Source of the DNA: Leuconostoc citreum
GTDB taxonomy: Bacteria > Bacillota > Bacilli > Lactobacillales > Lactobacillaceae
Direction of reading: 5' to 3'
NCBI RefSeq assembly: GCF_004354555.1
Contig: NZ_PUFH01000005.1
Location: 62,001 to 126,000 of the forward strand
DNA length: 64,000 bases
Part shown: piece by piece, positions 1 through 64,000 of the stretch
Layout of the letters: every line of letters starts with the position of its first letter
Numbering within the stretch: the stretch's first letter is position 1
Program-made: the position numbers and the translations under genes
Notes under the pieces: model-generated
What the model saw: only the letters and a program-made list of their open reading frames with translations
What the model was told of the DNA's origin: nothing
The model's database searches: none

Positions 1-380
1 GCAAAAGTGAAGAAGAAGATAGTGCATCATCTGAAAGTGATGGTACTTTTCCTACTTCCGATTATGACTATGAGCAGGACGCAGGAGCAATTTATGCGTC
101 TTTTTTGAATTTTTATAACATTGACCTCAACAAAGAAATTGACGTCATGCATTGGGACAGGTTCAAAGCCTTATTTGATAACCTTGGATCTGATACGCCA
201 ATTCAAAAGATTAGGCAATATCGTAGTGATGACTTGACTAGCTATAAAGATGATGCTGAACGCGCTCAGTTCATTAGCAACATGCAGTATTACTACTGTC
301 TGGATAAGCAAAAAGAAAGTGACGGATTCGCCGCTAATGCGAGTTCAATATTCGACATGATGTTTGAAGACGGTAAATAG
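1..380 (+). CDS. Phage Gp15-like tail protein, 5'-truncated by window edge
   Basis: The frame is open from position 3 to the stop at 378-380, so the start lies outside the window. The C-terminal part has an acidic Ser/Glu-rich stretch followed by IYASFLNFYNIDL, EIDVMHWDRFKALF and a Tyr-rich end, the pattern of bacteriophage Gp15-type proteins, which sit just before the tape measure in Siphoviridae tail operons and are thought to act in tail assembly. It lies 20 bp upstream of the tape measure, the expected place. The family assignment comes from recognised motifs and position, not from a search. Confidence 0.75.
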   Translation, partial: KSEEEDSASSESDGTFPTSDYDYEQDAGAIYASFLNFYNIDLNKEIDVMHWDRFKALFDNLGSDTPIQKIRQYRSDDLTSYKDDAERAQFISNMQYYYCLDKQKESDGFAANASSIFDMMFEDGK

Positions 381-400
381 AGAGGAAAGGAGGAACATAA

Positions 401-3400
401 ATGGCTGATGGTTCAATAAATATTGATTTGTTACTCAACGACCAGACAGATAAAACATGGACAGACTTTAAACAAAAGGCTGAACAAACTGGTAAAGATG
501 GTTATCAAAAGTTTAAAGATGCTTTTAAAGGTGATCCATTAGTCGCCAAACTTGAAGCACAAGCCAATAAGGCTGGTATTAACAACTTTAGGGAAATGTT
601 GAATAAACTACCTAAAGAAAAGCAGACAGAGTTATTGGCCAAAGCTGAAAAAGGTGAGGTCGTTAACTTTGAAAAACTATTACGCGAAATTCCATCTAAG
701 ATTACATCAACAGTTGAACTAAACGATAATGCTTCGACAGGATTACGAGCGTTGAAAAATCAAGCGCATGATGTTGGTGATAAGTTCCATCGATTGAAAG
801 ATATTATGATCGGTACTTTCGCAGCCCAAGCTTTAATTGGTGGTATTCATGCTATTACTCACGGCATTAAAGAAATGACCGAAGCTGGTATGGAGTATAA
901 CAAAGAGCAAGACACGATGAAAACCGTGTGGCATGCGTTGACTGAAGAAGCGCCAAAAGATGGTGAGCAGTTACTTAGTTATATCAATAATTTGTCCCAA
1001 CACTCTATCTATGCTGCCGAAAATATTAATGAAATGGCACAAAGTTTTTATCACGTTCATTCTAACGTTGATGAAACCAAAAGATGGACAGATGCCTTTG
1101 TTGCTTTGGGTTCTACATTACACATGACTGGTCCGCAGATATCTGAATCAGGTGAAATGTTTGCCAAGATTGTCGCTGGTGGTAAAGCTAGTGCTGAAGA
1201 TATGGCTGTGATGATTAACAGATTCCCCATGTTTGGTGAAGCAATGCAACACGCCACTGGTAAGACGATGAAAGAGTTGTATGCCATGAGTGCTGCAGGT
1301 AAGCTCTCAGCTGACCAATTCACTCAAGCGTTAGATTATCTTGGTGAGAAGTACAAGGGCGGTACAGCTGAAGCTATGACCTCAATGCAGGGAATGAGCA
1401 TGTATCTTCACTCACGCTTGCAAGTATTATCAGGTGATGTCATGAAAAGCTCATTTGATATGAGCAAATCAGCGACAACGGCTTTACAACACATTACGAG
1501 TGATGATAGTATGAAAAAATTTGCTGACAGTATTGGTAAAGCTTTTGGATCATTACTAAATATAGTTGGCGGTTTCATACAATTCGTTGATAAGAATAAA
1601 AATACAATTATTGGTGTTTTTAGTGGTATTCAAGAATTTATTGTTCAGGCATTCGGTATTATTGGACATATATTATCTTCTTTTGCTACTACTTTCAAGA
1701 TAGCGGTTCTTGGAACTGTTTCTGATGGCAAAGTTGGCAAGAAAATAGGCGAGTTAAAAAACTCTTTTGAAGAACTTGCTGAAGCTATTAAACCGATAGC
1801 AGATGCCATAGGAGTTCTTGCAGGAACAATAATAAGCGGTGCATTCTCAACAATTTATAAAGTTGTTCAAGGAGTTGCTGACGGATTTATTAGTGTTGGT
1901 AAGAGTTCAGACAACTTGAAGAAAAAACTAGACTTCAGTGGCATTTCAGATACAATTATGAATTTAGATATATCTGTTGCCAACTTTCTGAAGTCAGTTA
2001 TTGAAATATCTAAGCCGTTAGGCCAAATAATTGGAGCAATCTCATCAGGTGTATTTGAAACATTTGGTGATGTGATTAATTTGATTGTTGATGGGTTCAA
2101 GTCAATGGTTGGAGATGTTCAAAACGCTTCAAATAATATCAATCCTTTGGCTAAAGCGTTACAAGAAGTTGCTAAGCATAAAAATGCTTTGAAAGCCATT
2201 GGACTAGTTATAGGATCAATCGCAGTGGCGATGATAGCCGTTAAAAGTGTAGTTGGTGTTTTCAAACTGATAGCTAGCGGAATAGAGACTGTACAGATAG
2301 CTGTTTTGTATCTAGGAGATGCTTGGAATGTTTTGAATAAATTCATGAAAGCAAATGTTTTCATTTTAATCATAACTGCTGTTATTGCTGTTGGAGTTGC
2401 GCTATATGAATTGTATAAGCACAATGAAAAGTTTAGAAACTTTGTTAATGGATTAGTTAAAGGTGCAGCTGATTTTTTCAAAGGTATCGGGAAATGGTTT
2501 GGTGAAGCATGGAAAACAGTATCAGGATTTTTCAAAAAAGTAATCAACTTTGTAAAAAGTGACTGGAAGGAAATACTTTTATTAATAGTTAATCCTTTTG
2601 CTGGAGCCTTTGCCCTGCTTTATAAACATAACTCGAAATTCAGAAAGTCGGTTAATGACTTAGTTAAAAAAGTTATTGGCTATTTCAAGGGTATTGGAAA
2701 ATCTATTGGTAGTGGTGCAAATGCCATTGGTAAGTGGTTTGATGGATTAGTAAAAGGCTTTGTCAAAGGATGGAATTCATTTATACAGGGCGTCGTTAAA
2801 TTAGCTAAGGGATTTGGAAAGTTATTGCTTTACGCATTAGCTATTCCGGTCGGTCTGGCTATGATGATTTTCGGGCCCCTAGTGAATCCTACAAAAAAGA
2901 TATTCAATTCAATCATAAAATGGATTACAAATGCGTGGAACGGTGTTGTAAAGTTTTTAATTAACATATGGAAACCTGTCCAAAAAGCTTGGAATGCTTA
3001 TGTCAATATTTTTGTAAAAATATCAAAAACAGTTGTTAATGCGATCATGAATGTCATAACATCAGCTCTAAAATCTATATACAAAGTATGGATAACTACT
3101 TGGAATGCTATTAAAAAAGCGTTCACTATTATATGGCAAGCTATTAGTAAATTAATAGAAGCTGAGTTAAACTTTTACAAAAAGATTTTCACTGTCACAT
3201 TGGACTTCATTGTAAAAACTTGGAACAATGGATGGAAAGCGATAGGTAAACTATTTGAAAGTATTTGGAATGGAATAAAAAGTTTCTTTACACCTATTAT
3301 TAAATGGTTTGCTGATGTAATTGATGATACATTAAATGCTATAAAAAAATGGTGGACTAAAACTTGGGACAGTATTTCAGACTTCTTTACTGATATTTGG

Positions 3401-5476
3401 AATAATCTCAAAAAGACTGGTAGTAAGGGAGTTAACTCTCTGAAAGACACCTTTGATGACGTACTAGCTAAAATCGGTAAAGTTTTCAGTGATACATGGG
3501 ACGCCATTGCCAGTGGATTCGGTAAAATGTGGGACGGCATGAAAAAACTTGCTGGAGAAGGTATCAACGCTGTTATTTCAATCCCGAACACAGGTATTGA
3601 TGGAATCAACGGTTTGATTCACGACTTTGGTGGTCCAAAAGAAGCATTGGGTCATATTCCTAAAGTTAAGTTCGCTAGTGGTACTGGTGTATTTAACAGT
3701 GCCAGACGAGCTATTACAAGCCCAACTATGGCTATTCTAAATGATGGAACAGATTCACCAGCAACAGGCAACAAAGAAGCTCTAATTCACCCTAATGGTG
3801 CTATGGAAGTTGTGCAAGGCACTAATACAGAGCGCTTGCTTATGCCTGGAACTGAAGTATTAAATGCTTCAGAACTAGCCATGATTATGGGACACGAACA
3901 CTTTGCTACTGGAACAGGTTGGCTTGGGTCTATCTGGAACGGTATTAAAGGTGCTGGTTCATGGGTAGGCAAAACAGCCGGTAATGCATGGAATGGCATG
4001 AAAGATGGCGTGGATAAGTTTACTAAGATGTTAGGATTTATCACTGACGCTGTTGCACATCCTGTAGAAACTATGAAAAAGACATTCAACCCAGAAGCTA
4101 AAGGCATGGGAAATATGTTTAATGGGTTAGGCAGTGGATTATTTGGTAAAGTGAAAAACCAAGCTAAAGACTGGTGGTCATCTTTGTGGAGTATGGCCAA
4201 CGATAGTTCAAATGATGGTGCATCGGCTGGTAATAAAGGCGATGATTATCCATGGAAATCTGTTGGTAAAGATTCAGGTGCAGACCCTTGGGGATATTTC
4301 TATCGTGAATGTGTTAGTTTCGTAGCTAGTCGTTTGAAAAATATGGGTGTTGCACCTGGATTATTTAGTGGACTAGGAAATGGAGCTGATTGGGTTAATG
4401 CGCCTGTAGGACATTCTAATAATCCTAAGCCTGGTAGTGTTGCTGTATATGGACCAGGTTCAGAATTTGGAAACCACGTTGCCATGGTTACAGGTGTACA
4501 AGGTGGTAGTTTCAGCGGTGAAGAATATAACTGGAATGGCGATGGTAATTATCATACTTATCAAGGGCGTTCTAAAAAAGGCGCTACAACATTCTTAGAC
4601 TTTGGTGTTGGTACACCATCTGGTGAAAATAAAACATCTAATGACAAGAGTGGACCACTACAAGGATTGATTAAAGGTCAAGTAGGTGGCATGTTTGACT
4701 GGATTAAAAAGTTTATTAGTCCATTAACAGGCGGTAATTCAGCTGGTGGAGGTGATGTTCAGTCTTGGTCTGGAGACGTCAAGAAAGCTCTGGGAGTACT
4801 TGGATTATCAACATCAGGATCAATGGTTCAAAAGATATTGAAACAAATACAGACTGAATCTGGTGGTAATGCAAAAGCCATTGGTGGTAATGATGGATTA
4901 GCTGATGGTAATGCCACTGGTTTGATGCAAGTTAAGCCAGGGACATTCAATGCCTATAAACAGCCAGGACACGATAATATAATGAACGGTTATGACAATA
5001 TACTTGCTGGATTGGCTTATGCAAAAGACAGATATGGTTCTGATTTATCATTCTTGGGTCAAGGACACGGCTATGAAAATGGCGGTTGGGCTAATCAACC
5101 TAGTGTATTTGCTGAAATAAAAGGCGAACCAGAAATAGCAATTAATCCTGCTAGAAGCACAGCAGACCAGCATATTAGTGAAGCAATTATTGCAAGAGCA
5201 AATAAAGCACCAAATAGTCTGTCAGCAAAGCTTGCTCAGGTTGTTAAAGGTGCTAAAAGCGGTATGCAATCAATCGTTGCACAACAGCCAGCCATTGCAG
5301 GACATGGTGGTCAATTTAACGGTAATGGCGGCATTGATTTATCAGGTGATGTTCACATGGTAATCACTATGGATAGTGGAGAAGTTGCACGTGCTACTTA
5401 TCCTAAAATTCAAGTCATGCAAAACCAAGAAATACAGATGAAAGGACAAAGGACTGGTAATACTTATGCCTACTAA
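401..5476 (+). CDS. Phage tail tape measure protein with CHAP and lytic transglycosylase domains
   Basis: A 1691-residue protein that sets tail length and probably helps pass DNA through the cell wall. An AAGGAGG site precedes the ATG. Residues 1-110 are charged and helical; a tape-measure core with 'FARMF/GKTMKELY'-like phage motifs follows; residues 560-1050 alternate hydrophobic segments with regularly spaced Trp-rich helices. Two peptidoglycan-cleaving modules sit near the C-terminus. One is a CHAP domain with Cys at about 1304 (in RECVSFVAS) and His at about 1359 (NHVAMV). The other is a soluble lytic transglycosylase fold with Glu at about 1486 (QTESGG) and GLMQVKPGTF. It overlaps the Dit gene by 11 bp, suggesting coupled translation. 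Confidence 0.95.
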   Translation: MADGSINIDLLLNDQTDKTWTDFKQKAEQTGKDGYQKFKDAFKGDPLVAKLEAQANKAGINNFREMLNKLPKEKQTELLAKAEKGEVVNFEKLLREIPSKITSTVELNDNASTGLRALKNQAHDVGDKFHRLKDIMIGTFAAQALIGGIHAITHGIKEMTEAGMEYNKEQDTMKTVWHALTEEAPKDGEQLLSYINNLSQHSIYAAENINEMAQSFYHVHSNVDETKRWTDAFVALGSTLHMTGPQISESGEMFAKIVAGGKASAEDMAVMINRFPMFGEAMQHATGKTMKELYAMSAAGKLSADQFTQALDYLGEKYKGGTAEAMTSMQGMSMYLHSRLQVLSGDVMKSSFDMSKSATTALQHITSDDSMKKFADSIGKAFGSLLNIVGGFIQFVDKNKNTIIGVFSGIQEFIVQAFGIIGHILSSFATTFKIAVLGTVSDGKVGKKIGELKNSFEELAEAIKPIADAIGVLAGTIISGAFSTIYKVVQGVADGFISVGKSSDNLKKKLDFSGISDTIMNLDISVANFLKSVIEISKPLGQIIGAISSGVFETFGDVINLIVDGFKSMVGDVQNASNNINPLAKALQEVAKHKNALKAIGLVIGSIAVAMIAVKSVVGVFKLIASGIETVQIAVLYLGDAWNVLNKFMKANVFILIITAVIAVGVALYELYKHNEKFRNFVNGLVKGAADFFKGIGKWFGEAWKTVSGFFKKVINFVKSDWKEILLLIVNPFAGAFALLYKHNSKFRKSVNDLVKKVIGYFKGIGKSIGSGANAIGKWFDGLVKGFVKGWNSFIQGVVKLAKGFGKLLLYALAIPVGLAMMIFGPLVNPTKKIFNSIIKWITNAWNGVVKFLINIWKPVQKAWNAYVNIFVKISKTVVNAIMNVITSALKSIYKVWITTWNAIKKAFTIIWQAISKLIEAELNFYKKIFTVTLDFIVKTWNNGWKAIGKLFESIWNGIKSFFTPIIKWFADVIDDTLNAIKKWWTKTWDSISDFFTDIWNNLKKTGSKGVNSLKDTFDDVLAKIGKVFSDTWDAIASGFGKMWDGMKKLAGEGINAVISIPNTGIDGINGLIHDFGGPKEALGHIPKVKFASGTGVFNSARRAITSPTMAILNDGTDSPATGNKEALIHPNGAMEVVQGTNTERLLMPGTEVLNASELAMIMGHEHFATGTGWLGSIWNGIKGAGSWVGKTAGNAWNGMKDGVDKFTKMLGFITDAVAHPVETMKKTFNPEAKGMGNMFNGLGSGLFGKVKNQAKDWWSSLWSMANDSSNDGASAGNKGDDYPWKSVGKDSGADPWGYFYRECVSFVASRLKNMGVAPGLFSGLGNGADWVNAPVGHSNNPKPGSVAVYGPGSEFGNHVAMVTGVQGGSFSGEEYNWNGDGNYHTYQGRSKKGATTFLDFGVGTPSGENKTSNDKSGPLQGLIKGQVGGMFDWIKKFISPLTGGNSAGGGDVQSWSGDVKKALGVLGLSTSGSMVQKILKQIQTESGGNAKAIGGNDGLADGNATGLMQVKPGTFNAYKQPGHDNIMNGYDNILAGLAYAKDRYGSDLSFLGQGHGYENGGWANQPSVFAEIKGEPEIAINPARSTADQHISEAIIARANKAPNSLSAKLAQVVKGAKSGMQSIVAQQPAIAGHGGQFNGNGGIDLSGDVHMVITMDSGEVARATYPKIQVMQNQEIQMKGQRTGNTYAY

Positions 5477-6305
5477 ATATCAAGGTGAAATAATTATCCA
5501 AAGGCGTGATGGCACAATTTACGACTTGGAAAAAGAGGGTATTAAAGTCATTAACTTTGACCCGCCATCTGCTAATTTTCAACATACTTACAATCAGATT
5601 GGAAAGTTTGGCGCTGAATTAGTTGATACACAGATTCAACAGATGTCAATTCCATTGACGTTTGATGTAACCGCTCGAGACAACTATGATTATGAATTAC
5701 AAAGGCTCAAGGTGTTGCGAATATTCAGCAGCACAGAGCCTTTTTATGTAATCAATATGCGGACACCTTTTCTGAGATGGAAAGTAGTAGCTGATTCATT
5801 TACTTATCCAAGACTAGGTAACTTCTGGAAAGCTAAAAATGTCGCTATTAATTTGGTGTGTTATGACGGTTTGGCGGAAAGTACAGCAACGACATTAGAT
5901 CCGTTCACATTCGATGGTGGTACTTATGGTATTGGTATGGGTATTCCGCTAGATTCTACAGGATATCAATTTAGTAATCAAAATAAATTTACGATATTAA
6001 ATCCATCTATTATTCCTTTGCTAGCCAGTGAGCGACCTGTAAAAGTTGTGTTCAAAGGGGATGCACCAAATGGACTAACTATTAAGAACAATACAACCGG
6101 ACAAGAATTTAAATATTTAAAACAACTTACATCTAGTGATGAATTTAAATTAATAGGGCTTGTTCCAATCGTAAATGGTGTACAAAGGTTGGGCAATGAG
6201 TTATCTAATAGAGAATTTTTAGACTATGCAATCGGGAATAATGATATAGAAATTATCGGCTCAAATAACTTCACGATTCAATTCATAACGAGGTTTTATT
6301 ATTGA
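5466..6305 (+). CDS. Distal tail protein (Dit), siphovirus tail component family
   Basis: A 279-residue protein located between the tape measure and Tal genes, the canonical place for Dit, the hub that links the tail tube to the baseplate. The N-terminal part (about 1-140) has the beta-rich pattern with FGAELVDTQIQQMSIPLTFD and the LKVLRIFSSTEPFYVI region typical of Siphovirus tail proteins; the C-terminal half is a beta-sandwich-like extension. Its ATG lies inside the end of the tape measure gene and its stop overlaps the next start (TGATG), so three tail genes are translationally chained. Confidence 0.88.
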   Translation: MPTKYQGEIIIQRRDGTIYDLEKEGIKVINFDPPSANFQHTYNQIGKFGAELVDTQIQQMSIPLTFDVTARDNYDYELQRLKVLRIFSSTEPFYVINMRTPFLRWKVVADSFTYPRLGNFWKAKNVAINLVCYDGLAESTATTLDPFTFDGGTYGIGMGIPLDSTGYQFSNQNKFTILNPSIIPLLASERPVKVVFKGDAPNGLTIKNNTTGQEFKYLKQLTSSDEFKLIGLVPIVNGVQRLGNELSNREFLDYAIGNNDIEIIGSNNFTIQFITRFYY

Positions 6306-7411
6306 TGGCAAATGTAGTATATGCAAAACAATCGTTACCAGATAATACACCGATCGTTGTCTATAATTTGTCTGTGACAGAAAATATTAATGAATTAAGC
6401 ACATCGTCTTTTAGTTTTGATGATAGCACACAGAATAAAATTGCCGCACTGATGATGTCACCACAAACAACTATTTATGTGCCAGAAATATCGCAAACAT
6501 TTAGGTTAACTAATGTTAATCCAACTTCATTGGGTAACCGGCGCAGTTACCAAGTATCTGCTATTCATGTAGGCACTGATTTACATGACAAATATGTAGA
6601 GGATAGATTAACCAATACGCAGAGTTTAGATAGCTGTATGAAGTTTGTTACTCAGGGTACTAATTTTAAGTATGTTATTCATGACAGCTTTAAAAACTAC
6701 TCATTTAGTGATGGCTTTGGTGGAGACTTTGCTGATAGTTTGTTTATGAATACTTTAAAAGATGATTTTGGTTTTGAATTCTATTTTGATAATTACACTA
6801 TCCATATATACAAGAAAATTGGTCAAGAAGATCAGTTTGTATTTGTTGATGGATACAATGCGTCAAAAATAGCTTGGACAGAAGATTACAGTAATATTCG
6901 TACTAAAATTAAAGGTCTTGGGAAACAAGATGATGATGGCAAGTACAAAGCAACAGCTGAATATGTTAGTCCAGCATCAAAACTATGGGGCATTAAAGAA
7001 GCACCTACAATACAAGATGAACGTTTTACTGACAATGATTCGTTACTGAACTATTTAAAAAGTCAACTACAAGACTATCCAATTATTCAGTACACGATGG
7101 AACGAGCAGAATTCGAGCATGGAGCAAAATTATCAGAGATTAACAGCGTCAAAGTTGGCAATAGCGGGCTAATCAAAGATAGATTAGGTGTTGATATTGA
7201 TACTAGAATTGTTGGTATGACTTATTATCCGCAAGACCCAAAACAAAACGATACACTGACGTTTGGCAATAAAATATTTGATTACATGAAGAACATGGCC
7301 ATGCAAAAGAAAGCTCATGATACCAATCAAAATATTGGGAAGTCTGTTCAAAAGCTTAATGATGATATGTCTTCGATTGTAAACAACGGCGTGTGGTACC
7401 TGTGGAGTTAA
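6305..7411 (+). CDS. Phage tail protein, short Tal / tail endopeptidase-like baseplate hub
   Basis: About 368 residues, starting at the ATG that overlaps the Dit stop. The order tape measure-Dit-this gene and the internal pattern (ENINELSTSSFSFDD, a TLKDDFGFEFYFDNYTIHIYKK segment, then a KIKGLGKQDDDG domain) match the gp27-like N-terminal structural domain of tail-associated Tal proteins (Prophage_tail family). It lacks the long C-terminal hydrolase found in many Tal proteins; here the wall-degrading domains are on the tape measure instead. It probably caps the tail and carries the fibres encoded downstream. Confidence 0.82.
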   Translation: MANVVYAKQSLPDNTPIVVYNLSVTENINELSTSSFSFDDSTQNKIAALMMSPQTTIYVPEISQTFRLTNVNPTSLGNRRSYQVSAIHVGTDLHDKYVEDRLTNTQSLDSCMKFVTQGTNFKYVIHDSFKNYSFSDGFGGDFADSLFMNTLKDDFGFEFYFDNYTIHIYKKIGQEDQFVFVDGYNASKIAWTEDYSNIRTKIKGLGKQDDDGKYKATAEYVSPASKLWGIKEAPTIQDERFTDNDSLLNYLKSQLQDYPIIQYTMERAEFEHGAKLSEINSVKVGNSGLIKDRLGVDIDTRIVGMTYYPQDPKQNDTLTFGNKIFDYMKNMAMQKKAHDTNQNIGKSVQKLNDDMSSIVNNGVWYLWS

Positions 7412-7412
7412 T

Positions 7413-7775
7413 ATGACAGTAGACTGGAAAAAGAGACCTAATTTGATTGATAATATCAGCGCAATAGGTGTTGGAAAAGCTATTTACGCAGCTCCAGATG
7501 GAGATAAGATAAATGCTAGATTACTTATTGCAGCAGACGGGTTTCATATCTTGCCTTGTGATTTTGAAGGACTTTCATTAGAAAGCCTTTCTTTTTCGAC
7601 GGTGAGTGGGAATCAATATGTTATTTCATTTGATGATAGTGGCAACATGCTTATTAATGGTAATCGTAAAGAAACGATATTAACAAGCCCTAACGGCACA
7701 AAATTCACTGTCTCAGTAGATGATGATGGTAACTTAAAAGCGACAAAGGAGGTAAGTGATGGCAATAAAAAGTGA
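7413..7775 (+). CDS. Hypothetical phage baseplate protein
   Basis: A 120-residue protein directly after the Tal gene (1-nt gap). It is beta-strand rich with repeated short strands (TVSGNQYVISFDDSGNMLI, FTVSVDDDGNLK) and no membrane segment or signal peptide. No family recognised. Its position between Tal and the large host-interaction proteins suggests a small baseplate or adaptor component. The 3' end overlaps the next gene by 17 bp and contains that gene's GGAGG site. Confidence 0.6.
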   Translation: MTVDWKKRPNLIDNISAIGVGKAIYAAPDGDKINARLLIAADGFHILPCDFEGLSLESLSFSTVSGNQYVISFDDSGNMLINGNRKETILTSPNGTKFTVSVDDDGNLKATKEVSDGNKK

Positions 7776-7983
7776 TTTTGATGTAGCTTTAAACAGCGAT
7801 TTCAGAAATGGTTTGAATGATAATTTTAAAGAGATTGACCAATGTTTAAATGACGGTCGCACAAATATTGATGGTAAAACATTTCCTACACTCAATGACC
7901 GTCTGGACGCTATTGAATGGGGATTGAAAGCACTTGGTATGCCGATTGATGGTAGTGCTAAAGATTGGCTAGGTGAGCAATAA
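7759..7983 (+). CDS. Hypothetical small phage tail protein
   Basis: A 74-residue acidic protein; the start was chosen at ATG 7759 because GGAGG lies 7 bp upstream, rather than at the GTG one codon earlier. The sequence DFDVALNSDFRNGLNDNFKEIDQCLN followed by FPTLNDRLDAIEWGLK is helical, a pattern seen in small spacer proteins before phage receptor-binding genes. Its stop (TAATG) overlaps the start of the glucansucrase gene, so the two are probably translated together. Function unknown. Confidence 0.6.
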   Translation: MAIKSDFDVALNSDFRNGLNDNFKEIDQCLNDGRTNIDGKTFPTLNDRLDAIEWGLKALGMPIDGSAKDWLGEQ

Positions 7984-10900
7984 TGGGTAAGCAACTTGGT
8001 TGGAATACTAATAAAGATGGGACAATTCAGTACTATGTTGATCAGACTAATTATTTAACTGGGCTAACTTCATTGCCTGTGAATCCTAACTTATTTTCGA
8101 ATAAGAACTCTACACCTGGTTACTTGTTTTATGATGGCAGAGTTGTTAAACAATCAACTGACTTTTCGAGTGAGTTCATAATGATTGATACAAAATATTC
8201 TCAAATTACTATTTCATCATTTGATGATAATATTCAAACAGGACGCATAGCATTATGTTTTTATGATAGTAATCAGGCATTCATCTCAAGACCACTTGTT
8301 GGTGGATCATATACACCATTTTCAAACAACTATCGCAATATTTATTGGAAATCTGTTGATATTCCAACAAACGCAGCATATTTCAGAGTGTCTTTTGGTG
8401 GTGATACCATTAAGCAAAATTCGATTAAGAAAGTGGAATTTGGCAACGCAATCACGAATTGGGTGGCTGCTAGTGGTGATGACGACACTGTTATTGATAA
8501 TGAATATGCCAAAATGATGTACTACTTTGATAACAGCGGTTTTTTACAAAAGTCTGGTAATGCTATTATCAATGGTGACAAATACTATTTTGATTCTAAA
8601 AATGGCATTGTCATTAATGGGTCAAAACCACAGTATGATATTGGACTAACAGTTATCAGTGATGAATATACCCCACATAATAAGTTATACTCGACGAACG
8701 CTATTGACATTGAAAATGTTGATGGCTTTTTAACTGCCGATTCCTGGTATCGTCCAGTAGATATATTAGACAATGGAACAACTTGGCGACCATCTAATAA
8801 GGGTGAAATGCGACCAGTTTTGATGGTATGGATGCCAGATAAACAGACTCTAGTCAATTATCTAAACTATATGACATCAATCAACATGATAGGTTACTCT
8901 AAAACATTCACGCTGAAAGATAATATTAAGGAACTATTGATTAATCAGCGTCAGATTCAAATCGCTATTGAAAAGAAAATATCGCAGACAGGTAGTACTG
9001 ATTTTTTGCGAGATGTTTTTTTAAAGTTTGTCGCAACTCAAGATAATTGGAATAAAAAGTCTGAATACAACGATGGTGACCACTTGCAAGGTGGTGCTTT
9101 ACGATTTGTAAATGATGATAATTTACCAAAGACTAATTCTTCGCACAGGTTATTTAATCGTTATCCATTAAACCAAAAAGGCGGACAAAACAAAGACAGC
9201 GGGTGGCAAGGTGGTTATGAATTGCTGCTTGCCAATGATATAGACAATTCAAACCCAGTTGTTCAAGCCGAGCAATTAAATTGGCTATATTTTCTGACAC
9301 ACTTAGGTTCAATTAATAGTAATGATGATACAGCCAACTTTGATGGCATTCGTGTTGACGCGGTTGATAACGTTGATGCTGATTTGCTACAAATAGCAGG
9401 AGATTACTACAACGAGACCTACGGACTCAATAAAGACCCTAATAAAGCTAATCAAAAGATATCTATTCTAGAAGATTGGGCGTGGGGCGATTATGACTAT
9501 ATGGGTCGTATGGGTCAAACTCAGCTCACCATGGACACGGGGGTTAAAGATGGTTTGATGGGCGCATTGGGTTACTGGAACGAATCGGTTAAGCCTTTGG
9601 AAACAATTATATCCAGTATGCATACCGATAGGCGCAAGGCATTTGGAAATAATCGTGTGGTGGCTAATTACTCGTTTATACGAGCACATGATGCGGAATC
9701 ACAAGATATCTTTTCTAATATGATTTCAGCTAATGTCAAAGGCGCTGATGGTTGGCATCCTACTTGGGAACAAGTTGAAGAAGGGTTTAAGTTCTATCTT
9801 GCTGATATGGAAAGTACACTTAAGCTAAAAACGCGTAATAATATCCCGGCAATGTATGGTATTTTGCTAACGAACAAAGATACAACACCACGAGTTTATT
9901 ATGGCGACGTTTTTCATGAAGCTGGTCAATATATGGCAAACAAAACCATTTATGCGCCGGTCATTGAAAAAATGCTAAAGTACAGAATTACAACAGTTTC
10001 TGGTGGTCAGTATATGAACATGAACAATAATGCTCTGGTGAGTGTTCGTTTAGGTAAGTATATTGATACTTTAGACACAGACTATAGTAAGTTAACTGCT
10101 AATCAACAAAAGTCAGCGCGTGAATCTGGTTCAGTTGTAGTTATTTCAAACAACAAAGACTATAACCTCAACAATAATAACTTGGTTATTGAGTTAGGAT
10201 TGGCTCATGCAGGGCAAACCTTTAAGGCTTTAGCAGAAACAATCAACACACCCTACAATGAAAATTCTACAGGGAAACTTGATCTAGATACTGAGAGAGA
10301 AAAAACTACCAATGAAAAAGGTCAACTCATATTTACAGAAACCGAAGTTGTTGGTTCTACCAGTCCTCATCACTGGGGATATTTTTCTATGTGGGTACCC
10401 AAAGAAGCTACACTAGATCATGATGTTCGCGAGTTTGTGGATAAAAATAAATATAGCGATAACAACGTTTTTCATGCTGGAGAAGTATTAGACAGTCATG
10501 TTATTTATGAAAGTTTTAGTAACTTTACTGCGTTACCAACAAAACCGGAAGAGCGTGCAAATGTTGTAATTAAAAACAATATTGATTACTTCAAATCACT
10601 TGGTATCACAGTGTTTGAATTTGCACCACAGTATCGCTCGAGTACAGACACTAGTTTTTTAGACTCTTGTCTACAAAATGGTTATGCTTTTTCTGATAGG
10701 TATGATTTAGGATATGACAATAGTCCAACCAAGTATGGTACAGTCGAGGACTTACAAAATGCTATTAAATCATTACATAATGCTGGCATCCAAGCGATGG
10801 CCGACTATGTTCCTGATCAGATTTATAACTTATCATTGCCGGAAATAGTGGCGACAAATCGTGTTAATTCTTATGGTGATTTGCGTGATACAACCAGATT

Positions 10901-11819
10901 CCAGAGCCTTTATTATGTTGCCAAAACTAAGAGTAATGGTGCGGATTATCAAGCGCGTTTTGGTGGGAAATTTTTGAACATCATGTTAATGACAACACCT
11001 AAAATATTTGATAAATTACAAATTTCAACAGGTGAAAAAATATATCCTTATGAACAAATATCTCAGTGGTCAGCTAAATATATGAACGGTACTAACACGC
11101 TTGGTAAAGGGGCGTATTACGTCTTAAAAGATTGGAGCTCAGATAAGTACTTTAACATTAATGGTGTCAATACTGAATTGCCTGCACAACTGAAAGGTGA
11201 TTACACACAGTATGGTTTTGTTAACACAACCAGTGGAGAAATTCAGTATTATTCAATGAGTGGCGCTATGGCCAAAGATACATTTATCCAAGACGAAAAA
11301 AGTAATTGGTATTATTTCGACTCAGACGGAAACATGGCTCATAAAAAGTTGACTATTTTAGGCTATGATTATTACTTTACTGAAAACGGCATTGAACTGA
11401 TTAACTCATCATTTGCTGACTCTGATGGCAACATTGTGTATACAAATTCGACTGGTAAGGGAATCAGTGTTTATCAAGTGATTTATAAAAATGGATTATA
11501 TGTGCAAGCAAATAACCCAACCGTTTTAGCCAATGGGTATCAAATGTTTAAGGATAACAAGAAATATCTTTGGTTTGATAATGGTCGTCTATTTTCTGGG
11601 TTTAAGATTGTTGATGGCCGCTTTTATTTTTTGTATCAAGGAGAAAAAATAACCTCATCATTTCAGAATGTAGCCGGTGTAAAGTTTTACGTGGATCAAA
11701 ATGGTGACACAATATCTGGCTTGAAATACTCAAATAACCAATTAATGGACTTTGGTCATGACGATAGTTTCTGGCTTAAGAAAGTATTATCTGAACCAAA
11801 GCCAGAATTTATGAATTAG
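7983..11819 (+). CDS. Phage tail-borne GH70 glucansucrase (dextransucrase-type)
   Basis: 1278 residues. Residues 1-165 are a beta-rich module ending in KKVEFGNAITNWVAASGDD, typical of phage receptor-binding proteins. There is no signal peptide or sortase signal. After a YYFDNSG-type glucan-binding repeat (about 178-215) comes a GH70 core in circularly permuted order: motif II FDGIRVDAVDNVDADLLQIA (nucleophile Asp459), motif III ILEDW (acid/base Glu497), motif IV FIRAHDAESQD (stabiliser Asp570), then motif I ADYVPDQIYNL (about 940). The 38- and 111-residue spacings equal those of GTF180 (D1025/E1063/D1136). Residues about 1045-1278 are YYFDSDGN-type glucan-binding repeats. The AES after Asp570 is unusual; linkage specificity cannot be predicted. 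Family members make alpha-glucan from sucrose. Translationally coupled to the preceding tail gene. Confidence 0.93.
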   Translation: MGKQLGWNTNKDGTIQYYVDQTNYLTGLTSLPVNPNLFSNKNSTPGYLFYDGRVVKQSTDFSSEFIMIDTKYSQITISSFDDNIQTGRIALCFYDSNQAFISRPLVGGSYTPFSNNYRNIYWKSVDIPTNAAYFRVSFGGDTIKQNSIKKVEFGNAITNWVAASGDDDTVIDNEYAKMMYYFDNSGFLQKSGNAIINGDKYYFDSKNGIVINGSKPQYDIGLTVISDEYTPHNKLYSTNAIDIENVDGFLTADSWYRPVDILDNGTTWRPSNKGEMRPVLMVWMPDKQTLVNYLNYMTSINMIGYSKTFTLKDNIKELLINQRQIQIAIEKKISQTGSTDFLRDVFLKFVATQDNWNKKSEYNDGDHLQGGALRFVNDDNLPKTNSSHRLFNRYPLNQKGGQNKDSGWQGGYELLLANDIDNSNPVVQAEQLNWLYFLTHLGSINSNDDTANFDGIRVDAVDNVDADLLQIAGDYYNETYGLNKDPNKANQKISILEDWAWGDYDYMGRMGQTQLTMDTGVKDGLMGALGYWNESVKPLETIISSMHTDRRKAFGNNRVVANYSFIRAHDAESQDIFSNMISANVKGADGWHPTWEQVEEGFKFYLADMESTLKLKTRNNIPAMYGILLTNKDTTPRVYYGDVFHEAGQYMANKTIYAPVIEKMLKYRITTVSGGQYMNMNNNALVSVRLGKYIDTLDTDYSKLTANQQKSARESGSVVVISNNKDYNLNNNNLVIELGLAHAGQTFKALAETINTPYNENSTGKLDLDTEREKTTNEKGQLIFTETEVVGSTSPHHWGYFSMWVPKEATLDHDVREFVDKNKYSDNNVFHAGEVLDSHVIYESFSNFTALPTKPEERANVVIKNNIDYFKSLGITVFEFAPQYRSSTDTSFLDSCLQNGYAFSDRYDLGYDNSPTKYGTVEDLQNAIKSLHNAGIQAMADYVPDQIYNLSLPEIVATNRVNSYGDLRDTTRFQSLYYVAKTKSNGADYQARFGGKFLNIMLMTTPKIFDKLQISTGEKIYPYEQISQWSAKYMNGTNTLGKGAYYVLKDWSSDKYFNINGVNTELPAQLKGDYTQYGFVNTTSGEIQYYSMSGAMAKDTFIQDEKSNWYYFDSDGNMAHKKLTILGYDYYFTENGIELINSSFADSDGNIVYTNSTGKGISVYQVIYKNGLYVQANNPTVLANGYQMFKDNKKYLWFDNGRLFSGFKIVDGRFYFLYQGEKITSSFQNVAGVKFYVDQNGDTISGLKYSNNQLMDFGHDDSFWLKKVLSEPKPEFMN

Positions 11820-11832
11820 AAAGGAAATATCA

Positions 11833-13581
11833 ATGTCTGTAGACGCACAAAAACAAGGCAAGTTTACCATTGTCAATACCAATATAGATATGACGGAAGT
11901 AACCGTTATTAACGCTATGAACGGTCGTCAGGGAGACAATGGACGCAAGGTATATATTGCACTAAAAGATGGTCAAGTCCCACACAATCTAACTGGAGAA
12001 GATATTTTCATTGCTGCTAAAGATGCTGCCGGAAAAATCAAGCGAATTTCTGGTGTAGCTGAATGGGTATCACGCACCGCTGGACTATTTGCTATGTTAT
12101 TACCACAAGATATGTACCAGGCAGCTGGACAAATGCAGGAAGCTTATATTGCAGTTACTGGCGATAGTGGTTCGATTATTTCGTCTATCCCAATCACATT
12201 TACTGTTGTTGAGAATAACATCATTTTTACGGCCAATGCCTCAAAAGACTTCGTTGACACAGTCGAAGAAACTGTTCAAAAAGCAGTTGATAAATTAGCT
12301 GGTTTATCTGACAAAATTCAAGCACAATCAGCTGCTTATGATGCTTTAAGTGGTGGTTTGAATAGTATTATGGATAAATTTAAAGAGAAAAAAGTTGCTT
12401 CTTTGAATACCGATAATAAGTTCACTGGAATCAATGAATTTAGTCATTCGATTATTGCAGGACTTTCACCACGAAAAGCTATATTCAATTCATGGGATTC
12501 AGTCATTGAATCAATGGACCAGTTTGGTGGTTATTGGTACACTGATGGCTTCAATATATTTGGTAATCCATCAGAAATGCCTTATGCAAATATGCAGATT
12601 ATTCCGGGAAATGATCCAAAGGTTGGACGCATTGAAATTCATAACCCCTTTAACCAAGAATACTGGTTAGGATCAGTTTATGATGGAAAGATCCAAAAAT
12701 GGGAACAGATGGCAAAGACAACATCTCGTAAAGTGCCGTTCACAGATTTCAATTACGTAGCACAAAATATGGGTATTTATGCTGGTAACTGGTATAATGA
12801 TGGCACACAAATTATTAATGGGCCAAATGACCAGTTAGACTTTACTAACGTTGTTGTGATATCTGGTAACAGTTTGGGGTCAGGCTATATTGAAATTAAT
12901 AATTCATTCAATCAAGAACATTGGATTGGTTCAGTAGCTGGTGGACAAATACAAAAATGGGTTAAGGTTCAGATGACTACATCTAGTAAAGCACCATTCA
13001 CCGATTATGCTTATGTGGCCAAGAACATGGGTATTTATGGCGGTAATTGGTATACAGATGGTCAGGAAATTAATAACGCCCCTGAAATTGGTTTAACAAA
13101 GTCAAACATCACGATAGTTACAGGTAATGATTTAGGTTCAGGTCGTATTGAAATTCACGATCCAGACACACATCACTTTTGGATTGGCTCAGTACAAGGC
13201 GGTAGTATTACCGGTTGGGAAGAAATCGGAATCAATGACTCAACAATCTATTCTAAGGACATCACTTTTATGGGCGGTGTCCTTTTCTTACGACGTACTG
13301 GTAAGTTTGTTCAGGGTTATATCTATTCAGAAGCAGTCAATCAAACATTTAAGCCATTTACAACAATCGCAAAAAAAGTTGTTCCGGATGGCTTCAGGCC
13401 TGTTATTACAGCAGATGGTTATACTGACTTAAAGACATACCAAGATAATGCCACAACTAACGGTATGCTAGAATTAGGAACAGACGGCTCATTATCATCT
13501 CGTTCAGCATCTAATGGTTCAATTAACGGTTGGATGCGCTGGTCTGCAACTTGGATTACAAAAGATAATATTCCGAAATGA
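11833..13581 (+). CDS. Phage baseplate upper / receptor-binding protein with knob repeats
   Basis: 582 residues. Residues 1-155 resemble the BppU N-terminal domain (KFTIVNTNIDMTEVTVINAMNGRQGDN, IPITFTVVEN), which docks fibres onto the baseplate; a helical linker follows to about 215. Then three copies of an about 80-residue module (about 220-295, 300-378, 386-466) share the pattern FTDxNYVAxxMGIYxGNWYxDG...GSVxxGxIQxW, which I read as pyocin-knob-like carbohydrate-binding units. The last 110 residues form another beta domain. An AAGGAA site precedes the ATG. It probably recognises a cell-surface saccharide; the ligand cannot be told from sequence. Confidence 0.8.
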   Translation: MSVDAQKQGKFTIVNTNIDMTEVTVINAMNGRQGDNGRKVYIALKDGQVPHNLTGEDIFIAAKDAAGKIKRISGVAEWVSRTAGLFAMLLPQDMYQAAGQMQEAYIAVTGDSGSIISSIPITFTVVENNIIFTANASKDFVDTVEETVQKAVDKLAGLSDKIQAQSAAYDALSGGLNSIMDKFKEKKVASLNTDNKFTGINEFSHSIIAGLSPRKAIFNSWDSVIESMDQFGGYWYTDGFNIFGNPSEMPYANMQIIPGNDPKVGRIEIHNPFNQEYWLGSVYDGKIQKWEQMAKTTSRKVPFTDFNYVAQNMGIYAGNWYNDGTQIINGPNDQLDFTNVVVISGNSLGSGYIEINNSFNQEHWIGSVAGGQIQKWVKVQMTTSSKAPFTDYAYVAKNMGIYGGNWYTDGQEINNAPEIGLTKSNITIVTGNDLGSGRIEIHDPDTHHFWIGSVQGGSITGWEEIGINDSTIYSKDITFMGGVLFLRRTGKFVQGYIYSEAVNQTFKPFTTIAKKVVPDGFRPVITADGYTDLKTYQDNATTNGMLELGTDGSLSSRSASNGSINGWMRWSATWITKDNIPK

Positions 13582-13595
13582 GGTAGGAACTAGTT

Positions 13596-16040
13596 ATGAA
13601 AACAATTAATTATTTAAGCAATAATATCAATAAAATTGGAGATACTAGTTCTGTTGTATTATTCCAACTTAAAAAAGATGGGATTGTTGAAAAATTTAGC
13701 GATTTAGTCGCAAAAGTGAATATCGCTGATATGCGTGGGAATTTTTTATTCTCAGTTAATTCAGTGATTGATAAGAGCAATGTCGCATCACTATCGTTTA
13801 ATCAAGAGCCATTATCACGATTAACCGAAGACTCATACTTGATGGAAGTTGAAGTACCGTTATTAGACGGTACAATTTCAAAATACCCATCTGATGGTTA
13901 TGGGACAATTACTGTCACTAAATCACTCAATAATCGTGAAGGCGATCTAATACCACTTATTACTTTTGAAAATACCTTGCAGGCTGTCGAAGATAAAGTA
14001 AATACTTATTTGCAAACAGTTGCTAAGGGTGTTCAGGGTGAGCGTGGGGAGCAAGGCTATTCTGGTCTAGTATCGAATAAAGCACAGTTTACCGACTATA
14101 ATGATGTCGCACAACATATGGATACCTATGCTGGTAACTGGTTTACAGACAACACAACTATTGCAAATGCACCAGAAGATATGGCGTATTCTAACATTCA
14201 AATCATATCTGGTAATGCACCTACTATCGGGCGCATTGTTATCCATAATCAGTTCAATAATCACTTTTGGTTAGGGTCTGTTTTCGATGGCAAAATACAG
14301 TCATGGGCACAAATCAACAATCAATTTGAGCAGGGTAATGGCGCAGTGAAAGATAATGAAGTCAATTATGATGCGACTATTTTAGAAATTGAGACTGACA
14401 AGGCAATTTACAAACCATCTGACGTTGTTAATTTCTCTGTTAGCGTTAAGGGAAACAAGGGTAAGTTAAAAGTTACCTACTATAACCGTGGAAATATTGT
14501 AACAACTACATTTGTTGCCTATGAAACAAATGTAGCGCAATGGTCATGGCGTTTGCCTGATGGTGATAAAGAACAATATCTTATCAAAGTCGAAAACATT
14601 ACAAATAAGCATGATGAAACTGACTATATTGGCATCAATGTCGCATCAAATAATAAATACTTCCCAATCATGGGATTCCTTGGTGATTACAACAACTTCA
14701 ATCCATTAGAACAAAAGAAGATAATGGATAACTTGAAGCGTCACCATATCAACTATGTCCAATATTATGATTACTTCCATGATCATGACCGACCAGTTTG
14801 GGTTGGTGACCATGGTGAAGTTGCTGAGTTTTGGGACGATCTAGCACGCAGGCATTCTCGACGTGATGTTATTCAAGAGTATATCAGTTTAGGCAAAAAA
14901 TATGGCATGTTAAACATGGCTTATGGCTTGATTAACGGGGTATCTTTTAATGAAGAAAAAGACGGCTTTACGAAAGAAATGTTTTTATTCAATCATGCAG
15001 GTGGCAATATGGCCGATATTGCTGTTAATCCACTCAAGCCATGGGGTAGATATGATATCTATCTTGCAAATTTCTTGAAAAATAGTTATAAAACATTAGC
15101 CTTTTCAAGAATGGACGATGTCTTTGGGGCTTTGGGATTTGACGGTTGGCATATTGATACACTTGGGGCGCCTGGTGACAAATATGAAGCAAATGGAAAC
15201 ATCATTAAGAACGACTATTTCTCAAGTGTTGGTTATCCAAGTTTCATCAATGACGCAAGAAATCATTTTGGTAATAAGAGAATGAGTTTCAACGCGGTTG
15301 GTATGTTTGGCCAAGAGAACGTTGTCAAAACAGACGTTGACTTTATATACTCTGAATTATGGCCTCAAACAGGAACACCAACATATAAAGACTTAGTTCA
15401 TGACGCTATCATGCAGTTACAATATGATGATGAAAAAAGTTTGATTATTCCAGCATATATGAACAAAGAGCATGACTGGGCGAATGATTCAGATAAATCA
15501 TTTAACACGCCTAGTGTCGTTATCATTGATAACTTAATTATGGCTACTGGAGCGACTCATCTTGAATTAGGTGAGCACATGCTTTGTTCAGAATACTTCC
15601 CAAATCATACAGCTTATATGAAAGATGACTTGAAAGAGTATATCAGAAAACAATATGATTTCATGGTAGCCTATCACAAGATGTTAGACATTAGAAACTT
15701 CACTGATAACACAACTATTCAAAATTATGATGTAGCTAAGAATGATTTTGATAGTAACAAGCTAACAGTGATTGAAAAGACTAGTGACAGTTTCTGTGTG
15801 GCTTCTATTGTTAATACAAAGGGTTTGAATGGTAATGATTGGCGAGATGATGACAAAAAACGTCAATATGCTGAACCTGTGCGTAATGTTAAGTTTGGTT
15901 TCGGTTCTATCCCTGTTAGACAAGCTTATTATGCGACAGTTGAAGATCCTGAGCCTAAAAAGGTGACATTAGATTCAACTGGCAGTTTTGTTATCGATAC
16001 AGTTGATAAGTATGTGTTAGTTTGGTGCGAAAAGTACTAG
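13596..16040 (+). CDS. Phage tail-borne GH66 dextranase
   Basis: 814 residues. Residues 1-140 are a fibre-anchor domain similar to the N-terminus of the next protein; a short collagen-like GVQGERGEQG hinge follows, then one knob module (about 163-240) matching those in the preceding gene. From about 255 the protein is a GH66 endo-dextranase: a beta-sandwich (YDATILEIETDKAIYKPSD), then a TIM barrel with YVQYYDYFHDHDRPVW, GFDGWHIDTLG (Asp521, predicted nucleophile) and VDFIYSELWP (Glu587, predicted acid/base). The 66-residue spacing agrees with S. mutans dextranase (D385/E453). No signal peptide, so it leaves the cell on virions or by lysis. GH66 enzymes cleave alpha-1,6-glucan; some cyclise it. 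Confidence 0.9.
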   Translation: MKTINYLSNNINKIGDTSSVVLFQLKKDGIVEKFSDLVAKVNIADMRGNFLFSVNSVIDKSNVASLSFNQEPLSRLTEDSYLMEVEVPLLDGTISKYPSDGYGTITVTKSLNNREGDLIPLITFENTLQAVEDKVNTYLQTVAKGVQGERGEQGYSGLVSNKAQFTDYNDVAQHMDTYAGNWFTDNTTIANAPEDMAYSNIQIISGNAPTIGRIVIHNQFNNHFWLGSVFDGKIQSWAQINNQFEQGNGAVKDNEVNYDATILEIETDKAIYKPSDVVNFSVSVKGNKGKLKVTYYNRGNIVTTTFVAYETNVAQWSWRLPDGDKEQYLIKVENITNKHDETDYIGINVASNNKYFPIMGFLGDYNNFNPLEQKKIMDNLKRHHINYVQYYDYFHDHDRPVWVGDHGEVAEFWDDLARRHSRRDVIQEYISLGKKYGMLNMAYGLINGVSFNEEKDGFTKEMFLFNHAGGNMADIAVNPLKPWGRYDIYLANFLKNSYKTLAFSRMDDVFGALGFDGWHIDTLGAPGDKYEANGNIIKNDYFSSVGYPSFINDARNHFGNKRMSFNAVGMFGQENVVKTDVDFIYSELWPQTGTPTYKDLVHDAIMQLQYDDEKSLIIPAYMNKEHDWANDSDKSFNTPSVVIIDNLIMATGATHLELGEHMLCSEYFPNHTAYMKDDLKEYIRKQYDFMVAYHKMLDIRNFTDNTTIQNYDVAKNDFDSNKLTVIEKTSDSFCVASIVNTKGLNGNDWRDDDKKRQYAEPVRNVKFGFGSIPVRQAYYATVEDPEPKKVTLDSTGSFVIDTVDKYVLVWCEKY

Positions 16041-16051
16041 AAAGGGATTAG

Positions 16052-18058
16052 ATGAGACTAGTTAATTTTATTGGGGTTTCCAAAAACCTCATCACAAATA
16101 ACAATAATCGGCTAATTTTACAGCTGATTGATGAAAACGTTAAAACTTCTCGCCCACAAGCAGTATTGGGAAGTTTTAACGTTTTTGATTACACAAAACA
16201 ACCAATATTATCAGCACCTATTTCCATTGATAAAAGTAACGTTGTAGACCTAAACTTCAATGTTAATCCTCTCAATACACTCAGTGAAGGGGTTTATTAC
16301 TTTAGTGTGTCTGATTCGTCAGCGCTAACTTATCCAACTGATACGTTAGCTACTTTTTCTATTTTAGAAAAAGGTGAGCACAAAAATACGTATCCATTAG
16401 CTACCTTGAAAGATATATTAGCTTCTATGGACGCCAAATTTGCTAACTACTCAGCTACTGTTGTTAAGGGCGATAAAGGTGATCGCGGACAACAGGGTAT
16501 TCAGGGCATTCAGGGTGAACGTGGTATTCAAGGGGAGCGTGGCATTCAGGGTCCTGATGGTGACAAAGGCGACAAAGGCGATCACGGTCCTCAAGGATTC
16601 CAAGGACCAGATGGTCGTCAAGGTGACAAAGGCGTTCAGGGTGAAAAAGGTGATAAAGGCGATAAGGGAGACAAAGGAGACACTGGTAAAAACTTCAATG
16701 TCACAAAAACGTTTAGCTCAATTGATTACATGAACGCCTACACTGGTAATGAGGTCACGGAAGGGGATTTAGTATTAATTAGCACGCCAGACGTTAACAA
16801 TGATGACAATGGCAAACTGTTTGTTAAGTCAGGAAATAGTTTTAATTTCTTAGTCACTATGCGTGGTATTCAAGGTATAAAAGGCGATAAGGGCGACACT
16901 GGACAACAGGGTCCGCGTGGATTTACCGGTGATAAAGGAGACACTGGACAACAAGGTCAACAGGGTGTTAAAGGTGATACTGGTGCACCTGGAAAAGACA
17001 GCGATGTCATGCAAAGCAAAGACAACGTTTTTACTGGTAATAATAAATTTACAAAACCAATTGATGCGCAATTTTTTACAAAAAGAATACCAGTAAAAGA
17101 TATGAGTATAATTGCAGCAAATATGGGAACTTATTCAGGAAATTGGATTGCATTAAATGATAATGTTGTTAATAGTCCAAGTGGTGCAACTGGAAGCTAT
17201 TTTGTTTTATCAGTTGTTCAAGGGACAGGAGATAGCGGGTATTTAATTTATAATGAAATTGGTGGAAATGGTAGATGGTTTACTGGTGTTAGTGGCGGAA
17301 AAGTTCAAAATTGGAATAGAGTTCCTTTAGATGTCAATGTTTTACACGCTACTGGGGATGAAACATCAGACGGTGTTAAGACATTCAAGAAAACAATTAT
17401 TGGTAACATCTCTGGTAATGCTGGCACTGCAAATACGTTAGTCGTAAATGACATCGCTGATGGGACTGACCTAAACTCGTTACGTAATGCTGGAAACTAT
17501 TCATGTGGAATCAACAAGACAAGTAATACGCCGGTAAGCGGTTGGTTTACATTGGTTGTTGTTCAAAATGGTCCGTACAATGGTTCACAAACATTGACCA
17601 ACACCAATAACGGTGAGGTTTATATCAGAACGTGGATAAATAGTGGGGCATCTTTTACAGACTGGCACAAATTAGCAACAAGTAATGAGGTAGTTCATAG
17701 TTCTGGCGATGAAAATGTAAAAGGAAAAAAGAAGTTTGAAGAAACTATTGACGGCAATATCACTGGCAGTGCTGTTACTGCAGCACACTCTGATATAGCT
17801 GAGAAACTTACATCAACTGATCTTGCTTCAGGAACTGATCTTAATACAATTTTAGAAACAAAAAACTATTCTTGCGGTGATAATCGGGTTGTAAACAGTC
17901 CAGTAAACAATTGGTTTACATTGGTTGTTGTTAAGAACGGTGATTGGAATGGGATGCAAACTGTTACAAACACTAACAGTGGAGACATGTATGTACGTGT
18001 TTGGAACCAAGGTGGAAAATGGTTTAGTCCTTGGAGAAAAGTTAAGTTTGAGGATTAG
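16052..18058 (+). CDS. Collagen-like phage tail fibre with pyocin-knob domains
   Basis: 668 residues. The N-terminal anchor (1-138) is paralogous to that of the GH66 protein (compare ISIDKSNVVDLNFNVNPL here with SVIDKSNVASLSFNQEPL there). Gly-X-Y repeats run from Gly140 to about 213 and from Gly272 to about 317, split by a small globular insertion, and probably form a triple helix and a trimeric fibre. Three C-terminal knob modules follow; the last two (DGTDLNSLRNAGNYSCG and SGTDLNTILETKNYSCG) are typical pyocin-knob units. An AAGGGA site precedes the ATG. Role: host surface binding. Confidence 0.88.
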   Translation: MRLVNFIGVSKNLITNNNNRLILQLIDENVKTSRPQAVLGSFNVFDYTKQPILSAPISIDKSNVVDLNFNVNPLNTLSEGVYYFSVSDSSALTYPTDTLATFSILEKGEHKNTYPLATLKDILASMDAKFANYSATVVKGDKGDRGQQGIQGIQGERGIQGERGIQGPDGDKGDKGDHGPQGFQGPDGRQGDKGVQGEKGDKGDKGDKGDTGKNFNVTKTFSSIDYMNAYTGNEVTEGDLVLISTPDVNNDDNGKLFVKSGNSFNFLVTMRGIQGIKGDKGDTGQQGPRGFTGDKGDTGQQGQQGVKGDTGAPGKDSDVMQSKDNVFTGNNKFTKPIDAQFFTKRIPVKDMSIIAANMGTYSGNWIALNDNVVNSPSGATGSYFVLSVVQGTGDSGYLIYNEIGGNGRWFTGVSGGKVQNWNRVPLDVNVLHATGDETSDGVKTFKKTIIGNISGNAGTANTLVVNDIADGTDLNSLRNAGNYSCGINKTSNTPVSGWFTLVVVQNGPYNGSQTLTNTNNGEVYIRTWINSGASFTDWHKLATSNEVVHSSGDENVKGKKKFEETIDGNITGSAVTAAHSDIAEKLTSTDLASGTDLNTILETKNYSCGDNRVVNSPVNNWFTLVVVKNGDWNGMQTVTNTNSGDMYVRVWNQGGKWFSPWRKVKFED

Positions 18059-18067
18059 GATTAAAAC

Positions 18068-18442
18068 ATGAAGAAAAAATTAATGAGAATTAGATGGCTG
18101 TGGGCCATTATGGGCTTTCAGTTATTAGCGGTTGGTTTCGCAATATTTTATAATGCAGAAAGTGATCAATATTTACATCCAGCCTTTGCAACATTCTCGA
18201 AGCCATTATGGGTGTATTTACCATTTATTATTGGCATGTTGGCAATATACTGTGGAATCAGTACACGATCACATAAAAAAATTGAATCAGTTGTTTTATA
18301 CTCCATGACAATGTATTGGGGAATACTAACAACGCTATTATTTATGAACGACAGTTATCATAGCCACATTTCAATCATTGGCTTTATGACTGTTTTTTAT
18401 ATCCCAGTCATTTGGTTAATGGCTTTTCAAACCAAACGATAG
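18068..18442 (+). CDS. Hypothetical phage membrane protein
   Basis: A 124-residue protein with four predicted membrane segments (WLWAIMGFQLLAVGFAIF, WVYLPFIIGMLAIYCGI, VLYSMTMYWGILTTLLF, IIGFMTVFYIPVIWLMAF) and positively charged ends. It stands between the tail fibre and lysis genes, so it could belong to the lysis cassette or be a membrane cargo protein. No family recognised. Confidence 0.6.
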   Translation: MKKKLMRIRWLWAIMGFQLLAVGFAIFYNAESDQYLHPAFATFSKPLWVYLPFIIGMLAIYCGISTRSHKKIESVVLYSMTMYWGILTTLLFMNDSYHSHISIIGFMTVFYIPVIWLMAFQTKR

Positions 18443-18452
18443 GGGGAATGTA

Positions 18453-18770
18453 ATGAGTATTGATAGTGTTATTATAGGTGCCTTTTTTGGCTTTGCGGGT
18501 ACCTTTGTCACGGGGTGGCTTAAGAATAAAACAGATACTGATAGTAATCGCTCAAAAGAGAATTTGTCAGTATTAGAACATTCTGGAGACTTTGCTAGGC
18601 AACTTAGTGAAGAGTTACGTGACAAAGGTAAATTAGTTCAGGAGATTGGTGAGCAAAAGAGTCAAATAAGCGAATTAAAACGTGAACTTGAAGTAGCAAA
18701 TAAAAATATAGAAGAACTGATTGTTGAGATTAAAGCATTGAAAGCAAGTAAGAAAGTAAAGGAGCAATAA
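18453..18770 (+). CDS. Small membrane-anchored coiled-coil phage protein
   Basis: 105 residues: one N-terminal hydrophobic segment (VIIGAFFGFAGTFVTGWL), then a long charged coiled coil (QISELKRELEVANKNIEELIVEIKAL). AGGGGG precedes the ATG and the stop is 2 bp before the holin start region. Proteins of this shape are common between fibre and holin genes in Lactobacillales phages and may modulate lysis. Function not established. Confidence 0.6.
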   Translation: MSIDSVIIGAFFGFAGTFVTGWLKNKTDTDSNRSKENLSVLEHSGDFARQLSEELRDKGKLVQEIGEQKSQISELKRELEVANKNIEELIVEIKALKASKKVKEQ

Positions 18771-18772
18771 CG

Positions 18773-19066
18773 ATGGATTTAATTACATTTTTCAATAGTA
18801 TGACTGCAACTGTGTATGGGTTTATTACAATCATTACTTGGGTCGCCGTTCAGGCAGTTAAGCAGACAGAAATCAATAATAAATGGTTACCATTGGTATC
18901 AATTTTGATTGGTACTTTGGTTGGCTTTTTAGCAGCTATGTATATCTATTCGACAGATGTAGGATTAGGCGCTGCCTTTGGATTTATTTCAGGATTTGCA
19001 GCTACAGGATTGAACGAAGTACTAAATCACTATGCATTTAGTCCAATGAAAGAAGAGGGGAAATAA
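18773..19066 (+). CDS. Phage holin
   Basis: 97 residues with three hydrophobic segments (VYGFITIITWVAVQAV, WLPLVSILIGTLVGFLAAMYI, LGAAFGFISGFAATGL) and a charged C-terminus ending SPMKEEGK, the size and layout of a small phage holin of the r1t-like kind. It lies 1 bp upstream of the endolysin, and AAGGAG precedes its ATG. The holin makes membrane lesions that release or activate the endolysin at the end of the lytic cycle. Confidence 0.82.
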   Translation: MDLITFFNSMTATVYGFITIITWVAVQAVKQTEINNKWLPLVSILIGTLVGFLAAMYIYSTDVGLGAAFGFISGFAATGLNEVLNHYAFSPMKEEGK

Positions 19067-19067
19067 C

Positions 19068-19943
19068 ATGGCATACGATGTAAATACAGCTTTACAAGTA
19101 GCGCAATCATATATTGGACGTGCAACCTACAGCATGGAGTGGAACGAACGTGACGGACAAGATATTGGTGGCACACTAGGCTTTGACTGTTCTGGTTTCG
19201 TTTATCACGTATTGAACCACGCTGGCGCATGGGACGATAGTTATCTGGGGCGAGCACATTACACAGGAACACTAAAATCAGACTTAGAAAAAGCCGGGTT
19301 CATCGAGGTTGACGGTGATAATGTTTCTGCTGGTGACGTGTTCTTATGGGGCACTAACTATGGCGCAAAGGCTGGCGGTGTGTCACACACTGGTTTATTC
19401 GCAGATGACGGTGTTAATATTATCGACAGTTCATGGTATACAGCTGGTGCAGTGAATGGCGCGATTAACATTCATGGCCACAATGCTTATTGGGCGTTAG
19501 ATAACCAGCCTGAATACCATTTCTTCCACTATGTCGGCGGTGGAGCGCATGACGATGTTGTGCAAATCAACAATTCATGTACAGCACCAACAGAACCAGA
19601 CCAAAATCTTGAAGTTGGTTCAAAGGTTAAAATACCTGGTAACTTCATTCTTGACGATTTAGTTCAATATAATGGCGGTTGGTACGCAGTCAACAACGCT
19701 ATTTCATTAGCACCAGTTGACTACAGCAATTACATTCCAGTCGGTCCATTGACTGAAACAGATGATAATAGCATTGCAACAGCTCGACAAGACTTTGAGG
19801 GTGTAGGTCAATCTTACTTCTCATTTGGCGGTCAAGTGTTCGATGTAACTGATGTTGATGAAGATACTGATAGTGCATGTGTAACTATTGGTGGCGAACC
19901 AGTTTGGCTTAAAGCAGGTCCAATGACAGAAGTACAAAATTAA
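19068..19943 (+). CDS. Phage endolysin (peptidoglycan amidohydrolase, NlpC/P60-like fold)
   Basis: 291 residues. The N-terminal domain (about 1-165) carries GFDCSGFVYHVLNHAGAW (catalytic Cys) and GGVSHTGLFADD (His), the signature of the PlyPy-like peptidoglycan amidohydrolase family. The remaining 120 residues contain two related segments with LEVGSKVKIPGNFILDDLVQYNGGWYAV and the later VGQSYFSFGGQVFDVTDV, probably a cell-wall-binding domain. Last gene of the late operon, followed by a strong terminator. No signal peptide, consistent with release through the holin. Confidence 0.88.
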   Translation: MAYDVNTALQVAQSYIGRATYSMEWNERDGQDIGGTLGFDCSGFVYHVLNHAGAWDDSYLGRAHYTGTLKSDLEKAGFIEVDGDNVSAGDVFLWGTNYGAKAGGVSHTGLFADDGVNIIDSSWYTAGAVNGAINIHGHNAYWALDNQPEYHFFHYVGGGAHDDVVQINNSCTAPTEPDQNLEVGSKVKIPGNFILDDLVQYNGGWYAVNNAISLAPVDYSNYIPVGPLTETDDNSIATARQDFEGVGQSYFSFGGQVFDVTDVDEDTDSACVTIGGEPVWLKAGPMTEVQN

Positions 19944-19952
19944 ATAAACTAA

Positions 19953-19987
19953 AACACCCAACTGGATAATCTGGTTGGGTGTTTTTT
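19953..19987 (+). terminator. Rho-independent terminator of the prophage late operon
   Basis: A perfect 10-bp stem (AACACCCAAC / GTTGGGTGTT) with an 11-nt loop is followed by a run of T. It lies 10 bp after the endolysin stop and marks the end of the late transcript. Confidence 0.92.
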
Positions 19988-20004
19988 ATTTGCATAAGCT
20001 AAGT

Positions 20005-20034
20005 TTGTTCGAAATACCTACAATATGATATACT
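20005..20034 (+). promoter_or_regulatory. Predicted sigma-A promoter for a small RNA
   Basis: TTGTTC at 20005-20010, an 18-bp spacer and TATACT at 20029-20034. It drives no protein gene; the first structured sequence downstream is the small RNA ending at 20116. Confidence 0.55.
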
Positions 20035-20040
20035 TACAAA

Positions 20041-20116
20041 AGCCTAGTAGTTGGTTACTCCCTCTTTAAGTTATGATAACTACTAGGTTAGCCCACACTA
20101 ATTTGTGGGCTTTTTT
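20041..20116 (+). ncRNA. Candidate 76-nt small RNA at the prophage edge
   Basis: From the predicted start near 20041 the sequence folds into a 10-bp stem (CCTAGTAGTT at 20043-20052 with AACTACTAGG at 20078-20087) around a pyrimidine-rich loop. It then forms a terminator hairpin (GCCCACA 20091-20097 / TGTGGGC 20104-20110) with six T. Promoter, compact stem-loop and terminator make a free-standing sRNA likely. The layout resembles antitoxin RNAs of small type I modules, but I found no toxin peptide on the opposite strand. It could be a solitary or orphaned antitoxin. Confidence 0.5.
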
Positions 20117-20197
20117 GTTTGAATATAAATTAATGTGGTAGAATAAGTCTATCAAGACACCCTTTATTTAATCAGAGGTTGAGGGGAAATATTTATA

Positions 20198-20596
20198 ATG
20201 AAAAAATTAAAAGAAAATGCAATTTTAACTGGTTGCATTTTAGTATTTATTGGTGGTGCATTCGGCGGAATATTTCGATTGCTTTTGACACAGATACCAT
20301 ATATTGGTAGCAGTCCATGGGTGATCGTTGCAATAAACATCGTAGGCTCTTTTTTACTTGCATATCTGGGGTCAAGGATTTCAGAAGATGATGAATACTC
20401 TTTGAGTATCAAGACGTTTGTAGGAACAGGCATTATTGGTGGTTTTACAACTTTTAGTACGTTTATATTGCAAATTAATGAACTGCTCAATAAAAATTAT
20501 ATTATTGCGTTTATTTATGTTGTCCTTAGTCTTTTATTAGGTTATATTGCTGTCCTTTGTGGAAAGTACTTAGGAAAGCGAATGAGGAATCAGTAA
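20198..20596 (+). CDS. crcB: CrcB/Fluc fluoride channel subunit 1
   Basis: 132 residues with four hydrophobic helices. GGAFGGIFRLLL, the NIVGSFLLAYL segment and GIIGGFTTFSTFILQ are Fluc hallmarks; the GGFTTFSTF motif lines the pore. Fluc channels export fluoride as dual-topology dimers; organisms with two adjacent genes make a heterodimer of opposite orientation. GAGGGG lies 11 bp before the ATG. It sits just beyond the prophage edge and forms an operon with the next gene. I saw no convincing fluoride riboswitch upstream. Confidence 0.92.
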   Translation: MKKLKENAILTGCILVFIGGAFGGIFRLLLTQIPYIGSSPWVIVAINIVGSFLLAYLGSRISEDDEYSLSIKTFVGTGIIGGFTTFSTFILQINELLNKNYIIAFIYVVLSLLLGYIAVLCGKYLGKRMRNQ

Positions 20597-20941
20597 ATGA
20601 AATATTTTTATCTATATATTGGTGCTGCTGTAGCATCAGGATTAGGATCGTTAATTAGATATTTGATTATTAGCTTCACGCCAGTTAATAGAAAACTGTT
20701 TACCGGTGTTTTCTGGGTTAATATGATGGGAGCATTTTTAATGGGATTGCTATCTGTGACGGTGTTATCTAATGAATGGCGTATTTTTATCGGTACAGGG
20801 CTAATTGGCGGTATCACAACTTTCAGCACCATGATGACGCAAGGGGAACAGCTGGTTACTTTGAAACAAAGGTCGATATATTTTTTGTCAACCTTATGCT
20901 TAGGGATATTCTTATTTCTTATTGGTGCGCAACTTAAATAA
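20597..20941 (+). CDS. crcB: CrcB/Fluc fluoride channel subunit 2
   Basis: 114 residues, paralogue of the preceding gene, starting one base after its stop (TAAATG). Four membrane helices, with GLGSLIRYLI, FWVNMMGAFLMGLL and GLIGGITTFSTMM matching the family motifs. With its neighbour it should form the heterodimeric fluoride exporter. A weak hairpin (ACAAAC...GTTTGT, about 20968-21005) follows and may terminate the pair. Confidence 0.92.
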   Translation: MKYFYLYIGAAVASGLGSLIRYLIISFTPVNRKLFTGVFWVNMMGAFLMGLLSVTVLSNEWRIFIGTGLIGGITTFSTMMTQGEQLVTLKQRSIYFLSTLCLGIFLFLIGAQLK

Positions 20942-21667
20942 AAGGGCTCCTATGATGTAAATAAAAAAACAAACCGACTGTCTGACCAGTGACTTAGTTT
21001 GTTTTGTACGCCTATGTACTTTGGTTTGTGTCTGGAGCCAAAAGTGGATCCATGTGATTTTTGAACAAGTCTAAACATCAGTTTTCATAATGCTTTGGTG
21101 AAAAAGGTTATTGGTACGCTATCTCCTTTAGACTATGTTCTACATTACAAATTCATGAAAAAAACGTTGAGATATCAACGTTTTTTTCGTTAAATTAAAA
21201 GCGTGGGCAAACTAGTGGGGTAGATAAATTGTGTCAAAGATGGTGTAAGACATTTTTGATGCATTAAGAGTAAATTACCATGTTAATAAATTTAAAATCT
21301 TATTAGCGATTTTGATTCGTAGAACATCTATGAGTTTAAATTTTTATGGATTAATATCTTTGGTTCTATTTAAGTTTACTGACTCAATAGCTGCTTTTCG
21401 CACCAGAGGAAATATTTTGGATCAGAAATACTTTCACTAAAAGAGTATGATTCTTGTTTACTGATATTAATAGTATATTTTCTACCTAAATCATTACATC
21501 AAGGTTAAATATTATTCTTATATTTGTCTAAATGCACTAGTGTAACTAAAACCATGGATTTTCGAATAAGTAAAATAAAAAACCAATTTCAAAAAATGGA
21601 CTACATTAATATAATATAGTGCACACTTTTTTAAACTGGCTTATTTTAGAGGATAATATTTATTTGT
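20942..21667. other. Gene-poor stretch with a possible transposase tail
   Basis: AT-rich and without an intact gene. On the plus strand 21092-21193 encodes ALVKKVIGTLSPLDYVLHY... and then a stop, which looks like the C-terminus of an insertion-sequence transposase whose upstream part is lost. A hairpin with T-run lies at 21163-21187. GGCTCC near 20945 and GGAGCC near 21045 form an inverted pair but I cannot define an IS. Nothing else is recognisable in 21,194-21,667. Confidence 0.35.
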
Positions 21668-22747
21668 TTACACGTACTGCTGAGCAACTGCTATAATTTT
21701 GTCAGAAAAATTAAGTAAGTCTACCGGATTGTCAAATTCAATTTTGGTATTATTACCATCATTCAAAATAACCCATGAGTGAACTGAATTAAAGAAAGCT
21801 CTCAAAACCCATTTTCTGATATTATTATCGATGAGGACATTAAAATATGCTTTATTATCTCGATAGAATACGCGACTAGTTTTCAGCGTGTTTCTCAATA
21901 CAGCTTTGGCAATGGTATATACTTCTAATTCTTCCGAAGTAGTGACAATTTCGTTTTTTATTGCTTCGTCTACGTTGTTATCATCGATGTTTACAACTAC
22001 AGAAGTCGGCTCTTCCGCAGTTTTTGTAGAGTCTAAAGCATGGCTCAAACGTTCATTAACGCGTTCATTAATTAAGGCCTGAATACCTCTTCCAACCATT
22101 GGTCTAAATTCATCTAGTACTCGTGCATTTTTTTGACCTTCATAGCCAATTTCGTTTAATACAATACGCACGAAGTCATCACTTGGGTTAACTATCTGTT
22201 GGGTGAAGAATATTGATATTTGACTGACATATTTTAAATCAGATGCTGTACTTTATATTTTATCTGAATCAAAGTTATCTTTAACGAATTTGAATAGTTC
22301 GTTTATTTGATTGTCTTTTATATTTGACACATGAATGGTCAAAAATGGATTCGAGTCCATAATGTTTGGTTTATCTAAATCTGTGAAAAACCTATATTCA
22401 TCACCATTTGTTAAAATAGAAAACTTGGCGTCTGTTACATTAAAATAACGATGTAATTGTGATGAATGATTGTTTAAATCAGAACCTAGTTCTTTTGCTT
22501 CTACTAACATAGCTATTGAATTATTAAGTTGTATTGCGTAGTCCACTCGCTCACCTTTTTTAATACCAACATCTGCAGTGAATTCTGGTATGAATTCTGT
22601 TGGATCAAAAATATTATAGCCTAGATTCATGAAAAAAGGCATAATCAAAGCATTCTTAGTTTGTTCCTCGTTAGATATTTTATCTGACAAGTTTTCCACT
22701 GTAGCTGAAAGTTGCTTTGTTCTGGCGACAAAATCTTGTTTTTCCAT
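21668..22747 (-). pseudogene. Type I restriction HsdR-N-terminal-like protein, interrupted by an in-frame stop
   Basis: Two halves in the same frame: 22747-22253 (164 codons: EEQTKNALIMPFFMNLGYN, DVGIKKGERVDYAI, MLVEAKELG) and 22171-21668 (RPMVGRGIQALINERV...). The first ends FDSDKI-TAA; continuing past the stop gives STASDLKYVSQISIFFTQ and leads straight into the second, so one nonsense codon (22253-22255) splits a 359-codon gene. The first half shows the HsdR_N nuclease-like core (Asp...VEAK) of single-chain 'type I restriction enzyme R protein N-terminal' proteins; the second is their usual C-terminus. GGAGAG precedes the start. Probably a dead defence-type nuclease. Confidence 0.8.
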
Positions 22748-22791
22748 CTATTCTCTCCTAGGCTTTTTATTGTGAACGCTTGGCACATAAA

Positions 22792-22805
22792 TGTTCGTCC
22801 GAACA
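22792..22805. promoter_or_regulatory. Perfect palindrome upstream of the restriction pseudogene
   Basis: TGTTCG-TC-CGAACA, two 6-bp inverted arms with a 2-bp centre, 45 bp upstream of the minus-strand start. It has operator geometry but the arm order (GTTCG..CGAAC) is the reverse of a LexA box. The binding protein is unknown. Confidence 0.3.
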
Positions 22806-22947
22806 AATTTTAATTAACTACATCATCTTGAATTAACCAAGAACTTAAAGTGAATTTTACGGAAGTAGCTTTTAAACTTAACGGGATTTTCACACTTTGA
22901 ATTATATTATTGTGTTGCAAGATAAAAGTTTAAATGATGTCAGCTTA

Positions 22948-23300
22948 CATTTTTTGGCATAATTCAGTCCCATCCTTGACATCTAAAATTGTAATACCAA
23001 TAATTTTCTCATTAGTGCAATGCCTTTACCATTATTTAATTTGTCATCAACATCGGTGGTTGAAATAGCTGTAGTAGGGATAGAAGTGCTACTAGAAATA
23101 GAATTTGATTTTGACAGATACATACGCTCTGGCTATGTCAGCAGTACCTAAAAGTGAGTTAGAATTTTCATATTTAATAGATGAATTGTTTCCTTTTATG
23201 TTTTTCCAGAAGCAGGATTTGCTTCTGAACTTAAAGATGGTTCATTTTCGAAATCAGATGTTGATGGTGAAGCTGTCATGTTTTTTATTTTTTGAAAAAG
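22948..23300 (-). pseudogene. Decayed Ser/Thr-rich secreted protein
   Basis: Reading the minus strand in alternating frames gives MTASPSTSDFENEPSLSSEA, then GNNSSIKYENSNSLLGTADI, then SNSISSSTSIPTTAISTTDV, DDKLNNGKGIAL and EKIIGITILDVKDGTELC. Each piece ends in a stop or frameshift. Low-complexity Ser/Thr segments followed by a compact domain suggest a former cell-surface or lipoprotein. No intact start remains. The rest of 22,748-23,827 is AT-rich (over 70% by eye) with no further gene. Confidence 0.4.
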
Positions 23301-23774
23301 TGATATCATTGGTTGCTACCACTGCTCGATTAAAAACAATAATTTTACAAAAAAGGAATTAGAATTTTTCGTTTACTGACACTATCTTGCATTTTTTATT
23401 TTATCAATAATAACAATCATTAATAAAACCTACAATATAATTGACGAAATAATCTAAATAAGAGATAATACTTTTTCCATGTTTTCTCTCTTGCAAAAAA
23501 CTTTAGTATGATTACTTAGTATATGCTTCTATTTTACTACTTTAAATTTATTATATGCTCATATTACGTTACTTTTTAGCGTGACAGAGAATTTCAAACA
23601 TGTCAACAGACTTATTATAGTAGATTAATGTTGCTATATTTTTCGTACTTACTAAATATGATGAGTAATTTGTTTAGTTAGTAGGTTTATGGAAATTTTA
23701 CGTTATTTAACTTCCTATTTCATTTTAGTTATTGGCTGTGACATCGTTCTTTTTACAGCTTATATGGTAAAACT

Positions 23775-23805
23775 CAAAAAAAACACTAGTTTACCAACTA
23801 GTGTT
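23775..23805 (-). terminator. Terminator of the SemiSWEET gene
   Basis: A perfect 10-bp stem (AACACTAGTT / AACTAGTGTT) with a 4-nt loop; on the minus strand it is followed by eight T. It lies 22 bp after the stop of the gene at 23828-24088. Confidence 0.88.
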
Positions 23806-23827
23806 CACAGACTTGATTGAATTTAAT

Positions 23828-24088
23828 TTATAATGCAGTCCAAAATGTAATTATACCGAAAATGATACCCGGAAAGTTTGCCGCTGCTAACGGTAAATCA
23901 CGTTTTTCTTTGATTAAGCCGTAGATTACCCAAAGCGTACAATTAATGCCAGCAACTAAAGGTTGAATAGGGTTACCCTTGGCACCTGATAAATTATTAA
24001 TAATTTGTGGGACATAGGAAATATACATCATAATTGACATCACAGTTGCAGTCCAACTTAAATATTGCACTAATTTTTGGTTTCGCAT
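23828..24088 (-). CDS. SemiSWEET sugar transporter
   Basis: 86 residues forming a three-helix bundle with the PQ-loop motif (MMYISYVPQIINNL) and a conserved GINCTLWVIYGL second half. SemiSWEETs are the half-size bacterial members of the SWEET/MtN3 family; they work as homodimers and move small sugars down their gradient across the cytoplasmic membrane. The length is typical. It is monocistronic, with its own terminator. The substrate cannot be read from sequence. Confidence 0.88.
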   Translation of the reverse strand: MRNQKLVQYLSWTATVMSIMMYISYVPQIINNLSGAKGNPIQPLVAGINCTLWVIYGLIKEKRDLPLAAANFPGIIFGIITFWTAL

Positions 24089-24166
24089 TGATTACCTCTT
24101 TCGTAAAAGTATATAACAAATTGTCTGAGAAAATCAAATGCCAAAAAATAACCAAATGGATAACAA

Positions 24167-25060
24167 TCAATTAGAGGTGAGCTGCTTTATTTTTTTTGCT
24201 TTGTGCAGACTACCAGTAACAAAAATTAAGATACCGACCCAAATAAAAACAAACACAATCGCTTTATGCCAATCAAAATTTTCGTGTAACACAAACACCG
24301 CTAGTAAGAGTTGAATTGAAGGGTTCATATATTGAATAAATCCTAATGTGATAAAATCAGTATTCTTAGTGGCAACGGCAAATAATAGTAATGGCAAGAC
24401 CGTAATGACGCCGCTTAGAACGGTTAACGCTGTTATTTGAACGCCACTGTTAATAATATGAAACGGCGAGCGCATGATATATACTAGAGCAATAGGCGCG
24501 ACAAACATTGTTTCAAGAGCTAACGATATTGTGGCAGGTAGGGGCACCTGCTTTTTAATCAGACCATAAAAACAAAAGGAAGCCGCCATCAAAAGTGTAT
24601 TAATGGGCAGAGAGCCTGTTTGAATTGTTAAAATTAACACACCGACACTAACAAAGGCCAACGCAACTAAATTACTACGAGACAGTCTTTCATGCAGAAA
24701 AATAACTGCTACTGCGACGTTCATGAGCGGCATAATATAGTATCCAAGACTGGCTTCAGTTGCTTGATGGTGTGTGACCATATAAATATAAATAAACCAA
24801 TTAATTGAAATAAGTCCAGAACTTAAAATAATCCAAATTAGTTGGTGGCTGTGAAAAAGTTTTTTGGTAATTTGAAAAAGACGTGACCAACTTTTTTGAT
24901 AGGTTATGACAAGGCAGATGGTCACTAAAGACCAAATGATACGATAAGCTAGTGTATCCATTGCGGGCACAGCGTGTAAGAGGGCCCAAAAAACACCTAA
25001 AACGCCCCATAAACTATAAGCCAGAATGGCTGCGCTGATACCTAAGCGTTTTTGTGACAT
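24167..25060 (-). CDS. rarD: RarD-type EamA/DMT family permease
   Basis: About 297 residues with ten hydrophobic helices, as in the drug/metabolite transporter superfamily. RLGISAAILAYSLWGVLGVFWALL and DTLAYRIIWSLV at the N-terminus and the C-terminal NTDFITLGFIQYMNPSIQLLLAVFVLHE are RarD-like. The start was set at the ATG preceded by AGGAGG 6 bp upstream; the longer frame to 25084 has no ribosome site. RarD proteins are named for chloramphenicol sensitivity in Pseudomonas; the real substrate is not known here. Confidence 0.85.
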   Translation of the reverse strand: MSQKRLGISAAILAYSLWGVLGVFWALLHAVPAMDTLAYRIIWSLVTICLVITYQKSWSRLFQITKKLFHSHQLIWIILSSGLISINWFIYIYMVTHHQATEASLGYYIMPLMNVAVAVIFLHERLSRSNLVALAFVSVGVLILTIQTGSLPINTLLMAASFCFYGLIKKQVPLPATISLALETMFVAPIALVYIMRSPFHIINSGVQITALTVLSGVITVLPLLLFAVATKNTDFITLGFIQYMNPSIQLLLAVFVLHENFDWHKAIVFVFIWVGILIFVTGSLHKAKKIKQLTSN

Positions 25061-25239
25061 AATATTCCTCCTCGCACATAACATGATAATTAATATAGTA
25101 ACATGATATAAAAATTAAAAAAAGCTTAGTAAATATTCTGATAAGATAATTAAACCTTGCTTAGCCATGTGATATACTTTAAAAGTATTGAAGCAGTTAT
25201 GCTGTGTTAAAAGATAATGGATATTTTAGGAAGTTAAGT

Positions 25240-26262
25240 ATGTTAATTAAAACATATCAATTGGCGGCTACTGTCGAACAACAAGTACGCATTAAATTAA
25301 TAGCTATCGAACCAATTATAGGGACACTCACTGTCAGACAGCAGAATTGGTTAGTTAATCAACTATTCACTGATGCCACAAGTGATATAAGTACAGCAAT
25401 AGCGTTAAACTTATTAATTTTATGGAACACTCATGACATAGAACAACTTAAGCTGAATTTAATTGCACAATATGCGACGCAAGCTAAATTAATAAGGCAT
25501 TTATTACAAGATGTTAGACGTCATCTGGATGAGCTCATTTTGTGGCAAAAAACAGCAAGCGGTAGTCTTATAGATGTACAATTAGTGACAACATTGGCAA
25601 AAATGCCAATTAGTAGCAATAAAACAGTTGGTATCATCGGTGATAGTGTCTCGTTTGGCTTAAAAGCAACGACAAATTACGGACAGTATATTCAACGTGC
25701 GACTGGATCAGGCGTACAAAACTTAGCGATTTCTGGTGCACATTTATCAGACAATGGCTATAACAGTATTTATCAGCAAGCGCAACGCCTAGAGAAGGCG
25801 CAATTATATATTTTTCAAGGCACTGATGATGATTGGTTAGCCAATGTGCCAATTGGCAGTTTAACTGACAAGCCAAATGAATCTTATCTTGGTGCCTTCT
25901 ATCATACGATTAAAGTGTTAAAGCAAAAGAATGCTTCATCTAAAATTTTAACGCTCACACCAACATATCAAGTGCCGGTCAAAGGAAACAAGGTGAGACG
26001 AACAGATGAAACGCGCAACAAACTCGGACACAATCTACATGATTATGTCCGAGCTCAGATACAGGCGAGTTATGTGCTTGATATACCTGTAGTTAATCTA
26101 ATGCAAAAAACATTATTTAATCCTGCAGATTACCAGTTTCGTCAGTTATACATGCCAGATGGGTTGCACCCTAACGAGCGCGGTCATCGTATTATTGCTA
26201 AAGAAATTGCTACGGCATACAATTATTATTTCATTTTATCTGAGAATAAAAAAAGTAACTGA
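25240..26262 (+). CDS. SGNH/GDSL-type hydrolase
   Basis: 340 residues. The start was chosen at 25240 because AGGAAG lies 7 bp upstream. Residues 1-125 are an all-helical region I do not recognise. The SGNH domain follows: GIIGDSVSFG (Ser136), NLAISGAHLSDNG, IFQGTDDDW in place of the usual GxND block, and MPDGLHPNERGH (Asp307, His310). No signal peptide, so it is cytosolic. Such enzymes hydrolyse esters (acyl or acetyl groups); the substrate is unknown. Confidence 0.82.
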   Translation: MLIKTYQLAATVEQQVRIKLIAIEPIIGTLTVRQQNWLVNQLFTDATSDISTAIALNLLILWNTHDIEQLKLNLIAQYATQAKLIRHLLQDVRRHLDELILWQKTASGSLIDVQLVTTLAKMPISSNKTVGIIGDSVSFGLKATTNYGQYIQRATGSGVQNLAISGAHLSDNGYNSIYQQAQRLEKAQLYIFQGTDDDWLANVPIGSLTDKPNESYLGAFYHTIKVLKQKNASSKILTLTPTYQVPVKGNKVRRTDETRNKLGHNLHDYVRAQIQASYVLDIPVVNLMQKTLFNPADYQFRQLYMPDGLHPNERGHRIIAKEIATAYNYYFILSENKKSN

Positions 26263-26287
26263 CGCTCAGTCGTCAGTTACTTTTTTA
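26250..26287. terminator. Bidirectional terminator
   Basis: A 13-bp stem (AAAGTAACTGACG / CGTCAGTTACTTT) with a 6-nt loop, A-run on the left and T-run on the right. It ends the SGNH hydrolase and the convergent lactonase transcripts. Confidence 0.92.
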
Positions 26288-26288
26288 A

Positions 26289-27320
26289 TTAATATTCAAA
26301 GGTGACACGTACGCCTTCAGGAATTGTAAAGTCTTTTTGAAGTAAGCTAAGCTCACCACTGCCACTGTCACGTGCAAATAATGACACGTTGTCTGTATCT
26401 TGGTTGGCAACGACTAGAAAGGCTTCATCTTTGTCCCAATTCATATCACGTGGGAAAGCCCCCTCGGTACTGATTAACTGAATGCGTTCAATTTCTGCAC
26501 CCTCGTTGACCACTTTAAACACTGCCACAGAGTTGTGGCCTCGGTTAGAAGCATAAATATAACGACCATCATGGCTCAGACGTAATGCGGCAGCACCATT
26601 ATGTTCTGTCCAGTCACTAGGAATAGTAGAGGCGGTCATGACATGTTCAAAAGTACCATCTTCACTGTTATATTTTAAGACACTTAGAAGACTTGATAAT
26701 TCACCAAGTAAATAAGCATACTGGCCATCTTGAGAAAAGCGAATGTGACGAGGGCCAAATCCTTCATCTGTTTTAAATCGCGCTTTTTCAGTCAATTGAC
26801 CTTCTGCTGTGACATCAAATGTGATGACTTCATCTGTGCCTAAATCAACTGCAACTAAGCGATTATCCGGTGTGAGATTGGCAAAGTGGATATGTGAACT
26901 TGTTTGCTCTGGTCGAGGGCCAGAACCGTTGTTTTGCCAAGTATCAACATGTGTCAAACGACCATCTGCATTAATTTTATAAGATTCAACGGTACCGCGG
27001 TGATAGTAACCAGCAAAAAGTAGTTGGCGTGTTTCATCAATCCCAATGTATGCTGGGGCAGAGCCTTCCGTGAGCTGTGTGTCCAACTCGGCTAGAGGTC
27101 TTGCTGTATTGTCGAGTGTCACGACACCGCCTTGACCATCACGATTTTCAACAGCGTAAACTTTGTTAGCTTTTGAAATAGCAAGATAGGTAGGGTTCGT
27201 TAATTCGCCGATAAAGCTTGCGTTTTGTAGCTGTTTCGTTTCTGTGTTGAGTTCAGCCTCATACAAGCCTTGTGAGACACGCTTTGTATAGGTTCCAAAT
27301 AAAATTTTATAGATTGCCAT
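26289..27320 (-). CDS. pgl: Lactonase / 6-phosphogluconolactonase (beta-propeller, Pgl family)
   Basis: 343 residues of a seven-bladed propeller typical of the YkgB/Pgl lactonase family: ILFGTYTKRVSQGLYEAELN at the start, GSGPRPEQTSSHIHFANLTPD, GPRHIRFSQDGQYAYLL and the SHDGRYIYASNRGHNSVAVF blade. It hydrolyses 6-phosphogluconolactone in the oxidative pentose phosphate route, which is central in heterofermenters such as Leuconostoc. TAAGGAGAG precedes the ATG. Monocistronic. Confidence 0.87.
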   Translation of the reverse strand: MAIYKILFGTYTKRVSQGLYEAELNTETKQLQNASFIGELTNPTYLAISKANKVYAVENRDGQGGVVTLDNTARPLAELDTQLTEGSAPAYIGIDETRQLLFAGYYHRGTVESYKINADGRLTHVDTWQNNGSGPRPEQTSSHIHFANLTPDNRLVAVDLGTDEVITFDVTAEGQLTEKARFKTDEGFGPRHIRFSQDGQYAYLLGELSSLLSVLKYNSEDGTFEHVMTASTIPSDWTEHNGAAALRLSHDGRYIYASNRGHNSVAVFKVVNEGAEIERIQLISTEGAFPRDMNWDKDEAFLVVANQDTDNVSLFARDSGSGELSLLQKDFTIPEGVRVTFEY

Positions 27321-27379
27321 GTAATCTCTCCTTAATAAAGTTACCTTTATAATAGCATAATTGTAAGGGGTTTCACAAG

Positions 27380-27408
27380 TTGAGAAACTGATTTAAGTTG
27401 CGTATAAT
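27380..27408 (+). promoter_or_regulatory. Promoter of the yhaO-yhaN-yhaM operon
   Basis: TTGAGA (27380-27385), a 17-bp spacer and a perfect TATAAT (27403-27408). The predicted start of transcription falls at about 27415, directly beside the LexA-type box. Confidence 0.8.
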
Positions 27409-27416
27409 AAAATAGA

Positions 27417-27430
27417 CGAACAAACGTTCA
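27417..27430. promoter_or_regulatory. LexA-type SOS box
   Basis: CGAAC-AAAC-GTTCA: both half-sites match the Gram-positive consensus CGAAC-N4-GTTCG except the last base. It covers about +2 to +15 of the predicted transcript, where bound LexA would block initiation. Its placement before a DNA-end-processing operon fits SOS control. Confidence 0.75.
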
Positions 27431-27441
27431 GAGAGGCGATT

Positions 27442-28608
27442 ATGAAATTTATCCATGCAGGCGATATACACTTAGGCAATCCATTTATTGGTTTAGATGC
27501 ACAATTACCAGATAACTTAAAGCAACTCGTCCAACAGTCAACGCATCAAGCATTTATGAAAATGATTAATGACGCTTTAACTGAAAAAGTTGACTTATTA
27601 TTGTTACCGGGTGATTTTTATAGTGCCTCAGAAAGTAGTCCGCGACTACAAGAATTAGTACAATCAGCCTTTTTAAAGTTAAATCAAGCTGGTATTCAAG
27701 TTTTTTTAAGCTTGGGGAATCATGATTTTGAAGCCAACACATCCCAACATTTGCCGTGGCCTGAAAATGTTTACATTTTTGATCAACATGTTGAGACAAC
27801 ATATCACACGACAGCATCAGGTGAAAAAATCGCAGTTACTGGGTTTAGCTACCAATCGCAGCGACAAATGACGCCAGTCATTGATGAATTTCCTACTAGA
27901 GATCAGGCTGTTGATTATCATCTTGGTATGTATCATGGCGCTGTCGGTGCTACAGGCGAACCATACGCACCCTTTAAAGTGACCGACATGTTGGAAAAGG
28001 GTTATGATTACTGGGCTTTAGGCCATATTCATGTTCGTCAAACTTTAAATACTAGACCCTTTATAGGCTATTCTGGTAGTATTCAGGGGCTTAATCGCAA
28101 AGAAGTGGGACCAAAAGGATACTATATAGTGGATGCTGCCAATCAGTTGCGCCCAATCTTTCGTGAAGCAGAAACAATTTTGTGGGATAAGCTTCAGCTT
28201 GAAAGTGTCAAGAATGAAGATGACTTGCAGGAAATGATTAACCATTATAGGACTGGGACGCAAAAAAACACTTTCCTATCCGTTGAATTGTTAAACGTAC
28301 AAGATCAAGTGCTACGCGCTAGGATTGATAGTGGTATAGTTCTTGAAAAAATCCGTGAACATTTACCAGAGCAAGTTTGGGTAGTTCGTCTGACAATTAG
28401 AGATACTGAGCTTCGAGCTTTTCCAAAAGATACGATTGACCAAGCGTATTGGTTGCGCGCGCTAGAAGATATATTGACAGAATTTAGAGTTAACGATTAT
28501 TTATCTGATCAGGTGCCGTTAGTATTACGTGAATACTTTATGACTCATGAAGGAAAAGAATTATTAAAACAAAAAATGGTTCAGCAACTTAATGAAGGAA
28601 AGGGTTAA
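27442..28608 (+). CDS. yhaO: YhaO-like DNA repair exonuclease (SbcD-type metallophosphoesterase)
   Basis: 388 residues. The calcineurin-like phosphoesterase motifs are in order: HAGDIHLG (about 5-12), LLPGDFY, SLGNHDFE, LGMYHGAVG and WALGHIHVRQ. A C-terminal cap follows, as in Mre11/SbcD nucleases. YhaO pairs with YhaN much as SbcD pairs with SbcC in processing DNA ends. GAGAGG precedes the ATG. First gene of a three-gene operon behind the LexA-type box; one base separates it from yhaN. Confidence 0.92.
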   Translation: MKFIHAGDIHLGNPFIGLDAQLPDNLKQLVQQSTHQAFMKMINDALTEKVDLLLLPGDFYSASESSPRLQELVQSAFLKLNQAGIQVFLSLGNHDFEANTSQHLPWPENVYIFDQHVETTYHTTASGEKIAVTGFSYQSQRQMTPVIDEFPTRDQAVDYHLGMYHGAVGATGEPYAPFKVTDMLEKGYDYWALGHIHVRQTLNTRPFIGYSGSIQGLNRKEVGPKGYYIVDAANQLRPIFREAETILWDKLQLESVKNEDDLQEMINHYRTGTQKNTFLSVELLNVQDQVLRARIDSGIVLEKIREHLPEQVWVVRLTIRDTELRAFPKDTIDQAYWLRALEDILTEFRVNDYLSDQVPLVLREYFMTHEGKELLKQKMVQQLNEGKG

Positions 28609-28609
28609 G

Positions 28610-31000
28610 ATGTCTATGAAAATCAAACGCATTCAGATTAATGGCTTTGGTCGTTGGTCCCAAAAAACTTTTGATTTTGTTAGTGATTTTCAAGCAATTG
28701 TTGGCCAGAATGAATCTGGAAAATCGACACTGCGTGCATTTATGGTGAGTATGTTATTTGGTTTCCCAACGAAAAAAGGACAGACAAATGTTTACACGCC
28801 AAAAGATGGCAGCAGTTATGGTGGTAGCATGGTTGTTGACTTTTTCGGTCAAAGCTTTGAAATTAAACGAGTAGGGCGTGTTAAATCCGTTTTAACGATT
28901 AAAAGTTTAGCAGATGATCAATTCGTTGAGACACCAGAAAAATGGTTAGAGGAACAATTAGCCCCGCTGGATAGGCAAATGTTTGACGCTATTTTTAATT
29001 TTAGTCAACAGGATTTAGCACAAATTAGTCAATTAGCGGTGCCTGACTTAAAACAACTGTTACTCAATATTGGGGCACCAGGTAGTAACTACTGGTTGAA
29101 AATTGCCCAACAGATTGACAAGGAAGCATCTCGGCAATATACGCAGCGTAAAACAGGCCAACGCGCTTTGAATATTTTAGCTAAGCAGTATAATCAGCAA
29201 CAAGTGATATTGAATGAAAAATCTAAAGATGTTGTGCTGTATGTTAATCGCCAACAGGCAATCACTGATCAACAAGCAACAGTAACAACACTACGTAATG
29301 CTATGTCAGCATTAGATTCAGAGCTTCAGCAACAACAAAAACTAATCCAATCTTTTTCGTTATTTGAAGCCGCACAAGCTATAAAAAGCCACTCAGTAAT
29401 AAGTAAGCGCATTATTTCTGAAACAGATATGTCAGAATTTAATCGATTGCAAGCTTTGGACAATATTGCGATACAAAAAATTGCGCAATTAAAAGAACAA
29501 ATTACCGACAATAAGCCATCTGAACAAAAAATAACGTTTATGGCAGATGATGTTAATAAACGTCTTAAAAGAGCTCAAGTCGTTATGCAGCGTATGACGC
29601 TTTTGCTAAATAGTCGCAATGATTTAGTCAAACAGCAACGAGCATTGGAACGACAAATTGGGGGACAAAATTTACCATCTCTTATTACTGTCAGCGAACA
29701 AAAGATGATTAACTACCCGAAACAACAAATTTTATTTTTGGGTATATTGACGGTTATTACTGCAGTGATTGCTTATTTTCTAATTAAGCCTGCTTTAATC
29801 TTACCGCTTCTTATTGGCTTGTATACTGGGTATAAATATTGGGTTAGCCAACACGCCATAGGGGTTGTTCGTCATCGCTATGCCAATTTACCAATTGAAA
29901 CAATCCAAGGTATGCAAGGGGCCATCAAATCTTATCCGCAAACCAAACAACAAATTTTAGAAATTGACAAGGGTATTAGTAAACAGTTACAGCAAGCGAT
30001 TGTTGATTTAGAGCCGGCAATAGAGCAATTACAGTTATCTGTTTCAATAAAAACTATTGATGATTTAGAATTTGCCTTGATTGATATTCAGCAAGCCTTT
30101 AATCATGCACAATTAACACGTAGTAATAGCACTACCCTGCGCGTTCAGCAGCAGCAACAATTGCTCAGGGAAATAGCAGTATATGAAAAGCAGCACGAAG
30201 AACATGTGCACGATTTGTATGCGCTATATGATAAATATGATGTTGCTAATGCGGATAATTTTAAATTGTTATATCATGACCAACAATCGCAAACGCGTCA
30301 GCAACAACGCTATTCTGATATGATGAATCAACTACCAGTAGAACAACAGACGCAGTTTACCAAGATTAAAAATAGCTCTGAATTAACAATCAAACAGCGC
30401 ACATTGGACAGTAAAAAAGCTACCCTACAAAGCGACATAGTAGTAGCTGAAACGAAGTTATCAGATTTAAAAGCTGAACAACGTAAGCTTATTAACGAAG
30501 ATCAATTTGCGACATTACAACAAGATTTTATGAACGAGCAAACCGCATTAATAGCGCAATTTGGTGGTTATTTAGCAGAAAAGCTCACTGGTAAATGGAT
30601 TACACAGGCTTTAACATTAGCTTCTAAAAACCGTTTACCGAAGATGCAAGCAATCGCTGTTAACCTTTTTTCAAAATTGACAAATGAACGTTATACAAAT
30701 ATAAAATTTTCAGGAGATGATATTGTTGTTGTGACGGCGGACCATCAAGCATTTAACATTGTTGAATTGTCGACAGGCACACAAGAGCAACTTTATGTTG
30801 CGCTAAGACTAGCATTGAGTCAAGTTATAGCAGATGTTGTGTCGGTGCCAATATTAATTGACGATGGTTTTGTTAATTTTGATCAACAACGTCGTGACAA
30901 CATGATAATAATCTTAAAATCGTTATCAACAAATCAACAAGTTTTTTATTTTACAACAGAACGCTATCATCATGATCAGCTTAATGTGTTAGACTTGTGA
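28610..31000 (+). CDS. yhaN: YhaN-like SMC/SbcC-type ATPase with a membrane hairpin
   Basis: About 796 residues; the start is ATG 28610, which has AAGGAAAGG upstream. The Walker A is VGQNESGKSTLRAF near the N-terminus, followed by long Gln-rich coiled coils. Two hydrophobic segments lie in the middle (QILFLGILTVITAVIAYFLI and LILPLLIGLYTGYKYW, about 370-410). The C-terminal ABC half has LSTGTQEQLYVALRLAL (signature) and PILIDDGFVNFD (Walker B). The membrane pair in the coiled coil is a feature of the YhaN branch and would tether this Rad50-like ATPase to the membrane. Confidence 0.9.
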   Translation: MSMKIKRIQINGFGRWSQKTFDFVSDFQAIVGQNESGKSTLRAFMVSMLFGFPTKKGQTNVYTPKDGSSYGGSMVVDFFGQSFEIKRVGRVKSVLTIKSLADDQFVETPEKWLEEQLAPLDRQMFDAIFNFSQQDLAQISQLAVPDLKQLLLNIGAPGSNYWLKIAQQIDKEASRQYTQRKTGQRALNILAKQYNQQQVILNEKSKDVVLYVNRQQAITDQQATVTTLRNAMSALDSELQQQQKLIQSFSLFEAAQAIKSHSVISKRIISETDMSEFNRLQALDNIAIQKIAQLKEQITDNKPSEQKITFMADDVNKRLKRAQVVMQRMTLLLNSRNDLVKQQRALERQIGGQNLPSLITVSEQKMINYPKQQILFLGILTVITAVIAYFLIKPALILPLLIGLYTGYKYWVSQHAIGVVRHRYANLPIETIQGMQGAIKSYPQTKQQILEIDKGISKQLQQAIVDLEPAIEQLQLSVSIKTIDDLEFALIDIQQAFNHAQLTRSNSTTLRVQQQQQLLREIAVYEKQHEEHVHDLYALYDKYDVANADNFKLLYHDQQSQTRQQQRYSDMMNQLPVEQQTQFTKIKNSSELTIKQRTLDSKKATLQSDIVVAETKLSDLKAEQRKLINEDQFATLQQDFMNEQTALIAQFGGYLAEKLTGKWITQALTLASKNRLPKMQAIAVNLFSKLTNERYTNIKFSGDDIVVVTADHQAFNIVELSTGTQEQLYVALRLALSQVIADVVSVPILIDDGFVNFDQQRRDNMIIILKSLSTNQQVFYFTTERYHHDQLNVLDL

Positions 31001-31014
31001 GAGAGGACATACAA

Positions 31015-31974
31015 ATGGCTAAGCTATTAACGGAATATCAAGACAATGAACATATTGATACGTTTACATTAATCAAAAGTGCAGATGTACGCCTAACTAA
31101 AACTGGTAAGACATATCTTAGCTTAGTTTTTTCAGATAGATCAGGGGATCTACCAGGCAATTTATGGGATGCAACTGAGATACAAATTAATACGCTGATA
31201 CCAGGAACCATTGTTAAAATACAGGGTGTTCGCGGCGCATATCAAGATAAACCACAAATTCAAATTACCAGTATACGAGTATCTGAATCGGGAGAACCTA
31301 GCAATCCTGCTGATTTTATGACCCATGCGCCAATAAAAGAAGATGTCATGCGTGATGAATTAGCAGATATCATGTTAATGATTACGAACCCAGTATGGAA
31401 TCGTCTATTGAGAAAGCTATTTTCAGCTGCCCAAGATGCCTTTTTACGTTTTCCAGCTGCAAAAATGAATCATCATGCTTTTGCTGGTGGTTTAGCTTTC
31501 CATTCGCTTTCAATTGCGCGTTTAGCTCAAAATATTGCAGCACAATATCCCCAAATTAATAAAGAACTGCTGCTGACTGGCGCGTTGTTACACGATTTAG
31601 GGAAAACTATTGAATTATCTGGGCCAATTGCGACACAATATACTGTTGAAGGTAACCTGATTGGTCATATTGTCTTAATTGATGAACAAATTGTTTTAGC
31701 TGCTAATGAGCTGCATTTTGATCTTCATTCAGAAGACATGGTGGTGTTACGGCATGTCGTGTTAGCTCATCATGGTTTATTAGAGTATGGTTCTCCTGTT
31801 AGACCAGCGCTGCTCGAAGCGGAAGTACTACATCAGTTAGATGAATTAGATGCTAGCATTCAGATGGTGACTAGCGCGTTAGAAAAAACAGAAGAAAACA
31901 ACTTTTCTGAACGTGTTTTTGGGTTAGATAATAGACGTTTTTACCGCAGTCATTATAATGTAATAGATAAATAA
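31015..31974 (+). CDS. yhaM: YhaM 3'-5' exoribonuclease
   Basis: About 319 residues; the ATG at 31015 is used because GAGAGAGGA lies just upstream. The N-terminal OB fold contains FTLIKSADVRLTKTGKTYLSLVFSDRSG; the C-terminal HD domain has HHAFAGGLAFHSLSIARLA, GALLHDLGKT and VLAHHGLLEYGS. YhaM degrades RNA (and ssDNA) from the 3' end in Gram-positives. It is the last gene of the yhaONM operon, the usual order, and is followed by a bidirectional terminator. Confidence 0.94.
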   Translation: MAKLLTEYQDNEHIDTFTLIKSADVRLTKTGKTYLSLVFSDRSGDLPGNLWDATEIQINTLIPGTIVKIQGVRGAYQDKPQIQITSIRVSESGEPSNPADFMTHAPIKEDVMRDELADIMLMITNPVWNRLLRKLFSAAQDAFLRFPAAKMNHHAFAGGLAFHSLSIARLAQNIAAQYPQINKELLLTGALLHDLGKTIELSGPIATQYTVEGNLIGHIVLIDEQIVLAANELHFDLHSEDMVVLRHVVLAHHGLLEYGSPVRPALLEAEVLHQLDELDASIQMVTSALEKTEENNFSERVFGLDNRRFYRSHYNVIDK

Positions 31975-32012
31975 AAAAGCTAGGACTATTGATTAATAGC
32001 CTTAGCTTTTTT
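31973..32012. terminator. Bidirectional terminator between yhaM and prsA
   Basis: Near-perfect hairpin from AAAAAAGCTAGGACTATT to AATAGCCTTAGCTTTTTT with a GATT loop, flanked by A and T runs. It serves both convergent genes. Confidence 0.88.
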
Positions 32013-32021
32013 ATTTATTGT

Positions 32022-32933
32022 TTATTTCTTTGCTTTTGATAGCCCAGCAGTTAGATAAGCATTCAAAGCATTCTTTAATTGTGTATCTTTCACACTAACA
32101 TTTTGCTTACGTAAGATTTGACCAATGATTTCTTGTATTTTAGCAGTGTTCTTTTGATCATTTAAGAATGATGTGACAATTTGTTCTGATAACTTATTGC
32201 GGACACTGTTCATGCTTGGTTTATTAGTTGTTTTATTTAGCTGGATGACGTAGAAACCACCATTTGATCCTGTAACAGGGGTAGTTGTATAATCACCAGT
32301 TTTTTCAATTTTAAATGCGGCCGTTTGAATAGCTGAGTCGACACTCGTACTTGTTGAATCGAAGGCAGGTAACTGACCATTTTGTTTAGCGTATGTTTTG
32401 TCTGTAGAATATTTCTTGTAAACAGTTTCCCAACTGTCACCAGACTTTAAAGCATCAATAGCTTTTTTAGATGAATCTTCATCTTTGGCTGTAATCAATG
32501 AGACCGTTGTATCTTGATGATAATCCTTATAAGCTTGTTCGATTTGCTTATCGCTTACCTTATAATTGGCTTTCACAGCTGCTTTCATAATCAAGTTATT
32601 TTTAATATTATTCTTGAATTGTGATTCGTTTGTATTGTTTGAAGATAATACAGATTGGAATGAATCACCATATTGTGCCTTCTGTGTGTCAAAAGCATTT
32701 TGGACGTCTGACTTAGAAACATTACCACCGTATTGTTTAGCTAAAACCTTGTTAATCACTAAATTGGCAAATTCTTGCTGGCCAGCAGGAGACTGCTTTA
32801 AGTCAGCCACGAATTCTTTTTCAGTAATTTTACCTGAATCCGAAGTCATAAGTGTTTTTGAGGAATTAAATCCAAGATAAATCAGGCCGCCACCAAAAAT
32901 AACGATGATCAGCCCCCAAATAAATTTGCGCAT
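32022..32933 (-). CDS. prsA: PrsA foldase (parvulin-type peptidyl-prolyl isomerase)
   Basis: 303 residues: an N-terminal hydrophobic segment (FIWGLIIVIFGGGLIYLGF), a chaperone part, and a parvulin PPIase domain (DTTVSLITAKDEDSSKKAI ... GGFYVIQLNK), then a basic tail. PrsA helps exported proteins fold outside the membrane. In most Firmicutes it is a lipoprotein, but no Cys follows the hydrophobic segment here, so it is predicted to be held by an uncleaved signal anchor. AAGGAAG precedes the ATG. Confidence 0.88.
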   Translation of the reverse strand: MRKFIWGLIIVIFGGGLIYLGFNSSKTLMTSDSGKITEKEFVADLKQSPAGQQEFANLVINKVLAKQYGGNVSKSDVQNAFDTQKAQYGDSFQSVLSSNNTNESQFKNNIKNNLIMKAAVKANYKVSDKQIEQAYKDYHQDTTVSLITAKDEDSSKKAIDALKSGDSWETVYKKYSTDKTYAKQNGQLPAFDSTSTSVDSAIQTAAFKIEKTGDYTTTPVTGSNGGFYVIQLNKTTNKPSMNSVRNKLSEQIVTSFLNDQKNTAKIQEIIGQILRKQNVSVKDTQLKNALNAYLTAGLSKAKK

Positions 32934-32987
32934 AAGATGCTTCCTTTTCTGATTAGTATCCTGTCTATTTTAACATAAAACAGGGAA

Positions 32988-33227
32988 CTACGCCTGGTAC
33001 TTTGACAATTCAGCGTTTAAATGATCAGAAGCTTTTTGAATGCGGTCTAGGTGTGGTTTATTTTTGAAATTCATTTTCTCAACGTCAACTTGAATGTCGT
33101 CACGCACTTTAGTCAGGTGGTCTAATTGTTGAGACAATACCTGCTGTTGCTTGGTTAGCTGTTGCAAAAGTTGCATCATTAACTGAATTTGTTTGATGAG
33201 CTGTTTAATATCATCAATTAATTTCAT
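32988..33227 (-). CDS. Hypothetical Gln-rich coiled-coil protein
   Basis: 79 residues, almost entirely coiled coil (IKQLIKQIQLMMQLLQQL, KQQQVLSQQLDHLTKVRDDI). No membrane segment. It starts after AGGAGG that overlaps the end of the hit gene, so the two are translationally linked and probably one operon. Small proteins of this type beside hit and prsA are common in lactobacilli. Function unknown. Confidence 0.65.
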   Translation of the reverse strand: MKLIDDIKQLIKQIQLMMQLLQQLTKQQQVLSQQLDHLTKVRDDIQVDVEKMNFKNKPHLDRIQKASDHLNAELSKYQA

Positions 33228-33236
33228 AATAGCCTC

Positions 33237-33662
33237 CTAATTCAATTGTTTTGCAATGTCGTCAGCAATTTTCTGGTAGCGTGCGGTAGAAAATTGCTCG
33301 CTGTTATCGATTGTTGGGGCAAGAGTGCCAGATAAACCATCATCATCAAAACGCGGGATGAGATGCCAATGCGAATGTAAAACGGTTTGACCAGCTGATG
33401 CACCATTATTAGATTGAATGTTGATTCCCGTTATTTTGGGGTTGCTTGCCTTAATGGCACGTGCTATCATAGGCAACTTTAGTAGCACATTTTCTGAAGT
33501 GGTCGTATCATAATCAAATATATCTGATACATGATTTTTTGGTACGACTAGTGTGTGTCCTGGTGTCACTTGAGAAATATCTAAAAACGCTAAAACAGTA
33601 TCATCTTCATAGACTTTGTAACTTGGAATTTCACCAGCAATGATTTTATCAAAAATATCCAT
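33237..33662 (-). CDS. hit: HIT family nucleotide hydrolase
   Basis: 141 residues; the ATG at 33662 is preferred because GGAG lies 6 bp upstream. FDKIIAGEIPSYKVYEDD at the start and the histidine triad in VLHSHWHLIPRF identify a HIT (Hint/Fhit-like) protein that hydrolyses nucleoside phosphoramidates or dinucleotides. It is divergent from ecsA, the same arrangement as in many Bacilli. Confidence 0.92.
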   Translation of the reverse strand: MDIFDKIIAGEIPSYKVYEDDTVLAFLDISQVTPGHTLVVPKNHVSDIFDYDTTTSENVLLKLPMIARAIKASNPKITGINIQSNNGASAGQTVLHSHWHLIPRFDDDGLSGTLAPTIDNSEQFSTARYQKIADDIAKQLN

Positions 33663-33690
33663 TATAATCTCCATTCATTTTGTTACTTTC

Positions 33691-33700
33691 ATTATACCAA
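33691..33700 (-). promoter_or_regulatory. Extended -10 promoter of hit
   Basis: On the minus strand TTGGTATAAT, a TGnTATAAT extended -10 element. It lies 30 bp from the hit start and back-to-back with the ecsA promoter. Confidence 0.65.
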
Positions 33701-33715
33701 ATATGGTGTTATGCC

Positions 33716-33724
33716 TGTTATAAT
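33716..33724 (+). promoter_or_regulatory. Extended -10 promoter of ecsA, placing +1 near the start codon
   Basis: TGTTATAAT (TATAAT at 33719-33724) is followed by six bases and then ATG at 33731. Transcription starting 7 bp after the hexamer would begin at the A of the ATG, giving a leaderless mRNA. No ribosome-binding site is visible. Confidence 0.55.
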
Positions 33725-33730
33725 AGTTTT

Positions 33731-34465
33731 ATGGGATTAAAAGTTGACAATTTATCTGGTGGTTACGCTGGAAATCAAGTGCTAAAAAATGTGTCATTCA
33801 CAATTGAAGATGGTTGCATTGTCGCATTAATAGGACTAAATGGTGCTGGTAAATCGACCACCATTAATCATATTATTGGTGAACTACACCCGCAAAGCGG
33901 CCAAATTACTTTAAATCAGGTTAATATTGTTGAAGCACCAACCGCATTCAAGTCGCAGATTGCCTATATTCCAGAGCAGCCTATCTTATACGATGAGTTA
34001 ACGTTAGCCGAACATCTACATCTTTTATTGGCAGCGCATGGGCAAGACAATGATAAGTCTTGGGATCGTGTCAGTAGACTCCTGAATATGTTTCGTCTGC
34101 AAGACAAACAACATTGGCTACCAATTCATTTTTCTAAGGGCATGCGTCAGAAAGTAATGCTGGTGTCAGCATTTATGCTAGAGGCACCACTTTTGATTAT
34201 TGATGAACCTTTTCTCGGATTAGATACGTTGGCGCAGCGCGATGTCGTGACATTGATTCGTGAGCAAGCACAGTTGGGTCACAGTGTTTTAATGACAACA
34301 CATTTATTGGCCTCGGCTGCCAAATTTGTTGATCAATTTGTGGTATTAAATAACGGTCAGGTTGACTTTGTAGGGACACCATCAGCATTAGCAGATAAAT
34401 ATCAGTTATCTGTGGCAAATTTGGACGATTATTTTGATTTGGTACGGAAAGAAACTGGTGCATGA
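33731..34465 (+). CDS. ecsA: ABC transporter ATP-binding protein EcsA
   Basis: 244 residues from ATG 33731 (LKVDNLSGGYAGNQVLKNVSF); the upstream extension of the frame contains the promoter and is not coding. Walker A GLNGAGKST, the degenerate signature FSKGMRQKVMLVSAF, Walker B LLIIDEPFLGLD and the switch His in MTTHLL are present. With EcsB it forms the Ecs transporter, linked to protein secretion and to regulation of membrane proteases. The stop overlaps the ecsB start (ATGA). Confidence 0.9.
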   Translation: MGLKVDNLSGGYAGNQVLKNVSFTIEDGCIVALIGLNGAGKSTTINHIIGELHPQSGQITLNQVNIVEAPTAFKSQIAYIPEQPILYDELTLAEHLHLLLAAHGQDNDKSWDRVSRLLNMFRLQDKQHWLPIHFSKGMRQKVMLVSAFMLEAPLLIIDEPFLGLDTLAQRDVVTLIREQAQLGHSVLMTTHLLASAAKFVDQFVVLNNGQVDFVGTPSALADKYQLSVANLDDYFDLVRKETGA

Positions 34466-35724
34466 TGGGGAAGCAACTATACTATCAGCGCTTTAGGCAG
34501 GCACAAAAAACCACAATTAAGTATTTAAGATTACTCTTTAATGATCATTTTGTGATTTTTCTACTCATCGCTTTTGGTGCTGGGGTGTTAGGCTATCGCG
34601 AAGTGATTCAGCGTGCGAACTATCAATTTTTATGGCATTCAGATTGGACACGTTTACTTATTGCTGTTTTATTGTGCTTTGGCTTGCAATTCGGTCAGTT
34701 AATCACTTATTTTAAACCAGCTGATAGGTTATATTTGCTTGGAAATGATCACATGGTTAGTCGAGATTATTTACAGCAAGCTGTTACTGTCAGTTTTGCA
34801 TTTGCTATTTTGTGGCAATTGGTTGCAATTAGTTTTATATTGCCAATACTGTTTAAAATGCAATTACTCACCACAGTAAAATTGGCTAGTTTATCATTGT
34901 TTTTATTCAGTTATAAGTATAGCTTACTCTTGTTAGCGCGCGAAAAATTGTTAATGAAACCAAGGTTGTTTATTAATGGCTTCGTTCAAGGATTGTTACG
35001 TACTATCGTTCCGATAGTTATCATTTGGTTGATTTTAGTCATTGGTGACGGCGGATTGATAATTTTTAGCCTTGTTTGGGTAATCTGTGTTGTTATGTTA
35101 GCTATGTTTTTGCATGTTAATGATAAGCAAAGTCAGCAATTAGCAATTGATTGGTTAACCAGTATTGCGCAAGCGCAGGTACATGAACGACGTATATTAC
35201 ATTTTTATGCCACGTTTGCTGATGTGCCAACACAAACTTATCAGGTCAAACGGCGTAAATATCTTGATTATTTTTTAAACCGATTGACAAAACGACGAGA
35301 TATGATGTATTCTCTATATTTGTTGCGTTTGGCACGTGGCACAGAATTATTATCTTTAATTTTGAGATTAACCATTGTTGGCGGTTTACTCATTGCTGCA
35401 TTATCAACAGCACCAAAATGGGTTATTCTGTCTATTGCAGGATTGATGCTTTACTTAGTGGCTTTTCAGCTGTTACCATTATTTCGCGAGACTGAACAAA
35501 AAAAGTGGACACAAATTATGCCAATAGCTATTCAATCAAGACAACGCGCTTTTAGGCAACTGAATCGACATTTAATGATTATGGTAGGCGGCGTATTCGT
35601 GCTTAGTGCCATTAGCCAAGGATGGCTGATGATGAGTTATATTTTAGGTGTTTTAGTTATCATTGGTGTTGCACTTGACCGTATTTATCTGCCTAAACAA
35701 TTAAAAATGAAAAGAAAACTGTAA
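34462..35724 (+). CDS. ecsB: ABC transporter permease EcsB
   Basis: 420 residues with about eight to ten hydrophobic helices arranged in clusters (FVIFLLIAFGAGVLGY, LIAVLLCFGLQFGQLI, TIVPIVIIWLILVIGDGG and a C-terminal group), and a cytosolic middle with KYLDYFLNRLTKRRDM. Size and position right after ecsA fit EcsB. Translation is coupled by the ATGA overlap. trmB follows 26 bp later. Confidence 0.88.
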   Translation: MMGKQLYYQRFRQAQKTTIKYLRLLFNDHFVIFLLIAFGAGVLGYREVIQRANYQFLWHSDWTRLLIAVLLCFGLQFGQLITYFKPADRLYLLGNDHMVSRDYLQQAVTVSFAFAILWQLVAISFILPILFKMQLLTTVKLASLSLFLFSYKYSLLLLAREKLLMKPRLFINGFVQGLLRTIVPIVIIWLILVIGDGGLIIFSLVWVICVVMLAMFLHVNDKQSQQLAIDWLTSIAQAQVHERRILHFYATFADVPTQTYQVKRRKYLDYFLNRLTKRRDMMYSLYLLRLARGTELLSLILRLTIVGGLLIAALSTAPKWVILSIAGLMLYLVAFQLLPLFRETEQKKWTQIMPIAIQSRQRAFRQLNRHLMIMVGGVFVLSAISQGWLMMSYILGVLVIIGVALDRIYLPKQLKMKRKL

Positions 35725-35750
35725 CAAAAAGGGTTACAGGGAGGAATATT

Positions 35751-36410
35751 ATGCATCTTCGAGCAAAACCATGGGCAACTGATTGGCTAGCAGCACATTC
35801 AGACATTGTGATTACACAAGGCCGTGCGACAGAACAAATCGGCCAATGGCAAAAATTATTTGCGAAAGCACAACCAATCCATGTTGAAATTGGCTCAGGA
35901 AAAGGGCAATTTATTTTAGGTATGGCATTAGCTCATCCAGAAATTAATTATATTGGTATGGAAATTCAGGAGACAGCAGTCGCCATTGCTGCGCGCAAAA
36001 GTTTTGACCAGGTAGGTGAATTGCCTAACTTGCGTTATATATATGGTAACGGCAATGGTGTGGAAACCTATTTTGAAAAAGCAGAAGTTGAAAAAATTTA
36101 TTTAAACTTTTCAGATCCTTGGCCAAAAACACGCCATGAGTCACGCAGGTTAACTTATAAAACTTTCTTGCAGTCTTACGAGGCTGTCTTACCTGAACAC
36201 GGGGAAGTAGAATTCAAAACAGATAATCGCCATTTGTTTGAATATTCAATCGTTAGTTTTATGAACTACGGTATGCGTTGGGCGACGACGGATTTTACAT
36301 TAGATTTACATGCTGATGAGGAAAAAGTTATCGGTAATGTCGAAACTGAGTATGAACAAAAGTTCATGGCTAAGGGACAACCAATCTATAAAATAAAAGC
36401 ACACTTCTAG
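35751..36410 (+). CDS. trmB: tRNA (guanine-N7-)-methyltransferase TrmB
   Basis: 219 residues. The SAM-binding motif VEIGSGKGQFILGMA, then NYIGMEIQETAVAIAARK and the family signature NFSDPWPKTRHESRRLT identify TrmB, which makes m7G46 in tRNA. GGGAGG precedes the ATG. It is the last gene of the ecsAB-trmB unit and is followed by a strong terminator. Confidence 0.96.
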   Translation: MHLRAKPWATDWLAAHSDIVITQGRATEQIGQWQKLFAKAQPIHVEIGSGKGQFILGMALAHPEINYIGMEIQETAVAIAARKSFDQVGELPNLRYIYGNGNGVETYFEKAEVEKIYLNFSDPWPKTRHESRRLTYKTFLQSYEAVLPEHGEVEFKTDNRHLFEYSIVSFMNYGMRWATTDFTLDLHADEEKVIGNVETEYEQKFMAKGQPIYKIKAHF

Positions 36411-36442
36411 AGCGACAAGAGATACAGATGTTTTACCAGAAT

Positions 36443-36474
36443 AAAAGCACTACCCGAAAAGGTAGTGCTTTTAT
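36443..36474 (+). terminator. Terminator after trmB
   Basis: A perfect 12-bp stem (AAAAGCACTACC / GGTAGTGCTTTT) with a 6-nt CGAAAA loop, followed by T-rich sequence. Confidence 0.92.
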
Positions 36475-36621
36475 TATCTGGTGACACTTGCCGTATAATA
36501 ACGCTTATCAAAATTGAGAACAAGCTAATTAGTAATTTTAGACAAAAGTAAGCCTTTTGTATGTTGTTAAGTACTTGAGATATAATAGTCTGTAGTACGA
36601 ATGGAAGGGAGCATATATTTT

Positions 36622-37158
36622 ATGTCAAACGATTTTTTCGTCAAAGTACGTCGAACAATTGGTTTTGATGGACTTATTTCTACAATTGTTGGTGCGTTAA
36701 TTGTATTTTTACCAGGTCGCAGTGCTAGAGCTGCAGCTGGCATGGTAGGCGCTGTATTTATTGCCGTCGGCTTGTTTAGATTATTATCTGTATTTCAAAA
36801 AAGCATTGATAATAATTGGACTAGAATTGGACACGTTATTCTTTCAATTATTTACTTGGTAGCTGGTGTCTTTATCTTCATGGATATGAGCGTAGCAGCA
36901 ATTTCGCTCATTCTAGTTGTCGGAACCTTAACAGGCATGACATGGTTAATTGAAGGCATCATTCAGTTTGCACTTTTAAATCAACTCAGCGCGAACAAAG
37001 TATGGTCGTTTTTTTCGGCTTTAATTAGTGTTTTAGGTGGTTTGAGCCTACTGTTTAGCCCACTAATGGGTGGTCTATTGCTATGGACCTTCTTTGGTCT
37101 CCTATTGATGGTTATTGGTATTTTTAAGCTCATTCAATTTGTGACATTAAAAAACTAA
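36622..37158 (+). CDS. HdeD/DUF308 family membrane protein
   Basis: 178 residues; ATG 36622 is preferred because GGAAGGGAG lies upstream, while the in-frame ATG at 36601 lacks a ribosome site. Six hydrophobic helices in three similar pairs (GLISTIVGALIVFLPG, AAGMVGAVFIAVGLFRLL, ISLILVVGTLTGMTWLIEGI, GLSLLFSPLMGGLLLW) give the DUF308 repeat seen in HdeD-type proteins. Function unknown; acid stress is suggested in other bacteria. A TATAAT promoter lies at about 36580. Confidence 0.82.
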   Translation: MSNDFFVKVRRTIGFDGLISTIVGALIVFLPGRSARAAAGMVGAVFIAVGLFRLLSVFQKSIDNNWTRIGHVILSIIYLVAGVFIFMDMSVAAISLILVVGTLTGMTWLIEGIIQFALLNQLSANKVWSFFSALISVLGGLSLLFSPLMGGLLLWTFFGLLLMVIGIFKLIQFVTLKN

Positions 37159-37175
37159 GCGGATTTTTAAAACGT

Positions 37176-37204
37176 TTAACATTTTATTGAAACAGCAGTA
37201 TAAT
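37176..37204 (+). promoter_or_regulatory. Strong promoter of the 37.2-kb noncoding RNA
   Basis: TTAACA (37176-37181), a 17-bp spacer and a perfect TATAAT (37199-37204). Transcription should begin at about 37211, 209 bp before the next protein start. Confidence 0.78.
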
Positions 37205-37210
37205 GAATGT

Positions 37211-37355
37211 GTAGTGATTCCATAAGCCACTGCGACAATGATAATCTATCAGACGACAAGACGCTTTCTAATATCGGAAAGCGTACTCCAAAATTTATCT
37301 GTCTGTTGATTTTATTAAAAGCAGCACGAACATTAATTTGCGGTGGCTGTTTTTT
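37211..37355 (+). ncRNA. Structured ~145-nt RNA (6S-like rod or cis-regulatory leader)
   Basis: The transcript can form a rod. AGCCACTGCG (37225-37234) pairs with TGCGGTGGCT (37339-37348) and a T-run follows. ATCAG..GACA (37248-37258) pairs with TGTC..TTGAT (37300-37310). ACGCTTTC (37261-37268) pairs with GAAAGCGT (37277-37284). A large asymmetric bubble lies between the first and second stems, as in 6S RNA. GTAGTG (37211-37216) can instead pair with CACTGC (37228-37233), which would break the closing/terminator stem, so a riboswitch-like attenuator for the next gene is an alternative. No family is firmly recognised. Confidence 0.5.
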
Positions 37356-37419
37356 GTTTAAATAAATGATATAAACTACTCAAATAATTCATTTTTCTTA
37401 TTTGGCAAAAGGTGATAAT

Positions 37420-38043
37420 ATGAAAAAAATATTCATTACGTCGTATTTAGCTGGTACAAGAGCACAATTTTGTGCATTCATGACAAAAAACAACGTTAAG
37501 CCCGGTAAAATATTGGTCATTACTACTGCCGGTAATGTCGAAGATTATACGGGATATATTGATGAGGGGAAGGCGTTGCTAACGTCATTAGGCTACGAAC
37601 TAACTATTTTAGACGTTGCCCGCGAAAGTACTGCTGTCTGTCGCGAAGCAATTATGCATGCCAAGATAATTTATGTTACTGGAGGCAACACTTTCTATTT
37701 ATTGCAAGAATTAAATAAAAAGCAGTTATTATCTGAAATCAAAGCAAGCATAGATAACGGTTGTTATTATGTTGGTGAATCAGCTGGGGCCATCATACTG
37801 GCAAAAAATGTAAATTATGCTAGTATAATCGATGAAGCGTCGTTAGCACCTGATTTAAAATCGTCAGCTGGATTAGGTTTGTTGGATTTTTATCCGCTAC
37901 CACATTTTGGTGAAGAACCATTCACGCAAGATGTTGAAAAAACAATCGTACGCTATGGACAGCGTTACGATTTAAGAACGCTCAATAATCATCAGGCTAT
38001 TCTGATAGATGACAATAGTCAAGCGCTTAAAGGTGAGTATTAA
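37420..38043 (+). CDS. Peptidase S51 family (dipeptidase E / cyanophycinase-like)
   Basis: 207 residues from ATG 37420 (AAAGGTG 5 bp upstream). VIYVTGGNTFYLLQEL-type and GCYYVGESAGAIIL motifs carry the nucleophile Ser of the GESAG elbow; the late LPHFGEEPF and LNNHQAILID segments are also S51-like. These class I glutaminase-like serine peptidases release N-terminal Asp residues or act on related peptides in the cytosol. Preceded by the structured RNA; followed by a bidirectional terminator. Confidence 0.85.
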   Translation: MKKIFITSYLAGTRAQFCAFMTKNNVKPGKILVITTAGNVEDYTGYIDEGKALLTSLGYELTILDVARESTAVCREAIMHAKIIYVTGGNTFYLLQELNKKQLLSEIKASIDNGCYYVGESAGAIILAKNVNYASIIDEASLAPDLKSSAGLGLLDFYPLPHFGEEPFTQDVEKTIVRYGQRYDLRTLNNHQAILIDDNSQALKGEY

Positions 38044-38099
38044 TTAAACCGTTTACACGTATGGGTGTCTGTATTATTTTGTCATATCATAGCATACAA

Positions 38100-38126
38100 A
38101 AAAGCACCTAGGATTCAGGTGCTTTT
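38100..38126. terminator. Bidirectional terminator
   Basis: A 9-bp stem (AAAGCACCT / AGGTGCTTT) with a 7-nt loop, flanked by A and T runs, between convergent genes. Confidence 0.88.
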
Positions 38127-38128
38127 TC

Positions 38129-38338
38129 TTATTTCCCTGAAAATCCTGTGATGAAACCGTCAATAAAATCGGGTACCGCACTAAATAGGAAAGCGCTGAA
38201 AACTGATAGTATTAAAATACTTAGCCATATCTTTTGTGATTTCTGACTTGCATTAGAGCAAATCACAAAAGATACGAAAGTACCAATGGCACTGATAATA
38301 ATGATAAGTCTGAATAAATTAGTGATAATAGTCAACAT
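38129..38338 (-). CDS. Hypothetical small membrane protein
   Basis: 69 residues with two or three hydrophobic helices (IITNLFRLIIIISAIGTFVSFVI, IWLSILILSVFSAFLF) and a short FIDGFITGFSGK tail. GGGGGAA precedes the ATG. No family recognised. Shares the terminator at 38.1 kb with the S51 peptidase. Confidence 0.5.
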   Translation of the reverse strand: MLTIITNLFRLIIIISAIGTFVSFVICSNASQKSQKIWLSILILSVFSAFLFSAVPDFIDGFITGFSGK

Positions 38339-38402
38339 ATTTCCCCCAGTAATGACATAAATTATATCACAGGGAGTAGGTTGGTAGCATTATTCGACTA
38401 AA

Positions 38403-39140
38403 CTATTTCCGATTCTTTTGTATTTCTTCACGTAGTTGTTTTAATTCTTGTTTTATTTCTGATAATTCGTCTTTGATATCGTTTTTCTCAGCTTCCTTTG
38501 TTTCTACAAGAAAAAATGCTGTTACGGTACTTGTTACGCTGCCAATCAATCCAATACCTAGTAACATCAGCACGACAGCAACCACTCTTCCTATTTCGGT
38601 ATGAGGGGAAATGTCTCCGTAGCCGACGGTTGTCGTCGTTGCAATGGCCCACCATAATGAGTCCATATAATTTGCATTCTCTGCTACTGAATAGATTTCA
38701 GCCCCGAGAAATACGAGGATGACTGTGGTTATAATCAAATAGATAAACCCATTTGTTTTAAAAAAGCGTCTGATGCTCTTTTGTATTTTACCAGTAAAAC
38801 CAACAATTCTAATGAGTCGTAAGAGCTTTATAACACGCAGAATTCGAAAAGCTCTAAAGAAGTAAAATATTGAATCAAACGGGATAATAGCTAATAAATC
38901 AAAGATATTGGCTTTGAAGAATTTTTTCTTGTTGTCTGCTTTAAAAAATCTGAATAGATAATCTATCCAGAAAAATATTAATATACTGCGATCAATAAAA
39001 GAAAATGGCCAAGCACTGACACTAATAACGTTAGATATATCTAATAGAGCGAGCAATATCGAAATAGCTGATAAGATTAAAACAGCAGCATAGTAGATTT
39101 TTTTCACAACACCAACAACCTTGTTATTATTAACTTTCAT
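38403..39140 (-). CDS. Voltage-gated-type potassium channel
   Basis: 245 residues with six membrane helices. The S4-like helix has regularly spaced Arg/Lys (RAFRILRVIKLLRLIRIVGF), then a pore loop with the selectivity filter TTTTVGYGDISPHT, S6 (VVAVVLMLLGIGLIGSVTS) and a C-terminal coiled coil (ELSEIKQELKQLREEIQK) likely to tetramerise. This is the KvAP-like bacterial K+ channel family (ion_trans). It probably sets membrane potential. No neighbouring partner gene. Confidence 0.93.
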   Translation of the reverse strand: MKVNNNKVVGVVKKIYYAAVLILSAISILLALLDISNVISVSAWPFSFIDRSILIFFWIDYLFRFFKADNKKKFFKANIFDLLAIIPFDSIFYFFRAFRILRVIKLLRLIRIVGFTGKIQKSIRRFFKTNGFIYLIITTVILVFLGAEIYSVAENANYMDSLWWAIATTTTVGYGDISPHTEIGRVVAVVLMLLGIGLIGSVTSTVTAFFLVETKEAEKNDIKDELSEIKQELKQLREEIQKNRK

Positions 39141-39232
39141 ATTATTCTATCAACCCACTATCAAATTTGCTATTTGTTAAATTTGTTTTTCACAACTTCA
39201 TTGTCTATTATGTACGCCCAAAAGGGCAGGAA

Positions 39233-39910
39233 TCAGGGAACTTGCCAATGATAACCGGCAGGAAGCGCGCCGCCAGGGGCGATTCTTCTTGAATGCCCTT
39301 TTCTGCTTTGCCAAGTGAAGCCGTCTTGAATGGCCCATCTATAACCACTTGTGCCACCTGCATTGGTGTCATTGCTGTTTTCAGCTGGGGCGGGGCTAGG
39401 ATCAGGCGCAACAACTGTTTGTGCTTGTTGTTGCGCTGCAGCAGCATTGGATGCGTCTCTTGCACGTGATTCTGAAATCGAGGCATCACGTACCGAGTCG
39501 TCATGTGCTGCTTTTTCTGAAGCAGCAGTTGCCTCTGAGCTAGCCTTCACAGATGCTGCGATACTCTCTTGTTTTGCCTTGGAACTCGCTTCAGCTTGAG
39601 AACTGGCAGCAGCTATTGAACTAGATTCTTTGTCTTTTTCAATAGATTCGCTGGCCGCCTTCTTCGAGCTCTCATCTTTCTCTGAGGCACTTGAACTGGT
39701 CTTAACACTATCTTGATTATCATCGGAAGTACTAGCTGTTGCACCCGCGCCAACAAAAGCGACTAAGAAAACCAAAATAGATGCTATAATGATTTTTTTA
39801 AACTTTGAAAATAAAGGCTTATGCCTTATTTTAGCTACAATACCGTAAATACATAGTCCGATACAAGTAAAAAAGGTAATCACAAAAATGAAAGCAAAAA
39901 ATGAACTCAT
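39233..39910 (-). CDS. Hypothetical membrane protein with Ser/Ala-rich stalk
   Basis: About 225 residues; start at 39910 after GAGAGGAG. Two N-terminal membrane helices (FFAFIFVITFFTCIGLCIYGI, KIIIASILVFLVAFVGAGA), then about 110 residues of Ser/Ala/Lys/Glu-rich low complexity that probably forms an extended stalk, and a compact Trp-rich tail (GYRWAIQDGFTWQSRKGHSR, GYHWQVP). The tail resembles small C-terminal domains of lactobacillal secreted proteins, but I cannot assign a function. Possibly surface-exposed. Confidence 0.6.
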   Translation of the reverse strand: MSSFFAFIFVITFFTCIGLCIYGIVAKIRHKPLFSKFKKIIIASILVFLVAFVGAGATASTSDDNQDSVKTSSSASEKDESSKKAASESIEKDKESSSIAAASSQAEASSKAKQESIAASVKASSEATAASEKAAHDDSVRDASISESRARDASNAAAAQQQAQTVVAPDPSPAPAENSNDTNAGGTSGYRWAIQDGFTWQSRKGHSRRIAPGGALPAGYHWQVP

Positions 39911-40107
39911 ACGATACTCCTCTCCCAAACCTTTTAGCGTGGTTATTTAGCACGTGAATAGATCAATCTTTATTGCATTGTTAATTAACCACAGTTTACT
40001 ATAAGTTGCTTGTATAAATAGTTAAAATTAGTTATTATACTAATGTTTTGTTATTTCTTAATGAATAATTACCATTTTTGTTCATCATCAAAAAGGGAGA
40101 GACTATT

Positions 40108-40365
40108 ATGGTTAGATATAGTAGCCGTTTACTTAGTACATTAGAGCAAATTGAAGTGAACACAACAGAACAAGTGTATATTGATAAAGCTATCTATCAA
40201 TTAAAAAATGAAAAGCAAAGCGAAAAAGTAGTTGTTAAAAACCTAGTTCGTGATTTAAGGTTAATCATGATTCATAATCATAGGCTTTCTAAACCAGCAT
40301 TGGCGCTATTCAATCAGTTGGACAAACCTTCATTGGGAAGGTTCCCGCAATTCCCGTTCTACTAG
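40108..40365 (+). CDS. Bacteriocin immunity protein (enterocin A immunity family)
   Basis: 85 residues from ATG 40108 (GGGAGAG upstream). The helical pattern YIDKAIYQLKNEKQSEKVVV, KNLVRDLRLIMIHNHRLSKP and ALALFNQL matches class IIa immunity proteins (EntA_Immun), soluble four-helix bundles that protect the mannose-PTS receptor from pediocin-like bacteriocins. No bacteriocin precursor or transporter is nearby, so this is an orphan immunity gene. It lies just outside the left repeat of the decayed phage element. Confidence 0.82.
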   Translation: MVRYSSRLLSTLEQIEVNTTEQVYIDKAIYQLKNEKQSEKVVVKNLVRDLRLIMIHNHRLSKPALALFNQLDKPSLGRFPQFPFY

Positions 40366-40484
40366 GATCACTCTCAAATATTGACATTAGCTTGTTTTGA
40401 GCTATAAACGTATAAAACACATGATTGGTTGTTCTCCAGTTGTGTGTTTTTTGAATGATTATCGACTTTTTACACCCTGCAAAT

Positions 40485-40529
40485 AAAAACCGCTCTATCA
40501 GTCATTCTGATAAAACGGTCAATATGCGT
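40485..40529. repeat. Left 45-bp direct repeat (attL-like)
   Basis: 42 of 45 bases match 46386-46430, in the same orientation. Both copies contain a small terminator-like hairpin and end with ATATGCGT, which in the right copy is the 3' end of tRNA-Arg. The pair brackets a 5.9-kb phage remnant. Confidence 0.7.
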
Positions 40530-40769
40530 GGCCAAAACAGTTGGTAAGGGTAATTTGGAAAAGGAACATAGTGAGTTTGGGTTTAAAGAAGTACGACGGA
40601 TTGTGTGATGAGTATATGGATAAGGTGAACACTAGGTTGGAAATATACGAAATGGCGGTAGATTTATCAACGAGCTAATCCGAAAGGGGTTGTTAGTATT
40701 GTTAAATCAACGAGCTAATCCGAAAGGGGTTGTTAGTATTGTTAAGGATTACGGGACGGCTGGTGAGTG
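40530..40769. repeat. Phage-remnant spacer with a perfect 40-bp tandem duplication
   Basis: 40666-40705 and 40706-40745 are identical 40-bp units that include an AAAGGGG ribosome-site-like sequence and the stop of a preceding short reading frame. The rest is short, broken phage frames with no intact gene. Confidence 0.85.
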
Positions 40770-40895
40770 ATGATTGAAATCGGCAACAACCTCAGACACG
40801 TGTTTGAATTCGGAATAGCAGTATTCGGTATTACTGGAATTATACGCATTGTTCTTGATTGGTCAGTGAAACTTATGGATTATCAGCAGAAGTGA
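40770..40895 (+). CDS. Small phage membrane peptide
   Basis: 41 residues, MIEIGNNLRHVFEFGIAVFG followed by ITGIIRIVLDW...KLMDYQQK: one hydrophobic helix with a charged tail. GGTGAG precedes the ATG, and it ends 7 bp before the late-regulator gene, a typical position for tiny phage proteins. Function unknown. Confidence 0.5.
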   Translation: MIEIGNNLRHVFEFGIAVFGITGIIRIVLDWSVKLMDYQQK

Positions 40896-40902
40896 GGATC
40901 AT

Positions 40903-41268
40903 ATGGCGGACAGGATAGACAGTATATTGAGAGATTACTTTTCTGGTCGTCTCGATTTAAAAATAAAGCAACGTGAGTATGAGATAAGGAATGATCGTGG
41001 GCCAGCTGACGAGAATATTGGTGGCGGCAAGGCACTTAACAAGCACAATAGACCTGTAGAAGACATGCGAATACGCATTGATGAAGACAGATACCGCAAA
41101 AGCCTGATGAAGCAAAAGGAAGACATAAAACGTTGGATAGCTACTTTTGAGCCTGATAAGCAGAAAGTTGTTGCGTACTATTATGCGAGTAAGTCAGTGA
41201 CTTGGGTTAAGGTGGCAAAGCAATTTCATATATCTGAACGCACAGCACAATCATGGCGTGTTGAATAA
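40903..41268 (+). CDS. Phage late transcription regulator (ArpU/DUF722-like)
   Basis: 121 residues: N-terminal helix IDSILRDYFSGRLDLKIKQREYE, a middle KSLMKQKEDIKRWIATFEPDKQKVV and a C-terminal helix-turn-helix (TWVKVAKQFHISERTAQSWR). This is the layout of sigma-like phage regulators placed just before the terminase in Lactobacillales phages, where they switch on packaging and structural genes. GAGG precedes the ATG; a terminator follows. Confidence 0.75.
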   Translation: MADRIDSILRDYFSGRLDLKIKQREYEIRNDRGPADENIGGGKALNKHNRPVEDMRIRIDEDRYRKSLMKQKEDIKRWIATFEPDKQKVVAYYYASKSVTWVKVAKQFHISERTAQSWRVE

Positions 41269-41280
41269 AGCATATATTAG

Positions 41281-41307
41281 GCGCAGTACTATGATACTGC
41301 GCTTTTT
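41281..41307 (+). terminator. Terminator after the late regulator
   Basis: Perfect 8-bp stem (GCGCAGTA / TACTGCGC), 6-nt loop, then five T. It insulates the cargo gene that follows. Confidence 0.9.
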
Positions 41308-41358
41308 CTGCGGTTTTGGACCTAAATTGCGGTGTACATTGGTATTATGCAAAAATAT

Positions 41359-41388
41359 TTGATAGCATTTTGGTATTCGTTGTATAAT
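41359..41388 (+). promoter_or_regulatory. Private promoter of the moron gene
   Basis: TTGATA (41359-41364), an 18-bp spacer and a perfect TATAAT (41383-41388). Predicted start about 41395, 30 bp before the GTG. Confidence 0.75.
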
Positions 41389-41424
41389 TATTATAAATAA
41401 TTTAATATAACTGAGGTAATCACT

Positions 41425-42132
41425 GTGAAAATAGCAAAACAAGTTGGACCACTGTGTGGACTATATTCCCTATACAATGGACTAGCTTATTTAAATGGGT
41501 TAGACAAAGTCAAGGTTGATCGTAATGTACTAAGTGCTTTGTATTCATTTACAAGTAGTAAAGCAAAGGCAGGGTATACAGAAATTGGTGAATATTTTGA
41601 TATTGATAATTATTTATCATTTATTAAAAATTGTAATGTGAATAATATCCCATTTACTGTAAATTTTACAGCTGAAAAAGTAATTTTGGATAGCGGCCTT
41701 TCACAAGTTGAGAATAATGATAATTGTTTTATAATAGTTCCTACTAATCCTAAAAAAACTAGTAAAAATAAGAGTCCTAAGCAAAGACAGGATGTTCTGG
41801 ATTGGATTACTGTTTATAAAACTAAATTTGGGCTATTTATGGTTTTAAATCCTATTACTTATCCTAAATTTGGAACACGTGGTTTGAAGACTAAAAATGG
41901 TATCGATAAGCAAAATAAGAATTTAAAAGATAAGTATTTCACGTGGAAACAATATAAACACACGTCTACTGAAAAAGCGCGTGATGGGCATGACCACACA
42001 GGGATAAAAAAAGATATTCGAGAAAAAGTTCAAGAAAATTGGGATTGTAAAAAAAATATGCTACTTACAAATCCTATAAAAATAGATTATAATAAAAATG
42101 TTGATCAATGCATTATCATAAAGCGAAAATAA
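41425..42132 (+). CDS. Phage moron protein with a cysteine-peptidase-like N-terminus
   Basis: 235 residues from GTG 41425 (GAGGT 7 bp upstream). The N-terminus KIAKQVGPLCGLYSLYNGL resembles the Gln...Cys-Gly active-site helix of papain-like/C39-like cysteine peptidases (Gln6, Cys11). A later FGLFMVLNP strand and GHDH at 188-191 could hold the remaining catalytic residues, but the His is not certain. The rest is Lys/Asn-rich; base composition is more AT-rich than the neighbours. It has its own promoter and terminators on both sides: the moron layout. Possible roles are effector, anti-phage or toxin; none is proven. Confidence 0.6.
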   Translation: MKIAKQVGPLCGLYSLYNGLAYLNGLDKVKVDRNVLSALYSFTSSKAKAGYTEIGEYFDIDNYLSFIKNCNVNNIPFTVNFTAEKVILDSGLSQVENNDNCFIIVPTNPKKTSKNKSPKQRQDVLDWITVYKTKFGLFMVLNPITYPKFGTRGLKTKNGIDKQNKNLKDKYFTWKQYKHTSTEKARDGHDHTGIKKDIREKVQENWDCKKNMLLTNPIKIDYNKNVDQCIIIKRK

Positions 42133-42189
42133 TAAACAAAATTCTCTAGCTATTTATATTTAAAGACATTCTAGTACATAGTAGAAAGC

Positions 42190-42221
42190 AGTCCGACTTA
42201 CATTTTAGGTTGGGCTTTTTT
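42190..42221 (+). terminator. Terminator of the moron gene
   Basis: AGTCCGAC pairs with GTTGGGCT (8 bp with G-T pairs), followed by six T; 57 bp after the stop. Confidence 0.78.
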
Positions 42222-42234
42222 GATGGAGTAAAGC

Positions 42235-42321
42235 ATGGATGAACAAACAAAACAGCGCCTGAAACATATCAGAGACGCTACAGAAGTGAATGTGAGACAC
42301 AAGCAAGAATTTGGCACGTAA
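42235..42321 (+). CDS. Short phage-like ORF, probably a fragment
   Basis: 28 codons, MDEQTKQRLKHIRDATEVNV then RHKQEFGT. GGAG lies upstream, and related phage frames continue weakly afterwards out of frame. Either a tiny phage protein or the stump of a larger gene. The rest of 42,322-42,476 shows no gene. Confidence 0.3.
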   Translation: MDEQTKQRLKHIRDATEVNVRHKQEFGT

Positions 42322-42482
42322 TAGTGTATAACGTCATGAGCGAGCGCGTGTGCAGATTAAAAGTGAGGTGATGGAGAATATGAATACTAACTATCGCAAA
42401 CATATGAAGTGGTTGGGATAATAAAATTTTAAATACCAACTCGGCTTTCTGGTGGTATGATTATTGCTATTGGAGGTTGGAG

Positions 42483-43133
42483 ATGAAGGATTGGATTAAA
42501 CAAGCAGGAACAGGAATTTTTTACGGATTAATTGGAGGGGCAATCGGGCTAGCTATTTTAGCAATGTCATCAAACAATCACGATACTTTTGGAAACGTTG
42601 CAGATTGGGTTAGTGGAATTGGCTCAGTGGGAGCTATTTATTTTGTGTATCGGCAAATTAAGCAGCAGACAGATCAACATAATGAAGAAAAAGGACATTA
42701 TTTACAACTCGCTATTGGTTTCAGAATGTTGAGCAATCAATCTGATAAAGCGGGGACTGTTAGTATAAAAAGTGAACAAGAAGTTTTCTTTTTTGGTACT
42801 AATAGTGGAATGATGCCCAGTGCATTTAAATTTATAGGCATTTGTACTTCGGAAGATTATCAGACCTTGAAGTCTAATCATGATAAGAGCCAAATTGATC
42901 ATAATTACGAAGATCCAGAAATACAAAGTTTCGATTGCCTTTATGATTTAGGTATAAAACAAAGAAAATTTGAGAGAGTGGTTCCAGGAGATGTATCGGA
43001 AGAAATAGTAATACCGATGAAATTGATTCAAAATAAATTCGAAGGCTCTGGCAAAAATTTGTTTGTGGTTTATATGGATGTATTAGGTGTCATCTACGGG
43101 AGACAATTTACTATTCCGGATCTAAACGTTTAG
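42483..43133 (+). CDS. Cargo membrane protein with N-terminal helices and beta-rich domain
   Basis: 216 residues from ATG 42483 (GGAGGTTGGAG directly upstream). Two N-terminal hydrophobic helices (GIFYGLIGGAIGLAILAM and WVSGIGSVGAIYFVYRQI) are followed by a short coil and a soluble domain with VFFFGTNSGMMPSAFKFIGI and a hydrophobic C-terminal strand pair. The shape recurs in the gene at 44925 and in many small phage cargo proteins of Firmicutes. Function unknown. Confidence 0.6.
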   Translation: MKDWIKQAGTGIFYGLIGGAIGLAILAMSSNNHDTFGNVADWVSGIGSVGAIYFVYRQIKQQTDQHNEEKGHYLQLAIGFRMLSNQSDKAGTVSIKSEQEVFFFGTNSGMMPSAFKFIGICTSEDYQTLKSNHDKSQIDHNYEDPEIQSFDCLYDLGIKQRKFERVVPGDVSEEIVIPMKLIQNKFEGSGKNLFVVYMDVLGVIYGRQFTIPDLNV

Positions 43134-43239
43134 CAGCATAGCGCATAAGAGCTTTTTATTTTGCAATGAAAAAGAGAACTTTGTGCAACAGGGACATCTA
43201 AGACATAAACAGTTGAGCAAGTCTAATCAGGAGATGATA

Positions 43240-43455
43240 ATGCACAAACGATATATGTTTGCTAAAAAGATAAATGAAGGCATACGTAGTTTTATTATAG
43301 GTACTAGAAAAGCAGTTAATAGTGTGGTTAACGCTATATTTAACACAGTGGAAACAGAATCAAGTAAAGAAAAAACAGAAATTAAAGATATTTATAGCGA
43401 AATGCATAAACCAAAAGGACTACTGCAGGTAGTTCCACCTAAATTTAACCATTAG
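43240..43455 (+). CDS. Hypothetical small basic phage protein
   Basis: 71 residues from ATG 43240 (AGGAG upstream). A basic amphipathic N-terminal half (KKINEGIRSFIIGTRKAVNS, VVNAIF) is followed by a charged tail. It lies just before the small terminase gene. No family recognised. Confidence 0.45.
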   Translation: MHKRYMFAKKINEGIRSFIIGTRKAVNSVVNAIFNTVETESSKEKTEIKDIYSEMHKPKGLLQVVPPKFNH

Positions 43456-43492
43456 TTTAGTAAACAACATTGAAAGGAGGTGCCGAGATGAT

Positions 43493-44008
43493 ATGAAATT
43501 AACACCGAAACAACAGAAGTTTGCTGATAAGTATATAAAGACTGGAAACGCAGCGCAGTCAGCGATTGAAGCGGGTTATAGTAAAAAGACAGCGCAGGTT
43601 ATAGGTGCTGAAAACCTATCAAAACCTATGGTTAAATCATACATAGAAGAACGCATGGCGGAAATAAAGTCAAAGCGTGTTATGGGCTACGCAGAAGCCG
43701 TTGAGATACTTACTGGCATTACTAGAGGTGAGTTGAAAGAAACTGTTGTAGTAGGCACCCCGATAGGTGTTGAAGAGGTTAAAAAAGAAGTAGACCTCAA
43801 AACAAGAATCAGTGCTTTGAAAGAGATCATGAAACGATACCCTGGCAATGACAAGTTAGTTGAACAGCAAATACGAAAAATTAGCGCTGAAGCTGATATT
43901 GCTGAAGCTAGTGCAAGAGAAGTTACTGATAACGGTACTGCCAATGAGATACGTATTATTGGTTTTGATAGGAGAGAAGAGTTAGATGAACGTAGCGAAA
44001 CTAGTTAA
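43493..44008 (+). CDS. terS: Phage terminase small subunit
   Basis: 171 residues. The N-terminal KLTPKQQKFADKYIKTGNAA and QSAIEAGYSKKTAQVIGAEN form the DNA-binding helix-turn-helix of the Terminase_2 small subunit family; VKSYIEERMAEI follows. It recognises phage DNA and guides the large subunit. AGGAGGTG is upstream. Its end overlaps the start of the broken large-subunit gene by 23 bp. It is intact, but useless for packaging here without its partner. Confidence 0.9.
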   Translation: MKLTPKQQKFADKYIKTGNAAQSAIEAGYSKKTAQVIGAENLSKPMVKSYIEERMAEIKSKRVMGYAEAVEILTGITRGELKETVVVGTPIGVEEVKKEVDLKTRISALKEIMKRYPGNDKLVEQQIRKISAEADIAEASAREVTDNGTANEIRIIGFDRREELDERSETS

Positions 44009-44534
44009 TCCAGCTTTTGACCACTTATGGGAAACAAACGCAACTAATATTATTGAATCTGGTGGACGTGCAAGTACAAAATCAAGTGCGATTAGTATGT
44101 ATTTAGCAATGGACATGATGGCTGATGAAAATGCTAATGTGGTTTGTTATCGTAAGGTGGCAGGAAACTTAAAACGCAGTGTATAAGAGCAGATTAAGTG
44201 GACTTTAGATGAATTACATGTGTCATGGTTATTCCGCTTTAAAACGTCTCCTATGGAGACTATATACAGGCGTAATGGCAGTGGGTTTTATTTTTCTGGT
44301 GTTGATGATCCTAGTAAGCAGAAGTCATTCAAGATTGCTAAAAGTTACGTTCGTTGGTTGTGGTTTGAAGAAGCAACAGAGTTCAGCAACTTCACTGAAA
44401 TACATACAGTGCAATCATCGTATACACGTCAAAAGTGACCTAAAAGCATGCAAGTTGTCACGATATTCTCGTATAACCCACCACGTAATCCTTATGACTG
44501 GATCCAAGTGGTGTGTAAAGTCGAGATAAGTTGA
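43986..44534 (+). pseudogene. terL: Phage terminase large subunit, truncated and interrupted
   Basis: The reading frame begins normally (FDHLWETNATNIIESGGRAS, with the Walker-A-like TKSSAIS) but hits TAA at 44184-44186 where a Tyr codon is expected (SV-stop-EQIKW). It resumes in frame with WLFRFKTSPMETIYRRNGSG and VRWLWFEEATEFSNF (Walker B region), stops again at TGA 44436-44438 (QK-stop-PKSMQVVTIFSYN), and is lost after NPPRNPYDW. Two nonsense codons and a missing 3' half show that this phage element is dead. Confidence 0.9.
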
Positions 44535-44924
44535 ATAACGATATTATTAACGGTATTGGTAATGATAGCGCGCCTATTGTTGCGCTAGCTATATCGCAAA
44601 AAATATAGCGAGTAGTCAATATATCTGCTATGCAAGGCTTTCAAAATGTTGGCAATGCTTTTACTGCCTACGGTGTTTTTACCGCTGATGAAATCAAGCA
44701 AGTGAATGGTATCTGGTAAGTAATCAACTGTAATTTAGCTGGTGGTCATGATTTTGATTGGACGTATAAAGGTATGACAACACAACTAATACTGTTGGTA
44801 TTTTATTTGGTAAGTGCGGTATTATATGACTTAATGCAAACGCATTCATTAAACTATAATTTGCTTGTAATTAGTCAGCTAAATTTGTATATTAAATCTA
44901 GAATAAATTGGGTGAGTATACAAA
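44535..44924 (+). other. Scrambled phage structural remnants
   Basis: Broken frames give NDIINGIGNDSAPIVALAIS, then NISAMQGFQNVGNAFTAYGV and FTADEIKQVNGIW, with stops between. These look like pieces of terminase or portal genes joined by deletion. No intact gene. Confidence 0.5.
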
Positions 44925-45473
44925 ATGCAAATTTCGGTATCATTTATAAAAGATTATCTACCGGCAATAATTTCAGTTATAACGGTAGGATTTTTAATTT
45001 TAAACAGTTGGATTGGATTTAATAAGAATGTGGCTTCCTATGCTAATAACGTCGCCGTTTGGGATGTGATTGACAAAATCTACAATGAAAGCGTATTCTA
45101 TATAAATGTTGGGAACACCACACCCATCTACAATGTATTCGTAATCCGTGGTAGGCGTGGCGTGACGTTGAACACAGATTCAATAAACAAAAATTTACAA
45201 AGAGACGATATGGGATATTCGCGTTTAATCATACCTGGTCAACATAAATACAAAGCAGGTTCTATAATATTTAAAGGAATGGAAATTGGTAAAGGTGGTC
45301 TACCTGAAGAATATGCCATATTATTTACGGATTCAAGTGGTCATAAGTGGTTTAGAGGTTCTGACGGAAAATTAATCGAATTAAATTATGACTATTTTAG
45401 GAAGCTGACTGCAATGAGTAACCTTACCGCGCCCTTAGGTGATATGACAATAACTATATATTCTGATAAATAA
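44925..45473 (+). CDS. Cargo membrane protein, N-terminal helix plus beta-rich domain
   Basis: 182 residues: one strong hydrophobic helix (YLPAIISVITVGFLILNSWI), a short linker, then a soluble beta-rich domain with YINVGNTTPIYNVFVIRGRR and RLIIPGQHKYKAG. The NxGxxPxxxV pattern is shared with FGTNSGMMPSAFKFI in the gene at 42483. GGTGAG precedes the ATG. It replaces the deleted phage morphogenesis genes. Function unknown. Confidence 0.6.
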   Translation: MQISVSFIKDYLPAIISVITVGFLILNSWIGFNKNVASYANNVAVWDVIDKIYNESVFYINVGNTTPIYNVFVIRGRRGVTLNTDSINKNLQRDDMGYSRLIIPGQHKYKAGSIIFKGMEIGKGGLPEEYAILFTDSSGHKWFRGSDGKLIELNYDYFRKLTAMSNLTAPLGDMTITIYSDK

Positions 45474-45624
45474 CTGACATACAGGCCAAGGTTAATGCCT
45501 TACTAAATTAAATAGAGCCAAAAAAATTCTGTAAATAACATTGTAGTTAAAAATTATTGCTGTAGTAGGCGATAAGGTTTATGATTTATCTTAAAAGATA
45601 ACTAAAACATTGGAGGCGCGTAAT

Positions 45625-46227
45625 ATGGGATCACTTGCTAAGGACAAAGCTGAGAAAATTAAAGGTCTTCTTAAAGAAAACTATCCACGAATAATAGTCG
45701 AAAAATTGCCACAGGGTTTCGGAAAAGAAGAAATCGAAAAAACGAAAATATCTTTTTTGAAAAGTGATGGCCCTTTTGACGGGTTTGGGACTGTTTACGG
45801 AAAATGTTCGTCAAAAGCGCAACGAAATTATCAATATGTCTTTGTTTCAGTGATTGACGACGGGAAAGTTGCTGTAGTTGGGAAAACCTCATTTTGGGAT
45901 ACACGTCTTGAGAATGGTAACATAGATCCAGATTCGTCTGAAAAATACAACTTAGGTGACTTATACCGGCCATATTCAAGAAAAAAATCAAGCCCCACAG
46001 CACAGGCAATTACCGCGCATTATCAAGGTGAATCGGTTTCTGACGTGAACGAAAAAATAACCTATGCAGTCATTATCCCAATTGATAACAGTGGATTTGA
46101 CACAGAAGAGGTTAAAGCGAGACAACAAAATGATGCAGATAAACACACACATGAGCAAGAAAAAATTATAGGGGATCTGATACTAGATGAGTTTGATATT
46201 CTAAACAGTAACTCACACAAACGTTGA
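45625..46227 (+). CDS. Hypothetical soluble protein at the right end of the phage remnant
   Basis: 200 residues from ATG 45625 (GGAGG 8 bp upstream). An N-terminal amphipathic helix (AKDKAEKIKGLLKENYPRII) is followed by a beta-rich core (NYQYVFVSVIDDGKVAVVGK, TYAVIIPIDNSGFD) and a charged His-containing C-terminal helix. No signal, membrane segment or recognised family. It has its own terminator and sits next to the attachment repeat, where accessory genes are commonly found. Confidence 0.5.
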   Translation: MGSLAKDKAEKIKGLLKENYPRIIVEKLPQGFGKEEIEKTKISFLKSDGPFDGFGTVYGKCSSKAQRNYQYVFVSVIDDGKVAVVGKTSFWDTRLENGNIDPDSSEKYNLGDLYRPYSRKKSSPTAQAITAHYQGESVSDVNEKITYAVIIPIDNSGFDTEEVKARQQNDADKHTHEQEKIIGDLILDEFDILNSNSHKR

Positions 46228-46245
46228 AAATTTATATGTGCTAAA

Positions 46246-46279
46246 AACCTGACAGGATTAGTCTCTGGTCGGGTTTTTT
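46246..46279 (+). terminator. Terminator at the right end of the phage remnant
   Basis: AACCTGAC pairs with GTCGGGTT (8 bp, one G-T), followed by six T. It ends the gene at 45625-46227. Confidence 0.8.
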
Positions 46280-46385
46280 ATGTGAAGTCATTGTAGCCAT
46301 AAACTATAAAAATAGTGAAAACCAATGAATACTATCAATAACTTTAAGTAGCTCAAAAGCCTTACACACCAACGTTTAAGCAACA

Positions 46386-46430
46386 AAAAACCGCTCTATC
46401 AGCAATCCTGATAAAACGGTCAATATGCGT
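46386..46430. repeat. Right 45-bp direct repeat (attR-like) at the tRNA-Arg 3' end
   Basis: Matches 40485-40529 at 42 of 45 positions. It includes the last five bases of the tRNA gene and the minus-strand hairpin (ATCAGGATTGCTGAT flanked by ACCG/CGGT, then T-run) that terminates the tRNA transcript. Phage integrases often use tRNA 3' ends as attachment sites. Confidence 0.7.
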
Positions 46431-46499
46431 TGAGGGGGAGTCGAACCCTCGACCTGCCGGGTAGAAACCGGCTGCTCTATCCAGCTGAGCTACCAACGC
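46426..46499 (-). tRNA. tRNA-Arg (anticodon TCT)
   Basis: 74 nt cloverleaf on the minus strand: acceptor GCGTTGG with TCAACGC and discriminator A, D arm GCTC..GAGC, anticodon stem GCCGG/CCGGC around TTTCTAC (anticodon TCT), and T arm GAGGGTTCGACTCCC. The 3' CCA is not encoded. It reads AGA/AGG codons. Confidence 0.96.
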
Positions 46500-46611
46500 A
46501 ATGCAAAATATATCATACCATAGTCCGCTCAAAATTTAAAGATTTATACAACAGTTTTGAAAAAAAGATTTTCATAGTATACTATAGTTATTGTTAGTCT
46601 GGAGAAAAAAT

Positions 46612-47130
46612 ATGAGAAAAGCTTTCCTTGCCTTAGCGGCGGTAATCATTGCCTTGTTAGTGGCTTTAATTACATTTAATCAACAACCTAAATATGCTGA
46701 TGTCTCGATGCCACAATCAGACTATCGGCATTTGAAGCAGTCGCGTGAAGACATTCAGTCTTTTGTTCATGCGCTCAATCAATTTGACTATACTAAGCCA
46801 AAAACCATGACAGCCATTGAACAGCAGGCGGATCAAGTGATTAAGCATAACAGTAAAAATTTGAGTAACTCAGATGCACAAGCCTTAAGGGATGCTTTTT
46901 ATGGATCGCAAGGAATTGTAACCATTGTCCAAACAGCTAAAAAGGGTCATTATAATATTGATGCGAGTGTTGCATCACGATTCCATGATCGTTTTGATAC
47001 GATTATCATGATGTCAGTCAATGCGATTAATAAAAGTTCAGCTCAGCGTGCAGATATCGTGACTCAAATGAAAAAAGACTTAAATATTGAAGCTGATATT
47101 TACAAGATTGGCGCAAAGAATGAAGAATAG
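46612..47130 (+). CDS. Hypothetical membrane-anchored extracytoplasmic protein
   Basis: 172 residues from ATG 46612 (CTGGAG upstream). An N-terminal signal anchor (AFLALAAVIIALLVALITF) is followed by a helical soluble domain rich in Gln/Asp/Lys. No catalytic motif or family recognised. A small terminator separates it from the TetR gene 38 bp downstream, so the two may or may not be linked. Confidence 0.55.
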   Translation: MRKAFLALAAVIIALLVALITFNQQPKYADVSMPQSDYRHLKQSREDIQSFVHALNQFDYTKPKTMTAIEQQADQVIKHNSKNLSNSDAQALRDAFYGSQGIVTIVQTAKKGHYNIDASVASRFHDRFDTIIMMSVNAINKSSAQRADIVTQMKKDLNIEADIYKIGAKNEE

Positions 47131-47152
47131 CACAGTCATTGTGCTTTTTTGC
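47129..47152 (+). terminator. Small terminator
   Basis: AGCACA / TGTGCT (6-bp stem, 5-nt loop) followed by six T, directly at the stop of the preceding gene. Confidence 0.7.
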
Positions 47153-47167
47153 TTTTAGAAGGGAATC

Positions 47168-47746
47168 ATGATGTCTGAAAAAAAAGATGCACGAATTATC
47201 AGAACAAAAAAGAATATTCAAGAAGCAGCCGTCATTTTAATGACGACACAACCTGATTTCTCGATTACAACGCTACTGGACAAAGCACAAACGACCCGCG
47301 GCACATTCTATAAATATTATCAAAATAAGCCTCACCTGATTGATGATGTCAACGATAATTTGTTATTGGAGCTCACGCAGCATATCCAAGGCCAGTTTCA
47401 CGTGGTCAAAATGATTCGGGCAATCAGTGACCGAGCTGCATTTTATAATGCGGTCTTAAACTTAAACACAAATACCAGCTATTTCAACACACTAATGACA
47501 CGTATGCGTTCGCAAGTAACTTTACAATTAGCAGGGGTTACTGATGATTATGAAAAACGTAAACTTATGTTTCAATGGGAGGTCGTTATCGGTGGATTTT
47601 GGGCACTTATTGCTGCTTGGTTAGCAGATAATATGGATATCAATCAAACGATTTTATTACAAGAGTTTACTGATATTTTACGTGTCAACACAACTGGTGC
47701 AACCCAAACTGGTTTATCATTATTTGACTTTTCTGAAGTCGTGTAG
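47168..47746 (+). CDS. TetR/AcrR family transcriptional regulator
   Basis: 192 residues. The N-terminal helix-turn-helix (IIRTKKNIQEAAVILM, FSITTLLDKAQTTRGTFYKY and YQNKPHLIDDV) is diagnostic of TetR regulators; the C-terminal ligand domain is AcrR-like with FQWEVVIGGFWALIAAWL. AGAAGGGAAT precedes the ATG. Its target is not apparent; no transporter or divergent gene stands beside it. Confidence 0.9.
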   Translation: MMSEKKDARIIRTKKNIQEAAVILMTTQPDFSITTLLDKAQTTRGTFYKYYQNKPHLIDDVNDNLLLELTQHIQGQFHVVKMIRAISDRAAFYNAVLNLNTNTSYFNTLMTRMRSQVTLQLAGVTDDYEKRKLMFQWEVVIGGFWALIAAWLADNMDINQTILLQEFTDILRVNTTGATQTGLSLFDFSEVV

Positions 47747-47764
47747 GAACTGGGTTCGTTTGTC

Positions 47765-47793
47765 TTGACGTGAGTTAATAAATTTGTTATGAT
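47765..47793 (+). promoter_or_regulatory. Promoter of rplU-rpmA
   Basis: TTGACG (47765-47770), a 17-bp spacer and TATGAT (47788-47793). Confidence 0.75.
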
Positions 47794-47799
47794 TGAAAA

Positions 47800-47895
47800 G
47801 TTGTTAGCGAAGCTACAACCACTCGGAACAGGTAGAAGTACGTGTCGGACAAGGGCCGACCCGCCTGGAATGGTGAGTCTAAGTATAAGGAGAAT
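47800..47895 (+). promoter_or_regulatory. Ribosomal protein L21 leader
   Basis: The 100-nt untranslated leader contains several short stems (GTTGTTAGCGAAGCTACAAC and GTGTCGGACAAGGGCCGACC regions) and CCGCCTGGAATGG before the rplU ribosome site. Its place before rplU and its layout fit the L21 leader, through which L21 limits its own operon in Firmicutes. Confidence 0.75.
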
Positions 47896-47901
47896 CCAAT
47901 A

Positions 47902-48201
47902 ATGGCATATGCAATTATTGTAACAGGCGGCAAGCAATATAAAGTCGCTGAAGGTGACACAATCTTCGTTGAAAAGCTTGATGCTGCCGAAGGTGAAAAA
48001 GTTTTTTTTGACCAAGTTATCTTGGTAGACGGCAAAGTAGGTGCACCTTTCGTCGAAGGTGCTAAGGTTGCTGGTACTGTCGAAAAGCAAGGCAAGCAAA
48101 AGAAAGTTGTTACTTTCAAGTACAAGGCTAAGAAGAACATGCATTCTAAGCAAGGTCACCGCCAACCATATACACGCGTGAAGATTGATTCAATCGCGTA
48201 A
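47902..48201 (+). CDS. rplU: 50S ribosomal protein L21
   Basis: 99 residues from ATG 47902, preceded by AAGGAG; the longer frame from 47842 runs through the RNA leader and is not translated. [20 protein letters not shown] at the N-terminus and [19 protein letters not shown] at the C-terminus are typical L21. It binds 23S rRNA together with L20. rpmA follows after 28 bp. Confidence 0.97.
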
Positions 48202-48229
48202 TCATTACTTGTAAAGGAGAAATAGACTT

Positions 48230-48547
48230 ATGTTGATGAATCAAGAAAACTTGCAAATGTTCGCTCACCACAAAGGTGGCGGATCTTCAGCCAACGGTCG
48301 TGACTCAGCTGGACGTCGTTTGGGAACTAAAGTTGCCGACGGTCAAGCTTTGACAGCTGGCTCAATCATTTATCGCCAACGTGGCACACACATCTATCCT
48401 GGTGTGAATGTTAAAAAGGGTGGCGATGACACATTGTTTGCTTTGACAGATGGTGTTGTTAAGTTCGAACGTAAAGGTCGTGACAAGCGTCAAGTATCTG
48501 TTTACACACGTGAACAATACAACGATATCCTTGCTGCTGCAAAGTAA
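48230..48547 (+). CDS. rpmA: 50S ribosomal protein L27 with cleavable N-terminal extension
   Basis: 105 residues. The mature part begins at [20 protein letters not shown] and carries the usual [15 protein letters not shown] and VKFERKGRD motifs. Before it lies the extension [11 protein letters not shown], matching the Firmicutes L27 pre-sequence cut by the cysteine protease Prp between Phe and Ala; removal is needed because the L27 N-terminus reaches the peptidyl-transferase centre. AAAGGAG precedes the ATG. The prp (ysxB) gene normally found between rplU and rpmA is absent here. Confidence 0.97.
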
Positions 48548-48562
48548 GCAAAAGTCATCAAA

Positions 48563-48595
48563 AAGCGCAATCATTTAATTGATTACGCTTTTTTT
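48563..48595 (+). terminator. Terminator of rplU-rpmA
   Basis: AAGCGCAATCA pairs with TGATTACGCTT (11 bp, one mismatch), 6-nt loop, followed by T-run. Confidence 0.92.
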
Positions 48596-48674
48596 ATGCC
48601 AAAAATATGAGCAATTTTTGCTGATGAATAATGTGATATAATGAAAATATCGATTAAACAAAAAGGATAGACTA

Positions 48675-49775
48675 GTGAAGATGGCTAAATATTTTGAAGC
48701 ACGTATTGCAAAGTTACAAAGATTATTAGAAAAACTTGAACTTGATGGTATGATTGTATATCAAGGTGCCAATACAAAATATTTAACGGGTTTTGATGGT
48801 GGAACAGGCGAAGGTGTCGTGGTAGTAAGTCGCACACAAGCATGTCTGATTACCGATGCACGTTACGAAGAAGATTATCGTCATCGTTTGCCTGAAAATG
48901 TCGATTTTAAAGTCACACGTGCCTATTATGAAGCTGCTGTCGAGACGGTTATTGCATTTGGCATTAAACAGCTGGCATTTGAAGCGACATTGCCGTACAA
49001 CGTATATGATTTAATGGATCAGCTGCTGCCTGCAGATATTACATTTGATGCGTTGCCCGATGCAGTTGAAACATTGCGAGAAGTCAAAGATACAGTTGAA
49101 TTAGAAGCATTGCGTTTGGCAGCAAAAGCATCCGTTCAAGCTTTTAATGATCTGCTACAATTTATCAAAGTTGGCATGACAGAAAAACAAGTTGCTAATG
49201 AGTTGGATCGCCTGCAAAAACATTATGGTGCTGAAAAGGCTTCATTTGATACCATTGTGGCTTCAGGTTATCGTTCCGCGCTGCCTCATGGCGAGGCAAC
49301 AGATAAAATCATTGAACTAGGCGATCTCGTTACCATTGATTTTGGCTATTATGTCAATGGCTATACATCAGATGTGACACGCACAATTGCGATGGGCACT
49401 ATCAGTGATGAATTACGTGAAGTTTATGCTGTTGTTAAGCAAGCTAATGAAAACGCTATTGATATCGTTAAACCAGGCATTTCAGGCAGTGAGATTGATA
49501 GTGTTGCGCGAGAATACATTACAAATCACGGTTTTGGCGAATTCTATAATCATTCAACTGGGCATGGTGTTGGTCTTGATATACATGAAGGACCAGCTTT
49601 GAGTTCACGATCAAGTGATGAAATGCAATCGGGACATCTATTAACGATTGAACCAGGAATCTATTTGCCAGGTAAGGGTGGCGTCCGAATTGAGGACGAT
49701 GTCATTGTCACGTCAGATGGTTACGAGAACTTGACAGAAGGTATTACGAAGTCGTTAGTTATTATTGAAGGTTAG
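48675..49775 (+). CDS. Aminopeptidase P family (Xaa-Pro peptidase)
   Basis: 366 residues; GTG 48675 has AAGGA 8 bp upstream, better spaced than the ATG two codons later. The N-terminal creatinase domain (VYQGANTKYLTGFDGGTGEG) precedes a pita-bread metallopeptidase domain with the five metal ligands in order: LVTIDFGYYVNGYTSDVTRT (two Asp), HSTGHGVGLDIHEGP (His), TIEPGIY (Glu) and GGVRIEDDV (Glu). It removes N-terminal residues before Pro, useful for casein-type peptides. Often followed by efp, but not here. Confidence 0.92.
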   Translation: MKMAKYFEARIAKLQRLLEKLELDGMIVYQGANTKYLTGFDGGTGEGVVVVSRTQACLITDARYEEDYRHRLPENVDFKVTRAYYEAAVETVIAFGIKQLAFEATLPYNVYDLMDQLLPADITFDALPDAVETLREVKDTVELEALRLAAKASVQAFNDLLQFIKVGMTEKQVANELDRLQKHYGAEKASFDTIVASGYRSALPHGEATDKIIELGDLVTIDFGYYVNGYTSDVTRTIAMGTISDELREVYAVVKQANENAIDIVKPGISGSEIDSVAREYITNHGFGEFYNHSTGHGVGLDIHEGPALSSRSSDEMQSGHLLTIEPGIYLPGKGGVRIEDDVIVTSDGYENLTEGITKSLVIIEG

Positions 49776-49776
49776 T

Positions 49777-50223
49777 ATGGCCACACAGAGGTTAGATTTT
49801 TTAGTATTTTATCGCGGTAATCTTGTTACCGGGTTTGATTATATTTATGCCAAGCGTCATGAAGGACATGCTTTTCTGCAATATGACGACAAATCACAAG
49901 AAGCAAAAAACATCCTTGATCCAAGGTTTGATTTCTATAATCCACACTTTAATGATGCTGGAGAACCATTTAATTGGCGCTATAAGGAACCTTGGCTAGA
50001 TATGACGGATAAATGGGATGATTTTGCTCCCGAAGTGTTAAGTTATATTAATACTTGGATGGGTGAATATCGTGGGCCTTCTTATCCAGACCCTAGTTTG
50101 AATGATGAATGGGGTGTACGCTTCAAGTTACCTAATCAACGCGAACAAATTATTTGGGGCTTAAATGCATTTCCAGCTAACTTGCAGGCGTTTGTGGCGT
50201 TTTTATCGGAATTTCGCGAATAA
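49777..50223 (+). CDS. Hypothetical acidic protein
   Basis: 148 residues from ATG 49777 (GAAGG 5 bp upstream), 1 bp after the aminopeptidase. Rich in Trp, Tyr, Phe and Asp (FNWRYKEPWLDMTDKWDDFA, EYRGPSYPDPSLNDEWGVRF); no membrane segment or signal. No family recognised. Probably co-transcribed with the aminopeptidase and ended by the palindromic terminator just after it. Confidence 0.65.
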   Translation: MATQRLDFLVFYRGNLVTGFDYIYAKRHEGHAFLQYDDKSQEAKNILDPRFDFYNPHFNDAGEPFNWRYKEPWLDMTDKWDDFAPEVLSYINTWMGEYRGPSYPDPSLNDEWGVRFKLPNQREQIIWGLNAFPANLQAFVAFLSEFRE

Positions 50224-50248
50224 AGTGTCGCAGCTGCGGCACTTTTTT
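50223..50248 (+). terminator. Palindromic terminator
   Basis: AAGTGTCGCAG / CTGCGGCACTT (11 bp, essentially no loop in the drawn form) followed by six T. Confidence 0.85.
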
Positions 50249-50293
50249 GTTATCGTCACGGTTGCTTCCACTTTAAATGAAAGGTGTTAGCTT

Positions 50294-50910
50294 ATGGATT
50301 TTTATACATCGGATACGCATTTTTATCATCAAGATTTGTTGCTGAGTCAAATTTTTTCGCCAAGAAAACAATTTTTGACTGTTGAGGATATGAATGAGAC
50401 AATTATTGCCAACTGGAATAGCAAGGTCAAGCCAACAGATACTGTTTATCATCTTGGCGATATCAGTATGAAATTTACTAAGCCACCAAAGCTTATTATG
50501 TCAGAAACATTGGCCATCTTAAAACGATTGCACGGAAATTTTATCATTATCAAAGGAAACCATGATCAAACCGCTCTTTTAAAGTTTTTAAAACAAAACA
50601 ACGATATCACAGCTAACCAAAAACCAAAATTTACAATTCACGAAGTGGGCACCAGAGTTAAGTTTGCGCATTATGAAGTTTTTTTAACGCATTATCCATT
50701 GATTTTTGGTATGACAAAAAATCAAATCAACTTACATGGCCACATTCACAATTATGCAATGCCTCACCAAGAGAATATTAATGTCGGTATCGACTCACCT
50801 GAAATAGGTTATTTACCAAAAATAGTGTGCCTTTTGGTGCACCACTCAGTCAAAACGAAGTAATCGAAATGATTCAAGCCAAGCGTCATCACATGCTGCG
50901 TAATCGCTAA
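50294..50910 (+). CDS. Metallophosphoesterase, frameshifted at the 3' end
   Basis: The frame from 50294 to 50863 gives 189 residues with the calcineurin-like motifs YTSDTHFYH, YHLGDISMKF, IIKGNHDQ, VFLTHYPLIF and LHGHIHNY, so the catalytic core is complete. In the last part the frame runs into IVCLLVHHSVKTK. One extra A in the A5 run at 50818-50822 would instead continue as LPKNSVPFGAPLSQNEVIEM and end at 50908-50910, a natural-looking C-terminus. A 1-base deletion or a sequencing error therefore changes the final 14-30 residues. GAAAGG precedes the ATG. Substrate unknown. Confidence 0.8.
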
Positions 50911-50938
50911 TATCATTTTATTGAAAGGAAGCTAATCA

Positions 50939-52291
50939 ATGGCAACTGAGACCATTCATCTCTTACATACAAATGATATGCATTCGCACATAGAAAATTG
51001 GCCAAGAATTTTGCGATTTTTATTGCAAAAAAAGCAAGCTTATCAGCAGAGTTATACGTTTGATATTGGTGATGCCATTGATCGACTGAATCCTTTGACT
51101 GATGCGACAATGGGACAGGCAAATGTACAACTCATGAATGGCGTACACTATGATGGTGTGACTATTGGTAATAATGAGGGACTTGTATTATCGCACGATG
51201 CTATGAATCATTTGTACGATCATGCCAATTTTGATGTTTTGTTAGCAAACTTGACGGAAATGCCAAAAGCTAATCAACCAACTTGGGCCAAACCTTATAA
51301 AATTGTGACCACGGAATTAGGCACTAAATTAGCAATTATTGGCATGACAGCACCTTATGAATTGACTTATCCGTCACTTGATTGGCAACCACATGAAGTC
51401 GAAGATACACTGAATCAATTGTTGCCGAAGCTACAACCTATAACCGATGGTATTATTTTGTTATCACACCTAGGCTTACCGACAGATGAAGCCATTGCCA
51501 AAAAATATGATATTGATGTGATTATTGGCGCACATACGCATCACTTATTAGAACATGGTAAACTGGTTAATGGGACGTTACTTGCTGGGGCTGGACGTTA
51601 TGGTGAACATATTGGTGATATTACTTTAAAGCTCAATCAGCACAAAATTATTGAAAAAACAGCTATGACTGTGCCAACATATGAATTAGCCGAAGAATCA
51701 GGCGATTATGAGCTGATACGTAGCTGGTTAGCGTACGGGCGAGATGCCTTATCTGCACAAAAAGTTGCGGTATTACCCAGAAGTATTACTACTGATGAAC
51801 AGGTCTATGATGGGTTGCGTGCGCTAAAACAATATTTTTCAGTCCCCGTGTCAATGCTATCTACTGGCATGTTTGTTGAAGACCTGCCAGTAGGTGAACT
51901 CAATCGATATGATTTATTGGAGAGTATGCCACATGCAATCAACCCGATGGTAATTACATTAACTGGCGCCGAAATTTACACCTTGTTTGCTGAAATAGAT
52001 AAACAGCAGCAACGTTTGTCGAGTTTGGCACTGAAGGGAAGCGGATTTCGTGGCAAAATCTTTGGATATATGCGATTTGATGGTATTGATCGCCAACGTG
52101 ACCATAAAATTTTATACTTAGGCCAAGAAATACAGCAGCAGCGCCATTATCAAATCGCTACTTTAGATCATTATAAATGGGTACCTTTTTTTCCAGTCAT
52201 TCAAGATGTACCTGCCAAAATTTCGTTAGATATTTTGTTGCGTGAGTTAATGGCAAATTATTACGAGAAAAAGTACAACGCACGCAAGTAA
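50939..52291 (+). CDS. 5'-nucleotidase/2',3'-cyclic phosphodiesterase-like metallophosphatase
   Basis: 450 residues. N-terminal metallophosphatase domain: LLHTNDMHSHIENWPRI, FDIGDAIDRLN, VTIGNNEGL, ILLSHLGLPTDE and GAHTHHLLEHG. C-terminal 5'-nucleotidase domain from about 270 (VPVSMLSTGMFVEDLPVGEL, ALKGSGFRG). No signal peptide, so cytosolic, like the YunD group of Bacilli. It stands directly before yutD, an arrangement common in Lactobacillales. GAAAGGAAG precedes the ATG. Confidence 0.88.
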   Translation: MATETIHLLHTNDMHSHIENWPRILRFLLQKKQAYQQSYTFDIGDAIDRLNPLTDATMGQANVQLMNGVHYDGVTIGNNEGLVLSHDAMNHLYDHANFDVLLANLTEMPKANQPTWAKPYKIVTTELGTKLAIIGMTAPYELTYPSLDWQPHEVEDTLNQLLPKLQPITDGIILLSHLGLPTDEAIAKKYDIDVIIGAHTHHLLEHGKLVNGTLLAGAGRYGEHIGDITLKLNQHKIIEKTAMTVPTYELAEESGDYELIRSWLAYGRDALSAQKVAVLPRSITTDEQVYDGLRALKQYFSVPVSMLSTGMFVEDLPVGELNRYDLLESMPHAINPMVITLTGAEIYTLFAEIDKQQQRLSSLALKGSGFRGKIFGYMRFDGIDRQRDHKILYLGQEIQQQRHYQIATLDHYKWVPFFPVIQDVPAKISLDILLRELMANYYEKKYNARK

Positions 52292-52305
52292 AGGAAGGGG
52301 AAGCG

Positions 52306-52842
52306 ATGGATCGCGATACACTAAAAGAACGAACGCGCTTACAACAAGAAGAGCGTAAAAGCGCCTACAAGATTAACCAAGAGGCTAACGAAATTGAGAT
52401 TGATAAGTTAACACTTGAGTTAGTTGAAAACTTCAAAAATGCTTTTGATGCTGACATGTTAGCTGTACGTTATACGCCACTTATGGCACAATATGATTAT
52501 ATTGTTGGCGATATTTCAGCTGATCAACTGCGTTTAAAAGGTTTTTATCAAAATGACAGAAGCGTGTCAGAGCAACAAAAAATTATGACGCTACAAGACT
52601 ATTTATATGAATATGTTAATTTTGGCGCACCTTATTTTGTTTTAGAAAACATTAATCCGCGGCCATTTAAGTCAGAAGGACGTGCCAAAAGTAACGCTCG
52701 GCCACGTAAAAATGCAAATAAACGGTCAGTTGATACGACTAATCATAAGCCACGTGCAAGTAAAGCAAAAGTAGGTGCAAAAGTTGCACAACCTAATCAT
52801 AAAAAGAATGGGAAACGTGCCTTTATCATTAAACAAAAATAA
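52306..52842 (+). CDS. yutD: YutD family protein
   Basis: 178 residues. The middle part with LTLELVENFKNAFDADMLAV, YDYIVGDISADQLRLKGFY and YEYVNFGAPYFVLEN is the conserved YutD (DUF1027) domain; the C-terminal 55 residues are a Lys/Arg/Asn-rich basic tail. YutD-like proteins of Bacilli have no settled function. GGAAGGGG precedes the ATG, 12 bp after the nucleotidase, so the two form an operon. Confidence 0.88.
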   Translation: MDRDTLKERTRLQQEERKSAYKINQEANEIEIDKLTLELVENFKNAFDADMLAVRYTPLMAQYDYIVGDISADQLRLKGFYQNDRSVSEQQKIMTLQDYLYEYVNFGAPYFVLENINPRPFKSEGRAKSNARPRKNANKRSVDTTNHKPRASKAKVGAKVAQPNHKKNGKRAFIIKQK

Positions 52843-52870
52843 ACCTATCGATGAATTGATGGGTTTTTAT
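52840..52870 (+). terminator. Terminator after yutD
   Basis: AAACCTATC pairs with GATGGGTTT around GATGAATT, followed by T-run. Confidence 0.7.
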
Positions 52871-52875
52871 TTATA

Positions 52876-52903
52876 TAAAAAGCCGCAACCGAAGTTGCGA
52901 CTT
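52876..52903 (-). terminator. Terminator of tRNA-Glu
   Basis: On the minus strand GTCGCAAC-TTCG-GTTGCGGC followed by T5: an 8-bp stem with a stable UUCG loop. Confidence 0.9.
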
Positions 52904-52907
52904 GATA

Positions 52908-52979
52908 TAGCTCGTGAGAGAATCGAACTCTCGATTCCGCCGTGAAAGGGCAGCGTCTTAGCCACTTGACCAACGAGCC
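52908..52979 (-). tRNA. tRNA-Glu (anticodon TTC)
   Basis: 72 nt on the minus strand: acceptor GGCTCGT with ACGAGCT and discriminator A, D arm GTCAAGTGGCTAAGAC, anticodon stem-loop GCTGCC-CTTTCAC-GGCGG (anticodon TTC) and T arm GAGAGTTCGATTCTC. CCA not encoded. Confidence 0.95.
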
Positions 52980-53049
52980 ATGGTCAGTGTTGTTTATAGA
53001 ACGAAACAACTATATTAGTGTATCAAGATTAAAAGTATCAGTCAAGTAA

Positions 53050-53085
53050 AAAGCAGGTGGCCACAATAGTGGGCACCTGCTTTTT
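53050..53085 (-). terminator. Terminator of ilvE
   Basis: AAAGCAGGTG / CACCTGCTTT, a perfect 10-bp stem with a 14-nt loop; A/T runs on both sides. It lies just past the ilvE stop. Confidence 0.88.
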
Positions 53086-53088
53086 ATA

Positions 53089-54129
53089 TTAATTAAGTGG
53101 GACGTCAACTGCCCAACCATCTGGACCTTTTTCATCACCATATTGTATTGCTGTTAAACGGTCATAGAGCTTTTGTGTCCAAGGACCAACTTCAGTCTCT
53201 GAGTAGAATACGTGCTTGTTACCATTGTGCGTGATTGAACCTACAGGAGAAATCACAGCTGCAGTTCCCATAGCACCAGCTTCGGCAAACTGGTCTAAAT
53301 CGTTGATTGAAATAGTTGTTTCTTCAGCGCGTAGGCCCAATTCTTCAGCTACGGCTAACAAAGAGTATTTTGTGACCGATGGCAATATAGAAGGGGATTT
53401 AGGTGTTAAGAAGCGACCATCTTTAGTAATACCAAAGAAGTTGGCAGAACCTAATTCTTCAATATTTTCATGTAAACGTGGGTCAAGATAAACAACATCT
53501 GAGTAACCAGCTGCATGGGCTTCATCACCAGCTAACATTGAAGCACCATAGTTACCACCAGCCTTAGCGGCACCAGTACCACCATGAGCAGCACGATCAT
53601 ACTCATTTGTGACATAAGCAGTTGGTGTCAGACCTCCCTTATAGTAAGCACCTACAGGTGTTGCATAGACTTCAAAGACATAATTATCAGCTGGATGAAC
53701 GCCGACTACGGGTCCACCACCAAACTCAAATGGACGTAGATACAATGTTGCACCTGTGCCATAAGGCGGAATAAACGCTTGGTTAGCTTTAGTAACTTCT
53801 TTCAACCCGCGTAAGAAAAGTTCTTCTGGTACAGGGGCCATCATCAAACGAGCGGCTGAATTTTGTAAACGTTTTGCATTACGATCAGGTCTAAAAAGGT
53901 TAGCACCACCATCTTGACGCCGATAGACTTTAAGACCTTCAAAAATATTTTGACCGTAATGAAGACCAGTTGCGGCCTCATTAACAGGAATGTTTGAATC
54001 CGTTTCTAAGCTGCCTTCGCTCCATTTGCCATCTTTATAGTAGGCCCGAAAACGATAGGGCAAATCATGGTATTCAAACCCCAGTTCTTCCCAATTAAAA
54101 TCTGAAGGTTGTGCTTTCTCTTGTGACAT
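53089..54129 (-). CDS. ilvE: Branched-chain amino acid aminotransferase
   Basis: 346 residues of the class IV PLP aminotransferase fold: ATGLHYGQNIFEGLKVYRR, FRPDRNAKRLQNSAARLM, YLRPFEFGGGPVVGVHPA, the PLP lysine region GGTGAAKAGGNYGASMLA, and AEAGAMGTAAVISPVGSI. It interconverts Leu/Ile/Val and their 2-keto acids. AAGAGGAG precedes the ATG. It lies 57 bp downstream of the IIC-like transporter on the same strand, and a TATAAT-like element in that gap may give it a second promoter. Confidence 0.96.
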   Translation of the reverse strand: MSQEKAQPSDFNWEELGFEYHDLPYRFRAYYKDGKWSEGSLETDSNIPVNEAATGLHYGQNIFEGLKVYRRQDGGANLFRPDRNAKRLQNSAARLMMAPVPEELFLRGLKEVTKANQAFIPPYGTGATLYLRPFEFGGGPVVGVHPADNYVFEVYATPVGAYYKGGLTPTAYVTNEYDRAAHGGTGAAKAGGNYGASMLAGDEAHAAGYSDVVYLDPRLHENIEELGSANFFGITKDGRFLTPKSPSILPSVTKYSLLAVAEELGLRAEETTISINDLDQFAEAGAMGTAAVISPVGSITHNGNKHVFYSETEVGPWTQKLYDRLTAIQYGDEKGPDGWAVDVPLN

Positions 54130-54186
54130 AATTACTCCTCTTTCTTACAAAATTATGATAATTATACTATAACGCTTTAATTAAAA

Positions 54187-55317
54187 TTAAACAACGTCCA
54201 AATGTAAATCGTTTGCTTTTGTTTTACCGGCTTTTTTTAATAGGTAATACATGATTAAACTACTGATGACGGGCACAACAATGCCAAATACAGCTACTAA
54301 CAGCAATCCACGTGGATTGCTAGATGCCAAAGCAATAGGTGCAATAAAGCCGTTTAACCCTAATCCAGCAATAGCAAATGGCACCTTGAGATTGAACACA
54401 CCAACAGCTAGCATAGCTGAAACACCAGCAATTAATGCTGGACCAAACATTAATAATGGACTTTTTAAAAGGTTAGGAAATTGAACTTTAGGTGTGACAA
54501 TGGTTTGGGCAAAATTAGCCCCAAGGTTGTTTTGAGTCCAGCCCATAGCGGTATAGACAACAAAGCCGGCAGTTGTGCCAATTAAAGCGGCGCCACCTGA
54601 TAAGGGGTCTAGCATGACTGCGATGGCTAAAGCAGCCGAAGATGCGGGCGTCATCAAGAATAAGAACCAGACGACCGATACAACAAAAGCACCGAGGAAT
54701 GGATTAACTTTCATCGTCGAAGCGAGCGATTCGGACACCCAATTCAAGAATGGGGTTGTAACTGCAGCAGTACCGAGTCCAAAAATTGTACCTGCTAATG
54801 TTGCTGCAAATGGGACTAACATCATATCTAGCGGGGTTTTACCGGTGAGCCAATTACCGACAAAAACAGCAAGCAAAGCCGCAAGCACTGCTGAAACAGG
54901 TTGCCCAGATGTCATAATGAGTGAACCTGCTGCCTGATCAGCTATCCAGCCAGTAGCAGTATGCGTTGCTGGTGAACTGGCTGTAGTAAAATAAACAGCA
55001 TTAGAGCCTACGGTTGCTGCGATGAGTGCGGCGCCTGTGGTCAAAATATTGGCTCGCATCATGATGGCAATACCGACACCGAGTGCAGGGGCTAACATTT
55101 TTTGACCCATCAGACCAGCCTGAACGAGTGGTGTGATGTGCAATAAATTGCCTAGCGATGCCATTAAAAGTCCCATGCCTAATACAGCCAAAATAGCATT
55201 AGAAATCCCTGTTGATACATCAAAGACCACATCTCTGACGGTACGTGGTTGTTTCTTTTTGTCCAGTAATGTAGACTTTTCTTTTACTGGGGTTGATGAG
55301 TTAACTGTTGCGTCCAT
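54187..55317 (-). CDS. PfoR / PTS-EIIC-like membrane transporter
   Basis: 376 residues with about ten hydrophobic helices: ISNAILAVLGMGLLMASLGN, LGVGIAIMMRANILTTGAAL, TPLDMMLVPFAATLAGTIFG and GLNGFIAPIALASSNPRGLL. These match the stand-alone 'PTS sugar transporter subunit IIC' (PTS_EIIC_2, PfoR) family, which lacks EIIA and EIIB partners; none are nearby. AGGAGG precedes the ATG. The mRNA leader encodes an Ile/Val-rich peptide and a terminator, and ilvE follows, so the real substrate may be a branched-chain amino acid or keto acid rather than a sugar. That is inference from context. Confidence 0.82.
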   Translation of the reverse strand: MDATVNSSTPVKEKSTLLDKKKQPRTVRDVVFDVSTGISNAILAVLGMGLLMASLGNLLHITPLVQAGLMGQKMLAPALGVGIAIMMRANILTTGAALIAATVGSNAVYFTTASSPATHTATGWIADQAAGSLIMTSGQPVSAVLAALLAVFVGNWLTGKTPLDMMLVPFAATLAGTIFGLGTAAVTTPFLNWVSESLASTMKVNPFLGAFVVSVVWFLFLMTPASSAALAIAVMLDPLSGGAALIGTTAGFVVYTAMGWTQNNLGANFAQTIVTPKVQFPNLLKSPLLMFGPALIAGVSAMLAVGVFNLKVPFAIAGLGLNGFIAPIALASSNPRGLLLVAVFGIVVPVISSLIMYYLLKKAGKTKANDLHLDVV

Positions 55318-55398
55318 AATAAATTCCTCCTAAAATAGCCACTGCTTATCTCATTAGACTGTGTTGAGATAAGACTTAAGTATAAAAACGAAAAGAAA

Positions 55399-55428
55399 AA
55401 AAGCGCTAGTTGCATACTAGCGCTTTTT
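55399..55428 (-). terminator. Attenuator terminator in the leader of the IIC-like gene
   Basis: On the minus strand AAGCGCTAGT-ATGCA-ACTAGCGCTT followed by T5-7. It lies 82 bp before the gene start and after the leader peptide, so it must be read through for expression. Confidence 0.9.
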
Positions 55429-55459
55429 AAAAATGATGCACAGAGCAGTCATTCTTACG

Positions 55460-55486
55460 CCAGTCGATAGATGACACCTCGACTGG
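55460..55486 (-). promoter_or_regulatory. Leader hairpin upstream of the attenuator
   Basis: CCAGTCGA (55479-55486 read on the minus strand) pairs perfectly with TCGACTGG. The preceding CTGGT..ACCAG can pair with the same ACCAG, giving mutually exclusive structures between leader peptide and terminator. Confidence 0.6.
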
Positions 55487-55510
55487 TAGCAAAAACAGAC
55501 CAGCGAAATG

Positions 55511-55576
55511 TCAGATAATAATGACGACGTTGATCTTAATAATGCTTGTGAAGTTGTAAGAACGATTCTGAGTCAT
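55511..55576 (-). CDS. Ile/Val-rich leader peptide (transcription attenuation)
   Basis: 21 codons starting ATG 55576: MTQNRSYNFTSIIK and then INVVIII, stop TGA. Six Ile and two Val, with III directly before the stop. AAAGGA lies 9 bp upstream. The open frame starts about 25 nt into the predicted mRNA and is followed by alternative hairpins and an intrinsic terminator. This is the classic attenuator layout: ribosomes stalling at Ile/Val codons would favour read-through into the transporter and ilvE. Confidence 0.8.
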   Translation of the reverse strand: MTQNRSYNFTSIIKINVVIII

Positions 55577-55605
55577 TTCTTCAAGTCCTTTAAGTTGATT
55601 TTTTT

Positions 55606-55634
55606 ATTATGACATGAAGAAAATTAAATGTCAA
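55606..55634 (-). promoter_or_regulatory. Promoter of the leader-transporter-ilvE unit
   Basis: On the minus strand TTGACA (55634-55629), a 17-bp spacer and CATAAT (55611-55606). Predicted start about 55600. Confidence 0.82.
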
Positions 55635-55723
55635 CTTTTTAATTTAATTCTCATGAAATAAAGTTTGTTGTCCGAGTAAATATAGTTTAATATAATCTAT
55701 AAGATACACTAGGAGGTAGAATC

Positions 55724-56665
55724 ATGTTACTTTTATCAGTGAAAGCTTTAACGTCGGAAAATTATGAGTTATTGTCTTCTTATGGGATTGATGTTGTCAC
55801 ACCTGACACGATAACAGCTAATCAAATTGCTGATATCATGATTAGTTACGGCTGGGATAACGCGATTGGTGAGAAAATATTAGCCGATCCTAATGCTAAA
55901 TTAAAGTGGATCCAAGCGCAGTCAGCGGGCGTTGATTATTTGCCGTTGTCTTTACTTAAAGCACGAGGAATCACGGTCACCAATGCCAGTGGTCTGAAAG
56001 CACTACCAATTGCACAAACAGTGCTAAGTTATATACTTTACTTTGCACGTGGCTTAAATGTTTATGCCATGCGTAAACACTGGGAACCGTTTACGAATCA
56101 GTACCTAATTAATGAGTTGCCGGTATTGATTTTTGGTACAGGGCGTATTGGTAAACAAATTGCATCACATATTAAGGCTTTTGGTGGCACGGTATACGGT
56201 GTAAATACATCTGGTCGAGCAGTACCCGGTTTCGATGCCGTCTACCCAATTTCTAATTATCAGGCAGGCTTAGCAAAAGCTCGTGTTGTTGTTGATGGTT
56301 TGCCAGGTACGGCAGATACAGCCGATTTTTTTGACACTCGTTTTTTTGAACAAGTCAACCAACTATTTTTATTCATTAACATTGGTCGTGGGACGACGTT
56401 GGATCAAGATGCCTTGTTATCGGCAATCGATGATTCTCGCGTTAAATTTGCTGCATTGGATGTCACAACACCAGAACCATTACCAAAAAACCATCCCCTA
56501 TTTGAGCGTCATCAGATTTTGTTAACTCAGCATACAAGTTGGGGGGAACATGTCAATGCTGGTCGTACTGGCGGATTATTTAGACTATTTGAACAAAATT
56601 TAACATCGTTTGTTAACGATGGCTCGTTTAAGCAAAATGTTGTTAATCTTGATAAGGGTTACTGA
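55724..56665 (+). CDS. D-isomer-specific 2-hydroxyacid dehydrogenase family protein
   Basis: 313 residues. A catalytic domain (WIQAQSAGVDYLPL) wraps an NAD-binding Rossmann fold with VLIFGTGRIGKQIASHIKAF. The active-site Arg lies in FINIGRGTTLDQDAL, Glu in TTPEPLPKNHPLF and His in LLTQHTSWGEH. It reduces 2-keto acids to D-hydroxy acids or the reverse; the exact substrate is unclear. It is divergent from the leader-transporter-ilvE unit, so a branched-chain keto acid is possible. AGGAGG precedes the ATG; a terminator follows. Confidence 0.87.
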   Translation: MLLLSVKALTSENYELLSSYGIDVVTPDTITANQIADIMISYGWDNAIGEKILADPNAKLKWIQAQSAGVDYLPLSLLKARGITVTNASGLKALPIAQTVLSYILYFARGLNVYAMRKHWEPFTNQYLINELPVLIFGTGRIGKQIASHIKAFGGTVYGVNTSGRAVPGFDAVYPISNYQAGLAKARVVVDGLPGTADTADFFDTRFFEQVNQLFLFINIGRGTTLDQDALLSAIDDSRVKFAALDVTTPEPLPKNHPLFERHQILLTQHTSWGEHVNAGRTGGLFRLFEQNLTSFVNDGSFKQNVVNLDKGY

Positions 56666-56668
56666 AAC

Positions 56669-56698
56669 AAAAGCCAAGATAATATGATCTTGGCTTTT
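56669..56698 (+). terminator. Terminator after the hydroxyacid dehydrogenase
   Basis: Perfect 12-bp stem AAAAGCCAAGAT / ATCTTGGCTTTT with a 6-nt loop. Confidence 0.9.
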
Positions 56699-56808
56699 CT
56701 TATGCCTATAAATTCTTTACGTTTATTTACGTATTCATCACAACTATAAGGTTATTTTTTTGACATGCTATTGATAGGATGAAGTCATGGGTAAAGGTAG
56801 GAATAATA

Positions 56809-57864
56809 ATGATTGAATTACAACATATCAAAAAGCGCTACACAGAACAAGATGAAGCAGTGATAAAAGATGTTACTGTATCTATTACGCCGGGTGAATT
56901 TTTTGTCATGGTTGGGCCTTCGGGTTCAGGAAAATCCACAATTCTTAGAATGATTGCTGGATTAGAAAGCATTACAGGTGGCGAATTATTGATTGATGGT
57001 GAACGAATGAATGATTTACCACCAAAATCAAGGCATTTATCAATGGTATTTCAAAATTATGCACTCTATCCCAACATGACGGTCTCTGAAAATATCGTTT
57101 TTGGTTTAAAATCACGCAAAGTTGATCGGGCGACGCAATTTCAACGGTTGTCTGATGCTTTAACAATGGTTGATTTGACTGATTTTTCGTCACGGTACCC
57201 ACGTGAATTGTCGGGTGGGCAACGACAACGTGTTGCTTTGGCGAGAAGTATCGTTTCAGGCGCGGACATTATTTTAATGGACGAGCCACTCTCTAACCTT
57301 GATGCGCAATTACGTGAAAGTATGCGTTATGAAATAAAAGCATTGCAACGCAAGTTGGGAATAACAGTGATTTACGTGACCCATGATCAAACCGAGGCGA
57401 TGACAATGGGTGATCGCGTGATGATTTTGAATGATGGAATCGTGCAGCAAATTGGGACGCCGATACAGCTCTATCAGGTCCCTGAAAATACTTTTGTTGC
57501 TAAGTTTTTTGGCACACCAAAAATGAATGTGATTCCTGGTGTCACAGATTGGCAAAACCACGGGGTCGCAATTAATACACCTTTTGATCCAGATGCCTTG
57601 GTTGGAATCAGGCCACAAGCAGCCCACGTAAATCAAGAAAATAAAGATGATTTGGCAATATCATTATGGCTCGCCAGTATGACCTATATTGGTTCGGATA
57701 CATTGCTCTTTGGTACAATTAATAATCGCGATGAAACGGTACAATTTAAAATCAAAGGTATGGCAAACTTGTCACCACAGCAATATGTGACAATTTATGT
57801 GTCGCGTGAGGACCTATATTACTTTGATTTAGCAGGACAAGCGTTAGCTACTGTGGGGGTGTAA
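56809..57864 (+). CDS. ugpC: Glycerol-3-phosphate ABC transporter ATP-binding protein (UgpC/MalK-like)
   Basis: 351 residues from ATG 56809 (AGGAATAATA upstream). Walker A VGPSGSGKST, Q-loop FQNYALYPNMTV, signature ELSGGQRQRVALAR, Walker B IILMDEPLSNLDAQL, switch THDQTEAMTMGDR, then a regulatory OB-type domain as in MalK/UgpC. First gene of a five-gene operon whose last member is a glycerophosphodiesterase, which points to glycerol-3-phosphate or glycerophosphodiesters as substrate rather than a sugar. Confidence 0.88.
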   Translation: MIELQHIKKRYTEQDEAVIKDVTVSITPGEFFVMVGPSGSGKSTILRMIAGLESITGGELLIDGERMNDLPPKSRHLSMVFQNYALYPNMTVSENIVFGLKSRKVDRATQFQRLSDALTMVDLTDFSSRYPRELSGGQRQRVALARSIVSGADIILMDEPLSNLDAQLRESMRYEIKALQRKLGITVIYVTHDQTEAMTMGDRVMILNDGIVQQIGTPIQLYQVPENTFVAKFFGTPKMNVIPGVTDWQNHGVAINTPFDPDALVGIRPQAAHVNQENKDDLAISLWLASMTYIGSDTLLFGTINNRDETVQFKIKGMANLSPQQYVTIYVSREDLYYFDLAGQALATVGV

Positions 57865-57865
57865 C

Positions 57866-58795
57866 ATGGATCATGCTTTTTCTTCAGCAAATCATGCAGT
57901 TGTGAAACATACGCAACTGCAGCAAAAGCTAAAGACACATTTAGCGGCTATGGGATTTATAGCACCATCAGCTATTTTTCTCGGTGTTTTTGTTTTTTAT
58001 CCGCTAGTTAAAACTGTTTATTACAGTATGTTTTTAACCAATGCTTTAGGGCAGCCGGTTAAATTTATTGGCTTGTCAAATTACGGCACACTATTACAAG
58101 ATAAGTTTTTTATGAAAAGCTTGCTGACAACGTTTATTTTCGTCTTCATGGTGACATTGTTAACAACAGTGAGTGCTTTGGCTTTAGCCATGGTGACAAG
58201 CAAACACTTAAAAGGCACGACGTTATTTCGGACATTTTTTGCTTCAACGATGGGCGTTTCTGTTTCAGTGGCCTCCGTGCTTTGGCTATTTATTTTTCAA
58301 CCCACAACAGGTGTTTCTGACATGGTGTTAAATCTATTGCATTTACCACCGATTCATTGGTTAACTGATAACACTTGGTCTTTGTTTGCAGTGATTTTAA
58401 CCGTAGTTTGGATGAATTTAGGCTTTTCATTTTTGGCACTGACTGGTGCTTTAGAAAATGTTGCCACACCATTATATGAAGTAGCTGACATTGAAGGGGT
58501 GACAACGTGGCATAAATTTTATCACATTACATTACCGCAAATTAGCCCGACATTATTCTTTGTGGGCACGGTTACAATGATTAATGCCTTCCAAACCTTT
58601 GGGCAAGTTGACCTATTGACTAAAGGGGGACCAAATAATAGTACCAATTTAATTGTGTACCAAATATATAAAGATGCCTTTGTTAACCTTAACGTTGGTA
58701 AAGCATCAACCGAATCAATTGTTTTGGCGCTTTTAATTGCGCTGGTAACGATTGCACAATTTAAATTGACTGAAAAGCGGGTAATGTATCAATGA
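57866..58795 (+). CDS. ugpA: ABC transporter permease UgpA
   Basis: 309 residues with six membrane helices (MGFIAPSAIFLGVFVFYPLV first) and the EAA loop EVADIEGVTTWHKFYHITLP, which contacts the ATPase. MalF/UgpA-type permease. It starts 1 bp after ugpC and overlaps ugpE by 4 bp, indicating tight co-translation. Confidence 0.9.
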   Translation: MDHAFSSANHAVVKHTQLQQKLKTHLAAMGFIAPSAIFLGVFVFYPLVKTVYYSMFLTNALGQPVKFIGLSNYGTLLQDKFFMKSLLTTFIFVFMVTLLTTVSALALAMVTSKHLKGTTLFRTFFASTMGVSVSVASVLWLFIFQPTTGVSDMVLNLLHLPPIHWLTDNTWSLFAVILTVVWMNLGFSFLALTGALENVATPLYEVADIEGVTTWHKFYHITLPQISPTLFFVGTVTMINAFQTFGQVDLLTKGGPNNSTNLIVYQIYKDAFVNLNVGKASTESIVLALLIALVTIAQFKLTEKRVMYQ

Positions 58796-59610
58796 TTATA
58801 ACAAGCAATGAAAAGATATGGCGTTATGTACTGATGATAGGTTTATCTTTGGTATTATTAATCCCCTTAATTGTTGGCGTATGGGTGTCATTGTTACCAA
58901 ACAATGCTATTTTAACGGGTCATTATTTTACGAGTCAATTCACAATTGACAACTATATACAAGCAATAACTGCAACACCTATTTTACGATATCTACTGAA
59001 CTCGCTGCTAGTTTCAGCTATAGTAATGGTTGGTCAAGTTGTTTTCTCAGTATTAGCAGCTTATGCCTTTGTTTTTATTCCGTTCAAAGGGAAGCAAATT
59101 ATATTTTATGCTTTCATTGGAACGATGATGTTACCATTTGAATCACAACTCATTCCAAACTTTCAAACACTACGTTGGTTGGGTATTTTGAACAATTATG
59201 CCGCCTTAGCAATTCCTTTCTTTGCTTCAGCATTTGGTACGTTTTTATTACGTCAAACTTTCATGCAAGTGCCATTGGCGCTTAGAGAATCAGCAGCAAT
59301 TGAAGGGGTTGGGCACTTTCGATTCTTATATCATGCAGTGATACCTTACGCTAAAACAAGTTTGTTTACTTTAGCAGCTTATTCGTTCTTGACCACTTGG
59401 AATATGTATTTATGGCCCTTGATTACAAGTTATAGTGACAATGTTCGCACGGCCCAAATTGGGTTACGACAGTTACAAGCCACAGAAGCTGTTAATTCTT
59501 GGGGACTAATTATGGCAAGTGCTATTTTGATTATGGTGCCTAGTCTCGTAGTTTTGCTGCTCTCGCAGAGAGCGTTCAAATCTGGTTTGCTTGATGGGGC
59601 GGTAAAGTAG
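58792..59610 (+). CDS. ugpE: ABC transporter permease UgpE
   Basis: 272 residues, six helices, with the EAA motif ESAAIEGVGHFRFLYHAVIP. MalG/UgpE-type permease and partner of UgpA. Start overlaps the ugpA stop (ATGA). Followed after 2 bp by the binding protein. Confidence 0.9.
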   Translation: MIITSNEKIWRYVLMIGLSLVLLIPLIVGVWVSLLPNNAILTGHYFTSQFTIDNYIQAITATPILRYLLNSLLVSAIVMVGQVVFSVLAAYAFVFIPFKGKQIIFYAFIGTMMLPFESQLIPNFQTLRWLGILNNYAALAIPFFASAFGTFLLRQTFMQVPLALRESAAIEGVGHFRFLYHAVIPYAKTSLFTLAAYSFLTTWNMYLWPLITSYSDNVRTAQIGLRQLQATEAVNSWGLIMASAILIMVPSLVVLLLSQRAFKSGLLDGAVK

Positions 59611-59612
59611 TT

Positions 59613-60962
59613 ATGAAGAAAAAGTATGTTATGAGTTTAATAGCTATTGTGTTGATGATTAGTATCGTGCTGCTTGGCATGAGCCGATTGTCAAGACCGG
59701 TTAGTGCAAATCAGCGCACGACAATTGTTTTTTGGCATTCGATGGGTGGTAAACCAGCCGATGCGCTTAAAAAATTAGTTGCGAAATACAACGCATCACA
59801 AACAAAGTACACAGTCGTGCCACAATATCAGGGTGCCTATACTGAATCACTTCCAAAATATATTAACGTCGCTAATTCATCCGCAGCACCAGCAATTGTA
59901 CAAGCACAAGAAATTGCAACCAGCACGATGTTGTCAACTAAAAGTACAGAACCAGTCAGTCGCTTACTAGATTCTCAAGTCATTAATCAAATTGAGGATA
60001 ATATTGCGCGCTACTACACTGTTGATAATCAATTGCAATCATTACCATTTAATTCATCCACACCGGTTTTGTATTATAATAAGAGTCTAGTCGAAAAATT
60101 AGGATTAAAACCTTTGCCTGAAGATCCTAGTTATCAGGATATTTTAAATTTGGCGCAAGCGATAACGGAAAAAACAAATCATCAAACTAAGGGCATGACG
60201 ATTGAAGCTTATGGGTGGCTTTTCGAAGAATTAACAGCAAACCAGAATCAGTTGCTAGCGAACCATGATAATGGCCGTGAATCTGGTCAATATGCAACAA
60301 AAATTAATATTAATACCCCAGCTGCTCGACGTCTGATGACCTTTATGAAACAAGCAATTCAAGATAAATCTTTTGTGAGTTATGGTTCTGGTGATATTGC
60401 CGAGGCTAATCAACAAACGGCATTCTTAGCTGGTAAGTTGGGGATGTTCATGCAATCATCAGCTTCTACCGGTGACTTACAAGCTAATGCAAAATTTAAG
60501 TTAGGGGTAACTTATGTCCCACATGCAGATGATATCGCACGTAATGGCCTAACATTGGGTGGCGCTTCCTTGTGGGTGAATAAGCATCAAACAACTGCTA
60601 CTAAAGAAGGTGTGACTGATTTTCTAAAATTTATGTCATCAGCCCAATCACAGGCACAGTGGCAGCTGGCAACAGGTTATCTAGCGGTCAATAAGAACGC
60701 AAAAGCGTTACCACAAGTAACATCAGCGATTGCTAAAGACTCTAATTTGGGTGTTGCTACAAAACAGCTAGAAACCAGTAAAAAGAATTCAGTCACTGCT
60801 GGGCCACTTGTGCCAATATTACCCATTGAACGTACGAATGTTGAGACGGCAATGCAATCGATTGTCAATGGCGCTGATATTGAAAAAAGTTTACAGACTG
60901 CTGAAGATGCGACAAATAAAGCATTGGCATCCTATAATTCGGCAAATCACATGCAGAAATGA
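59613..60962 (+). CDS. ugpB: Extracellular solute-binding protein UgpB
   Basis: 449 residues of the family 1 solute-binding fold: TTIVFWHSMGGKPADALKKL, AAPAIVQAQEIATSTML, LQSLPFNSSTPVLYYNKSLV and FLAGKLGMFMQSSAS. The FWHSMGG start and LPFNSSTPVLYYN segment are UgpB-like (glycerol-3-phosphate). The N-terminal signal (MSLIAIVLMISIVLLGM) has no lipobox Cys, unlike most Gram-positive binding proteins, so it is probably held by the uncleaved signal or released by signal peptidase I near VSAN. Its stop overlaps the ugpQ region. Confidence 0.88.
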   Translation: MKKKYVMSLIAIVLMISIVLLGMSRLSRPVSANQRTTIVFWHSMGGKPADALKKLVAKYNASQTKYTVVPQYQGAYTESLPKYINVANSSAAPAIVQAQEIATSTMLSTKSTEPVSRLLDSQVINQIEDNIARYYTVDNQLQSLPFNSSTPVLYYNKSLVEKLGLKPLPEDPSYQDILNLAQAITEKTNHQTKGMTIEAYGWLFEELTANQNQLLANHDNGRESGQYATKININTPAARRLMTFMKQAIQDKSFVSYGSGDIAEANQQTAFLAGKLGMFMQSSASTGDLQANAKFKLGVTYVPHADDIARNGLTLGGASLWVNKHQTTATKEGVTDFLKFMSSAQSQAQWQLATGYLAVNKNAKALPQVTSAIAKDSNLGVATKQLETSKKNSVTAGPLVPILPIERTNVETAMQSIVNGADIEKSLQTAEDATNKALASYNSANHMQK

Positions 60963-60973
60963 GAGAAAAATTT

Positions 60974-61690
60974 ATGATAAAAATTGCACATCGTGGCGTC
61001 TCAGCGCAAGCGCCAGAAAATACGCGTGCAGCCTTTGAAAAAATGTTACCTTTGGACATTACTTGGTTAGAAACTGATATTGACATCACATCGGACGGTC
61101 AGCTTGTTCTTATTCATGATGCTAGCGTGAATCGAACATCGAATGGTAATGGCAAAGTCAATCGTAACACCTTACAAGGCCTCCAAAAACTCGATTTTGG
61201 CGAGTGGTTTAGCCCAGTTTACCAAGGACAACAGATTGTCACGTTAGATTGGTTAATTGACTTTGTTAATCTGCATCAACTCAATGTCAACTTTGAATTA
61301 AAAACGGATGTGCAAGGGGAACAACAGAACTTTTATTTAATGCGAATTCATAAAGCCTTTCTGCGATTAAATCCAAATTGTCAGATTATTGTTTCAAGCT
61401 TCAATGTGCCACTGTTAAAAAAATTTCACGCGCTAATGCCAAAAGTTGCCACGGGATTACTAGTAGATGGGCCAATTACTGATAGCCATCTTGAACAGGC
61501 ACAAGCTGTTGATGCAGCCTATATTCATCCGGATGTCTCATTTTTAACGCAAGAACAGGCCAGAATACTAATGAACAAAGGTTTTAAATTAAATGTTTGG
61601 ACAGTTAATGATCCAAAAACAATGGCAAGATTAAACGAATGGGGAATCAATGCTGCCTTTACAGATTTCCCCGCAGGCGTAACGGTTTAA
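60974..61690 (+). CDS. ugpQ: Glycerophosphodiester phosphodiesterase UgpQ
   Basis: 238 residues from ATG 60974 (GAGAG 8 bp upstream); an in-frame ATG at 60959 overlaps the ugpB stop and is the alternative. IAHRGVSAQAPENTRAAFEK, WLETDIDITSDGQLVLIHDA and NFELKTD supply the metal and catalytic His/Glu/Asp of GDPD enzymes; the C-terminal LNVWTVNDPKTM is also typical. It splits glycerophosphodiesters into glycerol-3-phosphate and an alcohol. No signal peptide, so it acts on imported substrate. Confidence 0.93.
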   Translation: MIKIAHRGVSAQAPENTRAAFEKMLPLDITWLETDIDITSDGQLVLIHDASVNRTSNGNGKVNRNTLQGLQKLDFGEWFSPVYQGQQIVTLDWLIDFVNLHQLNVNFELKTDVQGEQQNFYLMRIHKAFLRLNPNCQIIVSSFNVPLLKKFHALMPKVATGLLVDGPITDSHLEQAQAVDAAYIHPDVSFLTQEQARILMNKGFKLNVWTVNDPKTMARLNEWGINAAFTDFPAGVTV

Positions 61691-61789
61691 ACAACCGTTT
61701 TTTTGTGGTTAAATTATGATTTTTTGCATACATTTTTGTTGGCGACATGTGCTAAAATAGGTTTCAGAGAAAATGTCGGAGGGGACATC

Positions 61790-63106
61790 TTGGATAAATC
61801 TGTAGATAAGCGCATTGAAGCGCGTTATAAGAACGTTATTAGGCATTTAGATAAGACGTGGCATATTTTAGATGATACGCGTGTGCCATTGTTGAAAAAC
61901 GTTTTATCATGGTTAGCACACCCCGACCGAGACTTAAAAATAATTCATGTGGCAGGGACCAATGGTAAGAGTTCAACAGTTGCAATGATGACGGCTATTT
62001 TTCAAGCTAATGGGTATACTTGTGGTCATTTTTCAAGTCCTTCAATTCTTTCTGAACGTGAGCAGATAGGAATTAATAATACGTTGATTACGCCAAAAGA
62101 TTTTTTGCGTTATTACGATGAAGTTGTCAAATGTCTCAAGCAACACGGTTTGAATTTTGATCAATTAACTTATTTTGAATATTTTACGCTTATTTCATTA
62201 TTGTATTTTAAGGCCGAACACGTTGATTTTGTTATGTTTGAGGCTGGGTTGGGTGGCTTACGTGATGCGACTAATGCCATCGATGCGCCATTGATGGCAG
62301 TATTTACTAAAATCAGTTTAGATCATCAAAATATTATCGGTCGTAATTTAACGGAAATTGCCGAAGATGAATCCGCCATTATTAAAAAAGGCACAGTTGT
62401 CATTAATTACGCCGGACAGGATATGACGGTTAGTCGTGTTTTGAAGCAACGGACGGTAACAGTTGGTGCAACGTTGTTCGAACATACTCCTGATCAAATT
62501 ATTATTGCCAATACCACCCCAGCTGGCATGGATTTAATTATTAACGGACAATCAGGTTATTTTTTGAGTATGTCAGGCGCATTTCAGGCACATAATTTTA
62601 GTATTGTGTTGCAAATTAAAGCAGCGCTAATGACCATGGGGTATGATTTTACACCTGAAAAATCACGTGATGGTTTGGCCAATGTTTCAATGTTGGGCCG
62701 TATGAACTATCATGCAGATTCAAATATTCTTTTTGATGCTGCACATAATGTTGATGGTATGAATGGTTTGGTTTCGGCGTTGAATGCTTGGCATTTAAAA
62801 ATTAAACCGACACTTATTCTAGGTGTTTTAAAAGACAAAGATTATCATGAAATGTTAGATATTATTGTGCCAGTGGTGCAACGTGTGATTACTGTGACAC
62901 CGAATAACAAAACGCGCGCTTTGCATGCTGAAGAGCTAGCAGCCGAGATTATTGCTAGTTATCCCAATGTTGATGTTGAGATTGCTAGCGATGCGACAGC
63001 TGCCATTTCACTGGCTATGCGTGTTCGTGAATCGTCTCAAGCTTTAATTGTTGTTACCGGTTCGTTTTACACGCTGAGTGCACTACAAAAAGATAGTCGT
63101 ATTTAA
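61790..63106 (+). CDS. folC: Folylpolyglutamate synthase / dihydrofolate synthase
   Basis: About 438 residues from TTG 61790, chosen because GGAGGGG lies 5 bp upstream; the upstream extension to 61703 is unlike the family. P-loop HVAGTNGKSSTVAMM, SSPSILSEREQIGIN, FEAGLGGLRDATNAID, KISLDHQNIIGRNLTEIAED and the C-terminal FDAAHNVDGMNGLVSAL are FolC hallmarks. It adds glutamates to folates. It follows the ugp operon but has its own ribosome site and probably its own promoter. Confidence 0.92.
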   Translation: MDKSVDKRIEARYKNVIRHLDKTWHILDDTRVPLLKNVLSWLAHPDRDLKIIHVAGTNGKSSTVAMMTAIFQANGYTCGHFSSPSILSEREQIGINNTLITPKDFLRYYDEVVKCLKQHGLNFDQLTYFEYFTLISLLYFKAEHVDFVMFEAGLGGLRDATNAIDAPLMAVFTKISLDHQNIIGRNLTEIAEDESAIIKKGTVVINYAGQDMTVSRVLKQRTVTVGATLFEHTPDQIIIANTTPAGMDLIINGQSGYFLSMSGAFQAHNFSIVLQIKAALMTMGYDFTPEKSRDGLANVSMLGRMNYHADSNILFDAAHNVDGMNGLVSALNAWHLKIKPTLILGVLKDKDYHEMLDIIVPVVQRVITVTPNNKTRALHAEELAAEIIASYPNVDVEIASDATAAISLAMRVRESSQALIVVTGSFYTLSALQKDSRI

Positions 63107-63211
63107 TGTGTGAAGATAAATAATCTCCGTGAACTTTGGCCTAATCAGATGACAGCACCATCTAAAATATGATATGATGGAATTTACTTACATTATACAA
63201 GGAGATGTCGC

Positions 63212-64000
63212 ATGACGCTTAGTACCCAACAAGATTCATTTTGGGATGAGATTGTAAAACAAACACAAGCCAAAAACACAACATCTGATAAACAACCATT
63301 TTTTAGTTTAGCACCAATGGAAGCTGTCACGGATACTATTTTCCGTCGAGTAGTAGCACAAGCTGGGCCACCAGATGTTTACTATACTGAATTTACGAAT
63401 GCCAGTTCAATGGTGCATCCAAAAGCCAAGTTTTCAGTTCAAGGGCGACTTGCTGTTGCTGAAAATGAGGCACAACCGGTAGCCCAAATTTGGGGTTCAC
63501 GGCCAGAAGATATCGCGGGTGCTGCAAAAATACTACCAACCATGGGATATCGTGCTGTTGATATTAATATGGGTTGCCCTGATGCAACCGTGATTAAAAA
63601 TGGGGCTGGTTCAGATTTGATTCGTCATGATGATTTAGCTGAAAAAATTATTTCAGCTGCGAAGGCATCAGGGTTACCCGTTTCAGTTAAAACACGATTG
63701 GGTTTCTATCATGCCGAAGAATTTCATGATTGGTTACCCATTATTTTACGTCAAAATGTGGCAGTCTTAACTGTCCATCTCCGTTCACGAAAAGAAATGT
63801 CCAAAGCACCAGCGCATGTTGAGTATATTGATGAGATACTGGCTATGCGGGATAAGTTGGCTCCAAAAACACTCATTCAGATTAATGGCGATATCAAAAC
63901 ACGGGCAGAGGGCCTAGCTTTGGCTAAGATACACCCAGGCATTGATGGGATTATGATTGGTCGTGGTATTTTTGAAAATCCTTATGCTTTTGAGAAAATT
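63212..64000 (+). CDS. dus: tRNA-dihydrouridine synthase, 3' end outside the window
   Basis: 263 codons are visible, open to the window edge. FFSLAPMEAVTDTIFRRVV, EFTNASSMVHP, DINMGCPDATVIKNGAGSDL, VSVKTRLGF and IQINGDIKTRAEGL with IMIGRGIFENPYAF are Dus motifs; the Cys in NMGCPD is the catalytic acid. It reduces uridines in the tRNA D-loop using FMN. AAGGAGATG precedes the ATG. Which Dus subgroup it belongs to cannot be settled here. Confidence 0.93.
   Translation, partial: MTLSTQQDSFWDEIVKQTQAKNTTSDKQPFFSLAPMEAVTDTIFRRVVAQAGPPDVYYTEFTNASSMVHPKAKFSVQGRLAVAENEAQPVAQIWGSRPEDIAGAAKILPTMGYRAVDINMGCPDATVIKNGAGSDLIRHDDLAEKIISAAKASGLPVSVKTRLGFYHAEEFHDWLPIILRQNVAVLTVHLRSRKEMSKAPAHVEYIDEILAMRDKLAPKTLIQINGDIKTRAEGLALAKIHPGIDGIMIGRGIFENPYAFEKI

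Follow-up and report, generated by a model that had tools for sequence, protein, structure and literature searches.

The GH70 glucansucrases of Leuconostoc, Streptococcus, and Lactobacillus, among them alternansucrase, DSR-M, GtfD, and GTF180, are secreted enzymes whose permuted fold, catalytic triad, subsites, and repeats all recur in P0001, the protein described here. Unlike the secreted glucansucrases, P0001 begins with a phage tail module, is encoded in a tail operon, shares less than 50% identity with any GH70 sequence compared, and is without a secretion signal of the KxYKxGKxW type. Enzymes on phage tails, to our knowledge, remove or edit polymers of the host, and a 2015 study by Picozzi is said to concern the transfer of a dextranase gene by phage. 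A phage link has been drawn for a GH70-type gene as well: the acquisition of Oenococcus oeni dsrV is ascribed to phage in the partial text of PMC4047060, although dsrV lies beside a phage remnant, whereas P0001 is a tail-module fusion within a complete tail operon. The dextransucrases of Liquorilactobacillus likewise are GH70 enzymes without a classical signal peptide, but they differ from P0001 in having no tail genes in their flanks, a different N-terminus, and a clade of their own. No report of a GH70 enzyme in a phage tail was found among the titles and abstract openings listed in searches of the open-licence PMC literature, and the host receptor of Leuconostoc phages was given as unknown in 2014 (PMC4009412, a review, in partial text).

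P0001 has the full length of a GH70 glucansucrase, and its gene belongs to the tail operon of a Leuconostoc prophage. The window, by which we mean the whole stretch of 64,000 nucleotides analysed, comprises positions 62,001 to 126,000 of the forward strand of contig NZ_PUFH01000005.1 (Leuconostoc citreum, GCF_004354555.1); coordinates refer to it, and the features given below with a start and an end lie on its plus strand. The uninterrupted reading frame of 1278 aa (7983–11819) fuses three parts: a beta-rich module of the phage tail type (residues ~34–170; 8082–8492) that is common to tail-fibre proteins of Streptococcus, Enterococcus, and Lactobacillus phages; the GH70 catalytic region with D459, E497, and D570 (residues 279–1082; 8817–11228), delimited by Pfam and supported by alignment and model; and glucan/choline-binding-type repeats (residues ~1078–1267; 11214–11783), recognized by Pfam and by matches to glucansucrase repeats, with Choline_bind_3 and Choline_bind_1 at residues 1084–1121 in Pfam. 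Upstream lie the genes for a tape measure protein with CHAP and SLT domains (401–5476), the distal tail protein Dit (5466–6305; Pfam Sipho_tail, phrog_33), the tail-associated protein Tal (Prophage_tail; 6302–7411), the small protein P0005 (7413–7775), relatives of which follow Tal in related prophages, and P0006 (7756–7983; 75 aa). Downstream are the baseplate protein P0002, with BppU_N and three copies of a module of ~80 aa (11833–13581), the GH66 protein P0003 (13596–16040), the collagen-like fibre P0004 with a BppL_N motif (16052–18058), a holin (18773–19066), and an endolysin (19068–19943), and the prophage also carries integrase, terminase, portal, and major head genes. P0001 is thus placed between Tal/Dit and the holin/lysin genes, as a tail adhesion module would be. 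The chaining to tail genes that had been claimed for it was borne out: the TAA stop codon of P0006 (7981–7983) overlaps the P0001 ATG at 7983 by one base, a ribosome-site-like sequence is present, 13 bases separate P0001 from the BppU gene, and no terminator-like sites were found in the gaps. By HMM, P0006 is related to the N-terminal part of the tail enzymes that relatives make as a single chain (E=4.5e-6, the best of 182 targets, made up of two short stretches of which the better reaches 0.0023 by itself, with a profile of 12 N-termini that includes a seemingly unrelated one from locus L209), and it may serve as the anchor for the tail enzyme.

The tail character of the N-terminus, which the original prediction had put forward, is supported by a profile of five phage tail-fibre segments that excluded P0001, although the segments were selected by their likeness to it, which is a bias. 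Among 2871 ORFs this profile picks residues 1–165 of P0001 at E=6e-16, together with an identical IMG/VR copy, with the next ORF at 0.08, and its matches to bacterial GH70 ORFs are no better than 5. The comparison of residues 1–165 with phage proteins that had been suggested as a check is positive for the profile and weak for single sequences, which match phage tail fibres at E 0.04–0.8 among the matches listed; the Enterococcus phage fibres with a similar N-terminal module include several annotated as glycerophosphodiester phosphodiesterase, again at weak E. Of 127 confirmed stretches 80 were retained; they represent 78 bacterial GH70 loci, which align to P0001 only from residue 142–197 onward. 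A few bacterial matches begin earlier, one at residue 81, in a serine-rich stretch, and several plasmid sequences at 117. Structure prediction, suggested as a check on the junction, gave a GH70 part that matches solved glucansucrases, whereas the N-terminus was poorly modelled in two predictions (block pLDDT 23–68). The BppU_N anchor was not found in P0001 by Pfam and is present in the next gene product, P0002; this difference, which the original prediction missed, counts against a place for P0001 on the tail. A glucan-binding repeat in residues 1–33 was also considered and is not supported, as the best foreign match scores 26.2 bits and 50 shuffles gave up to 26.9.

No signal peptide is evident in the first 70 residues, where the peak 15-residue value on the simple hydropathy scale used for this judgement is 0.57, as against ~1.4–2.5 in most complete bacterial GH70 ORFs, and in the same host the other GH70 genes carry a secretion signal on all three N-termini that were read. 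The predicted lack of a signal peptide is supported to this extent, but it is not specific to phage: seven Liquorilactobacillus-type GH70 loci (L161, L167, L168, L174, L176, L177, and L180), whose flanks are without tail genes, also lack a strongly hydrophobic N-terminus, five at 0.84 or below and two at an intermediate 1.2–1.4, and because these occur outside a phage context we gave the signal-peptide argument less weight. In this screen the search pattern found no motif in 8 of the 78 loci, which were left unjudged, and several further loci are interrupted by a contig end or a broken frame.

In related prophages, as the original prediction did not note, exchangeable enzymes occupy the stretch from Tal to the lysis genes, namely GDSL, CotH, GDPD, phosphoesterase, GH113, and GH66. 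A Pfam scan of 20 proteins gave an enzyme-domain match in 12 of 14 related loci, a set that was not made non-redundant, with five GDSL (one below the cut-off), three CotH, two GDPD, one metallophosphatase, one GH113, which shares its locus with a GDPD, and one GH66. P0001 occupies the same genomic stretch as these enzyme-bearing, receptor-binding-type tail proteins, but the GDPD, GDSL, CotH, and phosphoesterase enzymes presumably act on existing surface polymers, whereas a GH70 enzyme builds polymer from free sugar. Among 37 Tal loci, at least six of which are cut before the stretch, GH70 occurs there only in this provirus (L186, L189, L194, L210, L214, and L220 stop at it or short of it, and L192 and L196 may be partial). 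L186, a metagenome contig of the same phage, is identical at 7356 of 7388 bases and ends within Tal. Locus L207, whose Tal is 93% identical, has a P0006-like frame, BppU, and GH66 without GH70, and since the P0006-like gene directly precedes BppU in L205, L207, and L212, the GH70 gene is an extra insertion instead of an obligatory part.

On balance, and by a narrow preference, we read P0001 as a tail-tip adhesion component that binds, and probably extends, alpha-glucan and that is paired with a dextranase. The protein would belong to the baseplate or tail-tip adhesion apparatus of a temperate Leuconostoc siphophage, mounted on the tail by its N-terminal module, by coupling to P0006, or by both, and its presence in or on the virion is likely. 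The GH70 domain would bind alpha-glucan and, with sucrose available, cleave the sugar and pass glucose on to glucan chains; by binding and extending, the particle would be tethered to sucrose-grown cells through their dextran, or to glucan-bound debris, and we put the chances that adhesion to alpha-glucan is the benefit of P0001 at about even. The main competitor, itself unlikely, is a late-expressed enzyme of the moron type, outside the virion, which would stay in the cytoplasm until holin and endolysin free it and then lay glucan around progeny and debris. In its favour, no signal peptide is evident in P0001, BppU_N was not found there, and L205, L207, and L212 do without the GH70 gene; L. 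hordei releases a GH70 enzyme of this kind without a known signal peptide, so that signal-less GH70 enzymes can act after non-classical release (PMC7555045, partial text), and dsrV was possibly gained via phage attack (PMC4047060, partial text). A tail-fibre module would, however, have no evident use in a free enzyme, and tail-type enzymes occupy the same stretch in relatives.

The active site is intact by alignment. As had been predicted, the GH70 region is complete: Glyco_hydro_70 covers residues 279–1082 (profile 1–829 of 831, E=1.8e-225), with 751 bits against a curated cut-off of 24. The four expected motifs were found, DGIRVDAVDNVD from residue 454, ISILEDW from 493, FIRAHDAE from 565, and ADYVPDQIYNL from 940, in the permuted GH70 order that we take to be numbered II-III-IV-I, with an Asp/Glu/Asp triad. 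The spacings of D459, E497, and D570, 38 and 111, are those claimed when compared with GTF180, where the counterparts are D1025, named in the title of structure 3hz3, E1063, and D1136. In an active-site alignment of P0001 with 22 bacterial GH70 sequences, R457, D459, E497, H569, D570, and Q574 are identical in 23/23 rows, as are N418, D421, Q428, L432, D905, and Q946, and at N463 and W499 P0001 agrees with the residue of 21/23 rows. The catalytic region is predicted to adopt the glucansucrase fold: an AlphaFold model of residues 1–1170, built using a GH70 alignment (pLDDT 77.5, pTM 0.73), resembles the solved glucansucrases 3aib_A (target TM 0.94, 2.5 Å) and 6hvg_B (query TM 0.78). Matches to GtfD (E ~1e-250) as against a 4,6-alpha-glucanotransferase (9.7e-44) place P0001 with the sucrose-active type and not with the alpha-glucan-acting GtfB type, as far as sequence can tell, and with residues and fold intact we infer catalytic competence and consider activity on sucrose quite probable.

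A quick tree (82 loci taken, three dropped for internal stops) gives P0001 the longest of 80 branches, at 1.63 changes per column, although the placement of this branch is unsure; standing alone there, P0001 gives no support to the idea that it was lately acquired from a glucansucrase of its host. Despite this divergence 99 of 102 invariant columns are retained, and an active site preserved on so long a branch supports the tail-enzyme reading. The exceptions, H492K, R748K, and Q813H, fall at positions invariant in the other 79 GH70 sequences, and may alter activity or linkage. The two linkage-related positions after D570 also deviate, with A571 and S573 in place of the S and V of most rows, so that the triplet reads A-E-S where S-E-V is commonest among the 22 aligned relatives; if this triplet changes linkage specificity, P0001 may be a new glucan-making tool. 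It is improbable that P0001 is a glucan-binding adhesin only, with dextran as receptor and catalysis absent or irrelevant: H492K adjoins the acid/base motif and two further invariant positions are altered, the repeats are of the glucan-binding type, and catalysis would require sucrose at adsorption, but the catalytic and subsite residues tested have been kept over those 1.63 changes per column, and had catalysis been of no use they should have drifted.

P0003, two genes downstream of P0001, carries a tail-fibre N-terminus, which P0004 resembles, and a GH66 dextranase/CITase domain (PF13199, E=1.2e-106; phrog_4440, E=1.3e-15); the original prediction made no mention of this fusion. It matches solved GH66 structures, and its candidate catalytic residues D521 and E587, which we take to fill the catalytic Asp and Glu roles of GH66, align with a solved GH66. 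The Lactobacillus phages EV3 and phiPYB5, temperate phages of LAB, likewise encode dextran-active GH66 enzymes, which break down dextran, and neither phage has a GH70 match; P0003 is 34% identical to the EV3 dextranase over residues 260–796. The EV3 gene is located between morphogenesis and lysis genes, and its product is not termed a tail protein in the partial text of PMC4234937. With glucan-making and dextran-cutting enzymes among its tail genes, the phage may grip and cross the sugar coat of its host, P0003 cutting dextran and opening a path, and the two enzymes together suggest that alpha-glucan is a barrier or a receptor for this phage. More tentatively, and as something we would sooner doubt than assert, the virion may carry a working exopolysaccharide polymerase that spins tethering alpha-glucan from sucrose at the tail tip, with the matching dextranase on the same tail. 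P0001 would then be an enzymatic tail protein that makes polymer instead of degrading it, widening virion chemistry from breaking to making, and Leuconostoc, sucrose, and dextran offer a directly testable case. That the GH70 domain is instead a tail depolymerase working in reverse, hydrolysing or disproportionating host glucan, is very improbable: the enzymes of relatives in this stretch presumably cut or modify surface polymers and a GH66 dextranase lies nearby, but P0001 is of the sucrose type and a dedicated dextranase is already there.

The tail GH70 is a single instance in the data examined. No GH70 was found in 50,697 phage records, an initial search of genome contigs with P0001 alone gave no matches, and a screen of the available flanks of 78 bacterial GH70 loci found no relatives of the query tail and lysis proteins at any locus (E<=1e-4); the screen reveals only such relatives, and many of the flanks do not reach 10 kb. 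A chromosomal glucansucrase joined into the phage by misassembly is exceedingly improbable, for although the gene is known from one genome, from which the only other copy found, an IMG/VR record, apparently also comes, the absence of a donor copy above 50% identity among the GH70 sequences seen, the clean one-base overlap with a ribosome-site-like sequence, and the in-frame fusion of the tail module speak against an artefact, which we reject. At the end of the late operon lies a terminator-like hairpin (19951–19985), a consensus match only. A possible but unproven attR (21117–21128) agrees over 12 bases with the 3' end of the tRNA-Ser that adjoins the integrase. Chance alone should yield about one 12-mer match in that comparison, another match, of 14 bases, falls at 36430, and a long repeat was looked for and not found. 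By coordinates, the IMG/VR provirus ends at the endolysin stop codon.

A complete GH70 glucansucrase is encoded within a phage tail operon, as the original prediction had it. The sequence analysis shows an enzyme with a conserved active site, its place among tail genes, the surrounding neighbourhood and a dextranase partner. The operon belongs to a prophage on contig C6 of a 1.84 Mb draft genome, the window being C6 62001-126000. The part of C6 upstream of the window encodes an integrase (near tRNA-Ser and a bipA-type gene), an anti-repressor, small and large terminase (the large subunit named from weak, part-frame matches), and portal, minor head, scaffold and major head proteins; the order within the window is tape measure, Dit, Tal, two small genes, the glucansucrase P0001, a BppU protein, a GH66-tail fusion, a collagen-like fibre, holin and endolysin. 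By coordinates, the 41.9-kb IMG/VR provirus ends at the endolysin stop. Directly 3' of the endolysin lies a crcB fluoride-channel pair (window 20198-20941), which may be host DNA because 18 of 19 Leuconostoc genomes have crcB-like genes; should a 12-base tRNA match at 21117 represent attR, the prophage would include the pair. The same prophage encodes, between integrase and terminase, a 378-aa protein that matches Pectate_lyase_4 (E=2e-10; L040:13232-14368, C6:47232-48368), an odd location for such a domain. An almost identical phage is independently sighted in metagenome contig L186 (IMG/VR 3300021971_000127), 7356 of whose 7388 bases are the same as the window up to Tal, the contig stopping 5' of the GH70 gene.

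P0001 (window 7983-11819) comprises a beta-rich module (residues ~34-170), a glucansucrase part (179-1082) and glucan-binding-type repeats (~1078-1267). Its active-site columns are kept in the GH70 alignment, and its structure prediction fits the solved structures of glucansucrases. Among 80 GH70 domains placed in a tree, it forms the longest end branch, at 1.63 changes per column (next 0.86, median 0.12); it retains 132 of the 141 columns that at least 97% of the other domains share and 99 of the 102 invariant ones, the three altered residues including H492K beside the acid/base. The share of conserved columns kept is 0.94 against a median of 0.99, and is lower in only one of the other 79 domains, the second catalytic domain of a host protein. 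We read this as long divergence in which the enzyme core was largely, but not fully, preserved.

Outside this provirus, none of the phage records examined yielded the catalytic class predicted for P0001, polymer synthesis from sucrose. A tblastn search of 50,697 phage records (a set from which entries close to the genome of the window may be missing) returned no GH70, and two non-exhaustive pattern scans of IMG/VR recovered this provirus only. The sole PHROG match is an endolysin repeat family, and the 50 matches listed among predicted viral protein structures have a query TM of at most 0.09. Conversely, 78 bacterial GH70 loci align to P0001 from residue 142 or later, and none of the 78 carries tail genes of this kind within the available flanks. 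The nearest published cases found are GH66 dextranases in phages (PMC4234937) and dsrV of O. oeni, which lies close to a phage remnant (PMC4047060).

The N-terminal module matches phage proteins mostly of tail-fibre type, weakly when searched as a single sequence, with eight of the 50,697 records at E≤1 and 70 at a looser E≤10. Among the best 40 of these 70, mainly from Enterococcus and Streptococcus phages, most are annotated as tail fibre, minor tail or glycerophosphodiester phosphodiesterase, and some as hypothetical or capsid. No Pfam family covers the module; several of its alignments have in common a K-x-E-x-G-N stretch close to their end. A profile of five of these phage segments, built without P0001, recovered P0001 at 6e-16 together with the identical copy in IMG/VR, a figure inflated because the segments were chosen for similarity to P0001. 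The search covered 2871 ORFs drawn from the window, 37 related phage loci and the 78 bacterial GH70 loci, and the runner-up reached 0.08. Two further faint, stop-broken matches occur in 395 genomes of the order.

The further proposal, that the enzyme is virion-borne, is partly supported: the tail operon, the tail-type module and the dextranase partner argue for it, whereas the lack of a BppU_N baseplate anchor on P0001, the single instance, the three altered invariant residues and the occurrence of signal-poor GH70s elsewhere count against it. The main competing reading is an enzyme made late and released when the cell lyses, not tail-mounted, against which the tail module speaks, if not decisively. 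P0001 would be mounted on the phage tail and would act on sucrose, and the benefit may be adhesion through alpha-glucan. We regard it as a new form of enzymatic phage tail protein, predicted to make polymer from sucrose.

Related prophages carry other enzymes in this stretch. A Tal scan of IMG/VR gave 37 loci at 40 to 100% identity, with a GH70 match only in the window's own provirus, at least six loci ending before the stretch. Many have a large protein behind Tal and a gene like P0005, one of the two small genes, and of the 14 loci compared with Pfam, through 20 proteins, 12 contain an enzyme domain: GDSL (L190, L193 below cut-off, L197, L204, L205), CotH (L191, L198, L200), GDPD (L195, L206), metallophosphatase (L199), GH113 (L195 again) and GH66 (L207); L187 and L188 gave none in Pfam. 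The CotH-kinase-like domains lie within large proteins behind Tal in Leuconostoc-type prophages. The enzyme gene is not always immediately 3' of P0005, being on or behind a BppU protein in L205, L206 and L207. P0006, the other small gene, encodes a stand-alone relative of the first ~120 residues of many such proteins (HMM E=4.5e-6, best of 182 targets). In L205, L207 (recognised by eye) and L212, BppU comes immediately after a P0006-like frame; L078, a locus in another genome, equals L212 in layout and protein lengths and probably represents one and the same prophage. Relative to these loci, the GH70 gene is an insertion between P0006 and BppU.

The fusion P0003 (window 13596-16040) consists of a tail-fibre N-terminus (phrog_4440, E=1.3e-15) followed by a GH66 dextranase/CITase (E=1.2e-106), in which the expected Asp and Glu are both present. 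It has no match in 18 other Leuconostoc genomes searched; among named phages its GH66 relatives are the dextranases of EV3 and phiPYB5, and two faecal phage records lacking annotation also carry relatives. The target could plausibly be host glucan, since C2 and C9 of the genome encode additional GH70s and all three whose N-termini were read bear secretion signals. A module of ~80 aa is common to P0003 and the preceding BppU protein (three copies), and weakly present in the following collagen-fibre protein. Another host GH70 gene is split into two pieces in different frames (L008/L007, G000:C9:221024-223427), one with an in-frame TGA.
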